Below, piece after piece: positions 1-64,000 of a DNA stretch of 64,000 bases. Positions within the stretch are counted from its first letter, which is position 1, and every line of letters starts with the position of its first letter. The notes beneath the pieces are model-generated. The model did not search any database. It was not told the origin of the DNA and saw only the letters and a program-made list of their open reading frames with translations. Position numbers and translations under genes: made by a program. Source of the DNA: Pseudomonas viridiflava. Its GTDB lineage: Bacteria > Pseudomonadota > Gammaproteobacteria > Pseudomonadales > Pseudomonadaceae. Location of the stretch: assembly GCF_003702045.1 (NCBI RefSeq), contig NZ_RBTP01000069.1:1-64000 (forward strand), in the 5' to 3' direction.

Positions 1-153
1 CTTGAACGAGAACACCGGCTGCAAGTCTTCGCGCTTGAGCAAGACCTGATTGCCGAGCCGCTCGGACAGCTGCCGCGCGCCGTGCAGCGGGGTTTCGATG
101 GCGACGTCGTAGACGCGAGAAGTGAGGATTTTCTTGACGTACTGTTCGAGCAT
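1..153 (-). CDS. ilvA: Threonine ammonia-lyase IlvA (N-terminal part, runs off the window)
   Basis: Only the first 51 codons are present. The minus-strand frame starts [10 protein letters not shown] and continues through [17 protein letters not shown] to VFSFK at the window edge. This matches the N-terminus of biosynthetic threonine dehydratase, a PLP enzyme that converts threonine to 2-oxobutanoate for isoleucine synthesis; the PLP lysine normally follows this VFSFK segment. The gene is divergent from rpiA, with 145 nt between the two starts, an arrangement usual in Pseudomonas. The ATG at 153 has no strong ribosome-binding site. The frame stays open for a few codons upstream but has no better start. 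The ACT regulatory domains lie outside the window. Confidence 0.85.
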
Positions 154-253
154 CGGGACGACATCACTGGCGGAAAGGGCAAGACCGGCAAGTTTACCCC
201 GCGCTCCGATGCACGACCACACGAATGACGGGGCTTTGCGCCGCAGTCGCCGC

Positions 254-259
254 TATAAT
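254..259 (+). promoter_or_regulatory. Candidate sigma70 -10 box for rpiA
   Basis: A perfect TATAAT lies 40 nt upstream of the rpiA ATG in the ilvA-rpiA divergent gap. No good -35 is seen at 17 nt; TTGCGC at 236-241 is too close. The call rests on the -10 match and its position only. Confidence 0.5.
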
Positions 260-298
260 GCGGGCCCTTTTGCATCCCTCTGGCACCGTGGAGCCCGC

Positions 299-970
299 AT
301 GACCCAGGATCAACTCAAACAGGCAGTCGCTCAGGCAGCTGTCGATTTCATCCTTCCAAAGCTCGACGACAAGAGCATTGTGGGCGTTGGCACCGGCTCC
401 ACGGCCAACTGCTTCATCGATGCGCTGGCCAAACACAAGGCCGCCTTCGACGGCGCAGTCGCCAGCTCCGAAGCCACCGCTGCACGCCTCAAGGGCCACG
501 GCATTCCGGTGTATCAACTCAATACCGTCAGCGACCTAGAGTTCTACGTCGATGGCGCGGACGAGAGTGACGAGCACCTGAACCTCATCAAGGGCGGCGG
601 CGCAGCCCTGACCCGCGAAAAGATCGTAGCGGCCGTCGCGAAAACCTTCATCTGCATCGCCGATGGCAGCAAGCTGGTGCCGGTGCTCGGCGCTTTCCCG
701 CTGCCGGTTGAAGTCATTCCGATGGCGCGCAGCCATGTGGCTCGCCAACTGGTGAAGCTGGGCGGCGACCCGGTCTACCGCGAAGGCGTGCTGACCGATA
801 ACGGCAACATCATTATCGATGTGCATAACATGAGCATCACCAACCCGGCGGAGCTGGAAGTACAGATCAATGCCATCGTCGGCGTGGTCACCAACGGCCT
901 GTTCGCTGCACGTCCGGCAGATCTGCTGTTGCTGGGTACGGCCGACGGCGTAAAAACACTGACCCGCTAA
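299..970 (+). CDS. rpiA: Ribose-5-phosphate isomerase A
   Basis: A 223-residue cytoplasmic enzyme interconverting ribose-5-phosphate and ribulose-5-phosphate in the non-oxidative pentose phosphate pathway. It begins [10 protein letters not shown], has the phosphate-binding [13 protein letters not shown] segment near residues 28-40, the VDGADE active-site motif near 82-87 and [11 protein letters not shown] near 94-104, which carries the catalytic acid and lysine region. The length is typical of bacterial RpiA. The start at 299 is preceded by GTGGAG at suitable spacing. An in-frame extension to 122 is possible, but it would overlap ilvA and resembles no known N-terminus. An intrinsic terminator follows at 985-1013. 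Confidence 0.97.
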
Positions 971-984
971 GCGTTATGGCGTGA

Positions 985-1013
985 AAAAATGCCCACTTTG
1001 CGTGGGCATTTTC
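985..1013 (+). terminator. Rho-independent terminator after rpiA
   Basis: AATGCCCAC (988-996) pairs perfectly with GTGGGCATT (1002-1010) around a 5-nt loop. The stem is preceded by an A-run and followed by a T-rich stretch. It lies between the convergent rpiA and the minus-strand gene at 1044, so it probably works in both directions. Confidence 0.9.
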
Positions 1014-1043
1014 ATTTCAGGGAAGCGGCTGTTTTGTAACGCG

Positions 1044-1949
1044 CTACGGTTTGCGAAACACATAGAACAGATTCGGCTCGCTCACCAGATACAGCACCTC
1101 GTCGTCGTCCATCGCGACACCTTCGGCCTGCGGCACGCTCTTGCTCAAGCCCATCTGGCCTTTTTTCAGCGAACTGCTGCCAATCGGGCGGCCGTCGACA
1201 TCCAGCTCGACGATCTGCTTGGACTCATCGGACAGCGCCAGCAGATGACCGCTGTTCTGATCGAATTGCAGACTAGAAAGATCACGCACGAACAGGCCGG
1301 CATCGCGTTTGCTGTCGGCAATCACCTGCAGATTGCTCGGGCCCTCGGCGCTGCTCTTGGGAAAACCCCGGACTTCGATGATCTGCACCGGATCTCGCTC
1401 GCGAGCGACGAACAGGCGTTTGTTATGACGGTCGTAGGCCAGGCCTTCATAGCCTTTGTTGCCACCGGCGTTGAGTCCGAGTGTCAGTTGCTCGGCGTTG
1501 GCGGCATCCAGCGACTGCGTTGTGTCGTCGATGCGCACCTTGATCAAGCGCTGCTGACGTTCGTCGCTGATCACGTAGACGCCGGGGCTTATGTATTCAA
1601 CCGCCTCTGCGTCACCGAAGCCGATCAACTTGATGCGCCGCAGGACATGACCGTCCAGACTCAGCTCGACCATTTCGGCGTTCTGGTTGGTGACGGTGAA
1701 CAGGCTTTTACGATCCGGATCGAAACTCAGTCCAGAAACGTCGTCGGTCAGCCCATCAATGACCATGCCTTCGATAACGGCACGGTATTGGTCAAGGCCG
1801 ATGGCTTCCTGAGAATCGGTTTGCCAGTACATTTGCCAGTCGAACTGGGCGCGCTCTACAAAACGGTATCGCTGGTTGGCAACCACCAACAGCATAATCA
1901 ATGGCACAAGGAGCAGAAGCAGAAGCAAAGAGCGGGTAGAGCGACGCAT
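1044..1949 (-). CDS. SdiA-regulated (YjiK-like) domain protein, copy 1
   Basis: A predicted 301-residue membrane-anchored protein. The start at 1949 (MRRSTRSLLLLLLLVPL) gives an N-terminal signal anchor followed by a periplasmic beta-propeller-like domain. Family-typical stretches include VSGLSFDPDRKSLFTVTNQ, DAEAVEYI, ISDERQQRL, NKGYEGLAYD and the C-terminal AEGVAMDDDEVLYLVSEPN. These match the SdiA-regulated family (E. coli YjiK), whose molecular function is unknown. An in-frame extension to 1991 would add 14 residues ahead of the membrane segment and is less likely. A paralogue, also minus strand, lies immediately upstream at 2060-2992, indicating a tandem duplication. Confidence 0.8.
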   Translation of the reverse strand: MRRSTRSLLLLLLLVPLIMLLVVANQRYRFVERAQFDWQMYWQTDSQEAIGLDQYRAVIEGMVIDGLTDDVSGLSFDPDRKSLFTVTNQNAEMVELSLDGHVLRRIKLIGFGDAEAVEYISPGVYVISDERQQRLIKVRIDDTTQSLDAANAEQLTLGLNAGGNKGYEGLAYDRHNKRLFVARERDPVQIIEVRGFPKSSAEGPSNLQVIADSKRDAGLFVRDLSSLQFDQNSGHLLALSDESKQIVELDVDGRPIGSSSLKKGQMGLSKSVPQAEGVAMDDDEVLYLVSEPNLFYVFRKP

Positions 1950-2059
1950 TGGGGTGACTCGGAAAGGTTGAGCGGACGGCATTGATAGCACGCCATTCTG
2001 AAAGCAAGCTTAATGGCGTAGTGCTATTTTTTACCGGTTATGTAACCAGCCGTCCTGGC

Positions 2060-2992
2060 TCAATGTTTGCGAAACGAGTAGAACAGGTTCGGTTCGCTCA
2101 CCATGTACAACGTTCCTGCTTCATCCAGCGCAACGCCTTCAGCACGCGGAATGGTTTCTTTAAGGCCATTCATCCCGCCCAGCAAGGCCATGAAACTGAC
2201 CTGCTCACCCTGCTCGTCCACTTCCAGCAACAGGTGCGAGTCCGCCGACAGCGCCAGCATGTGGCCGGTACGCGGATCGATGCTCAATGACGACAGGTTG
2301 CGCATGTCCAGCGAACGGCTGGGCAGCTTCTGCTTTTCGCCCTTGAGTACATCACTGCCATCGCTGCCCCAGGTAAACAGCGCTGCAGGCCGTTCTTCGC
2401 CAAGAATCAGCTGCTGACGACGCGGGTCCCAGGCGATGCCTTCGAACCCCTTGTTCTGGTTTTCGGATTTGCCCAGGTCGTATTTCGGGAAATCGGCGAG
2501 GTTGAGTGTGGTCGTTTCAGGCGTCACTTTGACGATGGTCAGTTGGTGCTGACGCTCGTCGGTGATCGCGATCAGCCCATCATTCATCACCGCCACGCCC
2601 TCGGGATTGCTCCAGCCGACCAGCGGGATCTTGCGCAGTACATCGCCGGTGAGCGTCAGCTCGACCAGAAACGCGTTCTTGCCCATGACGGCGAACAGGG
2701 TCTTGGTCACCGGGTTATAAGAAAGGTCCGACGCCTCGTCTTTTTCCATGCCTGGCAACGCTTTGGCATCGATATCCACATGGTAGTCCGGCAACCAGAT
2801 GCTTGCGCTGCGGCCCGCCTTGTTTTCGAAGCTTTCCTGCAACCAGAGCACGGCACGGTCATCCCAGTGCATGGCAAACGCCAGACCGTACCCCATGACC
2901 GCCACCAGCAACAGCCACGAGTACCAGCGCAGACTTCGGATGAAAGCAAAGCGTTTCTTGGAGGCAGGCAGCGTTTGGGCAGGAAGGGGCAT
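2060..2992 (-). CDS. SdiA-regulated (YjiK-like) domain protein, copy 2
   Basis: A 310-residue paralogue of the protein at 1044-1949, with an N-terminal membrane anchor near residues 24-42 (WYSWLLLVAVMGYGLAFA) and the same ordered motifs: ASDLSYNPVTKTLFAVMG, NPEGVAVMNDGLIAITDER, NKGFEGIAWDPRR, LSSLSIDPRTGHMLALS and RAEGVALDEAGTLYMVSEPN. The last motif is nearly identical between copies, while the N-termini and loops differ substantially, so the duplication is old. A role in the periplasm is inferred from the anchor. No catalytic residues are recognisable, and the family name reflects E. coli regulation, not activity. Confidence 0.8.
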   Translation of the reverse strand: MPLPAQTLPASKKRFAFIRSLRWYSWLLLVAVMGYGLAFAMHWDDRAVLWLQESFENKAGRSASIWLPDYHVDIDAKALPGMEKDEASDLSYNPVTKTLFAVMGKNAFLVELTLTGDVLRKIPLVGWSNPEGVAVMNDGLIAITDERQHQLTIVKVTPETTTLNLADFPKYDLGKSENQNKGFEGIAWDPRRQQLILGEERPAALFTWGSDGSDVLKGEKQKLPSRSLDMRNLSSLSIDPRTGHMLALSADSHLLLEVDEQGEQVSFMALLGGMNGLKETIPRAEGVALDEAGTLYMVSEPNLFYSFRKH

Positions 2993-3117
2993 TCAAGGTG
3001 TTCCCGAGCAGAAATAACGTCGATGTGGCGTATTGCCCCAAACGGGGCGGGCAGGATTATCCAGAACAGGTGTGAAAAAAACGCAAATCCGTCGGAACTA
3101 TTACCCACCGGACAGAC

Positions 3118-3150
3118 AAAAGCCACCCGGGCGTTGATCCGGGTGGCTTT
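3118..3150 (-). terminator. Rho-independent terminator after the FAH-family gene
   Basis: AAAGCCACCCGG pairs with CCGGGTGGCTTT (3139-3150) around an 8-nt loop, 26 nt beyond the stop codon of the minus-strand gene at 3176. On the minus strand the stem ends in a short T-run. Confidence 0.88.
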
Positions 3151-3175
3151 GGGAGGTGAAACGTAGTCAATCCAA

Positions 3176-3841
3176 TTAGCGAACGACGCTCTCGAAAGGC
3201 GTCTGGCCACCCAGCTCGAGGACGATCTGGTCACCGGCTTCGAACGGACCGACGCCCGCTGGCGTACCCGTCATAATGATGTCGCCAGCCTGTAACGAGA
3301 AGTTGGCGGCCATGTGCTGGATCATCGGCACGATCGGGTTGAGCATCAGGCTGCTGTTACCATCCTGGACGACCTTGCCGTTGATGGTCAGGCGAATGCC
3401 GATGTCGGTCAGGTCGGGGAACGTTTCAGCCGGTACAAAGGGGGCGATCACCGCTGCGCCATCGAAGCACTTGGCCAACTCCCAAGGCAGACCTTTTTCA
3501 CGCAGACGCGACTGCACGTCACGTAGCGTCAAATCCAGACCCGGAGCGAAACCGCTGATGGCATCCAGCACTTCTTCGCGGGACGGGTTCTTGGTCAGCG
3601 GCTTGCCGATCAGTACCACGATCTCAGCTTCGTAATGCACCGAGCCACGGTCGGACGGAATGGTAAAACCGCCTTCCAGCGCAACCACCGCGCTGCCCGG
3701 CTTCATGAAGATCAGCGGCTCGGTAGGAACAGGGTTGCCCAGCTCCTTGGCGTGCTCAGCGTAATTGCGACCGATACACACCACTTTGCCAAGAGGGAAG
3801 TGAATATTCGTTCCATCGACATATTTGTGCTGGTAGCTCAT
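3176..3841 (-). CDS. Fumarylacetoacetate hydrolase (FAH) family protein
   Basis: A 221-residue single-domain FAH-fold protein resembling E. coli YcgM and acylpyruvase-type hydrolases. Visible family motifs are CIGRNYAEHAKELG, EPLIFMKP, the metal-ligand segment VHYEAEIVVLIG, DLTLRDVQ and the C-terminal DIIMTGTPAGVG. Such enzymes cleave C-C bonds of acylpyruvates or decarboxylate oxaloacetate-type acids with a divalent metal; the exact substrate cannot be read from the sequence. The start is supported by AGGAGA just upstream. It lies 74 nt downstream of the D2HGDH gene in the same orientation and may be co-transcribed. It is too short for true FahA. Confidence 0.85.
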   Translation of the reverse strand: MSYQHKYVDGTNIHFPLGKVVCIGRNYAEHAKELGNPVPTEPLIFMKPGSAVVALEGGFTIPSDRGSVHYEAEIVVLIGKPLTKNPSREEVLDAISGFAPGLDLTLRDVQSRLREKGLPWELAKCFDGAAVIAPFVPAETFPDLTDIGIRLTINGKVVQDGNSSLMLNPIVPMIQHMAANFSLQAGDIIMTGTPAGVGPFEAGDQIVLELGGQTPFESVVR

Positions 3842-3915
3842 GACGTCTCCTGAGTCTGAAAAGATGCGGCTTTTATGAGGTTTTTATAAGGCTTTGGGTA
3901 TCGCTACGGCAGTGA

Positions 3916-5310
3916 TCAAACAGCGAATATTTTACCGGGGTTCATGATCCCGTTCGGGTCGAAGATCGCCTTCAGGGCTTTCATGTACTCGATTTCCACC
4001 GGCGAGCGGCTGTAGGTCAAGTAATCGCGCTTGGTCATCCCGACGCCGTGCTCGGCGGAAATCGAGCCGTTGTATTTCTCGACCGTCTCGAACACCCATT
4101 TGTTGACACGGGCACATTTGACGAAGAACTCATCCTTGTCGAGGCTTTCCGGCTTGAGAATGTTCAGGTGCAGGTTGCCGTCGCCGATGTGGCCGTACCA
4201 GAGCACATCGAAATCGGGATAGTGCTCACCGACGATGGCGTCAATTTCTGCCAAAAATTCAGGCACTTTCGAGACAGTCACCGAGATGTCGTTCTTGTAG
4301 GGCGTGAAGTGCGAGATGGTTTCAGAGATGTACTCGCGCAGCTTCCACAGATTGCGCAGCTGCTGCTCACTCTGGCTCATCACGCCGTCCAGCACCCAGC
4401 CCTGCTCCACACAATGCTCGAAGGTCGCCAGCGCCTGATCGGCCAGGTCCTCGGTGGTGGCTTCAAATTCCAGCAGCACATAGAACGGACAAGGCGTATC
4501 GAACGGCGACGGCACGTCACCCCGCGCCATGACCCGGGCGAAGGACTTGTCGGAGAAAAATTCGAAAGCGGTGAGGTCGAGCTTGCCGTGAAACGCATGC
4601 AGTACCGGCATGATCGAATTGAAGTCGGTGGTGCCCAGCACCATCGCGGTCAGGTTGCGCGGGGCACGGTCCAGGCGCATGGTCGCTTCGACCACGAACC
4701 CCAGCGTGCCCTCGGCGCCGATGAACAGCTGGCGCAGATCGTAACCGGTGGCGTTCTTGATCAGGTCTTTATTCAGTTCCAGCAGATCGCCCTTGCCAGT
4801 CACGACCTTAAGGCCCGCGACCCAGTTGCGGGTCATGCCGTAGCGAATCACCTTGATCCCGCCCGCATTGGTGCCGATGTTGCCGCCAATCTGGCTGGAT
4901 CCGGATGAAGCGAAATCGACCGGGTAATACAGGCCGTTTTCTTCCGCCATCGCCTGCAACTGGCGGGTGATGACACCCGGCTGGCAGACGGCAGTGCGGT
5001 CGGTCAGATTGAGGTCCAGAATCTGGTTCATGTAGTCGAACGAAACCACCACCTCCCCATTGGCTGCAACCGCGGCTGCGGAGAGGCCCGTTCTGCCACC
5101 CGATGGCACCAGCGCGACCAGGCGCTCGTTGGCCCAACGCACGATGGCCTGAACCTGCTCGGTGGTTTTGGGGAATACGATGGCCAGCGGAGCCGGGGTG
5201 AATTGTTTGGTCCAGTCCTTGCCGTAAGTCTGCAGGGAATCCTCGTCGATCAGCACTTTGCCGGGGTCGACCAGGGTCTTGAGCTCATCAATCAAAGCGG
5301 GATGGGTCAT
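3916..5310 (-). CDS. d2hgdh: FAD-binding D-2-hydroxyglutarate dehydrogenase
   Basis: A 464-residue FAD-linked oxidoreductase of the D-2-hydroxyglutarate/D-lactate dehydrogenase family. The N-terminal FAD-binding PCMH domain has LVPSGGRTGLSAAAV and IGGNIGTNAGGIKVIRYG, and the C-terminal domain has the metal-ligand region WYGHIGDGNLHLNI followed by SAEHGVGMTKR and DPNGIMNPGK. In Pseudomonas this enzyme removes D-2-hydroxyglutarate made by SerA's side activity, thereby pulling serine synthesis forward, and the gene lies head-to-head with serA as here. The start at 5310 (MTHPALIDEL) is preferred over the in-frame 5340. The symbol follows published use for the Pseudomonas enzyme. Confidence 0.88.
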   Translation of the reverse strand: MTHPALIDELKTLVDPGKVLIDEDSLQTYGKDWTKQFTPAPLAIVFPKTTEQVQAIVRWANERLVALVPSGGRTGLSAAAVAANGEVVVSFDYMNQILDLNLTDRTAVCQPGVITRQLQAMAEENGLYYPVDFASSGSSQIGGNIGTNAGGIKVIRYGMTRNWVAGLKVVTGKGDLLELNKDLIKNATGYDLRQLFIGAEGTLGFVVEATMRLDRAPRNLTAMVLGTTDFNSIMPVLHAFHGKLDLTAFEFFSDKSFARVMARGDVPSPFDTPCPFYVLLEFEATTEDLADQALATFEHCVEQGWVLDGVMSQSEQQLRNLWKLREYISETISHFTPYKNDISVTVSKVPEFLAEIDAIVGEHYPDFDVLWYGHIGDGNLHLNILKPESLDKDEFFVKCARVNKWVFETVEKYNGSISAEHGVGMTKRDYLTYSRSPVEIEYMKALKAIFDPNGIMNPGKIFAV

Positions 5311-5375
5311 GGACTCAACTCTCGAACAATTCATGGGCATCCTGAGAACGGTTCACGTTCAAGAATGGGGTTTCG

Positions 5376-5405
5376 CGGGGGGCTTATGCTAGCATACGCC
5401 CCCCG
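5376..5405. promoter_or_regulatory. 30-bp near-perfect palindrome in the d2hgdh-serA divergent promoter
   Basis: Symmetry is centred between 5390 and 5391, with only one mismatched pair (5384/5397) over 15 pairs. The core TATGCTAGCATA is flanked by runs of six G and six C. Each half contains TATGCT, a plausible -10 element for one of the two divergent genes. It could be a dimeric operator or two overlapping divergent promoters. It is not followed by a T-run, so it is not a simple terminator. Confidence 0.55.
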
Positions 5406-5471
5406 TGAACAGCGCCTGACGCCGTTTCGGCCACCCCCTGCCAATTTTCTTCGGGACACAGGTTTACGCAG

Positions 5472-6701
5472 ATGAGCAAGACTTCCCTCGACAAGAGCAA
5501 GATCAAGTTCCTTCTTCTCGAAGGCGTCCACCAATCCGCCGTCGACGTCCTCAAGGCAGCTGGCTATACCAGCATCGAGTACCACACCAAGTCTCTGCCG
5601 GAAGCCGAACTGAAGGAAAAGATCGCCGACGCTCATTTCATCGGTATCCGCTCCCGCACCCAACTGACCGAAGAGATGTTCGATTGCGCCAAGAAACTGG
5701 TCGCGGTCGGCTGCTTCTGCATCGGCACCAACCAGGTCGATCTGGGCGCTGCACGTGAACGCGGTATCGCGGTGTTCAACGCGCCGTACTCCAACACACG
5801 CTCCGTTGCCGAACTGGTGCTGGCCGAGGCCATCCTGCTGCTGCGCGGCATCCCTGAGAAGAACGCATCCTGCCACCGTGGCGGCTGGATCAAGAGCGCA
5901 GCCAACTCGTTCGAAATCCGGGGCAAGAAGCTGGGCATCATCGGCTACGGCTCGATCGGCACACAGCTGTCGGTTCTGGCTGAAGGTCTGGGCATGCAGG
6001 TCTTCTTCTTCGACCCGCTGACCAAGCTGCCACTGGGTAACGCGACCCAGGTCACCAGCCTGAACGAGCTGCTGGGGATGGCCGACATCGTTTCGCTGCA
6101 CGTGCCTGAGCTGCCGTCCACCCAGTGGATGATCGGCGAGAAGGAAATCCGTGCCATGAAGAAAGGCGCGATCCTGATCAACGCAGCGCGCGGCACCGTG
6201 GTCGAGCTGGAAGCCCTGGCGGCAGCGATCAAGGACAAGCACCTGATCGGCGCGGCCATCGACGTGTTTCCGGTCGAGCCTCGCTCCAACGACGACATTT
6301 TCGAAAGCCCGCTGCGTGGCCTGGACAATGTGATCCTGACCCCGCACATTGGCGGTTCCACTGCCGAAGCGCAGGCCAACATCGGTCTGGAAGTGGCAGA
6401 GAAGCTGGTCAAGTACAGCGACAACGGTACGTCGGTGTCCTCGGTCAACTTCCCGGAAGTGGCCTTGCCCGCTCACCCTGGCAAGCACCGCCTGCTGCAC
6501 ATCCACGAAAACATCCCGGGCGTACTCAGCGAGATCAACAAGGTCTTCGCCGAGAACGGCATCAACATCTCCGGTCAGTTCCTGCAGACCAACGAGAAAG
6601 TCGGTTACGTGGTGATCGACGTCGACGCCGAATACTCGGACCTGGCGCAAGAGAAACTGCAGCACATCAAAGGCACCATCCGCAGCCGCGTTCTGTTCTG
6701 A
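5472..6701 (+). CDS. serA: D-3-phosphoglycerate dehydrogenase
   Basis: A 409-residue NAD-dependent enzyme for the first step of serine synthesis, 3-phosphoglycerate to 3-phosphohydroxypyruvate; the family also reduces 2-oxoglutarate to D-2-hydroxyglutarate. The substrate domain includes GIRSRTQLTEEM and FCIGTNQVDL. The nucleotide-binding loop is GIIGYGSIGTQL. INAARGTVVE holds the catalytic arginine region, and TPHIGGSTAEAQ the catalytic histidine. A C-terminal ACT domain (about residues 335-409, IHENIPGVLSEINKVF onward) gives serine feedback. The length matches the E. coli-type enzyme. It is divergent from d2hgdh and ends in a strong terminator. Confidence 0.97.
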   Translation: MSKTSLDKSKIKFLLLEGVHQSAVDVLKAAGYTSIEYHTKSLPEAELKEKIADAHFIGIRSRTQLTEEMFDCAKKLVAVGCFCIGTNQVDLGAARERGIAVFNAPYSNTRSVAELVLAEAILLLRGIPEKNASCHRGGWIKSAANSFEIRGKKLGIIGYGSIGTQLSVLAEGLGMQVFFFDPLTKLPLGNATQVTSLNELLGMADIVSLHVPELPSTQWMIGEKEIRAMKKGAILINAARGTVVELEALAAAIKDKHLIGAAIDVFPVEPRSNDDIFESPLRGLDNVILTPHIGGSTAEAQANIGLEVAEKLVKYSDNGTSVSSVNFPEVALPAHPGKHRLLHIHENIPGVLSEINKVFAENGINISGQFLQTNEKVGYVVIDVDAEYSDLAQEKLQHIKGTIRSRVLF

Positions 6702-6716
6702 TCGCCGCACTGCCAT

Positions 6717-6746
6717 AAAAAAGGAGACCTTCGGGTCTCCTTTTTT
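6717..6746 (+). terminator. Rho-independent terminator after serA
   Basis: AAGGAGACC (6721-6729), TTCG tetraloop, GGTCTCCTT (6734-6742), preceded by an A-run and followed by T6. It is a textbook intrinsic terminator 15 nt after the serA stop. Confidence 0.95.
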
Positions 6747-7119
6747 GTGGTTCGCGGGTCAGCCTCTTATCGAATACCTTGCTGCTGAAGAAGCACTGAA
6801 ATCTGCTTCTGCCCAGAGGGAGTGGGCGCTCTCGGAGATTACGACGGCAGCGATGAGCTGCGCAGCGGCCCCGGATTGCAGCTGATACACCGCATGCGCA
6901 GGCTTTGCTGCCGGTGCGGACAAACGGAACGCCGCCCGATCCGCTCCCACGGTCGGGTGTTTGCTGCGCGACAGCGCTACATCGAAACGTGGCGGGACCT
7001 CCCACAGTCCGCTGGCCGCGTGCATGACGATTAGCGCTTCGCATGGGAATGCGTTTGTAGACGCTCCACTTCCCGACAGTGACGCCGGACTGTGTGTCCG
7101 CCCTAAAGGAGGCTGACGG
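6747..7119. repeat. Non-coding gap with a copy of dispersed repeat family A
   Basis: No convincing gene is seen in this 373-nt gap. At about 6961-7004 there is a copy of an element (TGCGCGACAGCGCTAC, a CGAA-containing spacer, then a half ending in CTCCCAC) that recurs at 13065-13107 in the opposite orientation and at 38536-38580. The preceding 150 nt contain degenerate fragments such as CCGCTCCCAC that resemble the family B half-sites. Short open frames here follow the repeat and have no ribosome-binding sites, so they were not called. Confidence 0.55.
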
Positions 7120-7557
7120 TCACTTCACATTAATCGTGATCTTCTTCGACTCGACGCTCGGGTTCAGCGGGATGTGGCTCTTGTCGCCCACCAGCAGTTG
7201 CAGGGTGTGCTGACCTGGCGGCAGATTCACTTCGGTTTCAGTCTGGCCTTTGCCGAAATGCCGGATATTGTCAGTCATGGGCAGCGGTGCATCCATCGCA
7301 GGCTGGTCCTTCACGTCGATCAGCAAATGGTGGTGACCGGTTTCCGGAACATCCACACCGGCCGGTGCAACGCCCATGCCCTTGAGCCCGAACTGCACCT
7401 TGAAGGGCGAGGTGACGGTTTCACCGTCCTTGGGCGAAATGATGTAAACCTCGGCACCCGCCGCCGAGGCGGTGCGCGGGATATCGGCAGCGCTGACCAG
7501 CATGGAAGCACTCAACAGAACGCTCGCAACGACAGCTCCAGAAAATAACGACTTCAT
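7120..7557 (-). CDS. Secreted DUF4399 protein
   Basis: A 145-residue protein with a signal peptide (MKSLFSGAVVASVLLSASMLVSAAD, cleavage around residues 23-25) and one DUF4399 domain: VYIISPKDGETVTSPFKVQFGL, a characteristic ETGHHHLLID histidine cluster, then MTDNIRHFGKGQTE, LPPGQHTLQLLVGD and a C-terminal beta strand. The fold is probably an immunoglobulin-like beta sandwich in the periplasm. The function is unknown, and the His cluster could suggest metal binding (inference). The start at 7557 is set by GGAGAG just upstream. It is a single gene, possibly read with the oxygenase upstream at 7669 on the same strand. Confidence 0.85.
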   Translation of the reverse strand: MKSLFSGAVVASVLLSASMLVSAADIPRTASAAGAEVYIISPKDGETVTSPFKVQFGLKGMGVAPAGVDVPETGHHHLLIDVKDQPAMDAPLPMTDNIRHFGKGQTETEVNLPPGQHTLQLLVGDKSHIPLNPSVESKKITINVK

Positions 7558-7633
7558 GATCTCTCCAGACACGGTTGACGGAATGACGAAGGCTGCCACG
7601 ATAGCCCGGCCGGCGCTTCAAGGTCCGGACGTG

Positions 7634-7655
7634 TTCATGAAACAGTTTTCATGAA
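7634..7655. promoter_or_regulatory. Perfect 9-bp inverted repeat upstream of the DUF4399 gene
   Basis: TTCATGAAA, a 4-nt spacer, then TTTCATGAA. It sits 77 nt upstream of the DUF4399 start and 13 nt beyond the oxygenase stop. It has no T-run, so it looks more like an operator than a terminator. No regulator can be named. Confidence 0.35.
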
Positions 7656-7668
7656 GCGCAGGTATCGA

Positions 7669-8313
7669 TCAGGGGAACAGCTCGTTGCCACGACGCCGGA
7701 ACCAGCCCGTCAACGAGAGCCGGTCGCGGGTCGCGGGCAGCACCTCATGGGGGATCTCGCCGGAAAGAAACACCACCAGGCAGCCGCCGGTAGGCTGCAC
7801 GTCGTACGCCACCTCACCCTTGAGGTACATGCGCAACTGACCGCCGTGTTCCGGCAGCCAGGCATTGTTGAGGTACAGCACCGCCGACACCATGCGCTTG
7901 TCGTCGTCGCGAAAGCGGTCCACATGACGCAAGTAGAACGCGCCGGGTGGATACTGGGCAAAATGGCTTTCGTAATCCTCAAGCCCTAAAAACAGACCGC
8001 GATTCAACGCCTGACGCAGGCTGTCCATAAGCGCCAGATAACTGTCGCAGCAACTCGCCTGCCCAGTCTCCAGCCACTGGATTCGGTCACCGCGAATACC
8101 CTCTCGCACCTCCTGCGCAGGACCTCGACCCACACCGGCAGGCTCAAGCTCACCTTCGGCAGCACGCTTGCGGCACTCTTGTTCCAGTTCCAGGGTCAAA
8201 CTTTCGGGCAGGAAAATATTCTGCTGCGACCAGCCGTTTGCGGCCAGGTCGTCGACGATTCGTAGCAGCAGTGGGTGATCGGAGGGTATGCGCATGCGGC
8301 GCATCATATCCAT
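7669..8313 (-). CDS. 2-oxoglutarate/Fe(II)-dependent oxygenase (prolyl-hydroxylase-like)
   Basis: A 214-residue protein with the double-stranded beta-helix 2OG-Fe(II) dioxygenase core. The iron ligands are visible as HVD (H130, D132) and H189 in GEIPHEV, with R198 in RDRLSLTGWFR as the 2-oxoglutarate anchor. YPPGAFYLRHVD and MVSAVLYLN are typical of PKHD/P4H-type hydroxylases. The protein substrate is unknown. The first methionines are clustered (MDMMRRM), so the precise start within the first seven codons is uncertain. A homologue lies at the equivalent place in other Pseudomonas genomes, between serA and hacB (recollection). Confidence 0.85.
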   Translation of the reverse strand: MDMMRRMRIPSDHPLLLRIVDDLAANGWSQQNIFLPESLTLELEQECRKRAAEGELEPAGVGRGPAQEVREGIRGDRIQWLETGQASCCDSYLALMDSLRQALNRGLFLGLEDYESHFAQYPPGAFYLRHVDRFRDDDKRMVSAVLYLNNAWLPEHGGQLRMYLKGEVAYDVQPTGGCLVVFLSGEIPHEVLPATRDRLSLTGWFRRRGNELFP

Positions 8314-8445
8314 AAGCCCTGAAATCCGACAGAGGCGCGTTTACGTAGTGTCATATGCCGCAGATTTCGCTTCGCAAGGGCAGTGATAACTCGACAAGCC
8401 CCCGGTAACACCCGGAGAATAGCGACCTGCCGACAGGAGTCCCTA

Positions 8446-9204
8446 ATGCGCCGTTTGTTTGTTGTGTTGTTGATGTTATGTACTGCGCCTGCCTGGGCAG
8501 ACAGCTATGACCAGTTGTACAAGGCCGCCGGCTGGCCGGAACAGCGCGCGCACTTCAACGATGCCTTGAAAGCCGCGCAACAGCGCTATCAGAACAACCT
8601 GCCGCCTGCGGTTTTCCAGGCGCTGGTCAATAACAGCAATCAGCGTTTCGCACCGCAGGCTATGGATCAGCGCGCCGCGCGCCGCCTGCGCGAAAGCCTC
8701 AAAGACCCTGCGCCCTCCCTGCAGTTCTTCCAGTCGCCATTGGGCCGCAAGATCGTCAACGCCGAACTCACCGCCACACGCGCAGATCAGTTGGCCAAAC
8801 ATGCCGACGGACTGCCGCACATCGAAGCCGACGCGACCCGCCAGTTGCTGATCGGCCACCTGGCTCAAGCGCTGCCAGCCAAACAGGCGGGTGCCGAAGT
8901 CAGCCTGGCCATTGCCGGGGTTGCAGCAGACAGCTTGAGCCAGATGATTCCCGGCCTGCTGGGCGGTGGCCAGGCGCAGGGCATGCTCGAAGGCCAGCGC
9001 GAGCGGTTGATGGCGCAGATCAGCGCAGACCTGAACAACACACTGCTGTACGTGTACCGCGACCTGTCGGATCCTGAACTGGAAGAATTCTCGACCTTCG
9101 CCGAATCCCCTGAAGGCAAGGCGTATTATCAGGCCGCACTGGCCGCGATTCGCGCAGGACTGGCCGTCGGCCAAAGCACTTCAAGCCTCACCCCTGCGCA
9201 GTAG
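8446..9204 (+). CDS. Secreted DUF2059 protein
   Basis: A 252-residue protein with a clear signal peptide (MRRLFVVLLMLCTAPAWAD, cleavage after AWA), followed by a helical region containing a DUF2059-like segment near the C-terminus (LSDPELEEFSTFAESPEGKAYYQA). DUF2059 proteins are periplasmic or exported and of unknown function. The start at 8446 is set by CAGGAG seven nt upstream; an in-frame start at 8383 would hide the signal peptide. It is divergent from the 2OG oxygenase and is followed 29 nt downstream by a small membrane protein, with which it may form a two-gene unit. Confidence 0.8.
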   Translation: MRRLFVVLLMLCTAPAWADSYDQLYKAAGWPEQRAHFNDALKAAQQRYQNNLPPAVFQALVNNSNQRFAPQAMDQRAARRLRESLKDPAPSLQFFQSPLGRKIVNAELTATRADQLAKHADGLPHIEADATRQLLIGHLAQALPAKQAGAEVSLAIAGVAADSLSQMIPGLLGGGQAQGMLEGQRERLMAQISADLNNTLLYVYRDLSDPELEEFSTFAESPEGKAYYQAALAAIRAGLAVGQSTSSLTPAQ

Positions 9205-9233
9205 AACCGTCAGCCAAGTCCAGGAAGGACCCT

Positions 9234-9425
9234 ATGAAAGACTCAATCGCGCTCATTGCCACCGCAATCGTGATGGCAATTCTGGCTTGGCTGTTCTGGT
9301 CGAAACTGGGTCAGGACGCCTTTGGCGTACTGGGTCTGGTCATGACCGCTGCAATGGCTGCCGACAACTTCCGCCTGCGCCGTCAGGTCAAGGCGTTGTC
9401 CGCCGGTACAACCCGCAGGCCTTAA
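9234..9425 (+). CDS. Small single-span membrane protein, hypothetical
   Basis: 63 residues. One or two hydrophobic segments (IALIATAIVMAILAWLFW, then FGVLGLVMTAAMAAD) are followed by a basic tail (NFRLRRQVKAL, ending TTRRP), which predicts an inner-membrane protein with a cytoplasmic positive tail. AAGGA lies upstream of the ATG. It overlaps the convergent hydrolase gene by 4 nt. No family is recognised. Confidence 0.7.
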   Translation: MKDSIALIATAIVMAILAWLFWSKLGQDAFGVLGLVMTAAMAADNFRLRRQVKALSAGTTRRP

Positions 9426-10363
9426 CGCAATCGCGCTGCCAGAAAGTCAAAGTACCGCGTCCGCAGTTCGGGCAGCTCGTTGGCCAAATGGTGACGGGCG
9501 GGGCCGAGCATCAGGATCTGCGGCTCGCTGAACTTGGCCTTCAGGACGTTCAGGTTGTGCGCCCAATCGACGGTCATGTCCGCCTCGCCTTGAATGATCA
9601 GCGGGCTGCGCGTACTGCGTGGCGCACTCTCGATCCGCACGATCCACTTCGCCAAGGCTCCTACCCAGGCGGTGGGCAGCCGATTGGGCTGTAGCGGGTC
9701 CGCGAGCAGAAACGGCAGAAAGGCCGGGGCGTTCGAGTTTTCGGTGAAGCGCCGGGCGATTCCGGTCACGAAGGGCTTGATCAGGTGATAGCTGAGCCGC
9801 GACCAACCCCACGCGCGGGGTCGCACCAGCGGCGCCAGCAGGATGACCTGCCCCTGCGCCGGGCTGTCGGCCCCCTGATTAAGCAGATGATCGATCACGA
9901 TGGCACCGCCAGTGCTCTGCCCGCACAGATGCCAGGGTTGCGGCAGCCCGAGGGTTTGCGCTTCCAGCAACAGTTGCTGGAGCACGGTCTGATACTCCGC
10001 AAAATCGTTGATGCTCGCACGACTGCCGCTGGAAAGCCCATGCCCCGGCAGGTCACAGGAGATCACCGCAAAGCCCTGCCCCAATGCCCATTCGATGACG
10101 TGCCGGTAAAGCCCCATGTGGTCGTAGAAGCCGTGGAACAGAAACAGGGTCGCCACGGCGTTTTCGGGTATCCAGACCTGGCCGACGATTTCGTATCCCG
10201 CAACATCCAGACGCCCCAGCCAACTGCGAATGACGTTCTCACCGCCCAATCCGCAAAGCCCGTAGAAACGCTGATACGCCAACCCATCCAGGGAGAGCGG
10301 ATCGATGACACTCAATGGCAACAGGCTGGCGCGCAGATTATCGGGGTCGAACGTGACGGACAT
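9422..10363 (-). CDS. Alpha/beta-fold hydrolase (monoacylglycerol-lipase/lysophospholipase-like)
   Basis: A 313-residue alpha/beta hydrolase. It has an HGFYDHMGLY oxyanion segment, then CDLPGHGLSSG, the nucleophile elbow CGQSTGGAI (G-x-S-x-G), a cap region, then QGEADMTVDW with the acid and PARHHLANE with the catalytic histidine. This is the serine aquatic lipase/lysophospholipase (hydrolase_4) pattern, so an ester or monoglyceride substrate is likely but unproven. The start at 10363 (MSVTFDPDNL) has GGAAAG upstream. It is divergent from hacB with about 200 nt between starts. Confidence 0.82.
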   Translation of the reverse strand: MSVTFDPDNLRASLLPLSVIDPLSLDGLAYQRFYGLCGLGGENVIRSWLGRLDVAGYEIVGQVWIPENAVATLFLFHGFYDHMGLYRHVIEWALGQGFAVISCDLPGHGLSSGSRASINDFAEYQTVLQQLLLEAQTLGLPQPWHLCGQSTGGAIVIDHLLNQGADSPAQGQVILLAPLVRPRAWGWSRLSYHLIKPFVTGIARRFTENSNAPAFLPFLLADPLQPNRLPTAWVGALAKWIVRIESAPRSTRSPLIIQGEADMTVDWAHNLNVLKAKFSEPQILMLGPARHHLANELPELRTRYFDFLAARLR

Positions 10364-10566
10364 GGGCTTTCCAGTTTCGGGCGAGCGTCGCAAGAAATGA
10401 TGCTGGGATATTCATCTGTCTGCCCCGTCATGGCAAGCCGGACGGGCACAGTCAGCGCGTTTTCAAAGAACTCGGCCAGTGTATCTGCCTGGTATCTTCA
10501 CTACCCAGCACCGAGTCAAAACGGTAGCCTTCATCCCCGCAATACGCCACACATTCGAGGAAACGG

Positions 10567-12954
10567 ATGAAACGCAGCCTGATCGTTCTTGCCATCGTCA
10601 TCGCCGCCGTTGCCAGCGGTGCAGGCTGGTACGTCTACAGCAAGCAGCCGGTGCGTGATGGCGAGGTTGCCATGAATCACCTGCAGGCACCGGTCAGCGT
10701 GAGTTATGACGAGCGCGGCGTGCCTCACATCCGCGCCAAGAACGAGGCAGACCTGTATCGCACCCTGGGTTATGTGCAGGCCCAGGACCGACTGTTCCAG
10801 ATGGAAATGATACGGCGCCTGTCGCGTGGCGAGCTGGCCGAAATCCTGGGGCCAAAGCTGATCGAGACCGACAAACTGTTCCGCAGCCTGCGCATCCGAG
10901 ATCACGCAGCGGCCTATGTGGCGCGTCAGGACAAGAACACGCCGATGTGGAAGGCCCTTGAAGCGTATCTCGATGGCATCAACCAGTATCAGGACACCCA
11001 CGCAAGTCCGATGGAGTTCGACGCACTGGGCATCCCCAAGCGGCCTTTCAGCGCTGAAGACACGCTCAGCATCGGCGGCTATCTGGCCTACAGCTTTGCG
11101 TCGGCATTGCGTACCGAGCCATTGCTAACCTATGTGCGCGACCGGTTGGGGCCGCAGTACCTCAAGGTATTCGATCTGGACTGGCACCCTACCGGCATGC
11201 TGGACCAGAAACCCGCGCTGGCCAATCTGGACTGGAAAGGCCTGGGTGCGCTCGCTAAATTGAGCAATGAAGCGTTCGAACAGGCAGGCCTTCCGCAATT
11301 CGAAGGCAGCAATGCCTGGGCGGTTTCCGGCAGTCGCACGCAAAGCGGCAAACCCATTCTGGCGGGCGACCCGCACATTCGCTTCTCGGTACCGGCGGCC
11401 TGGTACGAAGCGCAGCTGTCAGCGCCGGGCTTCGAACTGTATGGGCACTTTCAGCCGCTGAACCCGTTCGCGTTTCTGGGCCACAACATGGACTTCGGCT
11501 GGAGCCTGACCATGTTCCAGAACGACGACATGGACCTGATCGCCGAGAAGACCAATCCCGAAAACCCGAACCAAGTCTGGTATCACGGCCAATGGGTCGA
11601 GATGACCCGTACCGAACAGCAGATTGCGGTCAAGGGCGAAGCGCCAGTTAGCCTGAGCCTGCTGGAGTCGCCGCACGGGCCTATCGTCAATGATGCGATG
11701 GGCAAGAACGCGGGTCAGACGCCCGTCGCCCTGTGGTGGTCGTTTCTGGTGTCGGAGAACCCTGTGCTGGACGGTTTCTATGAGGCCAACCGCGCCGACA
11801 CGCGAGAGAAGATGCGCAGCGCGGCCGAGAAGATCCAAGCGCCCGGCCTGAACATCGTATGGGCCAACGCCAAGGGTGACATTGGCTGGTGGGCTACAGC
11901 GCAATTGCCGATCCGGCCGGAAGGCGTCAACCCGGCTTATATCCTCGATGGCAGTACGGCGCAGGCCGATAAGCTGGGTTTCTATCCCTTCAGCGCCAAC
12001 CCGCAGGAAGAAAACCCGGCACGCGGCTACATCGTATCTGCCAACTTCCAGCCGCTCTCGCCCACCGGCATGGAGATTCCGGGCTACTACAACCCACCGG
12101 AACGCGGCCAACAGCTTGATCGCCAACTGAGCGATGCGTCAGTGAAATGGGACCTGGAGGCCAGCAAGAAGCTGCAACTGGGCACCCGCACCGATTACGC
12201 CCCGAGCATCCTGAGGCCTTTGATTCCGGTCTTGCGCAGTGTCGTCACCGACCCTGAAGAACTGGCGCTGGTCGAGCGGCTGGCGAGCTGGAACGGTGAG
12301 TACTCGGTGGGTTCGGTCGGCGCGACGCTGTTCAATCAGTTCCTGTTCGACCTCACCGAAGAAACTTTCCATGACGAACTGGGCGATGACCTGTTCCACA
12401 CGCTGCTCACGACGCGCTCGCTCGACATGGCCCTGCCGCGTCTGGCCGCCGATGCCGATTCGCCCTGGTGGAACAACCGCAACTCACCTCACGAGGAAAG
12501 CCGCGCCAATACCGTCAAGGTTGCGTGGCGCGCCAGCGTTTCTCACCTGAAATCCCTGTACGGCAACAACCCGGACGAATGGGTCTGGGGCAAAGCCCAC
12601 ACGCTGACTCAGGGGCATCCGCTAGGCTCGCAAAAGCCACTGGATAAAATCCTGAATGTTGGCCCTTACCCCGCACCGGGCACCCATGAGGTGCCGAACA
12701 ACTTGTCTTCCAGCATTCGTCCTGCGCCGTGGCCCGTGAACTATGGTCCCTCGACGCGCCGCATCATCGACTTCGCCGACCCGGCCAACAGCTTGGGCAT
12801 CAACCCCGTCGGCCAAAGCGGCGTGCCGTTCGACAAGCATTACTCGGATCAGGCCAAGGCCTACATCAACGGCGAGTACATGAAGCAGCACTTCAGCGAG
12901 CAGGACGTCGCCGAGCATACCGAAGGCGTGCTTAGGTTCGTGCCGGGGCAATGA
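10567..12954 (+). CDS. hacB: Penicillin-acylase-family N-acyl-homoserine lactone acylase
   Basis: A 795-residue Ntn-hydrolase precursor with an N-terminal signal/anchor (residues about 3-23). The alpha-chain carries GYVQAQDRLFQMEM, typical of the family. The autoprocessing site is EGSNAWAVSG, where S248 becomes the N-terminal nucleophile of the beta-chain. Further family motifs are LAGDPHIRFSVPAAWYEAQL and WSLTMFQNDDMD. The position next to the spu genes matches P. aeruginosa PA0305 and P. syringae HacB, both reported to hydrolyse long-chain acyl-homoserine lactones. It probably acts in the periplasm. GAGG precedes the ATG at good spacing. Specificity cannot be read from sequence, and general penicillin-acylase activity is the alternative. 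Confidence 0.82.
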   Translation: MKRSLIVLAIVIAAVASGAGWYVYSKQPVRDGEVAMNHLQAPVSVSYDERGVPHIRAKNEADLYRTLGYVQAQDRLFQMEMIRRLSRGELAEILGPKLIETDKLFRSLRIRDHAAAYVARQDKNTPMWKALEAYLDGINQYQDTHASPMEFDALGIPKRPFSAEDTLSIGGYLAYSFASALRTEPLLTYVRDRLGPQYLKVFDLDWHPTGMLDQKPALANLDWKGLGALAKLSNEAFEQAGLPQFEGSNAWAVSGSRTQSGKPILAGDPHIRFSVPAAWYEAQLSAPGFELYGHFQPLNPFAFLGHNMDFGWSLTMFQNDDMDLIAEKTNPENPNQVWYHGQWVEMTRTEQQIAVKGEAPVSLSLLESPHGPIVNDAMGKNAGQTPVALWWSFLVSENPVLDGFYEANRADTREKMRSAAEKIQAPGLNIVWANAKGDIGWWATAQLPIRPEGVNPAYILDGSTAQADKLGFYPFSANPQEENPARGYIVSANFQPLSPTGMEIPGYYNPPERGQQLDRQLSDASVKWDLEASKKLQLGTRTDYAPSILRPLIPVLRSVVTDPEELALVERLASWNGEYSVGSVGATLFNQFLFDLTEETFHDELGDDLFHTLLTTRSLDMALPRLAADADSPWWNNRNSPHEESRANTVKVAWRASVSHLKSLYGNNPDEWVWGKAHTLTQGHPLGSQKPLDKILNVGPYPAPGTHEVPNNLSSSIRPAPWPVNYGPSTRRIIDFADPANSLGINPVGQSGVPFDKHYSDQAKAYINGEYMKQHFSEQDVAEHTEGVLRFVPGQ

Positions 12955-13373
12955 CAGAAGACCCTGACCGCGGGCATGACGCCGAGCGTCTCAAGAGGCG
13001 TTTTCAGGCTGAAGCGTGGAGCAGATCGTGGCCAACAACATGTACTGACTGACTAGATGCCATTCGTGGGAGGCCCCACCACGTCTTCGACGTAGCGCTG
13101 TCGCGCGGCAAACTCAGTGGGAGAGGACCTGTCCGCGAATGCAGATTTTCAGCCGCTGCATCTGCGTCAGTTGTACCGGCCTTTTCGCGGACAAGCCCGC
13201 TCTCACCCAATCGCGTTTCTTCAGTGGCTTATAGGTTGTTTGATAAGAGGCGGCTCGCCGGCGATTCGGTCCCCCAGGCACAGCACCTGTGACTGAACGG
13301 ACCCCATCGCCGGCAAGCCTCCCCCCACGAGGCCCTTATTGCCGCGAGACAGGCCAGACAGCAGCCTTGACCA
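12955..13373. repeat. Cluster of dispersed palindromic repeats (families A, B and C)
   Basis: This 419-nt gap has no gene. Three elements are seen: family A at about 13065-13107; a family B pair at 13117-13206, in which GTGGGAGAGGACCTGTCCGC on the left faces TTCGCGGACAAGCCCGC on the right; and family C at about 13226-13328 (GTTTGATAAGAGGCGGC, then GCCGGCGA, mirrored by TCGCCGGCAAGCCTCC). Copies of B occur at 18927-19015, and copies of C and A at 38431-38580. They are REP/BIME-like intergenic palindromes. Confidence 0.75.
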
Positions 13374-14255
13374 TCACGCAGCCGGAGCGCGGCGTGGGTC
13401 GGGTTGCTTCCAGGATTCGGCAGCGCTTTCCTCAATGGCTTGCTGGATCGCGCGCTTGCGGTTGTTTTCCGCACGGCGGGTGAAGAACCAGACCAGGAAA
13501 GTGGCCAGCGACACGGCCAGCAAAATCAGACTCGCCACGGCGTTGATCTCAGGCTTCACGCCCAGGCGCACCGCCGAGAACACTTCCATCGGCAAGGTGG
13601 TCGAGCCAGGCCCGGACACGAAGCTGGCCAGCACCAGGTCATCCAGCGACAGCGCGAACGACATCATGCCGCCCGCCGCCAGAGAGGGCGCGATCATCGG
13701 GATGGTGATCAGGAAGAACACTTTCCACGGACGCGCCCCCAGGTCCATCGCCGCCTCTTCAATCGACAGGTCCAGCTCACGCAAGCGCGCCGACACCACG
13801 ACCGCCACGTAAGCCGAACAGAACGTGGTGTGCGCGATCCAGATGGTCACGATGCCGCGTTCCTGTGGCCAGCCAATCAGCTGCGCCATCGCCACGAACA
13901 GCAGCAACAGCGACAAGCCAGTGATCACTTCCGGCATCACCAGCGGTGCCGTGACCAGCCCGCCGAAGAACGTCCTGCCCTTGAAACGCGTGATACGGGT
14001 CAGCACGAACGCCGCCATTGTCCCCAGCGCCACGGCCGCAATGGCCGTGTAGCAGGCGATTTCCAGCGAGCGCATCACCGAGCCCATCAATTGCGAGTTG
14101 TCCAGCAGGCCCGCGTACCACTTCACCGACCAGCCGCCCCAGACCGTCACCAGTTGCGAGGCGTTGAACGAGTAAATGACCAGAATGACCATCGGCGCAT
14201 AGATGAACAGCAGGCCGAGGATCAGCATCAGGTTCGAGAATCGAAAGCTCTTCAT
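13374..14255 (-). CDS. spuH: Polyamine ABC transporter permease (PotI/SpuH)
   Basis: A 293-residue inner-membrane permease of the spermidine/putrescine importer. Six hydrophobic segments are visible, beginning SNLMLILGLLFIYAPMVILVIYSF. The EAA-type cytoplasmic loop is EEAAMDLGARPWKVFFLITIP at about residues 165-186, which docks on the ATPase. It is the last gene of spuDEFGH and starts inside the stop of spuG (ATGA overlap at 14252-14255), indicating translational coupling. The C-terminal tail (RAENNRKRAIQQ onward) is longer and more charged than in E. coli PotI. Confidence 0.93.
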   Translation of the reverse strand: MKSFRFSNLMLILGLLFIYAPMVILVIYSFNASQLVTVWGGWSVKWYAGLLDNSQLMGSVMRSLEIACYTAIAAVALGTMAAFVLTRITRFKGRTFFGGLVTAPLVMPEVITGLSLLLLFVAMAQLIGWPQERGIVTIWIAHTTFCSAYVAVVVSARLRELDLSIEEAAMDLGARPWKVFFLITIPMIAPSLAAGGMMSFALSLDDLVLASFVSGPGSTTLPMEVFSAVRLGVKPEINAVASLILLAVSLATFLVWFFTRRAENNRKRAIQQAIEESAAESWKQPDPRRAPAA

Positions 14256-15172
14256 GCCTTGCCCTCCAGTTCTTTGGCCTGACTGCGGTTGAACAGGATG
14301 ATCGGCACGATGAGCACCAGCAGCATGATGACCGCCAGCGCCGAAGCCACGGGCCAGTCACGGTTATTGAAGAATTCCTGCCACAGCACGCGGCCGATCA
14401 TCAGGGTTTCCGGGCCGCCCAGCAGCTCGGGAATCACGAACTCGCCCACCACCGGGATGAACACCAGCATGCAACCCGCGATCACGCCGTTCTTGGACAG
14501 CGGCACGGTGATTTTCCAGAAGCTGTTGAAGGTGCTTGAGCCCAGATCGGATGCGGCCTCCAGCAGGCTGGTGTCGTGCTTCACGAGGTTGGCATACAGT
14601 GGCAGGATCATGAACGGCAGGTAGGAATAGACCACGCCGATGTACACCGCCAGGTTCGTATTGAGGATCTGCAACGGTTCGTCGATCAGGCCCAGCCACA
14701 TCAGGAAGGCATTGAGCAGGCCGTTGTTGCTGAGAATGCCCATCCAGGCGTAGACCCGGATCAGGATCGCGGTCCAGGTCGGCATCATGATCAGCAGCAA
14801 CAGAACGGTCTGGATATCCTTGCGTGCATTGGCGATGGCGTAGGCCATCGGGTAGCCGATCAGCAGGCACAGCAGCGTACTGATGAACGCCATTTTCAGC
14901 GAGCCCAGGTACGCCGAGACGTACAGATCATCGCCGGTCAGCAAGGTGTAGTTGGCGAAGTTGAACACCACCTGCAGCTTTTCTTCGGCGTAGCTGAAGA
15001 TTTCCGTGTACGGCGGGATCGCGACGTCAGCCTCGGCGAAGCTGATCTTGATAACGATCAGGAACGGCAGCGCAAAGAACAGGAACAGCCAGAGGAACGG
15101 CACGCCGATGACGATCTGCCGCCCGTTGGGCTTGATGCGCTCGAAGGCGCGCTTGATCTTGCGGATTTTCAT
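14252..15172 (-). CDS. spuG: Polyamine ABC transporter permease (PotH/SpuG)
   Basis: A 306-residue permease with six predicted membrane segments. The first is VIGVPFLWLFLFFALPFLIVI. The EAA loop is LEAASDLGSSTFNSFWKITVPL in the second half. It pairs with SpuH to form the channel of the polyamine importer. The start at 15172 (MKIRKIKR) overlaps the spuF stop by 4 nt (ATGA), and its own stop overlaps the spuH start in the same way. An upstream in-frame start at 15208 would lie inside spuF and is rejected. Confidence 0.93.
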   Translation of the reverse strand: MKIRKIKRAFERIKPNGRQIVIGVPFLWLFLFFALPFLIVIKISFAEADVAIPPYTEIFSYAEEKLQVVFNFANYTLLTGDDLYVSAYLGSLKMAFISTLLCLLIGYPMAYAIANARKDIQTVLLLLIMMPTWTAILIRVYAWMGILSNNGLLNAFLMWLGLIDEPLQILNTNLAVYIGVVYSYLPFMILPLYANLVKHDTSLLEAASDLGSSTFNSFWKITVPLSKNGVIAGCMLVFIPVVGEFVIPELLGGPETLMIGRVLWQEFFNNRDWPVASALAVIMLLVLIVPIILFNRSQAKELEGKA

Positions 15173-16311
15173 GAGCGCAGTACCACGCCGCTGTCGTCTT
15201 CCCACCACACATACACTTCATCGCCCCAGGTCGGCCGGGCACCCTGGCGCTCGGCGTTGGCGACGAAGGACTGCACCAGCTTGCCGCCCGGCAGTTCGAC
15301 GTAGAACACCGAATGGCCGCCCAGATACGCGATGTCGTGGACCTTGCCGCGTGACCAGTTGTATTCGAAGCCCGGCTGCTCGGTGGTGATCAACAGTTTT
15401 TCCGGCCGCAGCGCGTAGGTGATGCTCTTGTCTTCTACGGAGGTACTCACGCCGTGGCCGACATAGATGTTGCGTTCAAGCTCAAGGCTGCGGATCAGCG
15501 CATGGGCTTCCATGTCCTCGATCACTTCGCCTTCGAACAGGTTGACGCTGCCAATGAATTCACACACCAGGCGGCTGGTCGGGGTTTCGTAGATGTCGAT
15601 CGGGCTGCCGATCTGGGCGATCCAGCCCAGGTGCATGATCGCGATGCGTTCGGCCATCGTCATGGCCTCTTCCTGATCGTGGGTCACCATCACGCAGGTC
15701 ACGCCCACGCGCTCGATGATTTCCACCAGCTCCAGTTGCATCTGCGAACGCAGCTTCTTGTCCAGCGCCCCCATCGGCTCGTCGAGCAGCAGCAGCTTGG
15801 GTTTTTTGGCCAGCGAGCGGGCCAGGGCCACGCGCTGACGCTGACCGCCAGAGAGCTGATGCGGCTTGCGCTTGGCGTACTGGGTCATCTGCACCAGTTT
15901 GAGCATTTCGGCCACGCGGGCGTCGATTTCCGACTTGGCCAGCTTGTCTTGCTTGAGGCCGAAGGCAATGTTGTCGGCCACGGTCATGTGCGGGAACAGC
16001 GCATACGACTGGAACATCATGTTGATCGGGCGTTCGTACGGCGGCATGTCGGTGATGTCGACGCCATCGAGGTAAATGCGACCCTCGGTCGGGCGCTCAA
16101 AGCCTGCCAGCATGCGCAGCAGTGTGGACTTGCCGGAGCCCGATCCGCCGAGCAGGGCGAAAATCTCACCCTTGTTGATTTGCAGGGACACGTCGTCCAC
16201 AGCAATCGTCTCGTCGAATTTTTTCGTGACGCGATCGATCTTGACCAGCACCTGTTTGGGTTGCTGACCGCCTTCGAGGGCTTTCTTGTAGGCGCCGGAG
16301 GCAACTGCCAT
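15169..16311 (-). CDS. spuF: Polyamine ABC transporter ATP-binding protein (PotA/PotG/SpuF)
   Basis: A 380-residue ABC ATPase. The motifs in order are Walker A GGSGSGKST, Q-loop MMFQSYALFPHMTV, signature LSGGQRQRVALARSL, Walker B LLLLDEPMGALD and H-loop VMVTHDQEEAMTM. A C-terminal TOBE-like regulatory domain follows (ALRPEKLLI and GHSVFYVEL). It energises polyamine uptake with SpuG and SpuH. The start at 16311 (MAVASGAYKK) has GGGAG upstream; an in-frame start at 16347 is possible but would overlap this ribosome-binding site. It follows spuE by 56 nt. Confidence 0.95.
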   Translation of the reverse strand: MAVASGAYKKALEGGQQPKQVLVKIDRVTKKFDETIAVDDVSLQINKGEIFALLGGSGSGKSTLLRMLAGFERPTEGRIYLDGVDITDMPPYERPINMMFQSYALFPHMTVADNIAFGLKQDKLAKSEIDARVAEMLKLVQMTQYAKRKPHQLSGGQRQRVALARSLAKKPKLLLLDEPMGALDKKLRSQMQLELVEIIERVGVTCVMVTHDQEEAMTMAERIAIMHLGWIAQIGSPIDIYETPTSRLVCEFIGSVNLFEGEVIEDMEAHALIRSLELERNIYVGHGVSTSVEDKSITYALRPEKLLITTEQPGFEYNWSRGKVHDIAYLGGHSVFYVELPGGKLVQSFVANAERQGARPTWGDEVYVWWEDDSGVVLRS

Positions 16312-16367
16312 GGGTGAAACTCCCAACATGATAGGCAGCCCGGCCAAAACGGCCGGGCGCTGGATTG

Positions 16368-17531
<1,164 letters not shown>

Positions 17532-17582
17532 TTACCGTCTATGAGTCCAACCAGCAAAGTTTTCGGCAATTTTCCTGTCTGT

Positions 17583-17617
17583 TGGAAGCTGCGCGCCCTC
17601 AGGCCACGCAGCTTCCA
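17583..17617 (-). other. Perfect 11-bp hairpin between spuD and spuE
   Basis: TGGAAGCTGCG (17583-17593) pairs with CGCAGCTTCCA (17607-17617) over a 13-nt loop, 17 nt past the spuD stop on the minus strand. No T-run follows, so it is more likely an RNA-stabilising or partial-termination hairpin than a full terminator. Confidence 0.7.
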
Positions 17618-17634
17618 CAGGTTTCATGACAGGC

Positions 17635-18732
17635 TTATTTACCTGATTTGATCTTGGTCCAGCTGCGGGTCATGATCCGCTGAGTCGCGGCAGGCAGATC
17701 TGCAATGGCATACAGTTTGGCCTGAACGTCAGCAGGCGGGTAGACGCCCGGATCGCTGGTGATTGCCTTGTCGACCAGAGGCGTAGCCGCCGCGTTGCCG
17801 TTCGGGAAGCGCACCGCGTTGGTGATCTCGGCCATGATTTCCGGCTTCATCAGGAAGGTCATGAACTTGTAAGCGCCTTCGACGTTTTCGGCATCCTTGG
17901 GAATGGCGACCATGTCGTAGAAGCTGCCAGCACCTTCTTTCGGAATGTTGTAGCTGACCTTGACCTTGCCGCCCGCTTCTTCAGCACGGGATTTGGCCTG
18001 GTAGATATCACCCGAGTAACCGACGGCTACGCAGATGTTGCCATTGGCCAGGTCCGAGATGTACTTGGACGAGTGGAAGTAGCCGATCGAAGGACGGATC
18101 TTCATGAACAGCGCTTCGGCTTCGGCCAGTTGCTTCTTGTCCTGCGAGTCGGTCGGGTAGCCCAGGTAATGCAGGGCGATCGGCAGCATCTCGGTCGGCG
18201 AATCGAGGAAGCTGATGCCGCACGACTTCAGCTTGGCAGCGTTCTCAGGCTTGAACAGCAGGTCCCAGGAGTTGACGGGCGCATCGGCACCCAAGGCAGC
18301 CTTGACCTTTTCCGGGTTGATGCCGATACCGATCGAGCCCCACATGTACGGGAAGGCGTGCTTGTTGTCCGGGTCGCTGACCGACACGGCCTTGAGCAGC
18401 GATGGGTTCAGGTTTTTCCAGTCAGGCAGCTTGGACTTGTCCAGCTCCTGATAGACGCCCGCCTTGATCTGTTTGGCGAGGAAGTTGTTGGACGGCACCA
18501 CGATGTCATAGCCGGACTTGCCGGCCAGCAATTTGGCTTCGAGCGTCTCGTTGCTGTCGAAAACGTCGTAGACCACCTTGATGCCCGATTCTTTCTCGAA
18601 TTTGGCAACGGTATCCGGCGCGATGTAATCGGACCAGTTATAGACGTGCAGCACTTTGTCATCGGCCTGCGCAGCGGTCGCCACGACACCCATCATGGAC
18701 AGGGCGAGAAGGGTCTTGCCAAATTTTTTCAT
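17635..18732 (-). CDS. spuD: Polyamine-binding periplasmic protein (SpuD)
   Basis: A 365-residue PotF-type binding protein, a paralogue of SpuE next door. The signal peptide is [24 protein letters not shown]. Conserved ligand-pocket segments are [41 protein letters not shown] and [11 protein letters not shown]. Both end in the same [13 protein letters not shown]-type tail, which shows the shared duplication origin. The first gene of spuDEFGH in P. aeruginosa binds putrescine, and a periplasmic location is expected. The start at 18732 has GGAG upstream. About 300 nt separate it from spuC, enough for its own promoter. Confidence 0.9.
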
Positions 18733-19039
18733 GCGTAGCTCCAATGTTTTTTTATCACTGACCGATTAGATTAGCGGCTTGTAGCCATTAGTCTGGCAAG
18801 TTCAAGGGCAGGCTTTCAAGCCGACACCTGTCGAACAGCCCTTATCCCGCTGAAGAAACGCTTTTTTCTGTGGATAACTGCCTTTCATCAAACAAAACGC
18901 AAGCCACTGAGACGCAGCAAATCTGGTGGGAGCGGACTTGTCCGCGAATGCTGCGTTTCAGTCGCTGAACATTTATCGGCTGTACCAACCCTTCGCGGAC
19001 AAGTCCGCTCCCACAATCAGGTGTGCTTTACACCTGTTC
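18733..19039. other. spuC-spuD intergenic region with candidate promoter and a DnaA-box match
   Basis: This 307-nt gap has no gene. Just upstream of spuD on the minus strand are weak -35/-10-like boxes (TTGAAC, then TACAAG 16 nt later), so spuDEFGH may have its own promoter. A perfect 9-mer TTATCCACA (minus strand, 18869-18877) matches the DnaA-box consensus and may be chance. The spuC-proximal part is filled by a repeat pair at 18927-19015. Confidence 0.4.
18927..19015. repeat. REP/BIME-type inverted repeat (family B)
   Basis: TGGGAGCGGACTTGTCCGCG at the left end is mirrored by TTCGCGGACAAGTCCGCTCC at the right end. Each half is itself a small palindrome (GCGGACTTGTCCGC). About 40 nt lie between the halves. 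A diverged copy is at 13117-13206. It lies downstream of the minus-strand spuC, a common position for such elements. Confidence 0.85.
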
Positions 19040-20407
19040 CTACCCTTCCAACGCAGCCAGGGTCAGATCCAGACACGTGCGGGCCTTCTCGACCAACTCA
19101 TCAATCTGCTCGAACGTGATCACCAGCGGCGGCGCGATGATCATGGTGTCACCTACCGCCCGCATGATCAGGCCATTATCAAAGCAGAAGGTTCGACAGA
19201 TCATGCCTGCGCCTCTGTCGGTGTAACGCTCCCGCGTCGCCTTGTTCCTGACCAACTCGATGGCGCCCAGCAGGCCGACGCCACGGACTTCGCCCACCAG
19301 CGGATGATCGTTCAGCTCACGCAAACGCTTTTGCAAATATGGTGCCGTTTCAGACTTGACCCGTTCGACGATCTTTTCTTCGCGCAGGATACGAATGTTC
19401 TCCAGCGCAACGGCGGCGGCCACCGGATGGCCCGAGTAAGTGAAACCGTGGTTGAAATCGCCGCCCTCGTTAAGCACCGCGACGATTTCGTTGCGCACCA
19501 CCAGCCCGCCCATCGGCACGTAGCCGGAAGTCAGGCCTTTGGCGATGGTCATCATGTCCGGTTTCAGGCCGTAAAAATCGCTACCGAACCACTCACTGGT
19601 GCGTCCGAAACCACAAATCACTTCATCGGCCACGAACAGGATGTCGTAACGCGACAGGATCTCTTTGATCTTCGGCCAATAGCTATCTGGCGGCACGATC
19701 ACGCCACCCGCTCCCTGAATCGGCTCGGCGATGAACGCCCCGACGTTGTCAACGCCCAGCTCAAGAATCTTCTTCTCCAACTGCTCCGCCGCCCAGACAC
19801 CGAACTCATCCGGCGTCATGTCACCGCCCTCGCCAAACCAGTACGGCTGCGGGATGTGAGCGATACCCGGAATCGGCAGGTCGCCCTGCTCATGCATGTA
19901 CGTCATGCCGCCCAGACTAGCGCCCGCGACCGTGGAGCCGTGGTAGCCGTTGACGCGGCTGATAATGGTCTTCTTGTTCGGCTGCCCTTTGAGCGCCCAG
20001 TAATGGCGAACCATGCGCAGCATGGTGTCATTGCCTTCGGAGCCGGAACCGGTGAAGAACACGTGGTTCATGCCTTCCGGCGCGATGTCGGAAATCGCCT
20101 TGGCCAGTTCAAGCACAGGTGGATGCGCGGTCTGGAAGAACAGGTTGTAGTAAGGCAGCTCACGCATCTGCTTGCTGGCGGCATCGGCCAGCTCTTCGCG
20201 ACCGTAGCCGATGGCCACGCACCACAGGCCGGACATGCCGTCGAGAATGCGATTGCCTTCGCTGTCCCACAGATAAACGCCGTCGGCGCGGATAATGATG
20301 CGCGGGCCTTTCTCTTTCAGTTGTTTGTAGTCGCTGAACGGTGCCAAGTGATGCTCGCTGCTCAGGGCTTGCCATTCGAGGGTTTGCGGGTTGTGGTTGG
20401 CACTCAT
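19040..20407 (-). CDS. spuC: Polyamine (putrescine)-pyruvate aminotransferase SpuC
   Basis: A 455-residue class III PLP aminotransferase. Signatures are NHVFFTGSGSEGNDTMLR (phosphate-binding loop), the aromatic-G-H-G-S motif NGYHGSTVAGASLGG, FVADEVICGFGRT (the PLP-ring aspartate) and TIAKGLTSGYVPMGG with the Schiff-base lysine. In P. aeruginosa SpuC transfers the amino group of putrescine or related amines to pyruvate, giving an alternative to the gamma-glutamyl route. The start at 20407 (MSANHNPQT) has AAGGA upstream. It lies 66 nt downstream of spuB with a perfect hairpin in the gap. Other omega-amino substrates such as cadaverine or beta-alanine remain possible. Confidence 0.9.
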   Translation of the reverse strand: MSANHNPQTLEWQALSSEHHLAPFSDYKQLKEKGPRIIIRADGVYLWDSEGNRILDGMSGLWCVAIGYGREELADAASKQMRELPYYNLFFQTAHPPVLELAKAISDIAPEGMNHVFFTGSGSEGNDTMLRMVRHYWALKGQPNKKTIISRVNGYHGSTVAGASLGGMTYMHEQGDLPIPGIAHIPQPYWFGEGGDMTPDEFGVWAAEQLEKKILELGVDNVGAFIAEPIQGAGGVIVPPDSYWPKIKEILSRYDILFVADEVICGFGRTSEWFGSDFYGLKPDMMTIAKGLTSGYVPMGGLVVRNEIVAVLNEGGDFNHGFTYSGHPVAAAVALENIRILREEKIVERVKSETAPYLQKRLRELNDHPLVGEVRGVGLLGAIELVRNKATRERYTDRGAGMICRTFCFDNGLIMRAVGDTMIIAPPLVITFEQIDELVEKARTCLDLTLAALEG

Positions 20408-20440
20408 GCAGCACGTCCTTTTCAATCTAGTCAGTGAATC

Positions 20441-20466
20441 GAGCGCCGCATTGAGCAGCGGCGCTC
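20441..20466 (-). other. Perfect 9-bp hairpin between spuB and spuC
   Basis: GAGCGCCGC (20441-20449) pairs with GCGGCGCTC (20458-20466) over an 8-nt loop, directly after the spuB stop. No T-run follows. It may be an attenuator or mRNA-stabilising hairpin inside the spuBC unit. Confidence 0.6.
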
Positions 20467-20473
20467 TGCCGGG

Positions 20474-21832
20474 TCAGACGGCGAACAGCAGGAACTCGCG
20501 CTCCCAAGAGCTGATCACCCGCTTGAAATTCTCATGCTCGGCGCGCTTGACCGCGACGTAACCGATGATGAATTTCTTGCCCAGGTACTTCTCGATGGTT
20601 TTGCTGTTTTCCATACGCTCCAGCGCATCCTCGATGGTCAGCGGCAGGCGCAGGTTGCGGCGCTCGTAACCGCGACCCACCACCGGCGCGCTCGGGTTGA
20701 TCCCTTCGACCATGCCGATGAAGCCGCACAACAGGCTGGCGGCAATGGCCAGGTACGGGTTGGCGTCAGCGCCCGGCAGGCGGTTTTCCACCCGGCGATT
20801 CTGTGGCCCGGCATCCGGCACACGCAGACCGACAGTGCGATTCTCCTCGCCCCACTCCACGTTCACCGGCGCAGAGGTGTCCGGCAGAAAGCGACGGAAC
20901 GAGTTCACGTTGGGCGCGAACAGCGGCAGCAGCTCGGGGATGAATTTCTGCAGGCCGCCGACGTGGTTGAGGAACAGCTCGCTCATCGTCCCGTCTTCGT
21001 TGGAGAAGATGTTCTGGCCGGTTTCGATGTCGATGATGCTCTGGTGCAGGTGCATGGCGCTGCCGGGCTCGCCGGTCATGGGCTTGGCCATGAAAGTGGC
21101 CGCCACGTTGTGCTTGAGCGCGGCTTCACGCATGGTCCGCTTGAATACCAGAATCTGGTCGGCCAGCGACAGGGCGTCGCCATGACGGAAATTGATTTCC
21201 ATCTGCGCGGTGCCGTCTTCGTGAATCAGCGTATCCAGGTCCAGGTTCTGCAGCTCGCACCAATCGTAGACGTCCTCGAACAGCGGATCGAACTCGTTGG
21301 CCGCTTCGATGGAGAACGACTGACGACCGGTTTCCGGACGGCCCGAGCGGCCGACCGGAGGCTGCAGCGGGTAGTCCGGGTCGTCGCTACGCTTGGTCAG
21401 GTAAAACTCCATCTCCGGCGCCACGATAGGCTGCCAGCCTTGGTCGGCATAGAGTTTGAGGACCTTCTTGAGTACGTTGCGCGGCGACAGCTCGATGGGG
21501 TTGCCTTGCTTGTCGTAGGTATCATGAATGACCTGCGCGGTTGGCTCGATGGCCCAAGGCACCAGGTACACCGCGTTCTGGTCGGGGCGGCAGATCATGT
21601 CGATGTCGGCAGGGTCCAGCAGCTCGTAGTAGATCTCGTCTTCTACGTAGTCGCCGGTCACCGTCTGCAACAACACGCTTTCAGGCAGACGCATGCCTTT
21701 TTCAGCGATGAATTTGTTGGTCGGGGAGATTTTGCCGCGGGTGATCCCGGTGAGGTCGGACATCATGCATTCGACTTCGGTGATCTTGTGTTCTTTCAAC
21801 CAATCGGTGAGCTGGTCGAGGTTGGTACTCAT
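20474..21832 (-). CDS. spuB: Glutamylpolyamine synthetase (glutamine-synthetase-like) SpuB
   Basis: A 452-residue glutamine-synthetase homologue of the PuuA/PauA type that ligates glutamate to polyamines using ATP. The beta-grasp N-terminal domain ends near residue 100. Catalytic-domain signatures are VAPEMEFYLTKR (metal-binding acid), AQMEINFRHGDAL, GSAMHLHQSI (ATP/glutamate site), ENRTVGLRVPD and RVENRLPGADANPYLAI. The adenylylation tyrosine region of true GlnA is absent, consistent with a catabolic role. It heads the minus-strand spuBC unit, with a 16-bp palindrome 22 nt before its start. A paralogue, SpuI, is divergent. Confidence 0.93.
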   Translation of the reverse strand: MSTNLDQLTDWLKEHKITEVECMMSDLTGITRGKISPTNKFIAEKGMRLPESVLLQTVTGDYVEDEIYYELLDPADIDMICRPDQNAVYLVPWAIEPTAQVIHDTYDKQGNPIELSPRNVLKKVLKLYADQGWQPIVAPEMEFYLTKRSDDPDYPLQPPVGRSGRPETGRQSFSIEAANEFDPLFEDVYDWCELQNLDLDTLIHEDGTAQMEINFRHGDALSLADQILVFKRTMREAALKHNVAATFMAKPMTGEPGSAMHLHQSIIDIETGQNIFSNEDGTMSELFLNHVGGLQKFIPELLPLFAPNVNSFRRFLPDTSAPVNVEWGEENRTVGLRVPDAGPQNRRVENRLPGADANPYLAIAASLLCGFIGMVEGINPSAPVVGRGYERRNLRLPLTIEDALERMENSKTIEKYLGKKFIIGYVAVKRAEHENFKRVISSWEREFLLFAV

Positions 21833-21854
21833 AAATACCTCAGGGTTTTGGTGT

Positions 21855-21870
21855 CCTGATCGCGATCAGG
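21855..21870. promoter_or_regulatory. 16-bp perfect palindrome upstream of spuB
   Basis: CCTGATCGCGATCAGG is fully symmetric and lies 22 nt before the spuB ATG in the leader. It is a candidate dimeric regulator site, for example for a helix-turn-helix repressor of polyamine catabolism, or a strong RNA hairpin. The next bases on the minus strand are not T-rich. Confidence 0.5.
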
Positions 21871-22150
21871 CGTTTTTTAGACGCGTCGGCGTCATGGTGT
21901 ACAACTCGTTTAAGAAGGCAATAAGGGGTAAGGTGACACTTGCAGTGACACAATTCCAGGCAGCCGCCGTCACACTGGCGAGGTCGCTATAGTGATAGTG
22001 TCCAGTATTGAGAATGTAACGGGTAAGGCGCAATGGCAGTTCGAAAGCCTTGGCGATCAGCGATAGCGCATCCTGAGCACGGGTATCACAGGCATGATGG
22101 CTGCTCTGCGGATTGGGCATGCGTGTGCCGGTCAAGGGAAGGCGCAGCAT
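21866..22150 (-). CDS. Possible 94-aa leader or small protein upstream of spuB (uncertain)
   Basis: An open frame starting MLRLPLTGTRMPNPQSSHH, preceded by GGGGG seven nt or less from the ATG, with a mildly hydrophobic C-terminal half (SVTLPLIAFLNELYTM) and two cysteines. It ends inside the palindrome 33 nt before spuB and is in the same orientation. No family is recognised. It could be a small conserved gene or a chance frame in a regulatory region; a second ATG at its eleventh codon has no better ribosome-binding site. Confidence 0.3.
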   Translation of the reverse strand: MLRLPLTGTRMPNPQSSHHACDTRAQDALSLIAKAFELPLRLTRYILNTGHYHYSDLASVTAAAWNCVTASVTLPLIAFLNELYTMTPTRLKNA

Positions 22151-22425
22151 TGAACCCCCGGTTTTATTGCTTTATGGGTTGCAATCGAGCTTAGCCGTGT
22201 TCATTTTTTTATACAACAACCCGTTAAAAATAAAAGACAGGCTGCTTTTACTGCTATTTAGAAGTGATTTCAGCCCGATTAAAACGCCCCAAAGTGCAGC
22301 AAAAAAGACTGTTTTGCGCAGTTTGAGGGCACATTAAAGCGCTATTGACTTCATCATGGCTTTCGGATTGACTGAGACCCGTAATCATTGATGATTGATA
22401 TTTTTAACAACAAAGGTGTTGCATC

Positions 22426-23802
22426 ATGTCGGTACCCCCGCGTGCCGTTCAGCTTAATGAAGCGAACGCGTTCCTTAAGGAACATCCTGAGGTTCTGTAC
22501 GTTGACCTTCTGATTGCAGATATGAATGGTGTGGTGCGTGGCAAACGCATCGAACGCACCAGCCTCCATAAGGTTTACGAGAAGGGCATCAACCTGCCTG
22601 CCTCTTTATTTGCTCTGGATATCAATGGCTCCACGGTGGAAAGCACCGGCCTGGGCCTGGACATCGGTGATGCTGACCGAATCTGCTATCCAATCCCCGA
22701 CACCCTGTGCAATGAGCCTTGGCAAAAGCGCCCTACTGCGCAATTGCTGATGACCATGCACGAACTCGAAGGCGACCCGTTTTTCGCCGACCCGCGCGAA
22801 GTGCTGCGCCAGGTCGTCGCCAAGTTCGATGAAATGGGCCTGACCATCTGCGCCGCGTTCGAACTGGAGTTCTACCTGATCGATCAGGAGAACGTGAACG
22901 GCCGTCCACAACCTCCGCGTTCGCCGATCTCCGGCAAACGCCCGCATTCGACTCAGGTCTACCTGATCGACGACCTCGACGAATACGTCGACTGCCTCCA
23001 GGACATTCTGGAAGGTGCGAAAGAGCAAGGCATTCCGGCTGACGCCATCGTCAAGGAAAGCGCCCCGGCACAATTCGAAGTGAACCTGCACCACGTGGCC
23101 GACGCCATCAAGGCATGCGACTACGCCGTACTGCTCAAGCGTCTGATCAAGAACATCGCCTACGACCACGAAATGGACACGACCTTCATGGCCAAGCCCT
23201 ATCCGGGTCAGGCAGGTAATGGTCTGCACGTCCACATCTCGATCCTGGATCGCGATGGCAAGAATATCTTCACCAGCGAGGATCCCGAGCAGAACGCCGC
23301 ATTACGTCATGCGATCGGCGGTGTGCTCGAGACCCTGCCGGCGCAGATGGCGTTCCTGTGCCCGAACGTCAACTCGTACCGCCGGTTCGGTGCCCAGTTC
23401 TACGTGCCCAACTCGCCGACCTGGGGCCTGGACAACCGTACGGTTGCCATCCGGGTTCCAACAGGCACGGCAGACGCCGTACGTATCGAACACCGCGTCG
23501 CCGGTGCCGATGCCAACCCGTACCTGCTCATGGCCTCCGTGCTGGCAGGCGTACACCACGGCCTCGTCAACAAGATCGAGCCAGGCGCGCCGGTGGAAGG
23601 CAACTCCTACGAGCAGCATGAACAAAGCCTGCCGAACAACCTGCGCGATGCCTTGCGCGAGCTGGACGACAGCGCGGTCATGGCCAAGTACATCGACCCG
23701 AAATACATCGATATCTTCGTGGCCTGTAAAGAGAGCGAGCTGGAGGAGTTCGAACACTCCATCTCCGACCTCGAGTACAACTGGTACTTGCACACCGTCT
23801 GA
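22426..23802 (+). CDS. spuI: Glutamylpolyamine synthetase (glutamine-synthetase-like) SpuI
   Basis: A 458-residue GS-family enzyme, a paralogue of SpuB. It has VLYVDLLIADMNGVVRGKR in the N-terminal domain, CAAFELEFYLID, AQFEVNLHHVADA, GNGLHVHISILD, LDNRTVAIRVP and VRIEHRVAGADANPYLLMA. Gamma-glutamylation of polyamines or related amines is the expected reaction, as in the Pseudomonas PauA family, whose members differ in amine preference. The ATG at 22426 follows AAGGTG. It is transcribed away from spuB and is followed by a strong terminator. Its divergent placement allows separate control by amine inducers. Confidence 0.92.
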   Translation: MSVPPRAVQLNEANAFLKEHPEVLYVDLLIADMNGVVRGKRIERTSLHKVYEKGINLPASLFALDINGSTVESTGLGLDIGDADRICYPIPDTLCNEPWQKRPTAQLLMTMHELEGDPFFADPREVLRQVVAKFDEMGLTICAAFELEFYLIDQENVNGRPQPPRSPISGKRPHSTQVYLIDDLDEYVDCLQDILEGAKEQGIPADAIVKESAPAQFEVNLHHVADAIKACDYAVLLKRLIKNIAYDHEMDTTFMAKPYPGQAGNGLHVHISILDRDGKNIFTSEDPEQNAALRHAIGGVLETLPAQMAFLCPNVNSYRRFGAQFYVPNSPTWGLDNRTVAIRVPTGTADAVRIEHRVAGADANPYLLMASVLAGVHHGLVNKIEPGAPVEGNSYEQHEQSLPNNLRDALRELDDSAVMAKYIDPKYIDIFVACKESELEEFEHSISDLEYNWYLHTV

Positions 23803-23817
23803 TTCAGGCTGAGCAAC

Positions 23818-23856
23818 GAAAAACGCCGCAAGCTCTTTGAGCGCTGCGGCGTTTTT
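23818..23856 (+). terminator. Rho-independent terminator after spuI
   Basis: AAACGCCGCA (23821-23830) pairs with TGCGGCGTTT (23845-23854) around a 14-nt loop that contains a secondary pairing. It is flanked by A and T runs, so it can also serve the convergent dehydrogenase gene ending at 23887. Confidence 0.9.
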
Positions 23857-23886
23857 CGTGGTGCCCGAAGGTTTTTCAGATACGCC

Positions 23887-25344
23887 TTACAGCCCGCCGA
23901 CGTGAAACGCCTTCACTTCCAGGTACTCGTCCAGACCGTAGCTGGAGCCTTCACGGCCAAGACCCGACTGTTTGACGCCGCCGAACGGCGCAACTTCCAT
24001 CGAGATGATGCCGGTGTTGAGCCCGACCATGCCGAACTCCAACGCCTCGCCAAAACGCCATGAACGACGCAGGTCCTGGGTGAAGTAATACGCACCCAAA
24101 CCATAGGGCGTGGCGTTGGCCAGCGCCAGCGCCTGGGCTTCGTCGGTAAAGCGCATCAGCGGTGCGACCGGGCCGAAGGTCTCTTCGTTGGCCAGCAGCA
24201 TGCCTGCGTGGGTATCACCGAGCACGGTTGGCTGGACGAACTGGTTGTCGCCTTCAGGCATACCGCCATACAACAGCTTAGCGCCCTGACTCAGGGCATC
24301 GTCGATGTGCCGGGAAACCTTGCTGACCGCTGCCGGGTTGATCAGCGGGCCAATCGTAACGCCCTCTTCCAGGCCGTTGCCGACCTTGAGCTTGGCGACT
24401 TCTTCCACCAGCCGTGCAGCGAAGCGGTCGTAGATGCCGTCCTGCACCAGAATGCGGTTGGCGCACACGCAGGTCTGTCCAGCATTACGAAACTTGCTGA
24501 GCATGATGCCTGTAACGGCCTGCTCAAGGTCAGCGTCGTCGAACACGATGAAGGGGGCATTACCGCCCAGCTCAAGGCTCAGGCGCTTGATGTGTTCGGC
24601 GCTCTGGCGCATCAGTAAACGGCCCACAGCGGTCGAGCCGGTGAAGGAAATCTTGCGCACCACCGGGTTGCCGGTCAGTTCTTCGCCGATCCCGACTGGC
24701 ATGCCGGTGATGACGTTGAACACGCCTGCCGGAATGCCCACACGCTCGGCCAGCACTGCCAACGCCAGTGCCGAAAGGGGCGTGAGGTCCGAAGGCTTGA
24801 CGATGATCGGGCAGCCCGCTGCCAGCGCGGGTGCGCATTTGCGGGTGATCATCGCATTCGGGAAGTTCCAGGGCGTGATGGCCGCGCAGACGCCGACCGG
24901 CTGCTTGAGCGTCATCAGGCGACGGTCCACGCTCGGCGCAGGAATGGTTTCGCCGTAAGAGCGACGCGCTTCTTCCGCGAACCATTTGACGAAACTGGCG
25001 CCGTAGCGGATTTCACCCCGCGACTCGTTCAGCGGCTTGCCTTGCTCGAGGGTCATGATCAGCGCCAGGTCTTCGACGTTTTCCAGCATCGCCTGGTGCC
25101 AGCGCTCCAGCAAACCTGCCCGCTCGGCAGCGGGGCGAGCGCGCCAGGCAGGCCAGGCGCGATCGGCGGCTTCGATGGCGCGACGGGTTTCAGCGCCTTG
25201 CAGGGCCGGAACCTGAGCGATGACCTCGCCGGTTGCCGGGTCGGTAATGTCCAGTGTCGCGCCGTCGTCGGCAACGATCCACTGCCCATCCACATAAGCA
25301 CGGTCTACCAGCAGGCTGGGGTCTTTCAAATGGTTCTTGAGCAT
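23887..25344 (-). CDS. NAD(P)-dependent succinate-semialdehyde dehydrogenase-like aldehyde dehydrogenase
   Basis: A 485-residue aldehyde dehydrogenase. Signature residues are PWNFPNAM with the conserved Asn, VKPSDLTP, FTGSTAVGR, the general base E258 in LELGG and the nucleophile C292 in NAGQTCVCANR. The NTGIISMEVAPFGGVKQSGLGREGS tail region and overall sequence resemble GabD/DavD-type enzymes, which oxidise succinate or glutarate semialdehyde. It is the last gene of the large minus-strand operon and lies 120 nt after the M20 deacylase. It could equally oxidise another omega-amino-aldehyde made by the flavoenzymes in this operon. A role with the neighbouring spu genes is inference. Confidence 0.88.
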   Translation of the reverse strand: MLKNHLKDPSLLVDRAYVDGQWIVADDGATLDITDPATGEVIAQVPALQGAETRRAIEAADRAWPAWRARPAAERAGLLERWHQAMLENVEDLALIMTLEQGKPLNESRGEIRYGASFVKWFAEEARRSYGETIPAPSVDRRLMTLKQPVGVCAAITPWNFPNAMITRKCAPALAAGCPIIVKPSDLTPLSALALAVLAERVGIPAGVFNVITGMPVGIGEELTGNPVVRKISFTGSTAVGRLLMRQSAEHIKRLSLELGGNAPFIVFDDADLEQAVTGIMLSKFRNAGQTCVCANRILVQDGIYDRFAARLVEEVAKLKVGNGLEEGVTIGPLINPAAVSKVSRHIDDALSQGAKLLYGGMPEGDNQFVQPTVLGDTHAGMLLANEETFGPVAPLMRFTDEAQALALANATPYGLGAYYFTQDLRRSWRFGEALEFGMVGLNTGIISMEVAPFGGVKQSGLGREGSSYGLDEYLEVKAFHVGGL

Positions 25345-25464
25345 GGTCGGTCGAGTCCTGTTCCGGGATGACTGCCAGTCTAAGCAGCCATCACAGTCCA
25401 GGATGCTGAAAGCAAAGTGTACGAGCTGCGTACGCTGCTGAATTTCGCGCCCGCACGGCAGCCT

Positions 25465-26622
25465 CTACTGCTTCAGCGAGCCCAGCAAACTTTGCAGAAA
25501 GCGCTCGCCAGCATTCATCTGGCTTTCTTCGATGAACTCGTCAGGCTTGTGCGCCTGCTCGATGGACCCAGGCCCGCACACCACCACCGGCACGTTGAGA
25601 CGCCCGGCGAACAGACCGCCTTCGGTGCCATACGACACCTTGATGTGCTGCGTGCCGGGCTCGGCAAACGCGTGCAGCATGCGCACCGCTTCGACGCTGG
25701 GATGCGTTTCAAGCGCGGGGTATTCGTTCATGATTTCGATGTCGATGGCTGCCACGCCGGACAGCTGTCGGGCTTCACGCACCAGCACTTCGGCGCGCTC
25801 GCGCAATTGCGCCAGCAACAGGTCCGGATCATCGCCCGGCAGGTTGCGGTATTCGAACTCCAGCGTGCAAAGGTTCGGCACGATGTTCAGCGCCTTGCCG
25901 CCATCGATACGACCGATGTGTACGGTGCTGTAAGGGATGTCGTAGCCTTCGTCACGCACGCCCTGCTGCTCGACCTGCTTCTGACTCTTGCGCAGTTCGG
26001 CAATGAAGTCGCTGGCCAGATGAATCGCGTTGACCGCACGCGGCGCCAGTGAGGAATGCGCTTCCTGACCCCGGCAATAGGTGCGGTACGAACTCTTGCC
26101 TTTGTGACCGACCGCGAACTGCATCAGCGTCGGCTCTCCCACCACGCACAGAAACGGACGCACCGGTGCCAGGTGCAACACGTCCAACAAACGCCGCACG
26201 CCCACGCAGCCGATTTCTTCGTCGTGGGACAAGGCCAGTTGCAGCGGTCGCGTCAGGGTCATGTCTGCGGCGTCGAGCATGGCGTCGATGGCCAGCGCGA
26301 TGAAGCCTTTCATGTCGCAGGTGCCGCGCCCGTAGATACGCCCGTCACGCACCGTCGCCTGAAACGGCGGCACGGTCCACGCCTGTCCTGCAGCAGGCAC
26401 CACGTCGGTATGCCCGGAGAGCAGAACACCGGGTTGCCCTTGCGGACCGGTACTGGCGAACAGGTTGGCCTTTTTGCCCGTCTCGTCCTTGACGATCAGC
26501 GACTCGATGCCCTTGGTCGCCAGCAAGTCGCGAACGTAGTCGATCAGCGCCATGTTCGGCTCCGACGATACGGTTTCGAAAGCAATCAGGCGTTTGAAGA
26601 TGTCCAGCGCACGCGGTGTCAT
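25465..26622 (-). CDS. M20 metallopeptidase, acetylornithine deacetylase (ArgE)-like
   Basis: A 385-residue zinc hydrolase of the ArgE/DapE type. Metal-site motifs are LSGHTDVVPAAGQ (metal His and catalytic Asp), GRGTCDMKGFIAL (bridging Asp) and SHDEEIGCVGVR (catalytic Glu); later come VVGEPT, the dimerisation-domain segment EAHSSLAPRAVNAI, and YGTEGGLFAG. N-deacylation of an amino acid or amine is expected. A second ArgE-like protein next to argA (56268-57416) is the more likely arginine enzyme, so this one probably serves the catabolic operon. Its start overlaps the stop of the upstream oxidase by 4 nt (ATGA). Confidence 0.88.
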   Translation of the reverse strand: MTPRALDIFKRLIAFETVSSEPNMALIDYVRDLLATKGIESLIVKDETGKKANLFASTGPQGQPGVLLSGHTDVVPAAGQAWTVPPFQATVRDGRIYGRGTCDMKGFIALAIDAMLDAADMTLTRPLQLALSHDEEIGCVGVRRLLDVLHLAPVRPFLCVVGEPTLMQFAVGHKGKSSYRTYCRGQEAHSSLAPRAVNAIHLASDFIAELRKSQKQVEQQGVRDEGYDIPYSTVHIGRIDGGKALNIVPNLCTLEFEYRNLPGDDPDLLLAQLRERAEVLVREARQLSGVAAIDIEIMNEYPALETHPSVEAVRMLHAFAEPGTQHIKVSYGTEGGLFAGRLNVPVVVCGPGSIEQAHKPDEFIEESQMNAGERFLQSLLGSLKQ

Positions 26623-27773
26623 GAGGCTTTACTCGCAAGTTCTGAGAAGGCGGCAAAACGGCGGATATCGAACGGACTGATCAGCGTTTGGGTACTGCCA
26701 GTGCTGATCAGCTCGGCCATGACATCGCCCACACCAGGGCCGAGCTGGAAGCCGTGACCGCAGAAGCCGAACGCGTAATACAGGCCGTCGACCTTGCCGC
26801 TGGGGCCCATGATCGGCAATGAGTCCGGCGTGTAGCTTTCGATGCCGCTCCACACGCGAATGATGTTCAGGTTGCCGACGCCCGGCAGCAGACGGCGCAT
26901 CTGCTGCATGTGATTGATGAGGCTGTTGGGGTCGAAATACGCACGACGGTTGACCATGTCCGGCTTGGTACGCACGCCACCGCCAATGACGATGTTGCCG
27001 CGTGCGATCTGGCGGAAATACACCACTTCGTGCGGGATTTTGGTAAACACGCCGATCACCGTCGGCAGTGCATAAGGCACCGGCTCAGTGACAGACATCT
27101 GCGGGCCGAAGGTATCCAGTGGCACCGGCTCGCCGAACTGCGCCGAAAGCTTTTCGCCCCAGGCGCCGGCGGTGACCAATAATTGATCAGCGGTGAAGAT
27201 TCGGCCATCGGTGGTCGTGACCTGAAATTCCCCACCGACCTTTTCGACGTGCAGGACTTCGGTGCGCTCTTCGATTCGAGCGCCAGCGCGAATCGCAGCG
27301 CGGGCCCAGGCAGGCGCGGCCAGACGCGGGTTGGCATGGCCGTCGTGGGGCGCATAGGAACCGCCCTTCACGTCCGGCCCGAGAAACGGAAAGCGCTCGT
27401 GCAGCTCTTTGCCCCGGAAGACCTTCAGGTCCAGTTCACGCGCTTGGGGCGCAGCCGCGTAGGCGTCGAACTCTTCGATTTCGTCTTCGCGGTAGCACAC
27501 ACGCATGTGGCCGCTGGGCAGAAACTCCAGGTCTTCGCCGATCAGTTGCGGTAGACGCTTCCACAGCGCAAAGGAGCGGTTGGCCAGATCCAGTTGGTCC
27601 AGGTGACGCCCTTGCCGGCGCACGTTGCCGAAGTTCACGCCACTGGCGTACTGGCCGACCACGTCGCGCTCCAAAAGTGTTACCGACTTGCCGCGCTGAC
27701 GCAGGAAAAACGAAGACGCTGCGCCCATCACACCGCCACCGACAATCAGGACATCGACCTTGGGCTGCTTCAT
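26619..27773 (-). CDS. DadA/HcnC-like FAD-dependent oxidoreductase (beta subunit of a heteromeric amine/opine dehydrogenase)
   Basis: A 384-residue FAD oxidase of the DAO/GlpO fold. The Rossmann FAD loop is VLIVGGGVMGAASSFFLRQRG at residues about 8-28, followed by GVNFGNVRRQ and the C-terminal FAD-contact PDSLPIMGPSGKVDGLYYAFGFCGHGF. It resembles HcnC, OoxB/NoxB and the catalytic subunits of D-hydroxyproline dehydrogenases. The start at 27773 (MKQPKVDVLI) overlaps the preceding gene by ATGA; an in-frame extension to 28013 would lie entirely inside that gene and is rejected. The order small iron-sulfur, large FAD, DAO-type is exactly that of hcnABC. The substrate is unknown. Confidence 0.85.
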   Translation of the reverse strand: MKQPKVDVLIVGGGVMGAASSFFLRQRGKSVTLLERDVVGQYASGVNFGNVRRQGRHLDQLDLANRSFALWKRLPQLIGEDLEFLPSGHMRVCYREDEIEEFDAYAAAPQARELDLKVFRGKELHERFPFLGPDVKGGSYAPHDGHANPRLAAPAWARAAIRAGARIEERTEVLHVEKVGGEFQVTTTDGRIFTADQLLVTAGAWGEKLSAQFGEPVPLDTFGPQMSVTEPVPYALPTVIGVFTKIPHEVVYFRQIARGNIVIGGGVRTKPDMVNRRAYFDPNSLINHMQQMRRLLPGVGNLNIIRVWSGIESYTPDSLPIMGPSGKVDGLYYAFGFCGHGFQLGPGVGDVMAELISTGSTQTLISPFDIRRFAAFSELASKAS

Positions 27774-29179
27774 GACACCACCTCGTCTGTCATCATCGAC
27801 AACGGTTTGACCGGGGCCTGCCCACGCTGGCGGCCGACCTGTTCGACCGGTACGCCGGATTCGGCAGCGATCACTTCGGCTCCGGCCTGGGAACAGTAGC
27901 GCCCCTGGCAGCGCCCCATGCCAACCCGGCTGAAGGCCTTGGCGCGGTTGACTTCGCAGGCGCCCTTCTCGCGCACGACACCTCGCAGTTCGCCTGCACT
28001 GATCATTTCGCAACGGCAGACGATGGCGTCATCGGGCAGCGCCTTGGCCTGCGCGGACGGCCACGGAAACGCCTCCATCAGGCCGACGCGGAAGCGATCC
28101 ATGACCTCCAGATTCTGCCGCAGGTTATCCACACGCTGGTTATCCACAGGCTTGCCGAGGTCGGCCAGCAACGTCAGCGCGGCCAAGCGCCCCGCCTGCT
28201 CGGCCGCATCGGCACCGCGAATTTTCGCGCCATCGCCAGCGGCATAGACGCCCGCGACCGACGTGCGTCCATCGTCATCGACGGCCAGCACCCATTGCCC
28301 GGAGGCGTCGTCAAACCTCAGGCCGCAACCGGCCAGATCAGCCAGTTGGGTTTCCGGCCGCAGGTGGTAACCCAGCGCCAGCGCATCGCAATCGACCGTC
28401 AGCGCGTTGCCGTTGGCGAGTCGCACCCGCACGCCGCTGACGCCGTTTTTCTCATCACCGAGAATTTCTTCAGGCTTGATCCCCAGATGCACCGGGACTT
28501 TGGCGCTGTACAACTGAGCCAGCAGCTTCATGCCATTGAACAGCAGGCCCGGACGTGACAACAGCTTGGGCATCGCGCCAATGCGCTTGCTGAAGGGCGA
28601 GGTGTCGAGCACCGCTGCCACATCGGCACCGGCTTTGACGTACTGACTGGCGACCAGATACAGCAATGGGCCGCTGCCCATGAACACCACGCGGCTGCCA
28701 ATCGACACGGACTGCGACTTGAGCGCAATCTGCGAGCCGCCCAGGCTGTAAGTGCCTGCCAGTTGCCAGCCCTTTATCGGCATCAAACGGTCGGTCGCGC
28801 CCGCGCACAGGATCAGCGCGTCGTATTCCACGACGGTGTGCAGGCCCTTGCTGACGCAGCACAACTGACCCGGTGTAAGGTTCCAGGCCAGGGTATCGGG
28901 GCGGTAATCGATCTGGCTGCGCAGGCGGTCGAAGCTTTCGTGCAGGTCGCGGGCTTTGGCCGCTTCGGTGCCGTACAGCGCCGAGTAATCGCGCTTGAAG
29001 CCTTCCGGCTGGCGACGGTAGATCTGTCCGCCGTCGCGACGGTTCTCGTCAATCAGGATCGGTTTGATCCCCGCCGCCAAAAGGGTTTCGGCGCAGCGAG
29101 TGCCTGCGGGGCCAGCGCCGACGATGACCACGCGAGGGCTGCCGGTGTGGCTGACGTTCAGCCGTGGAGAAGTGGCCAT
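27770..29179 (-). CDS. HcnB/OoxA-like FAD/NAD(P) oxidoreductase with C-terminal [2Fe-2S] domain
   Basis: A 469-residue pyridine-nucleotide-disulfide-type flavoprotein. The FAD loop is VVIVGAGPAGTRCAETLL (residues about 17-34), the second dinucleotide loop VVFMGSGPLLYLVA (about 164-177), and VYAAGDGAKIRGADAAEQAGRLA contacts FAD. The C-terminal BFD-like domain has four cysteines, C388 and C390 (CRC) and C424 and C429 (CQGRYC), fitting a [2Fe-2S] cluster. This is the alpha-subunit layout of opine oxidases, HcnB and hydroxyproline dehydrogenases. GGAGG precedes the ATG, and the gene overlaps the small ferredoxin-like gene by 22 nt. It contains two TTATCCACA 9-mers. Confidence 0.87.
   Translation of the reverse strand: MATSPRLNVSHTGSPRVVIVGAGPAGTRCAETLLAAGIKPILIDENRRDGGQIYRRQPEGFKRDYSALYGTEAAKARDLHESFDRLRSQIDYRPDTLAWNLTPGQLCCVSKGLHTVVEYDALILCAGATDRLMPIKGWQLAGTYSLGGSQIALKSQSVSIGSRVVFMGSGPLLYLVASQYVKAGADVAAVLDTSPFSKRIGAMPKLLSRPGLLFNGMKLLAQLYSAKVPVHLGIKPEEILGDEKNGVSGVRVRLANGNALTVDCDALALGYHLRPETQLADLAGCGLRFDDASGQWVLAVDDDGRTSVAGVYAAGDGAKIRGADAAEQAGRLAALTLLADLGKPVDNQRVDNLRQNLEVMDRFRVGLMEAFPWPSAQAKALPDDAIVCRCEMISAGELRGVVREKGACEVNRAKAFSRVGMGRCQGRYCSQAGAEVIAAESGVPVEQVGRQRGQAPVKPLSMMTDEVVS
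28125..28148 (+). other. Two directly repeated DnaA-box consensus 9-mers inside a gene
   Basis: TTATCCACA occurs at 28125-28133 and again at 28140-28148, 6 nt apart, inside the HcnB-like gene. On the coding strand they encode a repeated Val-Asp-Asn, so they may be chance. Confidence 0.3.
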
Positions 29180-29469
29180 TTCGCCTCCGGTTGGGTGGTG
29201 ACGATATCGAGTCCTTCACGGACTTCGTTGGAGCAGGCGCGCAGCCGCTCGCCGCTGCGGGTCCAGACCCAGCAGTCCTGGCAGGCCCCCATCAGACAAA
29301 AACCCGCTCGACGCCCCGAATCGAATTCGGACTGGCGCAAGGCCGTGCCGCCGGTCAGCAGCGCGACCATCAGGGTGTCGCCCTGCAAGGCTTCGACAGG
29401 CGCACCGTCGACGATCAGGCTGACGACGGGACGATCACGCTCCCCCAGTCTTACGAAACGGCCGCTCAT
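29158..29469 (-). CDS. HcnA-like small (2Fe-2S)-binding subunit
   Basis: A 103-residue ferredoxin-like protein. Cysteines C58, C63, C66 and C79 in GFCLMGACQDC and RACS give the C-x4-C-x2-C-x12-C spacing of a plant-type [2Fe-2S] cluster. The N-terminal strand pair (VVSLIVDGAPVEALQGDTL) matches the beta-grasp fold. The length is essentially that of HcnA and of the small subunits of opine and hydroxyproline dehydrogenases. It overlaps the ATPase gene upstream by ATGA and the HcnB-like gene downstream by 22 nt, so the subunits are probably made in fixed ratio. It passes electrons from the flavin subunits; the acceptor is unknown. Confidence 0.87.
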   Translation of the reverse strand: MSGRFVRLGERDRPVVSLIVDGAPVEALQGDTLMVALLTGGTALRQSEFDSGRRAGFCLMGACQDCWVWTRSGERLRACSNEVREGLDIVTTQPEAKWPLLHG

Positions 29470-31307
29470 GCGTAGGCTCCTGCGTGTTCCGGGTTAAGCG
29501 TGTTCCGACCGTCCTGCAGCTCGCCGCTGTCACGGTGGCAGAGAATTTCGCTGCCGCCCTCAATGTAGCGACGACTGGGTGCGGTCTTGTTGCACAGCCC
29601 CTCGATACGGACCGGGCAGCGGTTGAGAAAGGTGCACAGTTCGGGGGTGTTTGACGGCGCGCTGATCGGCGGCAGCTTGCCGTGGGTCACGCCACAGCTT
29701 TCCAGCCAGCCCTGTCGCAGCTCCGGCACCGAGCTGACCAGCAGGTCGGTGTAAGGATGGAACGGCGCCTGATTGAACGACTCCCGGCTGCCTTCCTCCA
29801 CCTTGTGGCCGCTGTACATCACCACGATGTCATCGCACAGCGCGCGTACCGTGGAGATGTCGTGGCTGATGAACAGGTAGGAAACACCCAGCTTGCGGCG
29901 CAGATCGCCAAGCAGTTCGAGAATGCAGGCACCGACCACGGTATCCAGCGCCGAGGTGACTTCGTCGCACAGGATCAGGTCCGGCTTGGCTGCCAGGGCG
30001 CGGGCCAGATTGACGCGTTGCTTCTGGCCACCCGACAGTTCGTTGGGACGACGGTCGGCCAGTTCGCGCGGCAGACGCACCAAGTCCATCAATTCGTGAA
30101 TGCGATCACGCAGTGCCTTGCCCTTGAGGTTGAAATACATCTTCAGCGGACGGGCCAGAATCGCGCTGACGTTGTGCATCGGGTTGAGTGCGGTGTCGGC
30201 ATTCTGGAACACCATCTGGATGCGCCGGAACTGGTCTTCGGTACGCCCGGCCAGATCGCCGGACAACGGCGCGCCATCAAACGTCAGGCTGCCCTGTGCA
30301 GGGTCAAGCAGACCGGCGACCACACGGGCCAGCGTGGATTTCCCCGACCCGGACTCGCCAATCACGCCGATGGCCTGGCCACGGCGGATCGTCAGGTCGA
30401 TGTTTTCCAGCACCCGGATCATCGGCATGCCTTGCAGATCTTTTTTGCCATAGCCTGCGGTCAGGCCCTTGATGGTCAGCAGCGTGCTGTCCTTGACCAT
30501 GTCGCTGGCTGGCGACAGTTTTGCGTCGGGTCGGGCGGCGGCGAGCAGGCTGCGGGTGTATTCGTCTTCCGGCCCCTTGAGCAACGCCTCCGTGCTGCCC
30601 TGCTCGATGACCTTGCCGCCGTTGAGCACGACGATCTGGTCGGCCATCTGCGCCACGACCGCCAGATCGTGGGAAACATAGACCGCCGTCGCACCACGGT
30701 CCCGCACCACGTGCTTGAACGCACGCAACACGTCGATCTGGGTGGTCACGTCCAGCGCAGTGGTTGGCTCATCGAGGATCACCAGCAACGGGTCACTGAT
30801 CAGTGCCATCGCCGCCATGACCCGCTGCAACTGCCCGCCCGACACCTGGTGCGGATACCGCTGACCGATGGTTTCGGGATTGGGCAACGCCAGGTCGCGG
30901 AACAGGTCGACGGCTTTTCGCTGCAGTTCCGAGCGACTGCCCAGGCCATGAATCAGCGCGCCTTCGATCACTTGGTCGATCAGCTTTTTCGCCGGATTGA
31001 ACGCCGCCGCCGCGCTTTGCGCAATGTACGAAACCCGATTGCCGCGCAGGCCTTGCAGCTGGCTCTCCGGCAGACTGAGCATGTCGTGCTCGCCGACCTG
31101 CACCACGCCACCGGCAAGCTTGCAGCCACGCCGGGCATAACCCAGCAACGCCAGAGCGATCGTGGTCTTTCCGGAACCGGACTCGCCAATCAGCGCCAGC
31201 ACTTCGCCTTTCTCCAGTGCGAAGCTGACGCCTTTGACGATTTCCAGCTCACCCTTGTCGGTGTCAGCCACGACGCGCAGGTCTTGCACCCGAATCAATT
31301 GACTCAT
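29466..31307 (-). CDS. Dipeptide/opine-type ABC transporter, fused dual ATP-binding protein
   Basis: A 613-residue protein with two complete ABC ATPase domains (DppD-DppF type fused). Domain 1 has Walker A GESGSGKTT, signature VSGGQLQRVMAAM and Walker B LLVILDEPTTALD. Domain 2 has GESGSGKST, LSGGQKQRVNLARAL and DLILCDEVTSALD. The C-terminus carries the oligopeptide-transporter extension with cysteines (CTFLNRCPVRIEGLCNK) that in DppD/OppD-type proteins can bind an iron-sulfur cluster. It powers the importer formed by the next two upstream genes. It starts 1 nt after the permease stop with GGGAGGG as ribosome-binding site. Confidence 0.93.
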   Translation of the reverse strand: MSQLIRVQDLRVVADTDKGELEIVKGVSFALEKGEVLALIGESGSGKTTIALALLGYARRGCKLAGGVVQVGEHDMLSLPESQLQGLRGNRVSYIAQSAAAAFNPAKKLIDQVIEGALIHGLGSRSELQRKAVDLFRDLALPNPETIGQRYPHQVSGGQLQRVMAAMALISDPLLVILDEPTTALDVTTQIDVLRAFKHVVRDRGATAVYVSHDLAVVAQMADQIVVLNGGKVIEQGSTEALLKGPEDEYTRSLLAAARPDAKLSPASDMVKDSTLLTIKGLTAGYGKKDLQGMPMIRVLENIDLTIRRGQAIGVIGESGSGKSTLARVVAGLLDPAQGSLTFDGAPLSGDLAGRTEDQFRRIQMVFQNADTALNPMHNVSAILARPLKMYFNLKGKALRDRIHELMDLVRLPRELADRRPNELSGGQKQRVNLARALAAKPDLILCDEVTSALDTVVGACILELLGDLRRKLGVSYLFISHDISTVRALCDDIVVMYSGHKVEEGSRESFNQAPFHPYTDLLVSSVPELRQGWLESCGVTHGKLPPISAPSNTPELCTFLNRCPVRIEGLCNKTAPSRRYIEGGSEILCHRDSGELQDGRNTLNPEHAGAYA

Positions 31308-31308
31308 A

Positions 31309-32172
31309 TCAGTGCCCTCCCGAGCGTCGGCTGCGCCGTGATGACAGGCGGTCGATGAACAGATTCACGCCAATGGTCAGCGAGCCGATCGCCAGCGCAG
31401 GAATCACGATGGCTGGCGCGCCCTGATTGAGGCCGCCGATGTTTTCACGCACCAGCGAGCCGAGGTCGGCATCGGGCGGTTGCACGCCCAGCCCCAGAAA
31501 GCTCATGCCGCTGAGCAGCAGTACGATGAAGCCGAAGCGCAGGCCAAGATCGGTCAATACCGGGTTGAGCATGTTCGGCAGGATTTCGCGGCAAGCGATG
31601 TACAGGCGGCCTTCGCCACGGGTGCGCGCCACCTGCACGTACTCCAGCGCCTCGATGTTCACCGCCATGCTGCGAGCGATACGGAACGCGCCCGGCGTGT
31701 AGCTCAGCACCGCCGTACACACCAGCAGCACTTCGGAGGAGCCGAACGCCGACACCATGATCAGCGCGAGCATCTTGCTGGGAATCGAAATGAATGCGTC
31801 CATCAGGCGGCTGATGATTTCATCCAGCCACTTGGGCGCGACCACCGAGAGCAGTGCGCACATCGTGCCGATGCCGCTGGCCAGTACGGCGGAGATCAAC
31901 GCCAGACCGACCGTGAAGCGCGCGCCGATCAGCACACGGCTGAGCATGTCGCGGCCCAGGTAGTCCGTACCGAACGGAAAGGCCGCACTCATGTTCTCGA
32001 ACACGTTATCGGACACCACCTCACCCACCGGATGCGGTGCGAGCCACGGACCGAACAGCGCGATCATCAGCCAGAAAAAGCAGACCGCCGCGCCCACCAG
32101 GCCCAGCCAGGCGATCTTGCGAGGTGCGCGCACCGGAGTCGCGGGCGTAGACGTCTCAATGATTGGGTTCAT
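31309..32172 (-). CDS. Dipeptide/opine-type ABC transporter permease (DppC-like)
   Basis: A 287-residue permease. An N-terminal helix (IAWLGLVGAAVCFFWLMIALFG) is followed by the OppC-type periplasmic segment FPFGTDYLGRDMLSRVLIGAR and then the transport core with loop EYVQVARTRGEGRLYIACREILPN, the EAA-like ATPase contact. Six membrane spans are predicted. The start at 32172 (MNPIIETST) overlaps the DppB-like stop by ATGA; an upstream in-frame start inside that gene is rejected. With its partner it defines a peptide/nickel/opine importer (PepT family), but the ligand is not predictable from the permease. Confidence 0.92.
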   Translation of the reverse strand: MNPIIETSTPATPVRAPRKIAWLGLVGAAVCFFWLMIALFGPWLAPHPVGEVVSDNVFENMSAAFPFGTDYLGRDMLSRVLIGARFTVGLALISAVLASGIGTMCALLSVVAPKWLDEIISRLMDAFISIPSKMLALIMVSAFGSSEVLLVCTAVLSYTPGAFRIARSMAVNIEALEYVQVARTRGEGRLYIACREILPNMLNPVLTDLGLRFGFIVLLLSGMSFLGLGVQPPDADLGSLVRENIGGLNQGAPAIVIPALAIGSLTIGVNLFIDRLSSRRSRRSGGH

Positions 32173-33125
32173 TGGTTTCTCAGCCTCGGGTTGGAAAGAA
32201 TGGCACACAGGTCGGCCAGCAGCACCAACCCAAGGTAAGCAGCACAGAACAGCATGGTGCACGCCTGAACCAGCGCCATGTCGCGATTGGTCACGGCATC
32301 GACCATCAGGCTGGCAATGCCTGGGTAGTTGAAGATGGTTTCAACGATCACCACCCCGCCCAGCAGGTACGACAGGCTCAAGGCAACCGCGTTGACAATA
32401 GGACCGATGGCGTTGGGCAGGGCGTGTTGCAACACGATACGCACGGGGCTCACACCCTTGAGTCGGGCCATCTCGACGTAGGGGCTGTCGAGTTGATCGA
32501 TGACAGCGGCACGGGTCATGCGTGCCATCTGGGCGACGATCACGCAGCACAGGGTCATGACCGGCAACGCATAGGTGCGCATGAATTGCAGCGGCGTACT
32601 GGCGTCACCACCATAGGACAGCGCTGACAGCCAGCCCAGTTTGACGGCGAAGATCAGCACCGCCAGCGTAGCGACCAGAAATTCGGGCACCGCCACCAGT
32701 GACAGGGTGACGAAGTTCAGCGCACTGTCGATACGCCCGCCCCGGCCCATTGCCGCCCCGATGCCCAGCATCAAGGCGACTGGAACCGACACCAGCGCGG
32801 TGGTCGCCGCCAGCATCAGGGTGTTGGGAAAGCGCCCGGCAATCAGATCGGAAACCGGCATCGCGTTGGATACCGACTCGCCGAAGTTGCCGCCCAGCAG
32901 GTTCATCAACCACGTGAGATAACGCACCACACCCGGTTGATCCAGGCCCAGCTTCGTACGCAAGGCCGCAACCTGTTCAGGTGTCGCGAACTGTCCAAGT
33001 GCCTGCTGCGCCGCATCTCCCGGCAGTACCGCCGTAATGGCGAAGACCACCATTGAAACGATCAGCAGGGTCACGATCGCAGCACCGAAGCGCTGCAGGA
33101 TCAACCCGAGTGTGTTGCTGTTCAT
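32169..33125 (-). CDS. Dipeptide/opine-type ABC transporter permease (DppB-like)
   Basis: A 318-residue permease with N-terminal ILQRFGAAIVTLLIVSMVVFAIT, the DppB-type periplasmic region (VLPGDAAQQALG), PNTLMLAATTALVSVPVALMLG and the ATPase-contact loop YVEMARLKGVSPVRIVLQHALPN. Six membrane helices are predicted. The start at 33125 (MNSNTLGLI) follows GGGAGGG; the longer in-frame reading to 33356 would overlap the binding-protein gene and is rejected. It is translationally coupled to the next permease (ATGA overlap). Confidence 0.92.
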   Translation of the reverse strand: MNSNTLGLILQRFGAAIVTLLIVSMVVFAITAVLPGDAAQQALGQFATPEQVAALRTKLGLDQPGVVRYLTWLMNLLGGNFGESVSNAMPVSDLIAGRFPNTLMLAATTALVSVPVALMLGIGAAMGRGGRIDSALNFVTLSLVAVPEFLVATLAVLIFAVKLGWLSALSYGGDASTPLQFMRTYALPVMTLCCVIVAQMARMTRAAVIDQLDSPYVEMARLKGVSPVRIVLQHALPNAIGPIVNAVALSLSYLLGGVVIVETIFNYPGIASLMVDAVTNRDMALVQACTMLFCAAYLGLVLLADLCAILSNPRLRNQ

Positions 33126-33156
33126 CTGTACCCTCCCGCTCGGATTACAGCCGTTT

Positions 33157-34794
33157 TCACGCGTCCAGCCAGACTTGCTCGCTGAACATGTAGCCCATGA
33201 AACCGCCCAGCGGATTGCTGGAGTAGCCTTGAACACGCTTGTCCACACCGTCGATGTTGCTGATGAACACCGGGATGCCGATGCCGCAGTTCTGGCTGAC
33301 CAGGGTCTGCATGTCGCCATACATCTTGGCGCGCTTGTCATCGTCGGTTTCGCCACGTGCCAGCATCAGCAACTGGTCGAACTGATCGTTTTTCCAGCCT
33401 GATTCATTCCACGGCGCAGAGGACTGGAAGAACTGCGAAAAAATCACGTCGGCGTTAGGGCGCGGGTTGATGTTGCCGAAGCTCAGCGGGTGCTTCATCC
33501 AGTGATTTGACCAGTAGCCATCGCTCGGCAGGCGGTTGACGTTGAGCGTCAGCCCGGCCTGTTTGGCCGATTGCTGCAACAGTACGGCAATATCGACCGA
33601 ACCTGTGGCCGCAGGCGACGCTGCAACGGCCATCGTGATCTTTTCCATACCGGCTTTCTTGAGCAGAAATTTTGCCTTCTCGGGATCGTAAGGACGCTGC
33701 GGCAGGTCGGCATTGAAGTAACGCGAACCCGGCGCGATCGGGTGGTCATTGCCGACGCGGGCGTAGCCACGGAACACCGCCGACTTGACCTGCTCACGGT
33801 CCAGCAGGTACTTCATGGCCTCGGTGAAGTCCGGGCTTTTGCCGGGCATCTGGTCCTGACGAATGATCAGATCGGTGTAGTTGCCCGATGGCGCATCGAC
33901 CACGCGGTGCTTGTCACTGGCCGCGATACGGCTGGTGGAGCGCGGATTGACCTCGTTGATCATGTGTACGTCGCCCGACAACAACGCGTTGACCCGCGAA
34001 GGCTCGTCGGCAATGGCGATGAATTCGATCTCGTCCAGGTACGGCAGGCCCGGTTTCCAGTAGTTGGGGTTACGCACACCGACCGAACGCACGCCAGGGT
34101 TGAACTCCTTGACCTTGAACGGACCGGTGCCGTTGCCCTTGCTGAAATCGGTGGTGCCCTCGGGCACGATCAGCAGGTGCGAGACGGCGAGGATCGATGG
34201 CAGCTCGGCGTTCGGCGAGCTGAGGGTGATCTGCACTTCCAATGGGCCGGTGGCCTTGATCTCGGAAAACTGCGCCATCAGCGGCATCACTTTCGAGCCG
34301 GTGGCCGGGTCTTTATGGCGCGACAGGGAGAACACGACGTCGCCTGCGGTCAGCGACTTGCCGTCGTGGAACGTCACGTCCTTGCGCAGGGTAATCGTCC
34401 AGACAGTGGCGTCCTTGTTCTCGATCTTCTCGGCCAGCTCCATGTGCGGGACCAGGTGGCTGTCGAAGCGAGTCAGGCCGTTGTAGAACATGTAGTGACG
34501 CACGTAGTCGGTGGACAGTGCGCCTTTCGCAGGGTCGAGTGTGTCGGCTGTAGAGCTGGACATGCCCGCCACACGAATGCGACCGCCGGGCTTGCCTTTC
34601 ACAGGCGCCGCGTCGTCATCGGCGAACACTTTGCCGGCAGCGCCGAACAGGCTGGTGGAGCCTGCCGCAACCACACCGGCGACGCCCAGCATACGAAGTG
34701 CATCACGACGCGAAAGGCCGCGGTTGAGACCCTCGAAAACACGCAGGCTGTCTTCGCCTGTGATCAGCGGGGAATCGTTTTTCTTATCAGCCAT
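33157..34794 (-). CDS. Periplasmic substrate-binding protein of the dipeptide/opine-type transporter (Tat-type signal)
   Basis: A 545-residue SBP family 5 (extracellular solute-binding) protein. The N-terminus has a twin-arginine motif LSRRDALRML at residues 27-36, then a hydrophobic stretch and an AxA-like site near FADDDA, so Tat export of a folded protein is likely. Family features include TADTLDPAKG, DVTFHDGKSLTAGDVVFSL, GNGTGPFKVKEF and the C-terminal domain with YDPEKAKFLLKKAG. Such proteins bind peptides, nickel chelates, opines or glutathione-like compounds; the ligand here is unknown. It precedes the permeases by 31 nt and probably determines the operon's substrate. Confidence 0.9.
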   Translation of the reverse strand: MADKKNDSPLITGEDSLRVFEGLNRGLSRRDALRMLGVAGVVAAGSTSLFGAAGKVFADDDAAPVKGKPGGRIRVAGMSSSTADTLDPAKGALSTDYVRHYMFYNGLTRFDSHLVPHMELAEKIENKDATVWTITLRKDVTFHDGKSLTAGDVVFSLSRHKDPATGSKVMPLMAQFSEIKATGPLEVQITLSSPNAELPSILAVSHLLIVPEGTTDFSKGNGTGPFKVKEFNPGVRSVGVRNPNYWKPGLPYLDEIEFIAIADEPSRVNALLSGDVHMINEVNPRSTSRIAASDKHRVVDAPSGNYTDLIIRQDQMPGKSPDFTEAMKYLLDREQVKSAVFRGYARVGNDHPIAPGSRYFNADLPQRPYDPEKAKFLLKKAGMEKITMAVAASPAATGSVDIAVLLQQSAKQAGLTLNVNRLPSDGYWSNHWMKHPLSFGNINPRPNADVIFSQFFQSSAPWNESGWKNDQFDQLLMLARGETDDDKRAKMYGDMQTLVSQNCGIGIPVFISNIDGVDKRVQGYSSNPLGGFMGYMFSEQVWLDA

Positions 34795-34888
34795 ATCAGT
34801 TCTACCTGTCGAAAAAGGGAAATTCCGAGTTGCTCACGGTTGACCGGAGCGTCCTTCAAACACACACGACGACGGTGAAACACAGCAC

Positions 34889-36184
34889 TCAGTGACGACT
34901 GTCCTGATAGCGGTAGTAAGCGCCCACCAGCGGCAGGAACCAAGGTTTGCCGAAGTGCCCGGGAATGGCCGGCCAGTTCAGGTCCTTCCAGGGATTGGCC
35001 TGCGCCTTGCCTTCCATGACGTCTGCCATGACCTGCCCCATGTGCACCGACATCTGCACGCCGTGACCGCTGTAGCCCATCGAGTAGAAGACGCCGTCGT
35101 GCTCGCCTGCACGCGGCAAACGATCGGACGTCATGTCCACCAGACCGCCCCAGCAGTAATCGACCTTTACCTGCGCCAGTTGCGGAAACATCTGGATCAT
35201 GGCCGCCTGCAGCACCTTGCCGCTTTTGGCGTCGGAGCTGCTGTTGGACATGGCGAAACGTGCGCGCCCGCCGAACAGCAAACGGTTATCGGGGGTGAGG
35301 CGGAAATAGTTGCCGATCAACCGACTGGTCACGTACGCACGCTGGTTGGGAAACAACTGGTCGATCAGGCTTTGTGGCAGCACTTCGGTGACGATCACAA
35401 AACTGCCGACAGGCACGATACGGCGGCGATACCAGCCCAGCCCACCGTGCTGACAAGCACCTGTTGCGAGAAACACCTGCCTGGCCTGAATGGAACCTTT
35501 CGAGGTGTTGACCACAAAGCCGTTGCGGTTGGCTTTCCAGTCCTTGACCGTCGTGTCCTGGTAAACGCGCGCGCCGTGACGCACAGCCGCATCGGCCAGC
35601 CCCAGGCCGAAGCGGCCCACATGAATCTGTACGCCATTACGCTGCAGAAGTCCGCCGTGGAACTCGTCCGAGCCGATTTCGGAACGGACGTCCTGCGCCG
35701 ACAGCAGCTCGACATCGGCATCAACCTCACGACGGATCAGCTCGCAGGTGCGCGCCAGTCCTTCGTAATGACCCGGTTTGGCGGCCAGCTTCAACTTGCC
35801 GTTGCGCTTGATGTCGCAGGCAATGCTTTCCTGCTCGATCACGCTGACAACGCTTTGCACCGCACTTTCATACGCTTTGTAAAACTCGCGGGCCTGAGCG
35901 GGACCCAATGTGGCGCTCAACGACGCGTAATCCTGCGCCACTCCGGTATTGCACTGTCCACCGTTGCGGCCGGACGCTTCGCCGATTACTCGGCCGGCAT
36001 CCACCACCACCACGCTGGCACCTTTCAAGGCCAATGCACGCGCTGCCGACAGTCCGGTGAAACCGCCACCGACCACCACCACGTCAGCCTGCCCCTCCAC
36101 CGCGCCTGCCTGCGCGCCGGTGAAATCTGGAGCCGTATCGAGCCAGTAGGACTCACTGCGCATCTTGTTCCCCTTGTCACTCAT
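34889..36184 (-). CDS. PuuB-like FAD-dependent amine oxidase (gamma-glutamylputrescine-oxidase-like)
   Basis: A 431-residue DAO-fold flavoprotein. The FAD loop is VVVVGGGFTGLSAARALALKG at residues about 35-55. The family-typical SGRNGGQCNTG follows, and C-terminal GLVDMTSDRLPRAGEHDGVFYSMGYSGHGVQ contacts FAD. This SGRNGG pattern is characteristic of PuuB/PauB oxidases, which release an aldehyde and hydrogen peroxide from gamma-glutamyl-amines. It is 42 nt after the HAD gene and 94 nt before the binding-protein gene on the same strand. It could act on the imported compound or serve the spu glutamylation pathway; both are inference. Confidence 0.85.
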   Translation of the reverse strand: MSDKGNKMRSESYWLDTAPDFTGAQAGAVEGQADVVVVGGGFTGLSAARALALKGASVVVVDAGRVIGEASGRNGGQCNTGVAQDYASLSATLGPAQAREFYKAYESAVQSVVSVIEQESIACDIKRNGKLKLAAKPGHYEGLARTCELIRREVDADVELLSAQDVRSEIGSDEFHGGLLQRNGVQIHVGRFGLGLADAAVRHGARVYQDTTVKDWKANRNGFVVNTSKGSIQARQVFLATGACQHGGLGWYRRRIVPVGSFVIVTEVLPQSLIDQLFPNQRAYVTSRLIGNYFRLTPDNRLLFGGRARFAMSNSSSDAKSGKVLQAAMIQMFPQLAQVKVDYCWGGLVDMTSDRLPRAGEHDGVFYSMGYSGHGVQMSVHMGQVMADVMEGKAQANPWKDLNWPAIPGHFGKPWFLPLVGAYYRYQDSRH

Positions 36185-36226
36185 GGAAGAGCACCTTGAA
36201 AAATGCCGTGTTGCCTGTGGCTCTAC

Positions 36227-36895
36227 TTACAGACCGACCAGACCGGCAAGACCGCCAATGTCTGGAATCTGGTGATACTCGAAAGAACTGTGCGCTGGCT
36301 GTTCGTGACCACGGGCAACAAAGGCTTTGTTCTTGATCTTCATGTCGTGGGCCGAGAACAGGTCGTAGCGGAAGCTGGAAGATACGTGCAGCACGTCTTC
36401 AGGACCGCAACCGAGGTTATCGAGCATAAACTCGAACGCAGCCAGGCGCGGCTTGTAGACTTTAGCCTGATCCGCCGTGAACACTTTGTAGAACGGTGCG
36501 CCGAGCTTTTCGACGTTGGACATGATCTGGCTGTCGCTGGCGTTGGAGAAGATCACCAACGGAATCTTGTCTGCGATTTTCGAAAGGCCGGCTGGCACGT
36601 CTGCGTGCGGACCCCAGGTCGGAACGGCGTCGTAGTACAGCTGGCCTTCGCCACGGTATTCGACATTCCAGCGCTTGCAGACCCGCGACAGGGAGACTTT
36701 CAGAATCTCGTCGTAAGGCATCCAGTCACCCATGACTTGATCAAGACGATACGCCGAGAAATCCTTCACGAATTGATCCATCTGCTCAGCCGGAACACGG
36801 TCGGCGAAAAGCTCGCGCGTCATGGTGCCCATGTGAAAGTTGGTCAACGTGCCGTAGCAGTCGAACGTAATGAATTTTGGTCGAAGAAAGCTCAT
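36227..36895 (-). CDS. Haloacid dehalogenase type II-like HAD hydrolase
   Basis: A 222-residue HAD-superfamily protein. Motif I is FDCYGTLTNFH with nucleophile D12, motif II IFSNASD, motif III lysine in KVYKPRLAAFEFML, and motif IV-like HVSSSFRYDLFSAHDM. The two-helix cap insertion is the arrangement of L-2-haloacid dehalogenases (DhlB). Many proteins with this fold act as phosphatases or on other alpha-substituted acids, so dehalogenation is not proven. The start at 36895 (MSFLRPKFI) is chosen from family N-termini; the frame continues upstream without a plausible domain. It is the first gene of the operon, so transcription probably starts in the long gap upstream. Confidence 0.82.
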   Translation of the reverse strand: MSFLRPKFITFDCYGTLTNFHMGTMTRELFADRVPAEQMDQFVKDFSAYRLDQVMGDWMPYDEILKVSLSRVCKRWNVEYRGEGQLYYDAVPTWGPHADVPAGLSKIADKIPLVIFSNASDSQIMSNVEKLGAPFYKVFTADQAKVYKPRLAAFEFMLDNLGCGPEDVLHVSSSFRYDLFSAHDMKIKNKAFVARGHEQPAHSSFEYHQIPDIGGLAGLVGL

Positions 36896-37453
36896 TGTGT
36901 GCGGTCCTGAAAGTTCGTTGGGGTCATGGCATGACGCGCAGTTTCGGCACCCTTGCAAGGGCCTTGATGCACGTTGCAGCACACCCTCATTACAACACCG
37001 TGAAATCAGCAGATGGCGTTAAAAGTGATGGCTGCTTGATAGAAAGCACCGTTTTGAGGTGCGCGCTCAGCAGACTTTGCGGGGCGCTCCAGCCTTGGGC
37101 AAACCCCGGTTTTCGGTGCCTTTTTGACCCTTTTCAGGGCGCTCAGGCTCAAACACGCGGCTTTGCACCGCAGATACTGCGCCTTTGCATCCCTTGTGGC
37201 TCAGCACAATGTACTGCGCCCGGAACCGGCTCATAAGCGCAGCTATATAAGGCAGACCCTGGACCTGAAAAGCTCAAGCATTTGCTGCCGGTCCCTTGGC
37301 CGATTTAAGCAGTAACTGTGGTCTGTCGAGTGGCCAATCGCGAAATCTGCCGAATGTTCGCAGCCCTCTTGTCACCCCGTCGCGCAGGTGGGATACAGCA
37401 AGCCTGCCGCATCCTTTTCTGTCCCTGTGCATCCTTCTGGAGGGAGACACATC
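36896..37453. other. 558-nt divergent intergenic region, no gene recognised
   Basis: It lies between the operon head (HAD gene, minus) and the GNAT gene (plus). Several short direct motifs occur, such as TTGCA at 36953, 36977 and 37152. A TATATAAGG box (37244-37252) could be a -10 for the plus strand. I searched for sigma54 -24/-12 elements and saw only weak matches. No regulator gene is next to the operon, so any control protein would be encoded elsewhere. A small RNA or regulatory sites could be here. Confidence 0.4.
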
Positions 37454-38311
37454 ATGCTTGCCCAGCAACGTCTCGACTTTGAATACCGCCCGATGACTGC
37501 CGCCGATGTGGTCAACGCCCATGAGCTGTCCATTGCCCTGAAATGGCCGCACCGACTCGAAGACTGGGCCATGCTGCAACGCGTTGCCGAGGGCTTTGTT
37601 GCGCTGCACAACGGTCGCCTGATCGGCAGCGCCTTCGCCTGTCATCAGGGCGAGTTTTCCACCATCGGTCTGGTGATTGTCAGCAATGACTATCAAGGCA
37701 AGGGGATCGGTCGCAAGCTGATGGAAATGGCAGTGGGCAGCGTTGCGCCCCGGACTGCGGTGCTCAACGCCACCCTTGAGGGCGCGCCGCTATACGCCAA
37801 GATGGGCTTCGTCAATTTCGGTGAAGTGCAGCAGCGTCAGGGCCAGGCCCAACTGCCCGCGCCGACCGATCTGAAGGCTGGCGAACGCTGCCGCGCGCTG
37901 AACGAGGCTGACCATGCTCGCGCCCTTGAACTGTCCAATGCGGGCACAGGCATGGACCGTACGAAGGTTATGAACGATGTGCTCGACCACCTTGAACACG
38001 CGGTGGGCATCGAGCGCGATGGTCAATTGAAAGCGTTCGCACTGATGCGCCCATTCGGTCGTGGCTTGTGCATCGGCCCGGTGGTTGCCGAGGACGTGGA
38101 ACAGGCCAAACACATGATCGAGCAGTTGCTGGCCAAGGTGCCTTACGCCTTCGTACGCATCGACATCCCCACCGATGGCGGGCTGGTGGATTGGCTAGAG
38201 GAGGCCGGTCTCAAACGCGTCGACGCTGTGGCTTGCATGAGCATGGGCGACGTCCCACAGCCCAGCCAGGGCGTGCGCCAGTTTGCGTTGATTACCCAGG
38301 CGATTGGTTGA
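37454..38311 (+). CDS. GNAT-family N-acetyltransferase with C-terminal YitH/HolE-type domain
   Basis: A 285-residue protein. The N-terminal GNAT domain (residues 1-140) has the acetyl-CoA loop STIGLVIVSNDYQGKGIGRKLMEMAV and the ending APLYAKMGFVNFGEV. The C-terminal half (RCRALNEADHARALELSNAGTGMDR onward) forms a second domain seen in YitH-like GNAT proteins. The acceptor substrate is unknown. A strong ribosome-binding site (GGAGGGAG) precedes the ATG at 37454, which sets this start over an in-frame one at 37388. It is divergent from the amine-oxidation operon and may be co-regulated with it, for example acetylating an amine intermediate (inference). Confidence 0.85.
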   Translation: MLAQQRLDFEYRPMTAADVVNAHELSIALKWPHRLEDWAMLQRVAEGFVALHNGRLIGSAFACHQGEFSTIGLVIVSNDYQGKGIGRKLMEMAVGSVAPRTAVLNATLEGAPLYAKMGFVNFGEVQQRQGQAQLPAPTDLKAGERCRALNEADHARALELSNAGTGMDRTKVMNDVLDHLEHAVGIERDGQLKAFALMRPFGRGLCIGPVVAEDVEQAKHMIEQLLAKVPYAFVRIDIPTDGGLVDWLEEAGLKRVDAVACMSMGDVPQPSQGVRQFALITQAIG

Positions 38312-38622
38312 GCGCAGCAGCGCTCATGCCAGCAGCTATCTAACAACGCCAATTGACTGAACACACGCAGTTTGAGGGAGCCCCCACCACATCGTCGCCT
38401 AGCACTACTTCGAGTTTTTCAGCGGGTTACAGGTTGTTTGATAAGGCGGCTTACCGGCGATGAGGTTGACGCGGTGTATCAGAAAAACCGCGCCAGACTT
38501 CATCGCCGGCAAGCCGCCTCCCACAGCCCGGGGTTTACTGCGCGACAGCGCTACGTCGAAGACGTGGTGGTGCGTCCCACCGCTCTGCGAACAGTCCACA
38601 TACCATTCTCGAGGACAGAACC
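38312..38622. repeat. Repeat-filled gap: family C and family A palindromes
   Basis: No gene is present. Family C lies at about 38431-38526: AGGTTGTTTGATAAGGCGGC, then GCCGGCAAGCCGCC in mirrored orientation. Family A lies at about 38536-38580 and is TGCGCGACAGCGCTACGTC followed by a GACGTGGTGG half. An approximate partial copy of the A end also appears at 38377-38415. The order C then A is the inverse of the cluster at 13065-13328, where A precedes C, so the two clusters are related in opposite orientation. Confidence 0.7.
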
Positions 38623-39336
38623 ATGACCCAACCCACCGTACTCCTGCTGGCTCGCGCCGATCACAGCCCTGTCGATACCGACTTCACACCGGGACCTCTC
38701 GACGCCAGCGACCCCTTCGCCAACGAACGCCGCACAGCCTTCATAGACGAGGCAGGCATCGCCGCCGGTGTCGTTCATTCCAGCACTTCAGTCTCGGTCG
38801 AGGCTTATCCCTACACCGAAATGCTGGTCGTGCATCGTGGTGCAGTCACCCTGAAGTCAGGTGCTGACAGCACCACGATCAGCACTGGCGAGAGCGCCGT
38901 TATCGGCCGAGGCACGCACGTACAGATCAACGCGCAACCCGACAGCCTCTGGGCCTTCTGCGCGGCCACTCAGGCCAGCGGACCGGACAAGCCCGGCGTC
39001 ACGCCTCTGGACCGCCTCGCGATGCTCACACCATCCTCCCCGCCGGACCCGACCATCATGATCAGCGCACTGCCGCAGTGCCGCAGCAACAACATTTTCG
39101 AAGACACCGCCAGCACCCTGCGCATCGGCGTCTGGGATTCGACCCCCTACGAACGCATCTCGCGTCCGCACAGAATCCACGAACTGATGAACCTCATCGA
39201 AGGCAGCGTGACGCTGGGCATTGAGGGCGGTGAGGCGGTGGTGGTGAAAACCGGCGATACCGTCTTCGTTGCCCAAGGCGCGCCGTGCAAGTGGACCAGC
39301 ACAGGGTACGTACGCAAGTTCTATGTAGTGACGTGA
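38623..39336 (+). CDS. Bicupin protein, hypothetical
   Basis: A 237-residue cytoplasmic protein with two cupin beta-barrels: residues about 30-110 (VEAYPYTEMLVVHRGAVTLKSG, GESAVIGRGTHVQI) and 140-237 (ERISRPHRIHELMNLIEGSVTLGIEGG, TGDTVFVAQGAPCKWTS). The second domain keeps H-x-E-type metal ligands (HRIHE), while the first lacks most histidines. It resembles DUF861/EutQ-like cupin proteins of unknown substrate, perhaps a sugar- or amine-related binding or enzymatic role. CGAGGACAG precedes the ATG. It is followed by a hairpin, so it is probably a single-gene unit. Confidence 0.75.
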   Translation: MTQPTVLLLARADHSPVDTDFTPGPLDASDPFANERRTAFIDEAGIAAGVVHSSTSVSVEAYPYTEMLVVHRGAVTLKSGADSTTISTGESAVIGRGTHVQINAQPDSLWAFCAATQASGPDKPGVTPLDRLAMLTPSSPPDPTIMISALPQCRSNNIFEDTASTLRIGVWDSTPYERISRPHRIHELMNLIEGSVTLGIEGGEAVVVKTGDTVFVAQGAPCKWTSTGYVRKFYVVT

Positions 39337-39345
39337 TTTCCGGGT

Positions 39346-39371
39346 CGTGCCCTTCAACAATGAAGGGCACG
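39346..39371 (+). terminator. Hairpin terminator after the bicupin gene
   Basis: CGTGCCCTTCA (39346-39356) pairs with TGAAGGGCACG (39361-39371) around ACAA, 9 nt after the stop. The following bases are only partly T-rich. Confidence 0.7.
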
Positions 39372-39700
39372 GCTATAACGTTTAAGCCCTCAAGAAAGTT
39401 CAACACAGCAACTTCCACCCGCGCAGTTAATAGCCAACCTATACGCAGTACAATAACTATCGTATAAAGTCGATTTTTATTTTAGAACCCCCTCACAATC
39501 TGTTGCTTTCGTTGTCGGCGTCTGATTAAAAATCTGGCAGTGGACAACAGCGACTCTGTACATCGCCTGAATCCCAACGCTCAACATTCATTATTAATCG
39601 GACGATCCCACTCGGCCTCGGGCAACTGTTGCCGCCGATTGTCTGCCACTGAAACACCGCAAATAACATGACGTTAATCGTTTAACTTAAGGACATACCC
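39372..39700. other. AT-rich gap before the secreted-protein gene, no gene recognised
   Basis: These 329 nt are clearly richer in A and T than the flanking genes and start the accessory-looking stretch 39.4-41.4 kb. Tracts around 39455-39500 (TAAAGTCGATTTTTATTTTAG) could carry a promoter. No repeat of families A-D was found. AAGGA at the end belongs to the next gene. Confidence 0.45.
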
Positions 39701-40150
39701 ATGAAACGCAACTACATCGCGCTCAGCTTTCTTGCCCTGACTACACTGGGCGCAACCGTTACAGCACAGGCCGGGCCGGCCGTGACAATAACGTTTAAAA
39801 ATCTCGGGACGGAACATGCCGAGTACAAGCCTGTGACTCGTAATGAAAAGTCAACGCAGCTGAATGCCAGGAGTCAGATCAGTTTAATCGTACAACCCGG
39901 AGCGTCAGATTCCTACAACGTGCAAAGTACTATCTCACCAGACACCAACTACGCAAGTGTTCGTTACGTGATGGGCTCTAAAGCCTGTACATTCTCTACC
40001 ACCTTTATAAAAGCACAAGGTGCAGGTGGGGCTAAAGTGCCTAAATGGAACCGAACAGCCAGCCCTGAGGGCGGAGCAGTCTGCACAGCCACTTCTCGGG
40101 TCACCAACTTCTCCACCCACGCATGGGCAGCGGAGTTTACAATGAAGTAA
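39701..40150 (+). CDS. Small secreted protein of unknown function
   Basis: 149 residues with a clean signal peptide (MKRNYIALSFLALTTLGATVTAQAG, cleavage after AQA near residue 24). The mature part is rich in Ser, Thr and beta-prone segments (AVTITFKNLG, SQISLIVQPGAS, YASVRYVMG) and has just two cysteines (KACTF and AVCTA) that could form one disulfide. It ends in HAWAAEFTMK. The composition suggests a small beta-sandwich such as an extracellular lectin- or aegerolysin-like protein, but I cannot assign a family. The base composition is lower in GC than the neighbours. AAGGA is well placed before the ATG. Confidence 0.65.
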   Translation: MKRNYIALSFLALTTLGATVTAQAGPAVTITFKNLGTEHAEYKPVTRNEKSTQLNARSQISLIVQPGASDSYNVQSTISPDTNYASVRYVMGSKACTFSTTFIKAQGAGGAKVPKWNRTASPEGGAVCTATSRVTNFSTHAWAAEFTMK

Positions 40151-40156
40151 AACTGA

Positions 40157-40186
40157 GGCACGCGCGCCGGTTTCGGCGCGCATGCC
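40157..40186 (+). terminator. Hairpin after the secreted-protein gene
   Basis: A 12-bp stem with one mismatch (GGCACGCGCGCC against GGCGCGCATGCC, loop GGTTTC) starting 7 nt after the stop and followed by TTTA. Likely an intrinsic terminator, weak in its T-run. Confidence 0.65.
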
Positions 40187-40274
40187 TTTACGGAAATTAA
40201 AGATGACTCAGTGCAGGCCGATACAGATAACGCACACAGCGCCATGGATTGGCTATTACCGCGAGGACGCGAGC

Positions 40275-40994
40275 ATGATAGAAATCCTTCCTGTCTCAGG
40301 CACCGCAGCACATAATACGACCAAGTCAGTCACCAAAGTGGAAACCGTGACGCTTGGGACAACGGCCTTGAAAGAGCCTGTTACGGCTATAAGCGGTTCG
40401 GACAAGAGCACACTCTCCACGCTGGCCAGACAACTCAGTGAAAGCGCAGCACGTGCGCAGTCACGCGATCAGACTCTCAGCTTTAAAGAGTTGGGCGCAT
40501 TGGCTGCAGGGATTATCGACAAGGTGGTCGGTACCGGCTATTACGCTCATCGCGAGCTGCATGATTCAGAGGTGCCAGATACCACAGACAGTGAATTACT
40601 TGAGAGAGCCAGACAGGCCACTGAATTCAGCTACGGACGTGCCAAAAACCCTTTCCAGGGGCTGTCGCAAGATCAGTTGAGCTTGATCATCTATGACGAA
40701 CAAGGTGACTACACGATAAACGAAAGAAATTCAGCATTTTCCGAGGACTACGCTCAGGATCAGGCGTGGAACAGTATCGTTATCAAACGTCTTGAAGATG
40801 AAGACAACGAAACTGGCAAGAGTACCAAAACCCTTTTCATGATCCTCGCTCATTACAATGATCTACCGCCTATAAAACAAGCTCGACAAGCTGAAGGCTA
40901 TAAAGCCATTCATCTAGCGGTCGGGAGCCCAGCCCTGTCCTCATTCAACAGTCCGTCACAGAAGACTCCACCGCTTGGCGATGGTCGCTCGTAA
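40275..40994 (+). CDS. Hypothetical protein, intact member of a two-copy local family
   Basis: 239 residues from the ATG at 40275, which is preceded by CGAGGA. Recognisable conserved stretches are STLARQLSESAARAQSRD, LSFKELGALAAGIIDKVVG, YAHRELHDSEVPDTTD and ARQATEF. The middle has NPFQGLSQDQLSLIIYDE and the C-terminal part is highly charged. No signal peptide or membrane segment is seen. The truncated paralogue follows at 41051. The start is supported by aligning the two copies, where ATG here matches TTG there with the same CGAGGACGC upstream; a longer reading from 40203 or 40182 is possible. The function is unknown; such proteins are recurrent in Pseudomonas (recollection). Confidence 0.65.
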   Translation: MIEILPVSGTAAHNTTKSVTKVETVTLGTTALKEPVTAISGSDKSTLSTLARQLSESAARAQSRDQTLSFKELGALAAGIIDKVVGTGYYAHRELHDSEVPDTTDSELLERARQATEFSYGRAKNPFQGLSQDQLSLIIYDEQGDYTINERNSAFSEDYAQDQAWNSIVIKRLEDEDNETGKSTKTLFMILAHYNDLPPIKQARQAEGYKAIHLAVGSPALSSFNSPSQKTPPLGDGRS

Positions 40995-41050
40995 CAAAGA
41001 AGACAAAACGTCTCCAGACAAGGATCGGCTACCACCGCGAGGACGCTAGC

Positions 41051-41371
41051 TTGACGAATATCTCACCACTCTTAACTACCACAGTGCACCATGCGGCCAA
41101 GTCATCGGCCTCGGCTAACGATGTTATAGCCGTAGAGAGATCCCGCCCAAAATTGGCCTATCCGAATGATGTTGTCTTCTCTGCATTGGCAAGGCAACTG
41201 AATGAAAGCGAAGTGCGTGCTAAGACCCGCGACACGGCCCTCAGTTTTAAAGACTTAGGCACGCTGGCTAAAAACATTATCGACAAGATCGCAGGCAGTG
41301 GTTTTTACGCCAATCGTGAACTGCACGACGCTGAAGTACCTGATACAGACGACCCTGCGCTGCTCGAAAGG
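41051..41371 (+). pseudogene. Truncated second copy of the 40275-40994 family
   Basis: The frame opens at a TTG (41051) with the same CGAGGACGC leader and aligns with the intact copy through SALARQLNESEVRAKTRDTALSFKDLGTLAKNIIDKIAGSGFYANRELHDAEVPDTDD. The alignment stops at LLER (codon 107) exactly where the convergent GNAT gene's stop codon begins at 41372. The frame runs on to 41557 only as antisense of that gene. About 130 codons are missing, so this looks like a deletion junction. Confidence 0.7.
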
Positions 41372-41872
41372 TCAGCCGTTCAGCACCAGTACGTAAAACT
41401 TGCTGTCCACCGCCATCACCGGGAAGCTGGCGGGGAGGTTCTCCTTGGCCACTTCGCTGAAACCGTGCTTCTCATAAAAGCGGTGTGCGGCGAGAAATTT
41501 GTCGGTGGTGCCGAGAAAGATCTCGTTCAAGCCCTTAACGCTGGCGTCTTCGATTAAACGGGCCAGCAGTTTAGCGGCCACTCCAAACTCGCGTCCGCGA
41601 AACGGCGCTGCGACAAACATCTTGCGCAGCGCCGCCTGGCCTCCACCGATGTCCTTGAGCCCGAGGGTGCCGATGACCTGCTCACCGTGCGTAGCGACCC
41701 AGAAGTCTCCGGTGCCGCTCTGATAGAAATCGGGAATGGCCTTGAGGTCAGGCTGGTCTTCGGCGGTGATGGCGATGCCGAACTCTTCACGCTGGATAGG
41801 CAGGATCATATCGACCACGCCCTGCTGGTGATGCGGCTCGAAACGTTGAATCAGGATATCGGTCGGGGTCAA
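41372..41872 (-). CDS. GNAT-family N-acetyltransferase
   Basis: A 166-residue acetyltransferase with ILIQRFEPHHQQG at the N-terminus, acetyl-CoA-binding KMFVAAPFRGREFGVAAKLL near residues 85-104 and C-terminal FLAAHRFYEKHGFSEV. The start is taken as TTG at 41872 because AAGGAG lies 8 nt upstream; the first ATG (41890) has no ribosome-binding site. The gene abuts the truncated paralogue, whose conserved part ends at its stop codon. The substrate is unknown. Confidence 0.8.
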   Translation of the reverse strand: MTPTDILIQRFEPHHQQGVVDMILPIQREEFGIAITAEDQPDLKAIPDFYQSGTGDFWVATHGEQVIGTLGLKDIGGGQAALRKMFVAAPFRGREFGVAAKLLARLIEDASVKGLNEIFLGTTDKFLAAHRFYEKHGFSEVAKENLPASFPVMAVDSKFYVLVLNG

Positions 41873-41920
41873 AACACAGCTCCTTGTCATGATGTGCAAC
41901 ACCAGAGCAGTATCCCGGAC

Positions 41921-41988
41921 AAGCAAACGCCCCGACAAGTCGAGGCGTTTGCTTGAACATTTCCGAACGCCGCGCTGAGGCGCGGCGT
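41921..41988 (-). terminator. Double hairpin downstream of pckA
   Basis: The first hairpin met after the pckA stop is ACGCCGCGC/GCGCGGCGT (41967-41988, TGAG loop), with outer AACATT/AATGTT pairing. The second is AAGCAAACGCC/GGCGTTTGCTT (41921-41954). Together they form an efficient-looking terminator region for the minus-strand pckA, although the T-runs are short. The second also precedes the GNAT gene. Confidence 0.75.
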
Positions 41989-42001
41989 CGAGAATGTTTA
42001 A

Positions 42002-43630
<1,629 letters not shown>

Positions 43631-43722
43631 TTATGCCAGAAAAGCCGAAGAATGGTAGAACCCTCCTGTCAGAACAGCTTTACAGGGGGCCACACCGTTT
43701 TCTGAGGCTTTTTCCGGTCCGG

Positions 43723-44625
43723 TCAATGACGTGTGTCAGATGGCGAATCGACACCGCCGCCAGCAAACAGCTGGACCACGTCAGTGGCGTCGAACAGATA
43801 GCGCTCGTTGCAGAACTGGCAGTCGATCTCGATGGTGCCGTTGTGTTCCTGAACCAATTGCTGCGCGTCTTCCAGCCCAAGGCTGATCAGCGCATTGGCC
43901 GAACGCTCGCGTGAGCAGCTGCAACGGAAGCAGATAGGCTGCACATCGAACAGACGCACCGGGTCTTCGTGGTACAGGCGATGCAGGATGGTCTGGTTGT
44001 CCAGGCCCAGCATTTCTTCGGCGGTGAGGGTGCTGGCCAGCGTGGTGACGTGCTCCCAGCTGGCATCACGCTCTTCAGGGTCCGGGATCTGTGAGATGGG
44101 CAATTGTTGCAGCAGCAGTCCACGTGCGCGATGACCGTCCGCTTTCAGCCAGAAACGCGTGCCCAACTGCTCGGACATCACGAAATAGCTGGAGAGGCTT
44201 TCAGAAAGGTCCACACCGTCCAGCGCGACGATGCCTTGGTAACGCTTGCCCTGGCGCGGATCGATGGTGAGGGCCAGCGATCCATCCGGCATCAGGTCCT
44301 GAAGGCCTGCGCCGGGTGTGATCAGCGCTTCGTCGTAACGGGCGATGCCACGCAGTTCACGCTCGCTGGAGCATTCAACCATCAGCAAAGGAACGGCGCC
44401 GCTGGAACGGGCCTGAAGAATGAGCAAGCCATCGAATTTGAGGGTGCCAACCAGCAACGCCGCAGCAGCCATCAACTCGCCCAGCAACTGCGCGACCGGT
44501 TCAGGGTACGGGTGCTTGGCGAGGACTTCGGCGTAACTGCGCTCCAGGGCGACCAGCTCACCGCGAACGTCGCTTTCGTCGAAGATGAAGCGCTGGGTGA
44601 AATCGGTGTCTGGGGTATCGTTCAT
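43723..44625 (-). CDS. hslO: Redox-regulated chaperone Hsp33
   Basis: A 300-residue cytosolic chaperone activated by oxidation. The C-terminal zinc/redox centre is FRCSCS followed by DCQFC, the C-x-C...C-x2-C pattern that forms disulfides under oxidative stress. The N-terminal domain has [17 protein letters not shown], and [17 protein letters not shown] is family typical. The start at 44625 (MNDTPDTDF) gives the family length, while an in-frame start 18 codons upstream has no support. It lies upstream of pckA and downstream of hslR, which suggests a stress-related neighbourhood; the gap to hslR is 176 nt. Confidence 0.95.
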
Positions 44626-44801
44626 AAAAAGAAGGTATCTACTGTGATGACTATTGATGGCAGCCGACGAATGTTGCATCGGTGAGGTTCGGCCAAGCGC
44701 TCTGTGCCATGCCGTTTGGCTGACATTTTAGGAGCTATCCGGCGAGGTTCCAAGCCGCACGGTCGTTCAGGTCGACGACGAGGCGGTTTCCCGGACGGCG
44801 A

Positions 44802-45209
44802 TCACCCGTCTCGCTGGTTGCCACGAAAATCGAACAACTGCCGCCGCTGCTTCTTGGTAGGCCGCCCGTCTGTGGTCACTCCCAGATTTCCGGCTTTGCG
44901 CTGGGCGGCAGCCTGTTCACGCCGGGTGATGCTTTCCGGCGTTTCGCGGTACAGCGTCTGCGCCTCGGGTGCGCCGCGACGTACGATGGACAATGCCTCT
45001 ACGACTACCGTACGCTCATCGAAACCGATGCGAATCTGAAATTCGTCGCCTACGCGGGGCTCCTTCCCGGGCTTGCAGCGTTCGCCACGGCAATGCACCT
45101 TGCCACTTTCGATTGCCGCCTTGGCCAGCGCCCGCGTTTTGAAAAAGCGTGCTGCCCACAGCCATTTGTCCAAACGAACCTTGTCGTCTTCCTCTGGCTT
45201 TTGAGCCAT
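44802..45209 (-). CDS. hslR: Ribosome-associated heat-shock protein Hsp15 (S4 domain)
   Basis: 135 residues. The N-terminal S4 RNA-binding domain has VRLDKWLWAARFFKTRALAKAAIESGKV, followed by a short beta domain and a basic C-terminal tail rich in Arg, Lys and Gln. Hsp15 binds free 50S subunits that still carry peptidyl-tRNA, helping recycle stalled ribosomes after heat shock. The length matches E. coli Hsp15 (133). It is in the same orientation as hslO, but a 176-nt gap separates them. Confidence 0.93.
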   Translation of the reverse strand: MAQKPEEDDKVRLDKWLWAARFFKTRALAKAAIESGKVHCRGERCKPGKEPRVGDEFQIRIGFDERTVVVEALSIVRRGAPEAQTLYRETPESITRREQAAAQRKAGNLGVTTDGRPTKKQRRQLFDFRGNQRDG

Positions 45210-45388
45210 ATGAATTCCTCATCCTTATAACAGTCAGAACGTGATCAGGCGCACACCGAAAGTAACGGCTTCTTCAGCCGCCCGCCTTTTGCGTTCGTCT
45301 TTCCTGAACAAACATGAAGTAACCGATCCTTGCTTGTCAAAAACAGCCCGACCAATTTCATGGCCTATCACCCCACATGGAGTGCGAC

Positions 45389-46171
45389 GTGACAGAATTT
45401 CCAGCTTCTTTGACTGCACCCAAGAAAGGGTGTGAGGGTTGCACAAACAGTCCGGAACTGAGCTTCTCGTTCGACTATGCCTACCAGCCGATCGTGGACC
45501 TGCGCGACCAATCGACCTTCGCCCACGAGGCGCTCGTGCGCGGCCCCAACGGCGAAGGCGCCCTGTCGGTACTCAGCCAGGTGACGGATCAGAACCGCTA
45601 CCGATTCGACCAGAAGTGCCGGACAACGGCCATCGCCGGAGCTGCCAGGCTGGGCATGACCGAGCGTCTGTCGATCAACTTTCTGCCCAATGCGGTGTAT
45701 CGTCCCGAATTGTGCATTCGTAGCACACTGGAAGCGGCCAAAGCGCATAATTTCCCCATCGACCGGCTCATTTTCGAGACAATCGAAACCGAGCATGTGG
45801 ATGATCAGGGTCACTTGAGCAACATTTTGCGCGAGTACCGTGAATTCGGCTTCATGACGGCCATCGACGACTTCGGCGCGGGCCATTCCGGCCTGTCCCT
45901 GTTGGCTGACTTTCAACCCGACCTGATAAAACTCGACATGAATCTGATCCGCGATATCCACCGTGATCGCGCGCGTCAGGCTATTGTTCGTGGGGTTGTC
46001 ACAATGTGTTCCGAGTTAGGGATTAAAGTCATCGCCGAAGGGATAGAAAGCGTGGAGGAACGGGATTTCCTCGCCGATTGCGGCATTTTCCTGATGCAAG
46101 GCTACTGGTTCGCCAAGCCTGCATTCAAAGCCTTGGCTCAGATCAGTCCTGACGCCTGGCAGAAGTCTTGA
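45389..46171 (+). CDS. rimA: EAL-domain cyclic-di-GMP phosphodiesterase RimA
   Basis: A 260-residue single EAL domain. The catalytic motif is HEALVRG near residues 46-52, with RLSINFLPN, IFETIETEHV, MTAIDDFGAG (metal-binding Asp pair), IKLDMNLI and VIAEGIES. The N-terminus carries a CEGC pair of unknown role. The conserved motifs predict active c-di-GMP hydrolysis. Together with rimB and rimK it matches the rimABK operon described in Pseudomonas fluorescens, where RimA and c-di-GMP stimulate RimK-dependent glutamate addition to ribosomal protein S6. GTG at 45389 is chosen because GGAG lies 6 nt before it; ATG at 45377 lacks one. Confidence 0.87.
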   Translation: MTEFPASLTAPKKGCEGCTNSPELSFSFDYAYQPIVDLRDQSTFAHEALVRGPNGEGALSVLSQVTDQNRYRFDQKCRTTAIAGAARLGMTERLSINFLPNAVYRPELCIRSTLEAAKAHNFPIDRLIFETIETEHVDDQGHLSNILREYREFGFMTAIDDFGAGHSGLSLLADFQPDLIKLDMNLIRDIHRDRARQAIVRGVVTMCSELGIKVIAEGIESVEERDFLADCGIFLMQGYWFAKPAFKALAQISPDAWQKS

Positions 46172-46187
46172 GAAGTACGGAATCGCA

Positions 46188-46664
46188 TTGAAAACATTCG
46201 ATCATCTGACAGTCATCGGCCTGCGCGAGTGGGTGGCGCTCCCTGATTTGGGGGTCGCAGGCCTTCGGGCGAAAATCGATACCGGTGCCAGTACATCGAG
46301 CCTGCATGCTACTGAAATCGAGCCGTTCGAGCGGGATGGCCAGAAATGGGTCCGTTTCAACGCGCATCTGGGCACAGTGGTTCAACTACGACATCGCCGC
46401 TGCGAGGCATTACTGGTCGCCATGAAGACCATAAAAAGCTCCAACGGTCAGGCACAGGTGCGTTATGTCATTCGCACCACCCTGGCCTTGGGTGATCGCA
46501 TCTGGCCTGTGGAATTTACCCTGGCCTGCCGCAAGTCGATGCGTTATCGGCTGCTGCTGGGTTCAAACGCTTTGATCGACGGCCAACTGGTGGTCAATCC
46601 GGGCATAACTTATGTACAAGACAAGCCGGTGTTCCCGGCCTCTACTTCCTCAGGTGCTGCATGA
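46188..46664 (+). CDS. rimB: RimK-associated retropepsin-like protease RimB
   Basis: A 158-residue protein with the putative ATP-dependent zinc protease (DUF4124/RloA2-like) fold. It has [27 protein letters not shown], where DTG is the aspartyl-protease-like triad at residues about 31-33, followed by [17 protein letters not shown]. In P. fluorescens RimB counteracts or modulates RimK activity. The start is a TTG at 46188 just after rimA, with ACGGAA upstream. It ends in an ATGA overlap with rimK, so translation of the last two is coupled. Proteolytic activity on S6 is inferred from the operon. Confidence 0.83.
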
Positions 46665-47566
46665 AGATCGCTGTGCTCTCGCGTAACCCGCGTTTGTATT
46701 CCACCCGTCGTCTGGTCGAAGCTGGTATTGAGCGTGGCCACGAGATGGTGGTGATCGATACCCTGCGCGCCTATATGAACATCGCCAGTCATAAGCCGCA
46801 GATCCACTACCGCGGCAAGCCGCTCGAAGGCTTCGATGCGGTGATTCCGCGCATCGGCGCGTCAGTGACATTCTATGGCTGCGCGGTGTTGCGCCAGTTT
46901 GAAATGATGGGTGTGTTTCCGCTCAACGAATCGGTGGCCATTGCGCGCTCACGGGACAAGCTGCGCTCGCTGCAACTGCTCTCGCGCCGCGGTATCGGCC
47001 TGCCGGTCACCGGTTTTGCGCACTCGCCGGACGATATTCCCGACTTGATTCAGATGGTCAACGGCGCACCGCTGGTCATCAAGGTGCTGGAAGGGACTCA
47101 GGGAATCGGGGTCGTGCTGTGTGAAACGGCGACGGCAGCGGAATCGGTGATCGAAGCGTTCATGGGCCTCAAGCAGGACATCATGGTTCAGGAATACATC
47201 AAGGAAGCAGGCGGTGCGGACATTCGTTGCTTCGTGGTGGGTGACAAAGTCATTGCCTCGATGAAGCGTCAGGCCAAGCCGGGAGAGTTTCGCTCCAACC
47301 TGCACCGAGGCGGCAGCGCCAGCCTGATCAAGATCACCCCGGAAGAACGCATGACGGCCTTGCGGGCGGCAAAGGTCATGGGGTTGAGCGTCGCCGGCGT
47401 GGACATCCTGCGCTCCAACCACGGTCCACTGGTGATGGAAGTGAACTCCTCGCCGGGCCTTGAAGGCATTGAGGTGACCACCAGCAAGGATGTCGCCGGG
47501 ATGATCATCGAGTACCTGGAAAAGAACAGCGGCCCGCACATGACGCGGACCAAAGGGAAGGGATAA
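46661..47566 (+). CDS. rimK: Ribosomal protein S6-L-glutamate ligase RimK
   Basis: A 301-residue ATP-grasp enzyme that adds glutamate residues to the C-terminus of ribosomal protein S6. Signatures are [30 protein letters not shown] (ATP-grasp loop), [14 protein letters not shown] (ATP-binding) and [25 protein letters not shown], which carries the metal-coordinating Glu and Asn. The length agrees with E. coli RimK (300). Its ATG overlaps the rimB stop by 4 nt. In pseudomonads the enzyme links c-di-GMP signalling to ribosome composition and the proteome. A hairpin follows at 47572. Confidence 0.95.
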
Positions 47567-47571
47567 GTCAG

Positions 47572-47606
47572 TTGAGCGTGCCAATGCCCGGCGTCGGCAC
47601 GCTCAA
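47572..47606. terminator. Shared hairpin between convergent rimK and amgS
   Basis: TTGAGCGTGCC (47572-47582) pairs with GGCACGCTCAA (47596-47606), 11 bp perfect, loop 13 nt. It lies 6 nt after the rimK stop and 10 nt from the stop of the convergent kinase gene, so it can stop both transcripts, although no strong T-run is present. Confidence 0.75.
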
Positions 47607-47615
47607 CATAGCGCT

Positions 47616-48926
47616 TTAGACAGCATCCCTCGGCAACATCAGCCCCAGCGGCAAGCGCACTCGCGCCTCCAAACCGCCTCCCGACCGATTCCTCAATTCC
47701 ACATTGCCGCCATGCATGGCAGCGATGCGCTTGACGATGGCCAATCCGAGGCCGGTGCCTTTGCCGCTGCGGGCACGGTCGCCACGAATGAACGGGTTGA
47801 AGATGGTATCCAGCTCTGACGGATCAATGCCGGCGCCACGATCCAGCACGCTCAGCACCACATAGGGCGCGTTTCTGTCGCCTGATACGTATGCGGCCAC
47901 TTCAATGCCATTGCCTGCATGATGCTTGGCGTTGCCGATCAGGTTGGTCAGCAGACGCTTCATGGAAACCCGACGCAACGGAAACGGCGGAATCGGCTCC
48001 AGACACAAGCGGATGTCATCTTCGGCGCTGTTGAACGGCTCGACCACGTCGCGCACCAGATCCCCCAGATCGACTTCTTCGATTTCTTCGTCACGACCGT
48101 CACGAATGAACGCCAGGAACTGGTCGAGAATCGCGTCCATGTCCTCGATATCGCGCACCATGCCTTCGGTGAACTCGTTGTCACTCATCAGCTCCAGCGA
48201 CAGCCGTAGACGCGTCAATGGCGTGCGCAGATCATGGGACACCCCCGCCAGCATCAGTTCACGTTCCTGACCGGCCTGCTCCACGTCCTCGGCCATCTGG
48301 TTGAAAGCCCGATACACCTCGGCCATCTCACTGGGGGTTTCACTGATGGGCAAGCGCACGCTGCGCCCCTGTCCCAACTGACGCGCCGCGAATACCAGCC
48401 GTTTGAGCGGCTGATTCAACTGACGCACGAAGATCCAGGCGGAAGCGGTCGACAGCAGGCCAATGGCCAGGAACCAGCCCAACACGCTCCAGATTTTCTG
48501 ACCGCGCAGCGGATGAGGATAGAGCGGCACCTTCAGCCAACCGTCACCCAGGCTCGGCGCACGCACCCACAGCGCAGGTGGCGCATGCACACGCAGGCGC
48601 ACTTCGGTATCAGCCCCCAGTTCGGCCTGCATCTGCCGTTGATAGATCTCGCTGTAGGGCCAGTGCTGCTCGCCTTCCGGTACGCCGCCGCCCACGACCC
48701 GAATCAGACCTGCGGCCTCGGCAATCGCTTCCCGATCATTTTCATCGGCCGCCCAGTAGGCACGCAGCGTCAGGGCCACGCCGTGGCTGTACTGCCTGTC
48801 GACCAGAACGTCTTCGTTCATCAGCAGATAGACCAGCGTGAGTGCCTTGGAAAACAGCACGACGATGAGCACCAGCCATAGCGTGCGGGAGAAAAAGCTT
48901 TGCGGGAACCAGAGCGGTGTCTTCAT
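47616..48926 (-). CDS. amgS: Sensor histidine kinase EnvZ/AmgS
   Basis: A 436-residue inner-membrane kinase. The first TM helix is at about residues 14-36 (RTLWLVLIVVLFSKALTLVYLL), a periplasmic domain reaches about 145, and the second TM is SVLGWFLAIGLLSTASAWIF. HAMP and DHp domains follow with H-box VSHDLRTPLTRLR (H231), and the CATPase has NLIGNAKHHAG, DRGAGI and GTGLGLAI. It is EnvZ-type; in P. aeruginosa this locus is AmgS, sensing aminoglycoside-induced envelope stress. It lies 163 nt downstream of amgR with a T-run hairpin between. The start at 48926 is picked for the TM topology. Confidence 0.9.
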   Translation of the reverse strand: MKTPLWFPQSFFSRTLWLVLIVVLFSKALTLVYLLMNEDVLVDRQYSHGVALTLRAYWAADENDREAIAEAAGLIRVVGGGVPEGEQHWPYSEIYQRQMQAELGADTEVRLRVHAPPALWVRAPSLGDGWLKVPLYPHPLRGQKIWSVLGWFLAIGLLSTASAWIFVRQLNQPLKRLVFAARQLGQGRSVRLPISETPSEMAEVYRAFNQMAEDVEQAGQERELMLAGVSHDLRTPLTRLRLSLELMSDNEFTEGMVRDIEDMDAILDQFLAFIRDGRDEEIEEVDLGDLVRDVVEPFNSAEDDIRLCLEPIPPFPLRRVSMKRLLTNLIGNAKHHAGNGIEVAAYVSGDRNAPYVVLSVLDRGAGIDPSELDTIFNPFIRGDRARSGKGTGLGLAIVKRIAAMHGGNVELRNRSGGGLEARVRLPLGLMLPRDAV

Positions 48927-49016
48927 AACTGCAGCTACACACTTTGCGGGGCGAGGCGAGGCTCGCAAGTTTGCCGAACGCGGGCCGGACCCGAGGTACG
49001 AACGCAAAAAACCAGA

Positions 49017-49047
49017 ACGTCGATAACCTTGAAAAGGTTATCGACGT
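49017..49047 (-). terminator. 14-bp hairpin with T-run between amgR and amgS
   Basis: ACGTCGATAACCTT (49017-49030) pairs perfectly with AAGGTTATCGACGT (49034-49047) over a 3-nt loop, 42 nt after the amgR stop on the minus strand. It is followed on that strand by TTCTGGTTTTTT. The structure can terminate or attenuate transcription, so amgS may be expressed below amgR. Confidence 0.8.
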
Positions 49048-49089
49048 GGCTGGCAGGAACTTCGGTGTTCTGTTCTGACAAACGATCTG

Positions 49090-49830
49090 TCAGCGACTTC
49101 CGGCACCATCGGGAACGAATACATAACCTACGCCCCAGACGGTCTGAATGTAACGCGGTTTGGAAGGATCCGGCTCAATCAGGCGACGCAGACGCGAAAT
49201 CTGTACGTCGATGGAGCGCTCCAGTGCATCCCATTCCCGGCCACGGGCCAGGTTCATCAGCTTGTCGCGGGTCAACGGTTCACGGGCATGCATGACCAGC
49301 GCCTTGAGTACCGCAAACTCGCCGGTCGTCAGCATGTGCACTTCGTCACCGCGTTTCAGCTCGCGGGTCGCCAGCGACAACACGTAATCACCGAAACTGA
49401 CCGATTCGTCTTCGCTGCCGGGCGCGCCAGGCACCGGAGCAGCCTGACGACGCAGGACAGCCTTGACCCGGGCCATCAGTTCGTCCGGGTTGAACGGCTT
49501 GGCGAGATAATCGTCGGCGCCCAGTTCAAGCCCTTTGATACGGCTCAACTCATCGCCCTTGGCGGTGAGCATGACAATTGGCACCTGATTGTTCGCTGCG
49601 CGCAAACGACGGCAAGCGGAAAGGCCATCTTCCCCAGGCAGCATCAAGTCCAGCACCACAAGGTTGAACACCTCACGGGACAACAGTCGGTCCATTTGCT
49701 CCACGTTCGCCACGGCGCGGGCACGGTAGCCCTTGCTGGTGAAGAACCGTTCCAGGAGGCTGCTCAGCCCCGGATCGTCATCGACGATCAGGATTTTTTC
49801 GCCTTCAGCATTTTGTGCAGTGCTGCTCAT
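49090..49830 (-). CDS. amgR: OmpR-family response regulator (AmgR/OmpR)
   Basis: 246 residues. The receiver domain has acidic pocket VDDD (residues 16-19), phosphoacceptor D61 in LVVLDLMLPG, the switch Thr in MLTAKG and K111 region LAKPFNPDEL. The C-terminal OmpR winged-helix domain has GDYVLSLATRELKRGDE, LTTGEFAVLKAL and the recognition-helix part SIDVQISRLRRLIE. The partner AmgS (EnvZ-like) is downstream. In P. aeruginosa AmgR controls protease and membrane-stress genes that confer intrinsic aminoglycoside tolerance. The assignment to AmgR over classical OmpR is from gene neighbourhood. Confidence 0.92.
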   Translation of the reverse strand: MSSTAQNAEGEKILIVDDDPGLSSLLERFFTSKGYRARAVANVEQMDRLLSREVFNLVVLDLMLPGEDGLSACRRLRAANNQVPIVMLTAKGDELSRIKGLELGADDYLAKPFNPDELMARVKAVLRRQAAPVPGAPGSEDESVSFGDYVLSLATRELKRGDEVHMLTTGEFAVLKALVMHAREPLTRDKLMNLARGREWDALERSIDVQISRLRRLIEPDPSKPRYIQTVWGVGYVFVPDGAGSR

Positions 49831-50131
49831 CGGATGCTCCTTTGATCTCGGGGCGCATTATGGCGTAGCTGCGGTGATGCGCACCTTGTGCATTGTTAGC
49901 AGATTTTACTGTGCGCCACACTCACGCCCGTTCTGCGGAGGGCAAAAAGGTCGCGCTCGTCGGCCAATCCCCTAATCCGGCTTCGCTGGGTATAATGCGC
50001 CGCCCTCAAGGTCAGGCGACGCCAGACTTGTGGGAGTTCGCCGGTCATGAAAACAAACCGCACGCGAATCGGAATCTGGCAAGCCGGACCTTACACAGCC
50101 CAGTTTTTTGCTCACAACTCCAGGTGGTCTT
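49831..50131. promoter_or_regulatory. amgR-tex divergent region with a tex -10 candidate
   Basis: A perfect TATAAT occurs at 49991-49996, 136 nt upstream of the tex ATG, without a clear -35. The minus-strand side (49831-49900) must hold the amgR promoter, but I see no consensus boxes. No repeats or other genes are found in the 301 nt. Confidence 0.45.
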
Positions 50132-52453
50132 ATGGACAGCATCAACAGCCGCATCGCCGAAGAACTCGGCGTACGCCCACAACAGGTCGCAGCGGCCGTA
50201 GCACTACTGGATGAAGGCTCGACAGTGCCCTTCATTTCCCGCTATCGCAAGGAAGTGACCGGCAGCCTCGATGACACGCAACTGCGTCATCTGGAAGAGC
50301 GCCTGCGCTACCTGCGCGAGCTGGACGATCGGCGTGTCAGCATCCTTGCCAGCATCGAAGAGCAAGGCAAGCTGACCCCGGAGCTGGCCCGTGACATCAA
50401 ACTGGCCGATACCAAGACCCGTCTCGAAGACTTGTACCTGCCGTACAAACAGAAGCGCCGCACCAAGGGCCAGATTGCACTCGAAGCCGGTCTGGGCGAA
50501 CTGGCGGACGGCCTGTTCAACGACCCGGGCCTGACGCCTGAAGCCGAAGCCGCTCGCTTCGTCGATGCCGACAAAGGTGTGGCCGATGTGAAGGCAGCGC
50601 TGGAAGGTGCCAAATACATCCTCATGGAGCGCTTCGCCGAAGACGCTTCCCTGCTCGACAAACTGCGCAGCTTCCTCAAGCAGGAGGCCGTGATCAGCGC
50701 GCGCCTCGTGCCAGGCAAGGAAGAGGAAGGCGCCAAGTTCCGCGATTACTTCGAACACGACGAACCGCTCAAGAGCATGCCGTCACACCGTGCGCTGGCC
50801 ATCTTCCGTGGTCGCAACGAAGGTTTTCTCAGCTCGGCCTTGAAAGTCGGCGAAGAACTGCCGGGCACGATGCACCCGTGCGAGCTGATGATCGGCGAGC
50901 GCTTCGGCATTCAGAACCAGAGCCGCCCTGCGGACAAGTGGCTGGCCGAAGTGGTGCGCTGGACGTGGAAGGTCAAGCTCTACAGCCACTTGGAAACCGA
51001 CCTGCTGGGCGAACTGCGTGATGGCGCGGAGACCGAAGCGATCAACGTCTTCGCCCACAACCTGCACGACCTGCTGCTGGCCGCGCCTGCCGGTCAGCGC
51101 GCCACACTGGGCCTGGACCCTGGCCTGCGGACCGGCTGCAAGGTTGCCGTGGTTGACGCCACCGGCAAACTGCTGGACTACGCCACTGTTTACCCGCACG
51201 TCCCCAAGAACCAGTGGGACCAGACCATCGCTGTCCTGGCCGCCCTGTGCGCCAAGCATTCTGTGGACCTGATCGCCATCGGCAACGGCACCGCCAGCCG
51301 CGAAACCGACAAGCTGGCCGCCGACCTGATCAAAAAATACCCAGGCCTGAAAATGACCAAGGTCATGGTTTCCGAAGCGGGCGCATCCGTTTATTCGGCG
51401 TCGGAGCTGGCCGCCAAGGAATTCCCGGACCTGGACGTCTCGATTCGTGGCGCGGTGTCCATTGCCCGCCGCTTGCAGGATCCACTGGCAGAACTGGTGA
51501 AGATCGACCCGAAATCCATCGGCGTCGGCCAGTACCAGCATGACGTTTCGCAGTTGAAACTGGCGCGTGGCCTGGATGCTGTGGTCGAAGACTGCGTAAA
51601 CGCCGTGGGCGTGGACGTGAACACCGCCTCCGTTGCCCTGCTGGCGCGCATTTCCGGCCTGAACACCACGCTGGCGCAGAACATCGTGGCTCACCGCGAT
51701 GAGAACGGTGCATTTAAAACCCGTGCAGCGCTCAAGAAAGTGGCGCGCCTGGGCGAGAAAACGTTCGAACAGGCCGCAGGCTTCTTGCGCGTCATGAATG
51801 GCGACAACCCGCTGGACTCTTCGGCCGTTCACCCGGAAGCCTATCCATTGGTGCAGCGCATCGCGGCGCAAACCGATCGTGACATCCGCTCGCTGATCGG
51901 CGATGCCAGCTTTCTCAAGCGTCTGGACCCGAAGAAATTCACCGACGAAACCTTCGGTTTGCCAACCGTGACCGACATCCTTCAAGAGCTCGAAAAGCCA
52001 GGTCGCGACCCGCGTCCCGAGTTCAAGACCGCTGAATTCCAGGACGGTGTGGAAGACCTCAAGGACCTGCAACTGGGCATGATCCTCGAAGGGGTCGTCA
52101 CCAACGTCACCAACTTCGGTGCGTTCGTCGATATCGGCGTGCATCAGGACGGTCTGGTGCATATTTCCGCGCTGTCGGAAAAATTCATCAAGGATCCGCG
52201 TGAAGCGGTCAAGGCCGGTGACGTGGTGAAAGTGAAGGTCATGGAAGTCGACATCCCGCGCAAACGTGTCGGTCTGTCGATGCGCATGAGCGATACGCCG
52301 GGCGAGAAAATCGACGGTGCCCGCGGCGCACGTCCAGGTTCCTCGCCGCGTCAGCAGAACAGCGCGCCACGTAAGGAAACCTCCGCCCCTGCGCCCGCCA
52401 ACAACGCAATGGCCTCGCTGTTCGCCAATGCCAAACAGTTGAAAAAGCGCTGA
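50132..52453 (+). CDS. tex: Tex, transcription accessory protein (S1 RNA-binding)
   Basis: A 773-residue cytoplasmic nucleic-acid-binding protein. It has an N-terminal helix-turn-helix-like region, YqgF/RuvC-like nuclease-fold domain ([21 protein letters not shown] at about 330-350, without clear full catalytic set), helix-hairpin-helix regions ([15 protein letters not shown]), and a C-terminal S1 domain from about 645 ([32 protein letters not shown]). The length fits Tex (about 775-780). In Bordetella and Pseudomonas Tex affects transcription of toxin and stress genes. The start at 50132 has AGGTGG. It overlaps the thioesterase gene by 1 nt (TGATG). Confidence 0.94.
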
Positions 52454-52836
52454 TGGAGATTCCTGAGGACCTGACTCACAGTGCTTTTTTCAAGATGCTG
52501 GGCTGTGAGTTGCGGCGTCTGGACGAAGGCTTCGCCGAGGTTGCATTGCCACTGGAGGCGCACCTGCGCAACCGCGGCAATGTGATGCACGGCGGAGCGA
52601 TCTTCAGCCTGGTCGACATCAGCATGGGGCTGGCGTGTTCCAGCTCCCACGGTTTCGACCAGCGCAGCGTGACCATCGAATGCAAGATCAACTACGTGCG
52701 CGGTGTGTCCGAAGGCGAAGTGCTGTGCATTGCCAAGGTTCTGCATGCCGGTCGCCGCACGCTGGTCGTCGAAGCTGAAGTCGTTCAGGGCGACAAGCTG
52801 ATCGCCAAGGCCCAGGGCACTTTCGCGGTGATCTAG
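52453..52836 (+). CDS. PaaI-family hotdog thioesterase
   Basis: A 127-residue hotdog-fold protein. The active-site region is RGNVMHGGAIFSLVDISMG (residues about 40-58), with the HGG motif and the conserved aspartate that together define the PaaI-like acyl-CoA thioesterase subfamily; KINYVRGVSEGEV and AKAQGTFAV are later family segments. It probably hydrolyses aryl- or acyl-CoA thioesters, substrate unknown. It starts by re-using the A of the tex stop (TGATG), so it is translationally linked to tex. A 9-bp hairpin follows at 52910. Confidence 0.87.
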   Translation: MEIPEDLTHSAFFKMLGCELRRLDEGFAEVALPLEAHLRNRGNVMHGGAIFSLVDISMGLACSSSHGFDQRSVTIECKINYVRGVSEGEVLCIAKVLHAGRRTLVVEAEVVQGDKLIAKAQGTFAVI

Positions 52837-52909
52837 ACTTCAACGAACATGGAACGAACGTTATCGCTATGAACGGAATCTAGCTGTAGGCAACCGATTT
52901 GGGTTAATT

Positions 52910-52933
52910 TCGGCACCATTAGCGTGGTGCCGA
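52910..52933 (+). terminator. Hairpin between the thioesterase gene and gshA
   Basis: TCGGCACCA (52910-52918) pairs with TGGTGCCGA (52925-52933) around TTAGCG. It is 73 nt past the thioesterase stop and without a strong T-run, so it is a weak terminator or leader structure of gshA. Confidence 0.5.
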
Positions 52934-53081
52934 GTCCATTTGGTGGTACGACGAAGAGCCGTGATTGCGAACAGGCGTCAAAAGACCCCTACCAGGCGAC
53001 AACGCCAGTTCCTTTCTTCACCCTTGTAGACCGTCATGTCCACCCCCATATCGGGGCGACCGATGCGTGAAGGATTCCACC

Positions 53082-54671
53082 TTGAGCGAACTTTTAAACC
53101 GTCGTCTGGCCTTGCTTGGCGAACGCAACAACCTCTCTCTGCTGGAGCAGTGCCTGCACGGTATCGAGCGCGAATGCCTGCGTGTAACGGATAAGGGAGA
53201 GCTGTCTCAGACGCCTCATCCCAGAAATCTGGGCGCGGCGTTGACCAACAGCCTGATCACCACCGACTATTCCGAGTCGCTGCTGGAGTTCATCACCCCG
53301 GCGTTGAAAGACCCGGTGCAGACACTCGACAGCCTCGACAAGATCCATCGCTTCGCCTACAGCAAGCTGGACCGTGAGCTCCTGTGGAGTCCGTCCATGC
53401 CTTGCCCGCTGCCGGACGAAGAACATATACCGATTGCCTATTACGGCACCTCGAACATCGGCAAGCTCAAGTATGTGTACCGCAAGGGTCTGGCCCTGCG
53501 CTATGGCAAGACCATGCAGTGCATCGCTGGCATTCATTACAACTTCTCGCTGCCAGAGGCCGCATGGCCGCTGTTAATGCAGACGGAAAATTTCGCCGGT
53601 GACGCGCGCGATTATCAGTCACAGGCCTACATCGCCCTGATCCGTAACTTCCGCCGCTACAGCTGGCTGCTGATGTACCTCTTCGGAGCCTCGCCTGCGC
53701 TGGACGCAGGCTTCCTGCGCGGCCAACCGCACATGCTCGAACAATTCGATGGCGACACGCTGTACTTGCCTTATGCAACGAGCCTGCGCATGAGCGATCT
53801 GGGGTATCAAAGCAACGCTCAGGCCGACCTGACCCCGTGCTACAACAATCTGGTCAGCTACACCGACAGCCTGCGCAAGGCCGTCGCTACACCGTACCCG
53901 CCTTATGTCGAGACGGGCACTCACGATGCCAGCGGTGAATGGGTGCAGCTCAACACCAACGTGTTGCAGATCGAAAACGAGTACTACTCCAACATCCGTC
54001 CCAAGCGTGTGACCTACTCGGGCGAACGTCCGATTCAGGCGCTGATGTCCCGTGGCGTGCAGTACGTCGAGGTTCGCTGCCTGGACATCAACCCGTTCCT
54101 GCCCACCGGCATCAGCCTGGAGCAGTCGCGCTTCATCGATGCGTTCGTGCTGTATTGCGCCCTTGAAGAAAGCCCGCAACTCGCGAACCACGAGTGCTCG
54201 AACGCAGGCTCGAACTTCCTGACCGTGGTCAAGGAGGGGCGTCGTCCTGACCTGGAATTGCTGCGCAATGACACGCCGATCAAGTTCAAGGACTGGGCGA
54301 ACGAGCTGTTGCAGAAAATCACGCCAATCGCGCAACTGCTCGACGAGGCGCAAGGCACTGACGAGCACCTGAAGTCGATGGCCGTACAGCATGCGAAAGT
54401 CGCCGATGCATCGTTGACGCCTTCTGCACAGGTCCTGGAAAGCATGAAAGCGCATAACGAAGGCTTCACCGCGTTCTCGTTGCGCCAGAGCCAGCTGCAT
54501 GCGGAGTATTTCCGCACGCACCCCCTGACCACGCAAGAACAGGCGCACTTCGAAGAGCTGGCCAGAACCTCGATTGCCGAACAGGCAGAGCTGGAAGCGA
54601 CCGAAGAAGTGGTGGACTTCGACACCTTCGTCGGGTCGTATCAGGCAAGCATTTTGAAGATCAGTAACTAA
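53082..54671 (+). CDS. gshA: Glutamate-cysteine ligase
   Basis: A 529-residue enzyme catalysing the first, rate-limiting step of glutathione synthesis, ligation of cysteine to the gamma-carboxyl of glutamate with ATP. Features are [11 protein letters not shown] (glutamate-binding Glu), [57 protein letters not shown] and [11 protein letters not shown]. The start is TTG at 53082, giving the [13 protein letters not shown] start that aligns with Pseudomonas GshA; AAGGA lies 7 nt before it. An upstream GTG (53067) or ATG is in frame but lacks a matching N-terminus. The ATP-grasp-like layout fits the gamma-proteobacterial (E. coli-type) GshA. Confidence 0.94.
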
Positions 54672-54699
54672 AGAGTGGAATACGAAACGCCTTCCACGT

Positions 54700-54830
54700 T
54701 GATCGTTCCCATGCTCCGCGTGGGAACGCCCCTCAGAACGCTCCGCGTCCTACTGCAACCCGGTTCGGCCGCAGATTGGGACGCAGAGCGTCCCGGGCTG
54801 CATGCCAACGCAGAGCGTTGGCACGATCCC
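54700..54830. repeat. Dispersed repeat family D (gac-gcagagcgtc palindromes)
   Basis: The gap between convergent gshA and argA holds nested palindromes GATCGTTCCC/GGGAAC, CTCCGCGT, GGGACGCAGAGCGTCCC and the closing GCCAACGCAGAGCGTTGGC. GACGCAGAGCGTC and GGGCTGCATGCCAACGC recur at 58966-59080. It is a REP-like, P. syringae-type element with terminator potential for the two convergent genes. Confidence 0.8.
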
Positions 54831-54846
54831 TCGTCTTAGCGGCGAC

Positions 54847-56145
54847 TCAAATCGCCTTCTCGAATATCTTCGAATTGCGCTGGTAGTTATATAACGACGC
54901 ACGGGCGCTGGGCAGGCGGTCGACACTGCTAGGCTCGAAACCACGCTCGCGGAACCAGTGTGCCGTGCGGGTGGTGAGGACGAACAAGGTGTTGATCCCC
55001 AACGCACGGGCACGGTTTTCGATGCGTTCCAGCAACTCGTCGCCACGGCCGCCATGCCGGTATTCCGGATTGACCGCCAGACACGCCAGTTCACCCGCCT
55101 GGGAGTCGACAATCGGATAAAGCGCCGCGCAGGCGATGATCAAACCTTCACGCTCAACCACACTGAACTGGGTAATCTCGCGTTCCAGTACCTCGCGTGA
55201 ACGCCGCACCAGAATGCCCTGCTCTTCCAGCGGCGTAATCAGGTCCATCAACCCGCCCACGTCTTCAATGGCCGCCTCACGCACCTGCTCGAACTGCTCC
55301 TGAGCGACCAGCGTACCGCCACCGTCGCGGGTGAAAAGCTCGGTCAGCAGCGAGCCGTTTTCGGCGTAGCTGACGATATGACTACGGCCTACACCACCAC
55401 GACAAGCCTCGGCCGCCGCATCCAGCAGCTCCGCCTGATAATTGCTGCCTAGGCGCTGCAAGTGCGCAGGCACTTGCTGAGGGCGCAGTTCGCGCACCAG
55501 ACGGCCCTGCTCGTCCAGCAATCCGGTTTCCGCGCCGAACAGCAGCAGCTTGTCGGCCGCAAGGTCGATGGCCGCGCGTGTGGCCACGTCTTCACAGGCC
55601 AGGTTGAAGATCTCGCCGGTCGGCGAATAGCCCAGCGGCGACAGCAGTACGATATGGCGCTCATCCAGCAAGCGGTTGATGCCTTTGCGGTCAACGCGGC
55701 GCACTTCGCCAGTATGTTGATAATCGACGCCTTCCAGCACACCGATAGGCCGCGCGGTGACCACGTTGCCGCTGGTGACCCGCAGACGCGAACCCTGCAT
55801 CGGCGAGGCGGCCATGTCCATCGACAAGCGCGCCTCGATAGCGATGCGCAGCTGGCCGACGGCGTCGATCACGCATTCCAGAGTTTCGGTGTCGGTGATG
55901 CGCATGTCGCGATGAAAGCGCGGGGTGATGCCGCGCTGCGCCAGACGGCTTTCAATTTGCGGGCGCGAACCGTGAACCAGCACCAGCCGCACACCCAGGC
56001 TGTGCAGCAGCACCAGGTCGTGGACGATGTTGCCAAAGTTGGGGTGCGCCACGCCGTCGCCGGGGAGCATGACGACGAACGTGCAATCGCGGTGGGCATT
56101 GATATAGGGAGACGCGTGGCGAAGCCAGTTAACGTATTCGGGCAT
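54847..56145 (-). CDS. argA: Amino-acid N-acetyltransferase (N-acetylglutamate synthase)
   Basis: A 432-residue bifunctional-fold enzyme. The N-terminal amino-acid-kinase domain has HDLVLLHSLGVRLVLVHGSRPQIE and GRSHIVSYAE. The C-terminal GNAT domain has GELACLAVNPEYRHGGRGDELLERIE and the final FRERGFEPSSV. It makes N-acetylglutamate from glutamate and acetyl-CoA, entering arginine synthesis; the kinase-like domain normally binds the feedback inhibitor arginine. The start at 56145 (MPEYVNWLR) is the family start. It is downstream of argE (same strand, 122 nt), likely one transcription unit or two arginine-regulated units. Confidence 0.96.
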   Translation of the reverse strand: MPEYVNWLRHASPYINAHRDCTFVVMLPGDGVAHPNFGNIVHDLVLLHSLGVRLVLVHGSRPQIESRLAQRGITPRFHRDMRITDTETLECVIDAVGQLRIAIEARLSMDMAASPMQGSRLRVTSGNVVTARPIGVLEGVDYQHTGEVRRVDRKGINRLLDERHIVLLSPLGYSPTGEIFNLACEDVATRAAIDLAADKLLLFGAETGLLDEQGRLVRELRPQQVPAHLQRLGSNYQAELLDAAAEACRGGVGRSHIVSYAENGSLLTELFTRDGGGTLVAQEQFEQVREAAIEDVGGLMDLITPLEEQGILVRRSREVLEREITQFSVVEREGLIIACAALYPIVDSQAGELACLAVNPEYRHGGRGDELLERIENRARALGINTLFVLTTRTAHWFRERGFEPSSVDRLPSARASLYNYQRNSKIFEKAI

Positions 56146-56267
56146 GACAACGAGAGCCTGTAGAAAAAATGGACGAAGGGCAAAAAACACGCACAACGGC
56201 TGGGCGGTTATCGTCGGAACAGGCTTGGCAACACGCTCACTCTCCTTTCAAGGTTTTCTGACTCGCG

Positions 56268-57416
56268 TCACTGCGGGGTCAGGCAATAATGTTCGATCAA
56301 CTGACGTAACAGAAGCACTGTAGGTTGCAAGCGTGACATTTCGAGGTACTCCCCCGGCTGATGCGCGCAGGCGATGTCGCCCGGGCCCAGGACCAGTGTT
56401 TCGCAGCCAAGGCGCTGAAGATAAGGCGCTTCGGTGCCAAATGCTACCGCTGCCGCCGTATGACCGGTCAGTCGTTCAGCTACGCGCACCAGTTCCGCGT
56501 CTGCGACCTGCTCGAAGGGCGCGCATTCCGGAAACAGCGGCGCGTAGTCAATCTTCACCTGATGCAGCTCAGCCAGCGGTTGCAGCTTTTGACGGATCGC
56601 CGAGCGCAGCACGTCCGGGTCCATGCCCGGCAGTGGGCGCAGATCGAACTCCAGCGAGCACTGCCCGCAGATCCGGTTGGGATTATCGCCGCCGTGAATA
56701 CAGCCCAGGTTCAGCGTCGGTTGGGGCACTGTGAACTGGGGATTGCGGTACTCCAGCTGCCATTGCTTGCGCAGCCCCTTGAGTTCGCTGATCGCATCAT
56801 GCATGGCTTCCAGCGCGCTGTGGCCCAGACTTGGATCGGAAGAGTGGCCGCTGCGCCCAAGAATATCGATGCGCTCCATCATCACGCCCTTGTGCATACG
56901 GATCGGCTTAAGCCCTGTCGGCTCGCCAATCACCGCCGCACGCCCCAGCGGACGTCCCGCATCGGCCAACGCACGCGCACCGGCCATTGAGCTTTCTTCG
57001 TCGCAGGTGGCAAGGATCAGCAGCGGCTGCTTGAACGGCTGATCCAACAGGCCGCGCACGGCTTCGATGACCAGCGCAAAAAAACCTTTCATGTCACAAC
57101 TGCCCAGCCCGACCCAGCGTCCGTCCACTTCCGTCAGTTTCAACGGATCGGTCTTCCACAAGGCTTCGTCGAACGGCACCGTATCGCTGTGACCAGCCAG
57201 CACCAAGCCGCCCGGACCGGTGCCGAAGGTCGCCAACAGGTTGAACTTGCCAGGCGACACTTGTTGAATGTCACAGGCAAAACCCAGATCGCCGAGCCAC
57301 CCGGCCAACAGGTCGATGACAGGGCGATTGGACTGGTCCAGAGAAGGCTGGGTGCAGCTCACCGACGGCGCAGCGATAAGGGCTGCAAACTGGTCTTTCA
57401 TAGACGGCAAGGGCAT
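56268..57416 (-). CDS. argE: Acetylornithine deacetylase
   Basis: A 382-residue M20 zinc hydrolase. The metal/active-site motifs are LVLAGHSDTVPFD, GLGSCDMKGFFALVIEA and ATCDEESSMAGARAL, then VIGEPTGLKPI, GRSGHSSDPSLGHSALEAM (dimerisation lid) and GTEAPYLQRLG. The neighbourhood with argA makes it the arginine-biosynthesis enzyme; it removes acetate from N-acetylornithine. The start at 57416 has AGGAAG upstream. It is clearly different from the catabolic-operon M20 protein at 25465-26622, including the motif wording around the catalytic glutamate (CDEES versus SHDEEIG). Confidence 0.93.
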   Translation of the reverse strand: MPLPSMKDQFAALIAAPSVSCTQPSLDQSNRPVIDLLAGWLGDLGFACDIQQVSPGKFNLLATFGTGPGGLVLAGHSDTVPFDEALWKTDPLKLTEVDGRWVGLGSCDMKGFFALVIEAVRGLLDQPFKQPLLILATCDEESSMAGARALADAGRPLGRAAVIGEPTGLKPIRMHKGVMMERIDILGRSGHSSDPSLGHSALEAMHDAISELKGLRKQWQLEYRNPQFTVPQPTLNLGCIHGGDNPNRICGQCSLEFDLRPLPGMDPDVLRSAIRQKLQPLAELHQVKIDYAPLFPECAPFEQVADAELVRVAERLTGHTAAAVAFGTEAPYLQRLGCETLVLGPGDIACAHQPGEYLEMSRLQPTVLLLRQLIEHYCLTPQ

Positions 57417-57578
57417 GGGCGCTTCCTGTATTCGGGTCGAAACACGCCCCATCATAGGGTCATAACGACCCAGGAATAAACCGTTACGGGCCATGTCCTG
57501 TACACTGCCGACCTCAGCAGCCGTTCAATCACGGGCTGCGCTCCCGATATCAGCTTAAGCGTTTGGATTCCCCCGGCC

Positions 57579-58946
57579 ATGCAAAAAGAAACAGAAATCA
57601 AACTCCGCGTCAGCCGCGAGACCCTCGCTGCACTGCGTGAACACCCGTTGCTCAAGAAGCGCAACAAGAGTGGCTGGGAGCGCCTCGAGCTGTCGAACCA
57701 GTATTTCGATACGCCAGAGCGTGAACTGGCCCACGCCAAGGTGGCCCTGCGCATTCGTCGCGATGGTGATCAGATCATCCAGACCCTGAAGACCAAAGGT
57801 CAGAGCGTTGCCGGCCTGTCCGAGCGCAACGAGTACAACTGGGACCTGCCCAAGGCCAAGCTGGACCTCAAGAAGCTGGAGGGCGATTGCTGGCCCGAGC
57901 AGTTGACCGGGCTGGACAAAAAAACCATCAAGCCGCTGTTCACCACCGATTTCGTGCGTGAAAAAGCCGAGATCGCCTGGGGCCGTGGCAAGGCCAAGGT
58001 GGTGATCGAAGCCGCTCTGGACCTGGGCCAAGTGGTGGCGGGCAAGCAAAAGGAAGAAATCTGCGAGCTGGAGCTTGAGCTGCGCGAAGGCGAGCCTGCC
58101 GCGCTGCTGGAGCTGGCTGCCGAACTGGCCGCAACCCTGCCATTGATGCCGTGCGACATCAGCAAGGCCGAGCGCGGTTATCGCCTGCTTGACGCCAGCA
58201 GCTACTCGCTGAGCCTTGCAGCGCCCGAGTTGACGGCTGAAACACCACTGGACGACGCCTACTCGGCGCTGGCCTGGCACCTGCTGAGCAGCAGCCAGCG
58301 TCTGGCCGAGCAATACCGCTTCAATGGCCACTGGCGTTTGCTGCAGGACTGGGTCGAATTGCTCGCCGAACTGCGTGCGCTGACCAGCAGCCTGGGGCAA
58401 GCCGCACCACGCGCATCGACCGCGCAACTGCGTACTGCGCTGGACGCCTTGCTCGAAGACTGGCGTCCGCTGGTTCTGGCCGGTCAGGAAGATGGCGACA
58501 TCCGCGCCGCCGCCCACGAGCAGTTCCTTGAAGAGTTGCAGGACACCCGCTGGGGCGAGTTCTCACTGAACACTTCGCGCTGGTTGCTGGAGCGCAGCTG
58601 GGCCGCCGAGCGTAACAACCGTGGCAATCGTCAGGGCGCAGCACTGCTGGCCAGCTGGCTGCCGCGTTTGCTGGCCGACGAAGCCACTGCACTGCAGCTG
58701 GGTCGTTATCAGCAACAACCCGAAGACCTGGCCGAGCAACTGCCACGCATCGAGCGCATCCAGTCCTGGCTGCACTGGGCTCGCGGCGCGCTGGACCTGC
58801 CGGACCTGGATCGCCTGTATGGCGAGCTGAGAAAACTGGAAGAACTGGCTCATCAGGACATCAGCGACGAAGTGCTGGACGCCCGTGTGCATCAGGCGCT
58901 GACCGTGTTCCAGGGTCGTGCGTGGAAGACGTTGCTGCGTCTGTAA
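57579..58946 (+). CDS. CYTH-CHAD inorganic triphosphatase (YgiF-like)
   Basis: A 455-residue cytoplasmic protein. The CYTH domain (1-200) opens with ETEIKLRVS, the E-x-E-x-K metal-triphosphate motif, and has LSNQYFDTPERELA, ALRIRRDGD, QTLKTKG, ERNEYNWDLP, KAKVVIEAALD and ICELELELREG. The C-terminal CHAD domain (about 215-455) is rich in helices and basic residues with leading WHLLSSSQRLAEQYRFNGHW. YgiF-type enzymes hydrolyse inorganic triphosphate with high specificity, and CHAD binds polyphosphate. The start at 57579 lacks a strong ribosome-binding site but gives the conserved N-terminus. It is divergent from argE. Confidence 0.88.
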   Translation: MQKETEIKLRVSRETLAALREHPLLKKRNKSGWERLELSNQYFDTPERELAHAKVALRIRRDGDQIIQTLKTKGQSVAGLSERNEYNWDLPKAKLDLKKLEGDCWPEQLTGLDKKTIKPLFTTDFVREKAEIAWGRGKAKVVIEAALDLGQVVAGKQKEEICELELELREGEPAALLELAAELAATLPLMPCDISKAERGYRLLDASSYSLSLAAPELTAETPLDDAYSALAWHLLSSSQRLAEQYRFNGHWRLLQDWVELLAELRALTSSLGQAAPRASTAQLRTALDALLEDWRPLVLAGQEDGDIRAAAHEQFLEELQDTRWGEFSLNTSRWLLERSWAAERNNRGNRQGAALLASWLPRLLADEATALQLGRYQQQPEDLAEQLPRIERIQSWLHWARGALDLPDLDRLYGELRKLEELAHQDISDEVLDARVHQALTVFQGRAWKTLLRL

Positions 58947-58965
58947 CAGCGACGCGGGCTTGATT

Positions 58966-59080
58966 GCCTCCACGCTCTGCGTCCACTGCGGATGTGACGC
59001 AGAGCGTCACGGGCTGCATGCCAACGCGGAGCATGGCACGATCATCGACCGTGTTCCGCGTCCGACCGTGAGATGACGCG
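58966..59080. repeat. Dispersed repeat family D, second copy
   Basis: The CHAD gene and the convergent Lrp-type gene are separated by a copy of the element at 54700-54830: CCACGCTCTGCGTCC, TGACGCAGAGCGTCA, then GGGCTGCATGCCAACGC. TTCCGCGTCCGACC follows. The palindromes probably also function as a bidirectional terminator. Confidence 0.78.
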
Positions 59081-59091
59081 CAGCATTGTGC

Positions 59092-59559
59092 TCAACGCAA
59101 CGGCAAACTCGTTGTGGATTTGATTTCCGATAGCGCTACGGTCGAGTTCACCTCCTGAATCCCGGGCACCAGCGACAGTTTCTCGAAGAAAAACCGCTCG
59201 TACGCCTCGATGTCGGAGGTCACGATGCGCAACAGAAAGTCGACCGACCCCATCAGCACATAACACTCCAGCACTTCAGGAAAGCCGCGGATCGAATCCG
59301 TGAATTCAGTGAAGTTGGAGCGGCCGTGGGCGTTGAGTTTCACCTCGGCGAAGATCTGCGTGTTCAGCCCGATCTTTTTGCGATCCAGCAGCGAAACCTG
59401 ACGACGAATCACGCCTTCATCCTTCAGACGCTGAATACGCCGCCAGCAAGGCGATTGCGACAGCCCCACCTGCTCAGCGACCTGCGCGCTGGACAGTGAC
59501 GCATCCTCCTGCAGCAAGGCCAGAATCTTGCGATCGTACGCATCCAGCTCAATTGACAT
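59092..59559 (-). CDS. Lrp/AsnC-family transcriptional regulator
   Basis: 155 residues. The N-terminal helix-turn-helix is DAYDRKILALLQEDASLSSAQVAEQVGLSQSPCWRRIQRLKDEGVI, with S-Q-S-P-C-W-R-R recognition helix, and the C-terminal RAM ligand-binding domain includes NFTEFTDSIRGFPEVLECYVLMGSVDFLLRIVTSDIEAYERF. Amino-acid effectors are expected. The start at 59559 (MSIELDAYD) is 8 nt after GGAG; a TTG two codons upstream is less likely. It is divergent from an ACT-like protein gene at 59687. It may regulate itself and the neighbour. Confidence 0.93.
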   Translation of the reverse strand: MSIELDAYDRKILALLQEDASLSSAQVAEQVGLSQSPCWRRIQRLKDEGVIRRQVSLLDRKKIGLNTQIFAEVKLNAHGRSNFTEFTDSIRGFPEVLECYVLMGSVDFLLRIVTSDIEAYERFFFEKLSLVPGIQEVNSTVALSEIKSTTSLPLR

Positions 59560-59686
59560 AAACAATTCTCCATAGCTGTCAGCTGCGCATTAATAAGTCG
59601 AAACAAGCCTAATCCAATCCATCATCGACCAGATATTTCTTTTTTTGCATGCAAGAATTTCTCTCACTCGCACAGGAGAACCCGGC

Positions 59687-60034
59687 ATGCCCAATCTCGA
59701 AACCGTCCTCACCCCTGCCCATCGTCCTGACCACTGGTCGTCTGCCAGCCATACCTGCTGTGTGCGCTATCAGATCCTGGCTGAGGCGGAGCCTGCGCTG
59801 TTGTGCCAAGTGCTGAACCTGTTTGCGATGCAGTACCTGACGCCTTGCCATATCCAGGCCACGCGCCAGAACGAACTGCTGGCCATTGATGTGCAGGTAG
59901 ATGACCTGAGCTGGCATCGGGCCGGAGTCATTGGTGAAAAAATGCGCAATTTGATCAATGTGTGCTCGGTCGAATTGACCCACAGCGAATCGCTGCAGCC
60001 CGCAGAAACGTTCGTTGCGCTGGCGGCTGGCTGA
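59687..60034 (+). CDS. Small ACT-domain-like protein, IlvM-like
   Basis: 115 residues with a short N-terminus and a beta-alpha-beta-beta-alpha-beta pattern: VRYQILAEAEPALLCQVLNLF, LTPCHIQATRQNELLAIDVQVD, then AGVIGEKMRNLINVCSVEL. This resembles the ACT domain of IlvM (regulatory subunit of acetohydroxyacid synthase II), but no IlvG partner is adjacent. AGGAGAA is well placed before the ATG. It is divergent from the Lrp-type gene, 127 nt between starts. The binding function, perhaps amino-acid sensing, is inferred from the fold and unproven. Confidence 0.6.
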   Translation: MPNLETVLTPAHRPDHWSSASHTCCVRYQILAEAEPALLCQVLNLFAMQYLTPCHIQATRQNELLAIDVQVDDLSWHRAGVIGEKMRNLINVCSVELTHSESLQPAETFVALAAG

Positions 60035-60144
60035 ACGCTGGAAAGCCTTTTGGAAATTCCCGGTCGCATAGACGGCCCAACACTGGCACGCTTGGCAGCT
60101 AGTCTTGTTCATCTTCCGATGATGAACTGCCTCAAGGAGCGTGC

Positions 60145-61929
60145 ATGGCATCCCTGGCCCCTTCTTCACAGGATCGCTGGCTCGATCTGAACGATGTACT
60201 GCGTGATCTGGTCGCCCAAGGCGTGCTCAGTCAGGACGACGCTGAAGCAGCCGTTGCCCAGCGCCGCAGTGCTGCGAACATTCAGCTGCACCCGCTTGAG
60301 TTTCTCGCGGCCCAGCAATTCGATGACCTGAAACGTCCCGGTAAAAAGCTTGATCTCGAAACATTGACTGCTTGGCTGGCAAACGCCTGCGGCCAGCCCT
60401 ACATGCGCATCGACCCGCTGAAGATCAATGTCGCAGCGGTCACACCACTCATGTCCTACGCCTTTGCCCAGCGCCACAAGATTCTGGCCGTGGCGGTGGA
60501 CCGTGAGTCGGTCACCATCGCCAGCGCGCAGCCATATGTGCGGGCGTGGGAAGCCGACCTTGCCCACGTGCTGAAGCTGCAGATCAAACGTGTGGTCGCC
60601 AACCCGGCGGACATTCAGCGGGTCGCGGTGGAGTTCTTCAGGCTGGCGAAATCGGTCAGCGGTGCCAGCGCCACCGAACAGAAAGTCAGCAACATGGGCA
60701 ACTTCGAACAGTTGCTCAAGCTGGGCGCCAGCGATCAGGAGCCCGACGCCAACGACGCGCACATCGTCAACATTGTCGATTGGCTGTTCCAGTACGCGTT
60801 TCAGCAGCGCGCCAGCGATATCCATATCGAACCCCGGCGCGAACAGGGTACGGTGCGGTTTCGGATCGACGGCGTGTTGCACAACGTTTATCAGTTCCCT
60901 GCCCAAGTAATCATGGCGATTGTCAGCCGCCTGAAAAGCCTGGGCCGCATGAACGTTGCGGAAAAGCGCAAACCCCAGGACGGCCGGGTAAAAACCACCA
61001 CACCTGAAGGTGGCGAAGTGGAACTGCGCCTGTCGACGTTGCCGACGGCATTCGGCGAAAAAATGGTCATGCGGATCTTTGACCCCGAAGTGCTGTTGAA
61101 GGACTTCGATCAGTTGGGCTTTTCCAGCGATGACCTGCGCCGCTGGCGGGAAATGACCCGCCAGCCAAACGGCATCATTCTCGTCACAGGCCCGACGGGG
61201 TCCGGCAAGACCACAACGCTGTACACCACACTCAAGAAACTGGCGACTTCGGAGGTCAACCTCTGCACGATTGAAGATCCGATCGAGATGGTCGAGCCTG
61301 CGTTCAACCAGATGCAGGTGCAGCACAACATCGACCTGACCTTTGCCAGCGGCGTGCGGGCATTGATGCGACAAGACCCGGACATCATCATGATCGGCGA
61401 GATCCGCGACCTGGAAACGGCCGAAATGGCGATTCAGGCGGCGTTGACCGGTCACTTGGTGCTGTCGACACTGCACACCAACGACGCGCCGAGCGCCATC
61501 AGCCGGATGCTGGAACTGGGCGTGCCGCACTACCTGCTCAAGGCGACGATTCTGGGTGTCATGGCCCAACGGCTGGTGCGCACGCTGTGTCCGCACTGCA
61601 AAGCACCGATCAACCTGAACGAAAGCGACTGGCAGACCCTGACACGCCCGTGGCAGGCACCGGTTCCGGCCGGGGCGCACCAGGCCGTGGGCTGCGTGGA
61701 ATGCCGTGACACCGGCTACCGGGGCCGCGCAGGTGTCTACGAGATCATGGTCATGTCGGACGCAGTGAAATCGTTGATCAGCGCTGATCTGGACCTCACC
61801 GCCATGCGCCGGCAGGCGTTCAAGGAAGGCACACGCAGCCTGCGCCTGTCAGGCGCGCAAAAAGTTTCTGCAGGATTGACTACGCTTGAAGAGGTATTAC
61901 GCGTGACGCCGCAAAGTGAACAGCGCTGA
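60145..61929 (+). CDS. GspE/PilB-type secretion ATPase, not next to other secretion genes
   Basis: A 594-residue AAA-type secretion ATPase. N-terminal GspE/MshEN domains (residues about 1-180) precede DWLFQYAFQQRASDIHIEPR, Walker A GPTGSGKTTT, Asp box/FDPEV region, Walker B DPDIIMIGEIRDLETAEM, HTNDAPSA and a CPHC/CVEC zinc site. It matches the pilus/type II secretion assembly ATPase family (P. aeruginosa PA5210-like). No pilus or Gsp gene lies in the window, so its machinery is unclear. It may power twitching or secretion systems encoded elsewhere. AAGGAG lies before the ATG. It follows the ACT-like gene by 110 nt. Confidence 0.87.
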   Translation: MASLAPSSQDRWLDLNDVLRDLVAQGVLSQDDAEAAVAQRRSAANIQLHPLEFLAAQQFDDLKRPGKKLDLETLTAWLANACGQPYMRIDPLKINVAAVTPLMSYAFAQRHKILAVAVDRESVTIASAQPYVRAWEADLAHVLKLQIKRVVANPADIQRVAVEFFRLAKSVSGASATEQKVSNMGNFEQLLKLGASDQEPDANDAHIVNIVDWLFQYAFQQRASDIHIEPRREQGTVRFRIDGVLHNVYQFPAQVIMAIVSRLKSLGRMNVAEKRKPQDGRVKTTTPEGGEVELRLSTLPTAFGEKMVMRIFDPEVLLKDFDQLGFSSDDLRRWREMTRQPNGIILVTGPTGSGKTTTLYTTLKKLATSEVNLCTIEDPIEMVEPAFNQMQVQHNIDLTFASGVRALMRQDPDIIMIGEIRDLETAEMAIQAALTGHLVLSTLHTNDAPSAISRMLELGVPHYLLKATILGVMAQRLVRTLCPHCKAPINLNESDWQTLTRPWQAPVPAGAHQAVGCVECRDTGYRGRAGVYEIMVMSDAVKSLISADLDLTAMRRQAFKEGTRSLRLSGAQKVSAGLTTLEEVLRVTPQSEQR

Positions 61930-62069
61930 AGGCAGTGTTCCAGCGCTTTAAATTCGGGCTGGCGGGGTTGCGCCACGGCTAAAAGTGAACAAGCTGGTAC
62001 ATTTATTGAACTAGTTTGTCACTTTGCCTATCCAACCCGTCAGAACAACCACAGTTGGAGTACCTCACC

Positions 62070-62390
62070 ATGCGTCTCAAGTTTGCTGTCGCCACCGTAG
62101 CCTTGCTTTCCATCCCGATGGGTTCAGCGATGGCTGACACCTTCTGGCGTAACGTGATTTCCTCGGGTGCCACCACCGGCTCGACTTACCTGACCTTCAA
62201 GGATCACAAGCTGATCGTTGCTGCACAGGATGATGCGGGCAGCTACGTTGCCAGCAACGGCGATATCCGTGGTCCGTTTCTGGAAGCTGCCATCCAGCAG
62301 GTCCGTCAGGACAACCCAGGTCTGAAAGCCACCGACATGGAATTGGCCAACGCGATCCTGGAAAAGAACCTGGTTGCTGAAAATCAGTAA
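62070..62390 (+). CDS. Secreted DUF2388 protein
   Basis: 106 residues. The signal peptide is MRLKFAVATVALLSIPMGSAMAD (cleavage after AMA). The mature part has DTFWRNVISSGATTGSTYLTFKDHKLIVAAQDDAGSYVAS and FLEAAIQQVRQDNPGL, the pattern of the DUF2388 family, which is common in Pseudomonas and of unknown function. The start at 62070 follows GGAG. It is a single gene ending in a strong terminator shared with gcvH. A periplasmic location is expected. Confidence 0.8.
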   Translation: MRLKFAVATVALLSIPMGSAMADTFWRNVISSGATTGSTYLTFKDHKLIVAAQDDAGSYVASNGDIRGPFLEAAIQQVRQDNPGLKATDMELANAILEKNLVAENQ

Positions 62391-62401
62391 TCACCGTTCA
62401 T

Positions 62402-62435
62402 AAAAAAATGCCGCTCGATTGAGCGGCATTTTTTT
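62402..62435. terminator. Bidirectional terminator between the DUF2388 gene and gcvH
   Basis: A 15-bp stem (AAAAAAATGCCGCTC with its complement, 62402-62416 and 62421-62435) around a GATT loop. The A and T runs on both sides allow termination in both directions. Confidence 0.95.
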
Positions 62436-62444
62436 GTCCGGGAT

Positions 62445-62831
62445 TTACTCGCCGATGGCGCTCTTATAGCCCGCAGCGTCCAGCAACTTGCTCAGATCGG
62501 CTTCAGCGGCAGATGGCTTGAGCTTGAAGATCCAGGCACTGTAAGGCTCGCTGTTCAGACTCTCAGGCGAGTCGCCTAGCGCTTCGTTGGCAGCAATCAC
62601 TTCGCCAGCCACCGGCGAATAGATATCCGACGCGGCCTTGACCGACTCGACAACGCCTGCAGCATCACCGGCAGCGAAGGTTTTGCCGATTTCCGGCAAC
62701 TCGACGAAAACGACATCGCCCAGTGCTTCCTGTGCGTGATCCGAGATACCAACGGTGACCGTACCGTCGGATTCCAGACGCGCCCATTCATGGCTTTCGG
62801 CGAAACGCAGTTCGGCGGGAATATTGCTCAT
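62445..62831 (-). CDS. gcvH: Glycine cleavage system H protein
   Basis: A 128-residue lipoylated carrier. K65 in VESVKAASD is the lipoyl-lysine, within the biotinyl/lipoyl fold [39 protein letters not shown] and [10 protein letters not shown]. It carries the aminomethyl group between GcvP, GcvT and Lpd in glycine cleavage, supplying one-carbon units. It is 47 nt downstream of gcvT on the same strand. GAGGA lies before the ATG. The P protein gene, often present in gcv operons, is not downstream, where a terminator follows. Confidence 0.97.
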
Positions 62832-62878
62832 TTAGTCATCCTCAACATCGGGGTCAGCGGAAAACCCGCCAGATTAGG

Positions 62879-63961
62879 TTAGATCAGGGCTTTGCCATGA
62901 CGCACAAACGCTGGCTGCACGACCCGTACCGGATACCACTTGCCGCGGATTTCGACCTCAGCGCGGTCAGCGGTGGCGATTGGAACGCGTGCCAGGGCAA
63001 TCGACTTGCTTAGCGTAGGGGAGAAACTACCACTGGTGATCTCACCTTCGCCAATTTCTGCGACGCGTACCACCTGCCGGGCGCGCAACACGCCGCGCTC
63101 TTCAAGCACCAGCCCGACCAGTTTGGAGGCGATGCCCTCGGCTCGTTCAGCCTCAAGCGCCTCGCGCCCGATGAAATCGCGCTCTGCAGGCTCCCAGGCG
63201 ATGCTCCAGGCCATGTTGGACACCAGCGGCGAAGCGTTTTCGTCGATGTCCTGACCGTACAGGTTCATACCGGCTTCGAGTCGCAGCGTGTCGCGTGCGC
63301 CCAGACCGATAGGGGAAATGCCGGCACCGACCAGATCATTGAAGAAACCGGGAGCCTGTTCGGCAGGCAGCATGATTTCCAGCCCGTCTTCGCCGGTATA
63401 ACCGGTGCGGGCGATGAACCAGTCGGCGTTGTCGTGACCTTCGAAGGGCTTGAGCTGACGAATGAGATCGGCACGGGAGCTGGACACCAGCTCGGCGATT
63501 CTGCTTCTGGCCTGCGGGCCTTGAATCGCCAGCATCGCTATATCGCTGCGCTCAGTGAGTTGAACGTCGAACCCTTCCAGCCGGGATTGCATCCAGGCAA
63601 GGTCCTTGGCACCCGTGGCGGCGTTGACGACCAGACGATAGCCGTCGGTCGTGAGGTAGACGATCGTGTCGTCGATGACCCCGCCACGCGTGTCGAGCAT
63701 CGCGCTGTACAAGGCGCGACCCGAGGTATTCAGCCTGTCGACATCATTGGCCAACAGGTAGCGCAGCCAGGCTTTGGCCTGACTGCCTGCAACATCGATC
63801 ACATTCATGTGAGAGACATCGAAGACCCCACAGTCACGGCGCACCTGATGGTGTTCCTCGACCTGCGATCCGTAATGCAACGGCATGTCCCAGCCACCGA
63901 AATCGACCATCTTCGCGCCCAGCGCGAGGTGCAGGTCAAAGAGGGGGGTACGCTGTCCCAT
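62879..63961 (-). CDS. gcvT: Glycine cleavage system aminomethyltransferase (T protein)
   Basis: A 360-residue folate-dependent enzyme that transfers the methylene group from the H-protein-bound aminomethyl to tetrahydrofolate and releases ammonia. Motifs include [35 protein letters not shown] at the N-terminus (folate site), [22 protein letters not shown] (active-site Asp region near residue 90-100 in the family), and [13 protein letters not shown]. The length and start (AAGGAGA before ATG at 63961) are typical. It is the first of a gcvT-gcvH pair here; a glycine riboswitch, if present, would lie upstream outside the window. Confidence 0.96.
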
Positions 63962-64000
63962 GGGTTTCTCCTTCCGGGCGTGGCGAAGGTGCGGGCAAAC

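Follow-up and report, generated by a model that had tools for sequence, protein, structure and literature searches.

In plant-associated Pseudomonas, here Pseudomonas viridiflava, eleven clustered genes appear to form an operon for the import and degradation of plant N-substituted azetidine-2-carboxylates, most likely nicotianamine and mugineic acid relatives, a reading whose chances we put at about even. An azetidine-2-carboxylate (AZC)-type substrate is fairly well supported by comparative genomics and probably correct; nicotianamine-type specificity is less supported than the azetidine reading and could go either way. Nicotianamine, itself an N-substituted AZC, is described in xylem, phloem and apoplast in PMC10341464.

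Organization of the gene block

The window is the whole analysed stretch of 64,000 nt. It carries eleven ORFs at 23887-36895, all on the minus strand, which run from HAD to aldehyde dehydrogenase (ALDH) in the 5' to 3' direction, followed below by two neighboring genes on the plus strand.

36227..36895, minus: HAD1, HAD type II hydrolase, 222 aa, proposed azetidine-ring-opening hydrolase (TIGR01428, PDB relatives)
34889..36184, minus: PuuB-like FAD amine oxidase, 431 aa (PF01266, 229 bits)
33157..34794, minus: family 5 extracellular solute-binding protein (SBP), 545 aa (PF00496, 259 bits)
32169..33125, minus: ABC permease A, 318 aa (PF00528, PF19300)
31309..32172, minus: ABC permease B, 287 aa (PF00528)
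29466..31307, minus: fused double ATPase, peptide/nickel/opine type, 613 aa (two PF00005 stretches, PF08352)
29158..29469, minus: 2Fe-2S subunit, 103 aa (PF13510, 80 bits)
27770..29179, minus: large FAD subunit with BFD-like 2Fe-2S domain, 469 aa (PF07992, PF04324, PF17806)
26619..27773, minus: DAO-type catalytic subunit, 384 aa (PF01266, 250 bits; nearest PDB sequence 1y56_B)
25465..26622, minus: M20 deacylase, acetylornithine deacetylase group, 385 aa (PRK07522, 514 bits)
23887..25344, minus: succinate-semialdehyde-dehydrogenase-type ALDH, 485 aa, proposed D-malic/aspartic semialdehyde dehydrogenase (TIGR01780)
37388..38311, plus: GNAT N-acetyltransferase, divergent from HAD1, probable associate (PF18014, other GNAT models)
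38623..39336, plus: EutQ-like cupin, possible associate (PF05899)

The block has four ATGA overlaps (-4 nt), and its widest gap is 120 nt. In 5' to 3' order, the gaps are 42 nt (HAD-PuuB), 94 (PuuB-SBP), 31 (SBP-permease A), -4 (permease A-permease B), 1 (permease B-ATPase), -4 (ATPase-2Fe-2S), -22 (2Fe-2S-FAD), -4 (FAD-DAO), -4 (DAO-M20) and 120 (M20-ALDH). The first-pass annotation had described eleven genes on one strand in this order, with gaps of at most 120 nt, repeated ATGA overlaps and subunits of 103, 469 and 384 aa; the ORFs bear this out, and its broad family names agree with Pfam and NCBIfam. Scans returned 0 promoter-like sites (2.5 expected) and 12 terminator-like sites (12.3 expected, no excess over chance); at this chance level, they say nothing on transcript continuity.

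Conservation of the block and its neighbors

The block is also present in Pseudomonas, Vibrio, Pokkaliibacter, Burkholderiales, Acetobacter and alphaproteobacteria. Using the DAO subunit as query, we confirmed 100 loci and kept the best 80, in which a gene was counted if it lay within about 10 kb of DAO at set identity thresholds. The counts span up to 19 genus-level labels; contig ends clip some loci, and L022 and L023 are possibly one locus counted twice. In these best 80 of 100 loci, DAO is accompanied by the 2Fe-2S subunit in 79, the FAD subunit in 77, the binding protein in 70, the permeases in 64 each, the ATPase in 61, HAD in 68 and the PuuB-like oxidase, which usually adjoins HAD1, in 65. 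M20 (41/80) and ALDH (40/80) are found in about half. The eleven-gene block is thus no chance run of genes. Conserved co-location in relatives, on which the earlier single-pathway model had been made to depend, holds in this comparison. Also supported is a single unit that imports an N-substituted amino compound and degrades it, cleaving a C-N bond oxidatively and converting an aldehyde to an acid.

A glutamine synthetase gene (22426-23802) adjoins the block, but as it is matched in just 5 of 80 loci, it lies outside the conserved unit. This count, together with the finding that no PuuB model appears in the best 25 of 44 NCBIfam matches of the PuuB-like protein, led us to reject a polyamine (Puu/Spu) route.

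Of 398 Pseudomonas genomes sampled, 91 have HAD1. With a minimum of 60% identity, it is also found on 211 plasmid records; among all 412 records matching it, Rhizobium and Sinorhizobium are the commonest names. Some hosts, such as Vibrio salinus and a beach-sand Massilia, are not evidently plant-bound, a point against a plant substrate.

Within about 10 kb, the same best 80 of 100 loci contain a tartrate/D-malate dehydrogenase (21/80), a GhrA-like protein (34/80), two aminotransferases (13/80 and 18/80) and Lrp (32/80). GNAT occurs in 18 of 80 loci, with 11 genus-level labels outside Pseudomonas (at least 30% identity, 60% coverage), and beside HAD1 it is clipped by the locus edge in 16 more, 15 of them Pseudomonas; the EutQ-like cupin occurs in 15 of 80 at 28% identity or more. 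A nearly full set sits in one cluster in Acidovorax from duckweed, S. meliloti pSymA, P. sprentiae and locus L113. The tartrate dehydrogenase family (TIGR02089) has D-malate activity, and the neighbors (omega-aminotransferase, semialdehyde dehydrogenase, tartrate/D-malate dehydrogenase, GhrA-type and GNAT) are consistent with conversion of AZC to D-malate and pyruvate. TonB siderophore receptors of differing subtypes lie near 4 of 93 loci, a count made with those four receptors as queries, so that divergent ones were possibly missed; as proof of a metal-chelate substrate they were set aside as a mere hint.

The S. meliloti pSymA locus presumably lies near SMa1860, the SMa numbers being assigned by position. 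Papers on these genes mention expression, and one of them likens SMa1862 to a proline-betaine uptake system; a tested substrate for the genes near SMa1860 was not found in these papers.

HAD1 resembles azetidine-2-carboxylate hydrolases

HAD1 scores 156 bits, above the cutoff of 125.4, against the haloacid dehalogenase type II model TIGR01428, which spans a set of related hydrolases and no single proven reaction. By sequence, its best PDB relatives are 8hp5 (E 1e-18) and the AZC hydrolase 3smv (E 8e-17), with scores of 62-71 bits to 8hp5-8hp7 and AZC hydrolase 3smv/8yvw, compared to 39 bits for the best cis-epoxysuccinate hydrolase and 36 bits for the best other haloacid dehalogenase. The depositors named 8hp5-8hp7 (S)-2-haloacid dehalogenase, and 8hp7 was trapped with (2R)-4-amino-2-hydroxybutanoic acid. 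The best fold match of the HAD1 model is 8hp7 (Z 26.3), and a Zobellia L-haloacid dehalogenase matches equally well (Z 25.8); modelled fold comparison by itself cannot tell the two activities apart for HAD1.

Residues D12, T16, S117-N118, K148, H170 and D178 are invariant in 16 HAD1 proteins, and the catalytic positions (Asp nucleophile, Thr, Ser-Asn, Lys and late Asp) align to those of AZC hydrolases. The AZC hydrolases (3smv, 8ywo; Pseudomonas A2C AC-hydrolase) and Aspergillus nidulans AzhA share with HAD1 the HAD type II fold, the Asp nucleophile and the motif residues. HAD1, only about 26-32% identical to AZC hydrolases, differs in forming a subfamily of its own (about 30% identity) that is linked to an importer and amine oxidases; the enzyme already described works on free AZC and, in Pseudomonas A2C, in the periplasm. 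The first-pass annotation had listed the HAD as a dehalogenase-like member and allowed a halogenated substrate. Sequence and catalytic positions recast it as AZC-hydrolase-like, which suggests a pointer to the substrate and no side enzyme; nothing indicates a halogenated compound.

Two further HAD proteins accompany HAD1. HAD3 matches the AZC hydrolase 3smv (E 4e-44; best haloacid dehalogenase outside the group, 5.5e-8); its L036 copy scores 154 bits to AZC hydrolase against 36 to haloacid dehalogenase, clearly nearer the former, and the S. meliloti copy shares 39% identity with 3smv in the aligned piece. In a Proteobacteria sample, HAD3 was found in 13 of 28 HAD1-positive and 10 of 370 HAD1-negative genomes (Fisher 4e-11, a P value that ignores shared ancestry). 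Identity of these matches to the query is 32-72%, and those at the low end may belong to other HADs. HAD3 lies within 10 kb of HAD1 in 11 of the 13 genomes having both, and as the two coexist, free AZC need not be the HAD1 substrate. In the window's genome, HAD3 gave no match, with a query that missed HAD1 too and so excludes a near copy only.

HAD2 belongs to a module with a 2-hydroxyacid dehydrogenase, a GABA-type aminotransferase and Lrp, and its five PDB matches are the same entries as the AZC-hydrolase-group relatives of HAD1. It occurs in 86 of 398 Pseudomonas genomes, all among the 91 HAD1-positive ones; here too the Fisher value ignores shared ancestry. Its catalytic motifs are not intact (Thr, Ser, Lys and late Asp are lost, and in the Vibrio copy also the nucleophile). 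In Pseudomonas, HAD2 occurs strictly together with HAD1, as an apparently dead AZC-hydrolase-like partner.

Flavoenzymes, importer and accessory enzymes

The PuuB-like oxidase scores 194.1 bits against a cutoff of 600 for its best NCBIfam model, AmaA, which gives no L-pipecolate oxidase call. The 2Fe-2S, FAD/BFD and DAO subunits sit in one operon with an opine-oxidase-type architecture, by which we take the set to be akin to opine oxidase, D-hydroxyproline dehydrogenase and HcnABC. All have a small 2Fe-2S subunit, a large FAD subunit with a BFD-like domain and a DAO subunit, encoded by overlapping genes in the same order, but the partner genes differ. The likeness to HcnABC claimed earlier is confined to architecture, with nothing HcnABC-specific, and cyanide synthesis was rejected.

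The importer shares a family 5 binding protein, two permeases and same-superfamily ATPases with the staphylopine/pseudopaline (Cnt) and Nik-type systems. It differs in its fused ATPases, in a binding protein far under the CntA model (NF047575; 62.6 against a cutoff of 800) and in catabolic enzymes encoded in the same operon. The binding protein is similar to numerous binders of dipeptides, nickel and opines. Its AlphaFold2 model matches many family 5 proteins with like scores, NikA and CntA entries being among the 50 matches listed but not top, and hence the model points to no ligand.

M20 passes PRK07522 (514.4 against 412) and TIGR01892 (366.7 against 297.7). It has no evident job on nicotianamine, a molecule without an amide. 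ALDH passes TIGR01780 (680.6 against 646.35), which makes succinate semialdehyde a predicted substrate only.

Proposed pathway and alternative readings

Two C-N-cleaving flavoenzymes together with an importer imply an N-substituted AZC; among plant compounds, nicotianamine or a mugineic acid fits best. Alongside the gene content, conservation, co-occurrence and homology, which are observed, we infer the substrate, the step order, the stereochemistry and the roles of M20 and GNAT. The compound would be taken up by the binding-protein ABC transporter, and its N-C links cleaved by the PuuB-like oxidase and the 2Fe-2S/FAD/DAO dehydrogenase to give aspartate- or malate-type semialdehydes. Attack by HAD1 at C2 of the azetidine, a rare and strained four-membered ring, would proceed through an Asp ester and invert the configuration, so that the opened ring becomes an (R)-4-amino-2-hydroxybutyrate unit. 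Together with an omega-aminotransferase, encoded here on a separate contig (C24), the SSADH-type ALDH could then yield D-malate, which tartrate/D-malate dehydrogenase would convert to pyruvate. GNAT and M20 may be an acetylation/deacetylation pair masking toxic AZC or a reactive intermediate. According to PMC8016842, the AZC-hydrolase product is used via transamination or a GABA-like route.

GABA- and ectoine-type semialdehyde routes employ GabT/GabD and DoeC. They likewise pair an omega-aminotransferase with an SSADH-type dehydrogenase, whereas the end product proposed here is D-malate, feeding TIGR02089-type dehydrogenase. All enzyme families of the block are already known.

A simpler plant AZC, free or mono-N-substituted (such as the legume compound medicanine) and neither nicotianamine nor a mugineic acid, is unlikely but deserves weight: AZC-hydrolase relatives, aminotransferase, SSADH and tartrate/D-malate dehydrogenase suit any AZC source, and 7 of the 13 loci L103-L115, S. 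meliloti pSymA included, keep HAD1 and the PuuB-like oxidase with no 2Fe-2S/FAD genes in the stretch read. However, the extra C-N-cleaving dehydrogenase and peptide-size importer of Pseudomonas, Burkholderiales and other clusters would be superfluous for free AZC, and four of those seven loci (L103, L111, L112 and L115) have a distant DAO-fold oxidase close by, 24-27% identical. The first-pass annotation, which gave no definite substrate, favored an opine, N-acyl or polyamine-type compound without azetidine ring, with a different role for HAD1. The opine-oxidase-like architecture, the family 5 binding protein and an M20 deacylase suited to N-acyl substrates agree with this, but it leaves without reason the coupling of HAD1 to AZC-hydrolase-clade HADs and to tartrate/D-malate dehydrogenase, and we consider it rather improbable; the opine idea survives at most as mechanism, not as substrate class.

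Catabolism of a bacterial opine metallophore of pseudopaline/staphylopine type is very improbable. The ATPase (384.6) comes close to the CntF and CntD cutoffs (385 and 380) and the few siderophore receptors would suit it, but the binding protein falls far below CntA, and such opines have no azetidine ring, which would leave the HADs unexplained. Least credible is a dehalogenation or cis-epoxysuccinate pathway with tartrate dehydrogenase acting on tartrate. The dehalogenase family model, the tied fold comparison and the tartrate dehydrogenase family neighbors are compatible with it; two amine oxidoreductases, aminotransferases and a peptide-type importer would make no sense there. Haloacid or halogenated-amine degradation was set aside because the HAD sequence is nearer AZC hydrolases and the neighbors handle amines.

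Implications

The azetidine reading, if taken to its end, would make the block the gene set with which bacteria degrade nicotianamine from plants and the phytosiderophores of grasses, with carbon flowing to D-malate; we hold this tentatively, at a little below even chances. Root bacteria are reported to degrade nicotianamine-type chelators, with only candidate genes named so far. PMC7786132 describes depletion of mugineic and deoxymugineic acid by P. fluorescens SBW25 and cites P. putida strains as non-degraders of phytosiderophores; the putative SBW25 candidates it names are a transporter, a porin and an oxidoreductase gene, other than this operon. It was the only paper on nicotianamine/phytosiderophore degradation found in a search covering few subscription journals or preprints, and apart from these candidates, the literature so searched gave no gene set for an azetidine/nicotianamine pathway. 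According to PMC7946895, soil microorganisms readily degrade mugineic acids, limiting their use as iron fertilizers, and DMA with proline in place of azetidine has a longer-lasting effect in soil; the biodegradation assay described there compares the proline analogue with citrate and EDTA, not DMA.

If true, a defined operon would make it possible to ask which microbes acquire metal chelators from plants, whether chelator uptake feeds epiphytes, symbionts and pathogens, and how to make stable chelator fertilizers. It would also represent a new use of HAD chemistry, the opening of an N-alkyl azetidine ring.

Organization of the operon

ORF analysis of the window recovered the eleven genes at the positions where the first-pass annotation had placed them. 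The junctions are tight, with gaps of 42, 94, 31, -4, 1, -4, -22, -4, -4 and 120 nt in the 5' to 3' direction. The features are as follows:

23887-36895, minus strand: the operon, comprising, from 5' to 3',
HAD1: HAD type II domain
PuuB-like gene product: DAO-fold oxidase
importer genes: family 5 binding protein, two permeases and a fused ATPase
dehydrogenase small subunit (2Fe-2S): Fer2_4 domain
dehydrogenase large subunit (FAD): Pyr_redox_2 and BFD domains
dehydrogenase catalytic subunit: DAO domain
last two genes: M20 deacylase, then aldehyde dehydrogenase (ALDH) of the succinate-semialdehyde dehydrogenase (SSADH) type
20474-23802, opposite strands: two glutamine-synthetase-like genes adjoining the operon; the operon-proximal one was matched in 5 of the best 80 of 100 loci

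The genome assembly comprises 5.67 Mb in 79 contigs.

HAD1 and its relatives

Sequence search revealed that HAD1 has its best PDB relatives in 8hp5-8hp7, which were deposited under the name (S)-2-haloacid dehalogenase, and in the azetidine-2-carboxylate (AZC) hydrolase 3smv. The AlphaFold2 model of HAD1 (pLDDT 91) aligns with 8hp7, which holds trapped (2R)-4-amino-2-hydroxybutanoic acid, with a Z of 26.3 and an rmsd of 2.2 over 219 residues; a Zobellia L-haloacid dehalogenase ties with it (Z 25.8), and the AZC hydrolases 8ywo and 3smv score 24.7 and 24.4, respectively. HAD1 keeps the Thr, Ser, Lys and late Asp, and has a Trp and a His in common with the AZC hydrolases. The former four residues are lost in HAD2 (L095 8523-9188, on contig C24 of the same genome), whose PDB matches at E 0.001 or better are only the 8hp5-8hp7 and 3smv/8yvw entries; HAD2 is apparently a conserved, AZC-hydrolase-like pseudoenzyme. 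Judged by its sequence, a third protein, HAD3, is clearly an AZC-hydrolase homologue; it had no match in the window's genome, in a search that missed HAD1 as well.

Among the 398 genomes of the genus sample (E <=1e-50 for HAD1, E <=1e-20 for HAD2), HAD1 was found in 91 and HAD2 in 86, all of them within the 91. HAD1 occurs without HAD2 in G022, G026, G050, G149 and G181, and the two lie hundreds of kb apart on a single contig in G018, G312 and G383. The phylum sample, also of 398 genomes (E <=1e-45 for HAD1, E <=1e-25 for HAD3), gave HAD1 in 28, HAD3 in 23 (32-72% identity) and both in 13, at a distance of 3.4-9.8 kb in 11 of the 13 and on different contigs in G507 and G601. Co-occurrence P values are inflated by relatedness among the genomes; the close physical linkage of HAD1 and HAD3 in several families is a point separate from them. 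From their joint presence in 13 of the 28 HAD1 genomes, we infer a division of labour: the substrate of HAD1 would probably be a substituted azetidine or some other intermediate, and that of HAD3 free AZC. In genomes that gave no HAD3 match, the window's included, HAD1 may do both jobs.

Conservation of the operon

A search with the DAO subunit yielded 100 confirmed loci, the best 80 of which were used for all counts out of 80. The nearest named loci, with 96-97% identity in this subunit, belong to P. alliivorans, P. triticifolii, P. asturiensis and P. viridiflava. Among the 80, an identical block and gene order is present in Pseudomonas, Pokkaliibacter and Vibrio salinus, a block without M20 in several Paraburkholderia and Pandoraea, and rearranged gene sets in Acetobacter and alphaproteobacteria. 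At the set thresholds, the 2Fe-2S subunit was found in 79/80, the FAD subunit in 77/80, the binding protein in 70/80, HAD1 in 68/80 and the PuuB-like oxidase in 65/80. In the stretches read, seven of the 13 loci L103-L115 are without the 2Fe-2S and FAD genes, but a distant DAO-fold oxidase is encoded close to the cluster in L103, L111, L112 and L115, which belong to these seven.

M20 at 50% identity was found in 41/80 loci (Pseudomonas, the gammaproteobacterium L18, Pokkaliibacter and Vibrio), and a distant M20 (37-41%) lies nearby in L057, L103, L112 and L113. Other loci carry M20D (9/80), M19 (8/80) or M14 (3/93; L065, L109 and L110), so that a peptidase-type hydrolase is common and its family variable.

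On a single contig, Pseudomonas frederiksbergensis 36C6 has two operon copies (L022 and L023), separated by about 1.2 Mb and equal in their identities to the window; the duplication may be a joined-assembly artefact.

Genes travelling with the operon

Flanking-ORF clustering and family scans of the best 80 loci revealed nearby genes for a GhrA-type 2-hydroxyacid dehydrogenase (34/80), an Lrp regulator (32/80), omega-aminotransferases (13/80 and 18/80), further ALDHs (16/80 and 10/80) and a two-domain N-acetyltransferase (GNAT; 18/80, cut off at the locus edge in 16 more). An enzyme of the tartrate dehydrogenase family, a family with D-malate activity, is found in 21/80; its Acetobacter copy scores 523.7 bits against TIGR02089 (cutoff 470.4), and the closest tartrate/D-malate dehydrogenase of the window's genome is on contig C28 (78%). 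A module on contig C24 comprises a 2-hydroxyacid dehydrogenase, a GABA-type aminotransferase, HAD2 and Lrp; its equivalent lies directly downstream of the operon in other Pseudomonas, Vibrio and Pokkaliibacter.

The same genome holds a second 2Fe-2S/FAD/DAO set on C28 (L097 6159-8910; 52, 53 and 43% identity) and a second, partial operon copy on contig C1 (L098, 3000-22000; copy at 6930-15385). The latter includes a GntR-like regulator, a kinase and a class III aminotransferase (PRK06148 is the best model for the last two), together with a HAD1 paralogue (83%), a GNAT, a PuuB-like gene (56%) and a binding protein (78%); permeases and 2Fe-2S/FAD/DAO were not found in this stretch. It might act on a hydroxylated relative of the operon substrate.

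Gene content of named clusters
Acidovorax sp. DW039 (duckweed): 2Fe-2S/FAD/DAO, Lrp, aminotransferase, GhrA, GNAT, ALDH, then HAD1, PuuB-like, importer, tartrate dehydrogenase, SSADH, and finally methyltransferase and FepA-type receptor
Sphingobium RAC03: TonB siderophore receptor and GhrA ahead of the block; GNAT, SSADH, tartrate dehydrogenase, aminotransferase past it
Massilia litorea: TonB siderophore receptor and ALDH adjoin the block; in this stretch, binding protein not listed and lower pathway not found
Paraburkholderia sprentiae: two GNATs, GhrA, tartrate dehydrogenase, SSADH, aminotransferase, M14
Caballeronia NK8: HAD3 and M14 also in cluster
Burkholderia pyrrocinia: core genes and chemoreceptor; lower pathway not found in this stretch
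S. meliloti 1021 pSymA (located by tblastn): importer, HAD3, aminotransferase, GNAT, HAD1, PuuB-like, SSADH, tartrate dehydrogenase, ALDH, GhrA, M20; 2Fe-2S/FAD not found in the stretch read
R. ruizarguesonis: partly like the pSymA cluster, with a threonate cluster in between

In P. sprentiae (L109), an amino-acid-type ABC transporter (9973-12341) separates the PuuB-like and 2Fe-2S genes, and the peptide-type importer lies further on. TonB-dependent siderophore receptors of different subtypes sit beside the cluster in 4/93 loci (L034 12340-14457, L105 25851-28094, L106 2414-4585 and L108 1820-3952); their link to the cluster is weak.

Proposed pathway and substrate

A Pseudomonas AZC hydrolase is described as yielding 2-hydroxy-4-aminobutyrate, which is transaminated next, and A. 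nidulans as using AZC via GABA enzymes and also an Mpr1-orthologous acetyltransferase (PMC8016842). Continuing this route, as the enzyme families suggest, an aminotransferase and an SSADH-type ALDH would give D-malic semialdehyde and D-malate, from which a tartrate/D-malate dehydrogenase would produce pyruvate. We consider it likely that the operon acts on an azetidine compound, although the identity of HAD1 to AZC hydrolases is low and its fold comparison is not decisive. The ring probably bears substituents, because two C-N-cleaving flavoenzymes are encoded together with a peptide-type importer.

One such compound is nicotianamine, an N-substituted AZC reported from xylem, phloem and apoplast (PMC10341464), from which mugineic acids are made (PMC7786132). 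Soil is reported to degrade deoxymugineic acid readily, and an analogue with proline in place of azetidine to have a longer-lasting effect; the biodegradation of this analogue was compared with citrate and EDTA only (PMC7946895). Mugineic acids are depleted by P. fluorescens SBW25 and not by the P. putida strains cited in the same paper, whose authors propose three upregulated candidate functions in SBW25 (PMC7786132). The substrate could instead be another substituted AZC, and the azetidine and nicotianamine proposals leave the role of M20 unexplained. That the operon serves the use of nicotianamine or a mugineic acid has, in our estimate, about an even chance.
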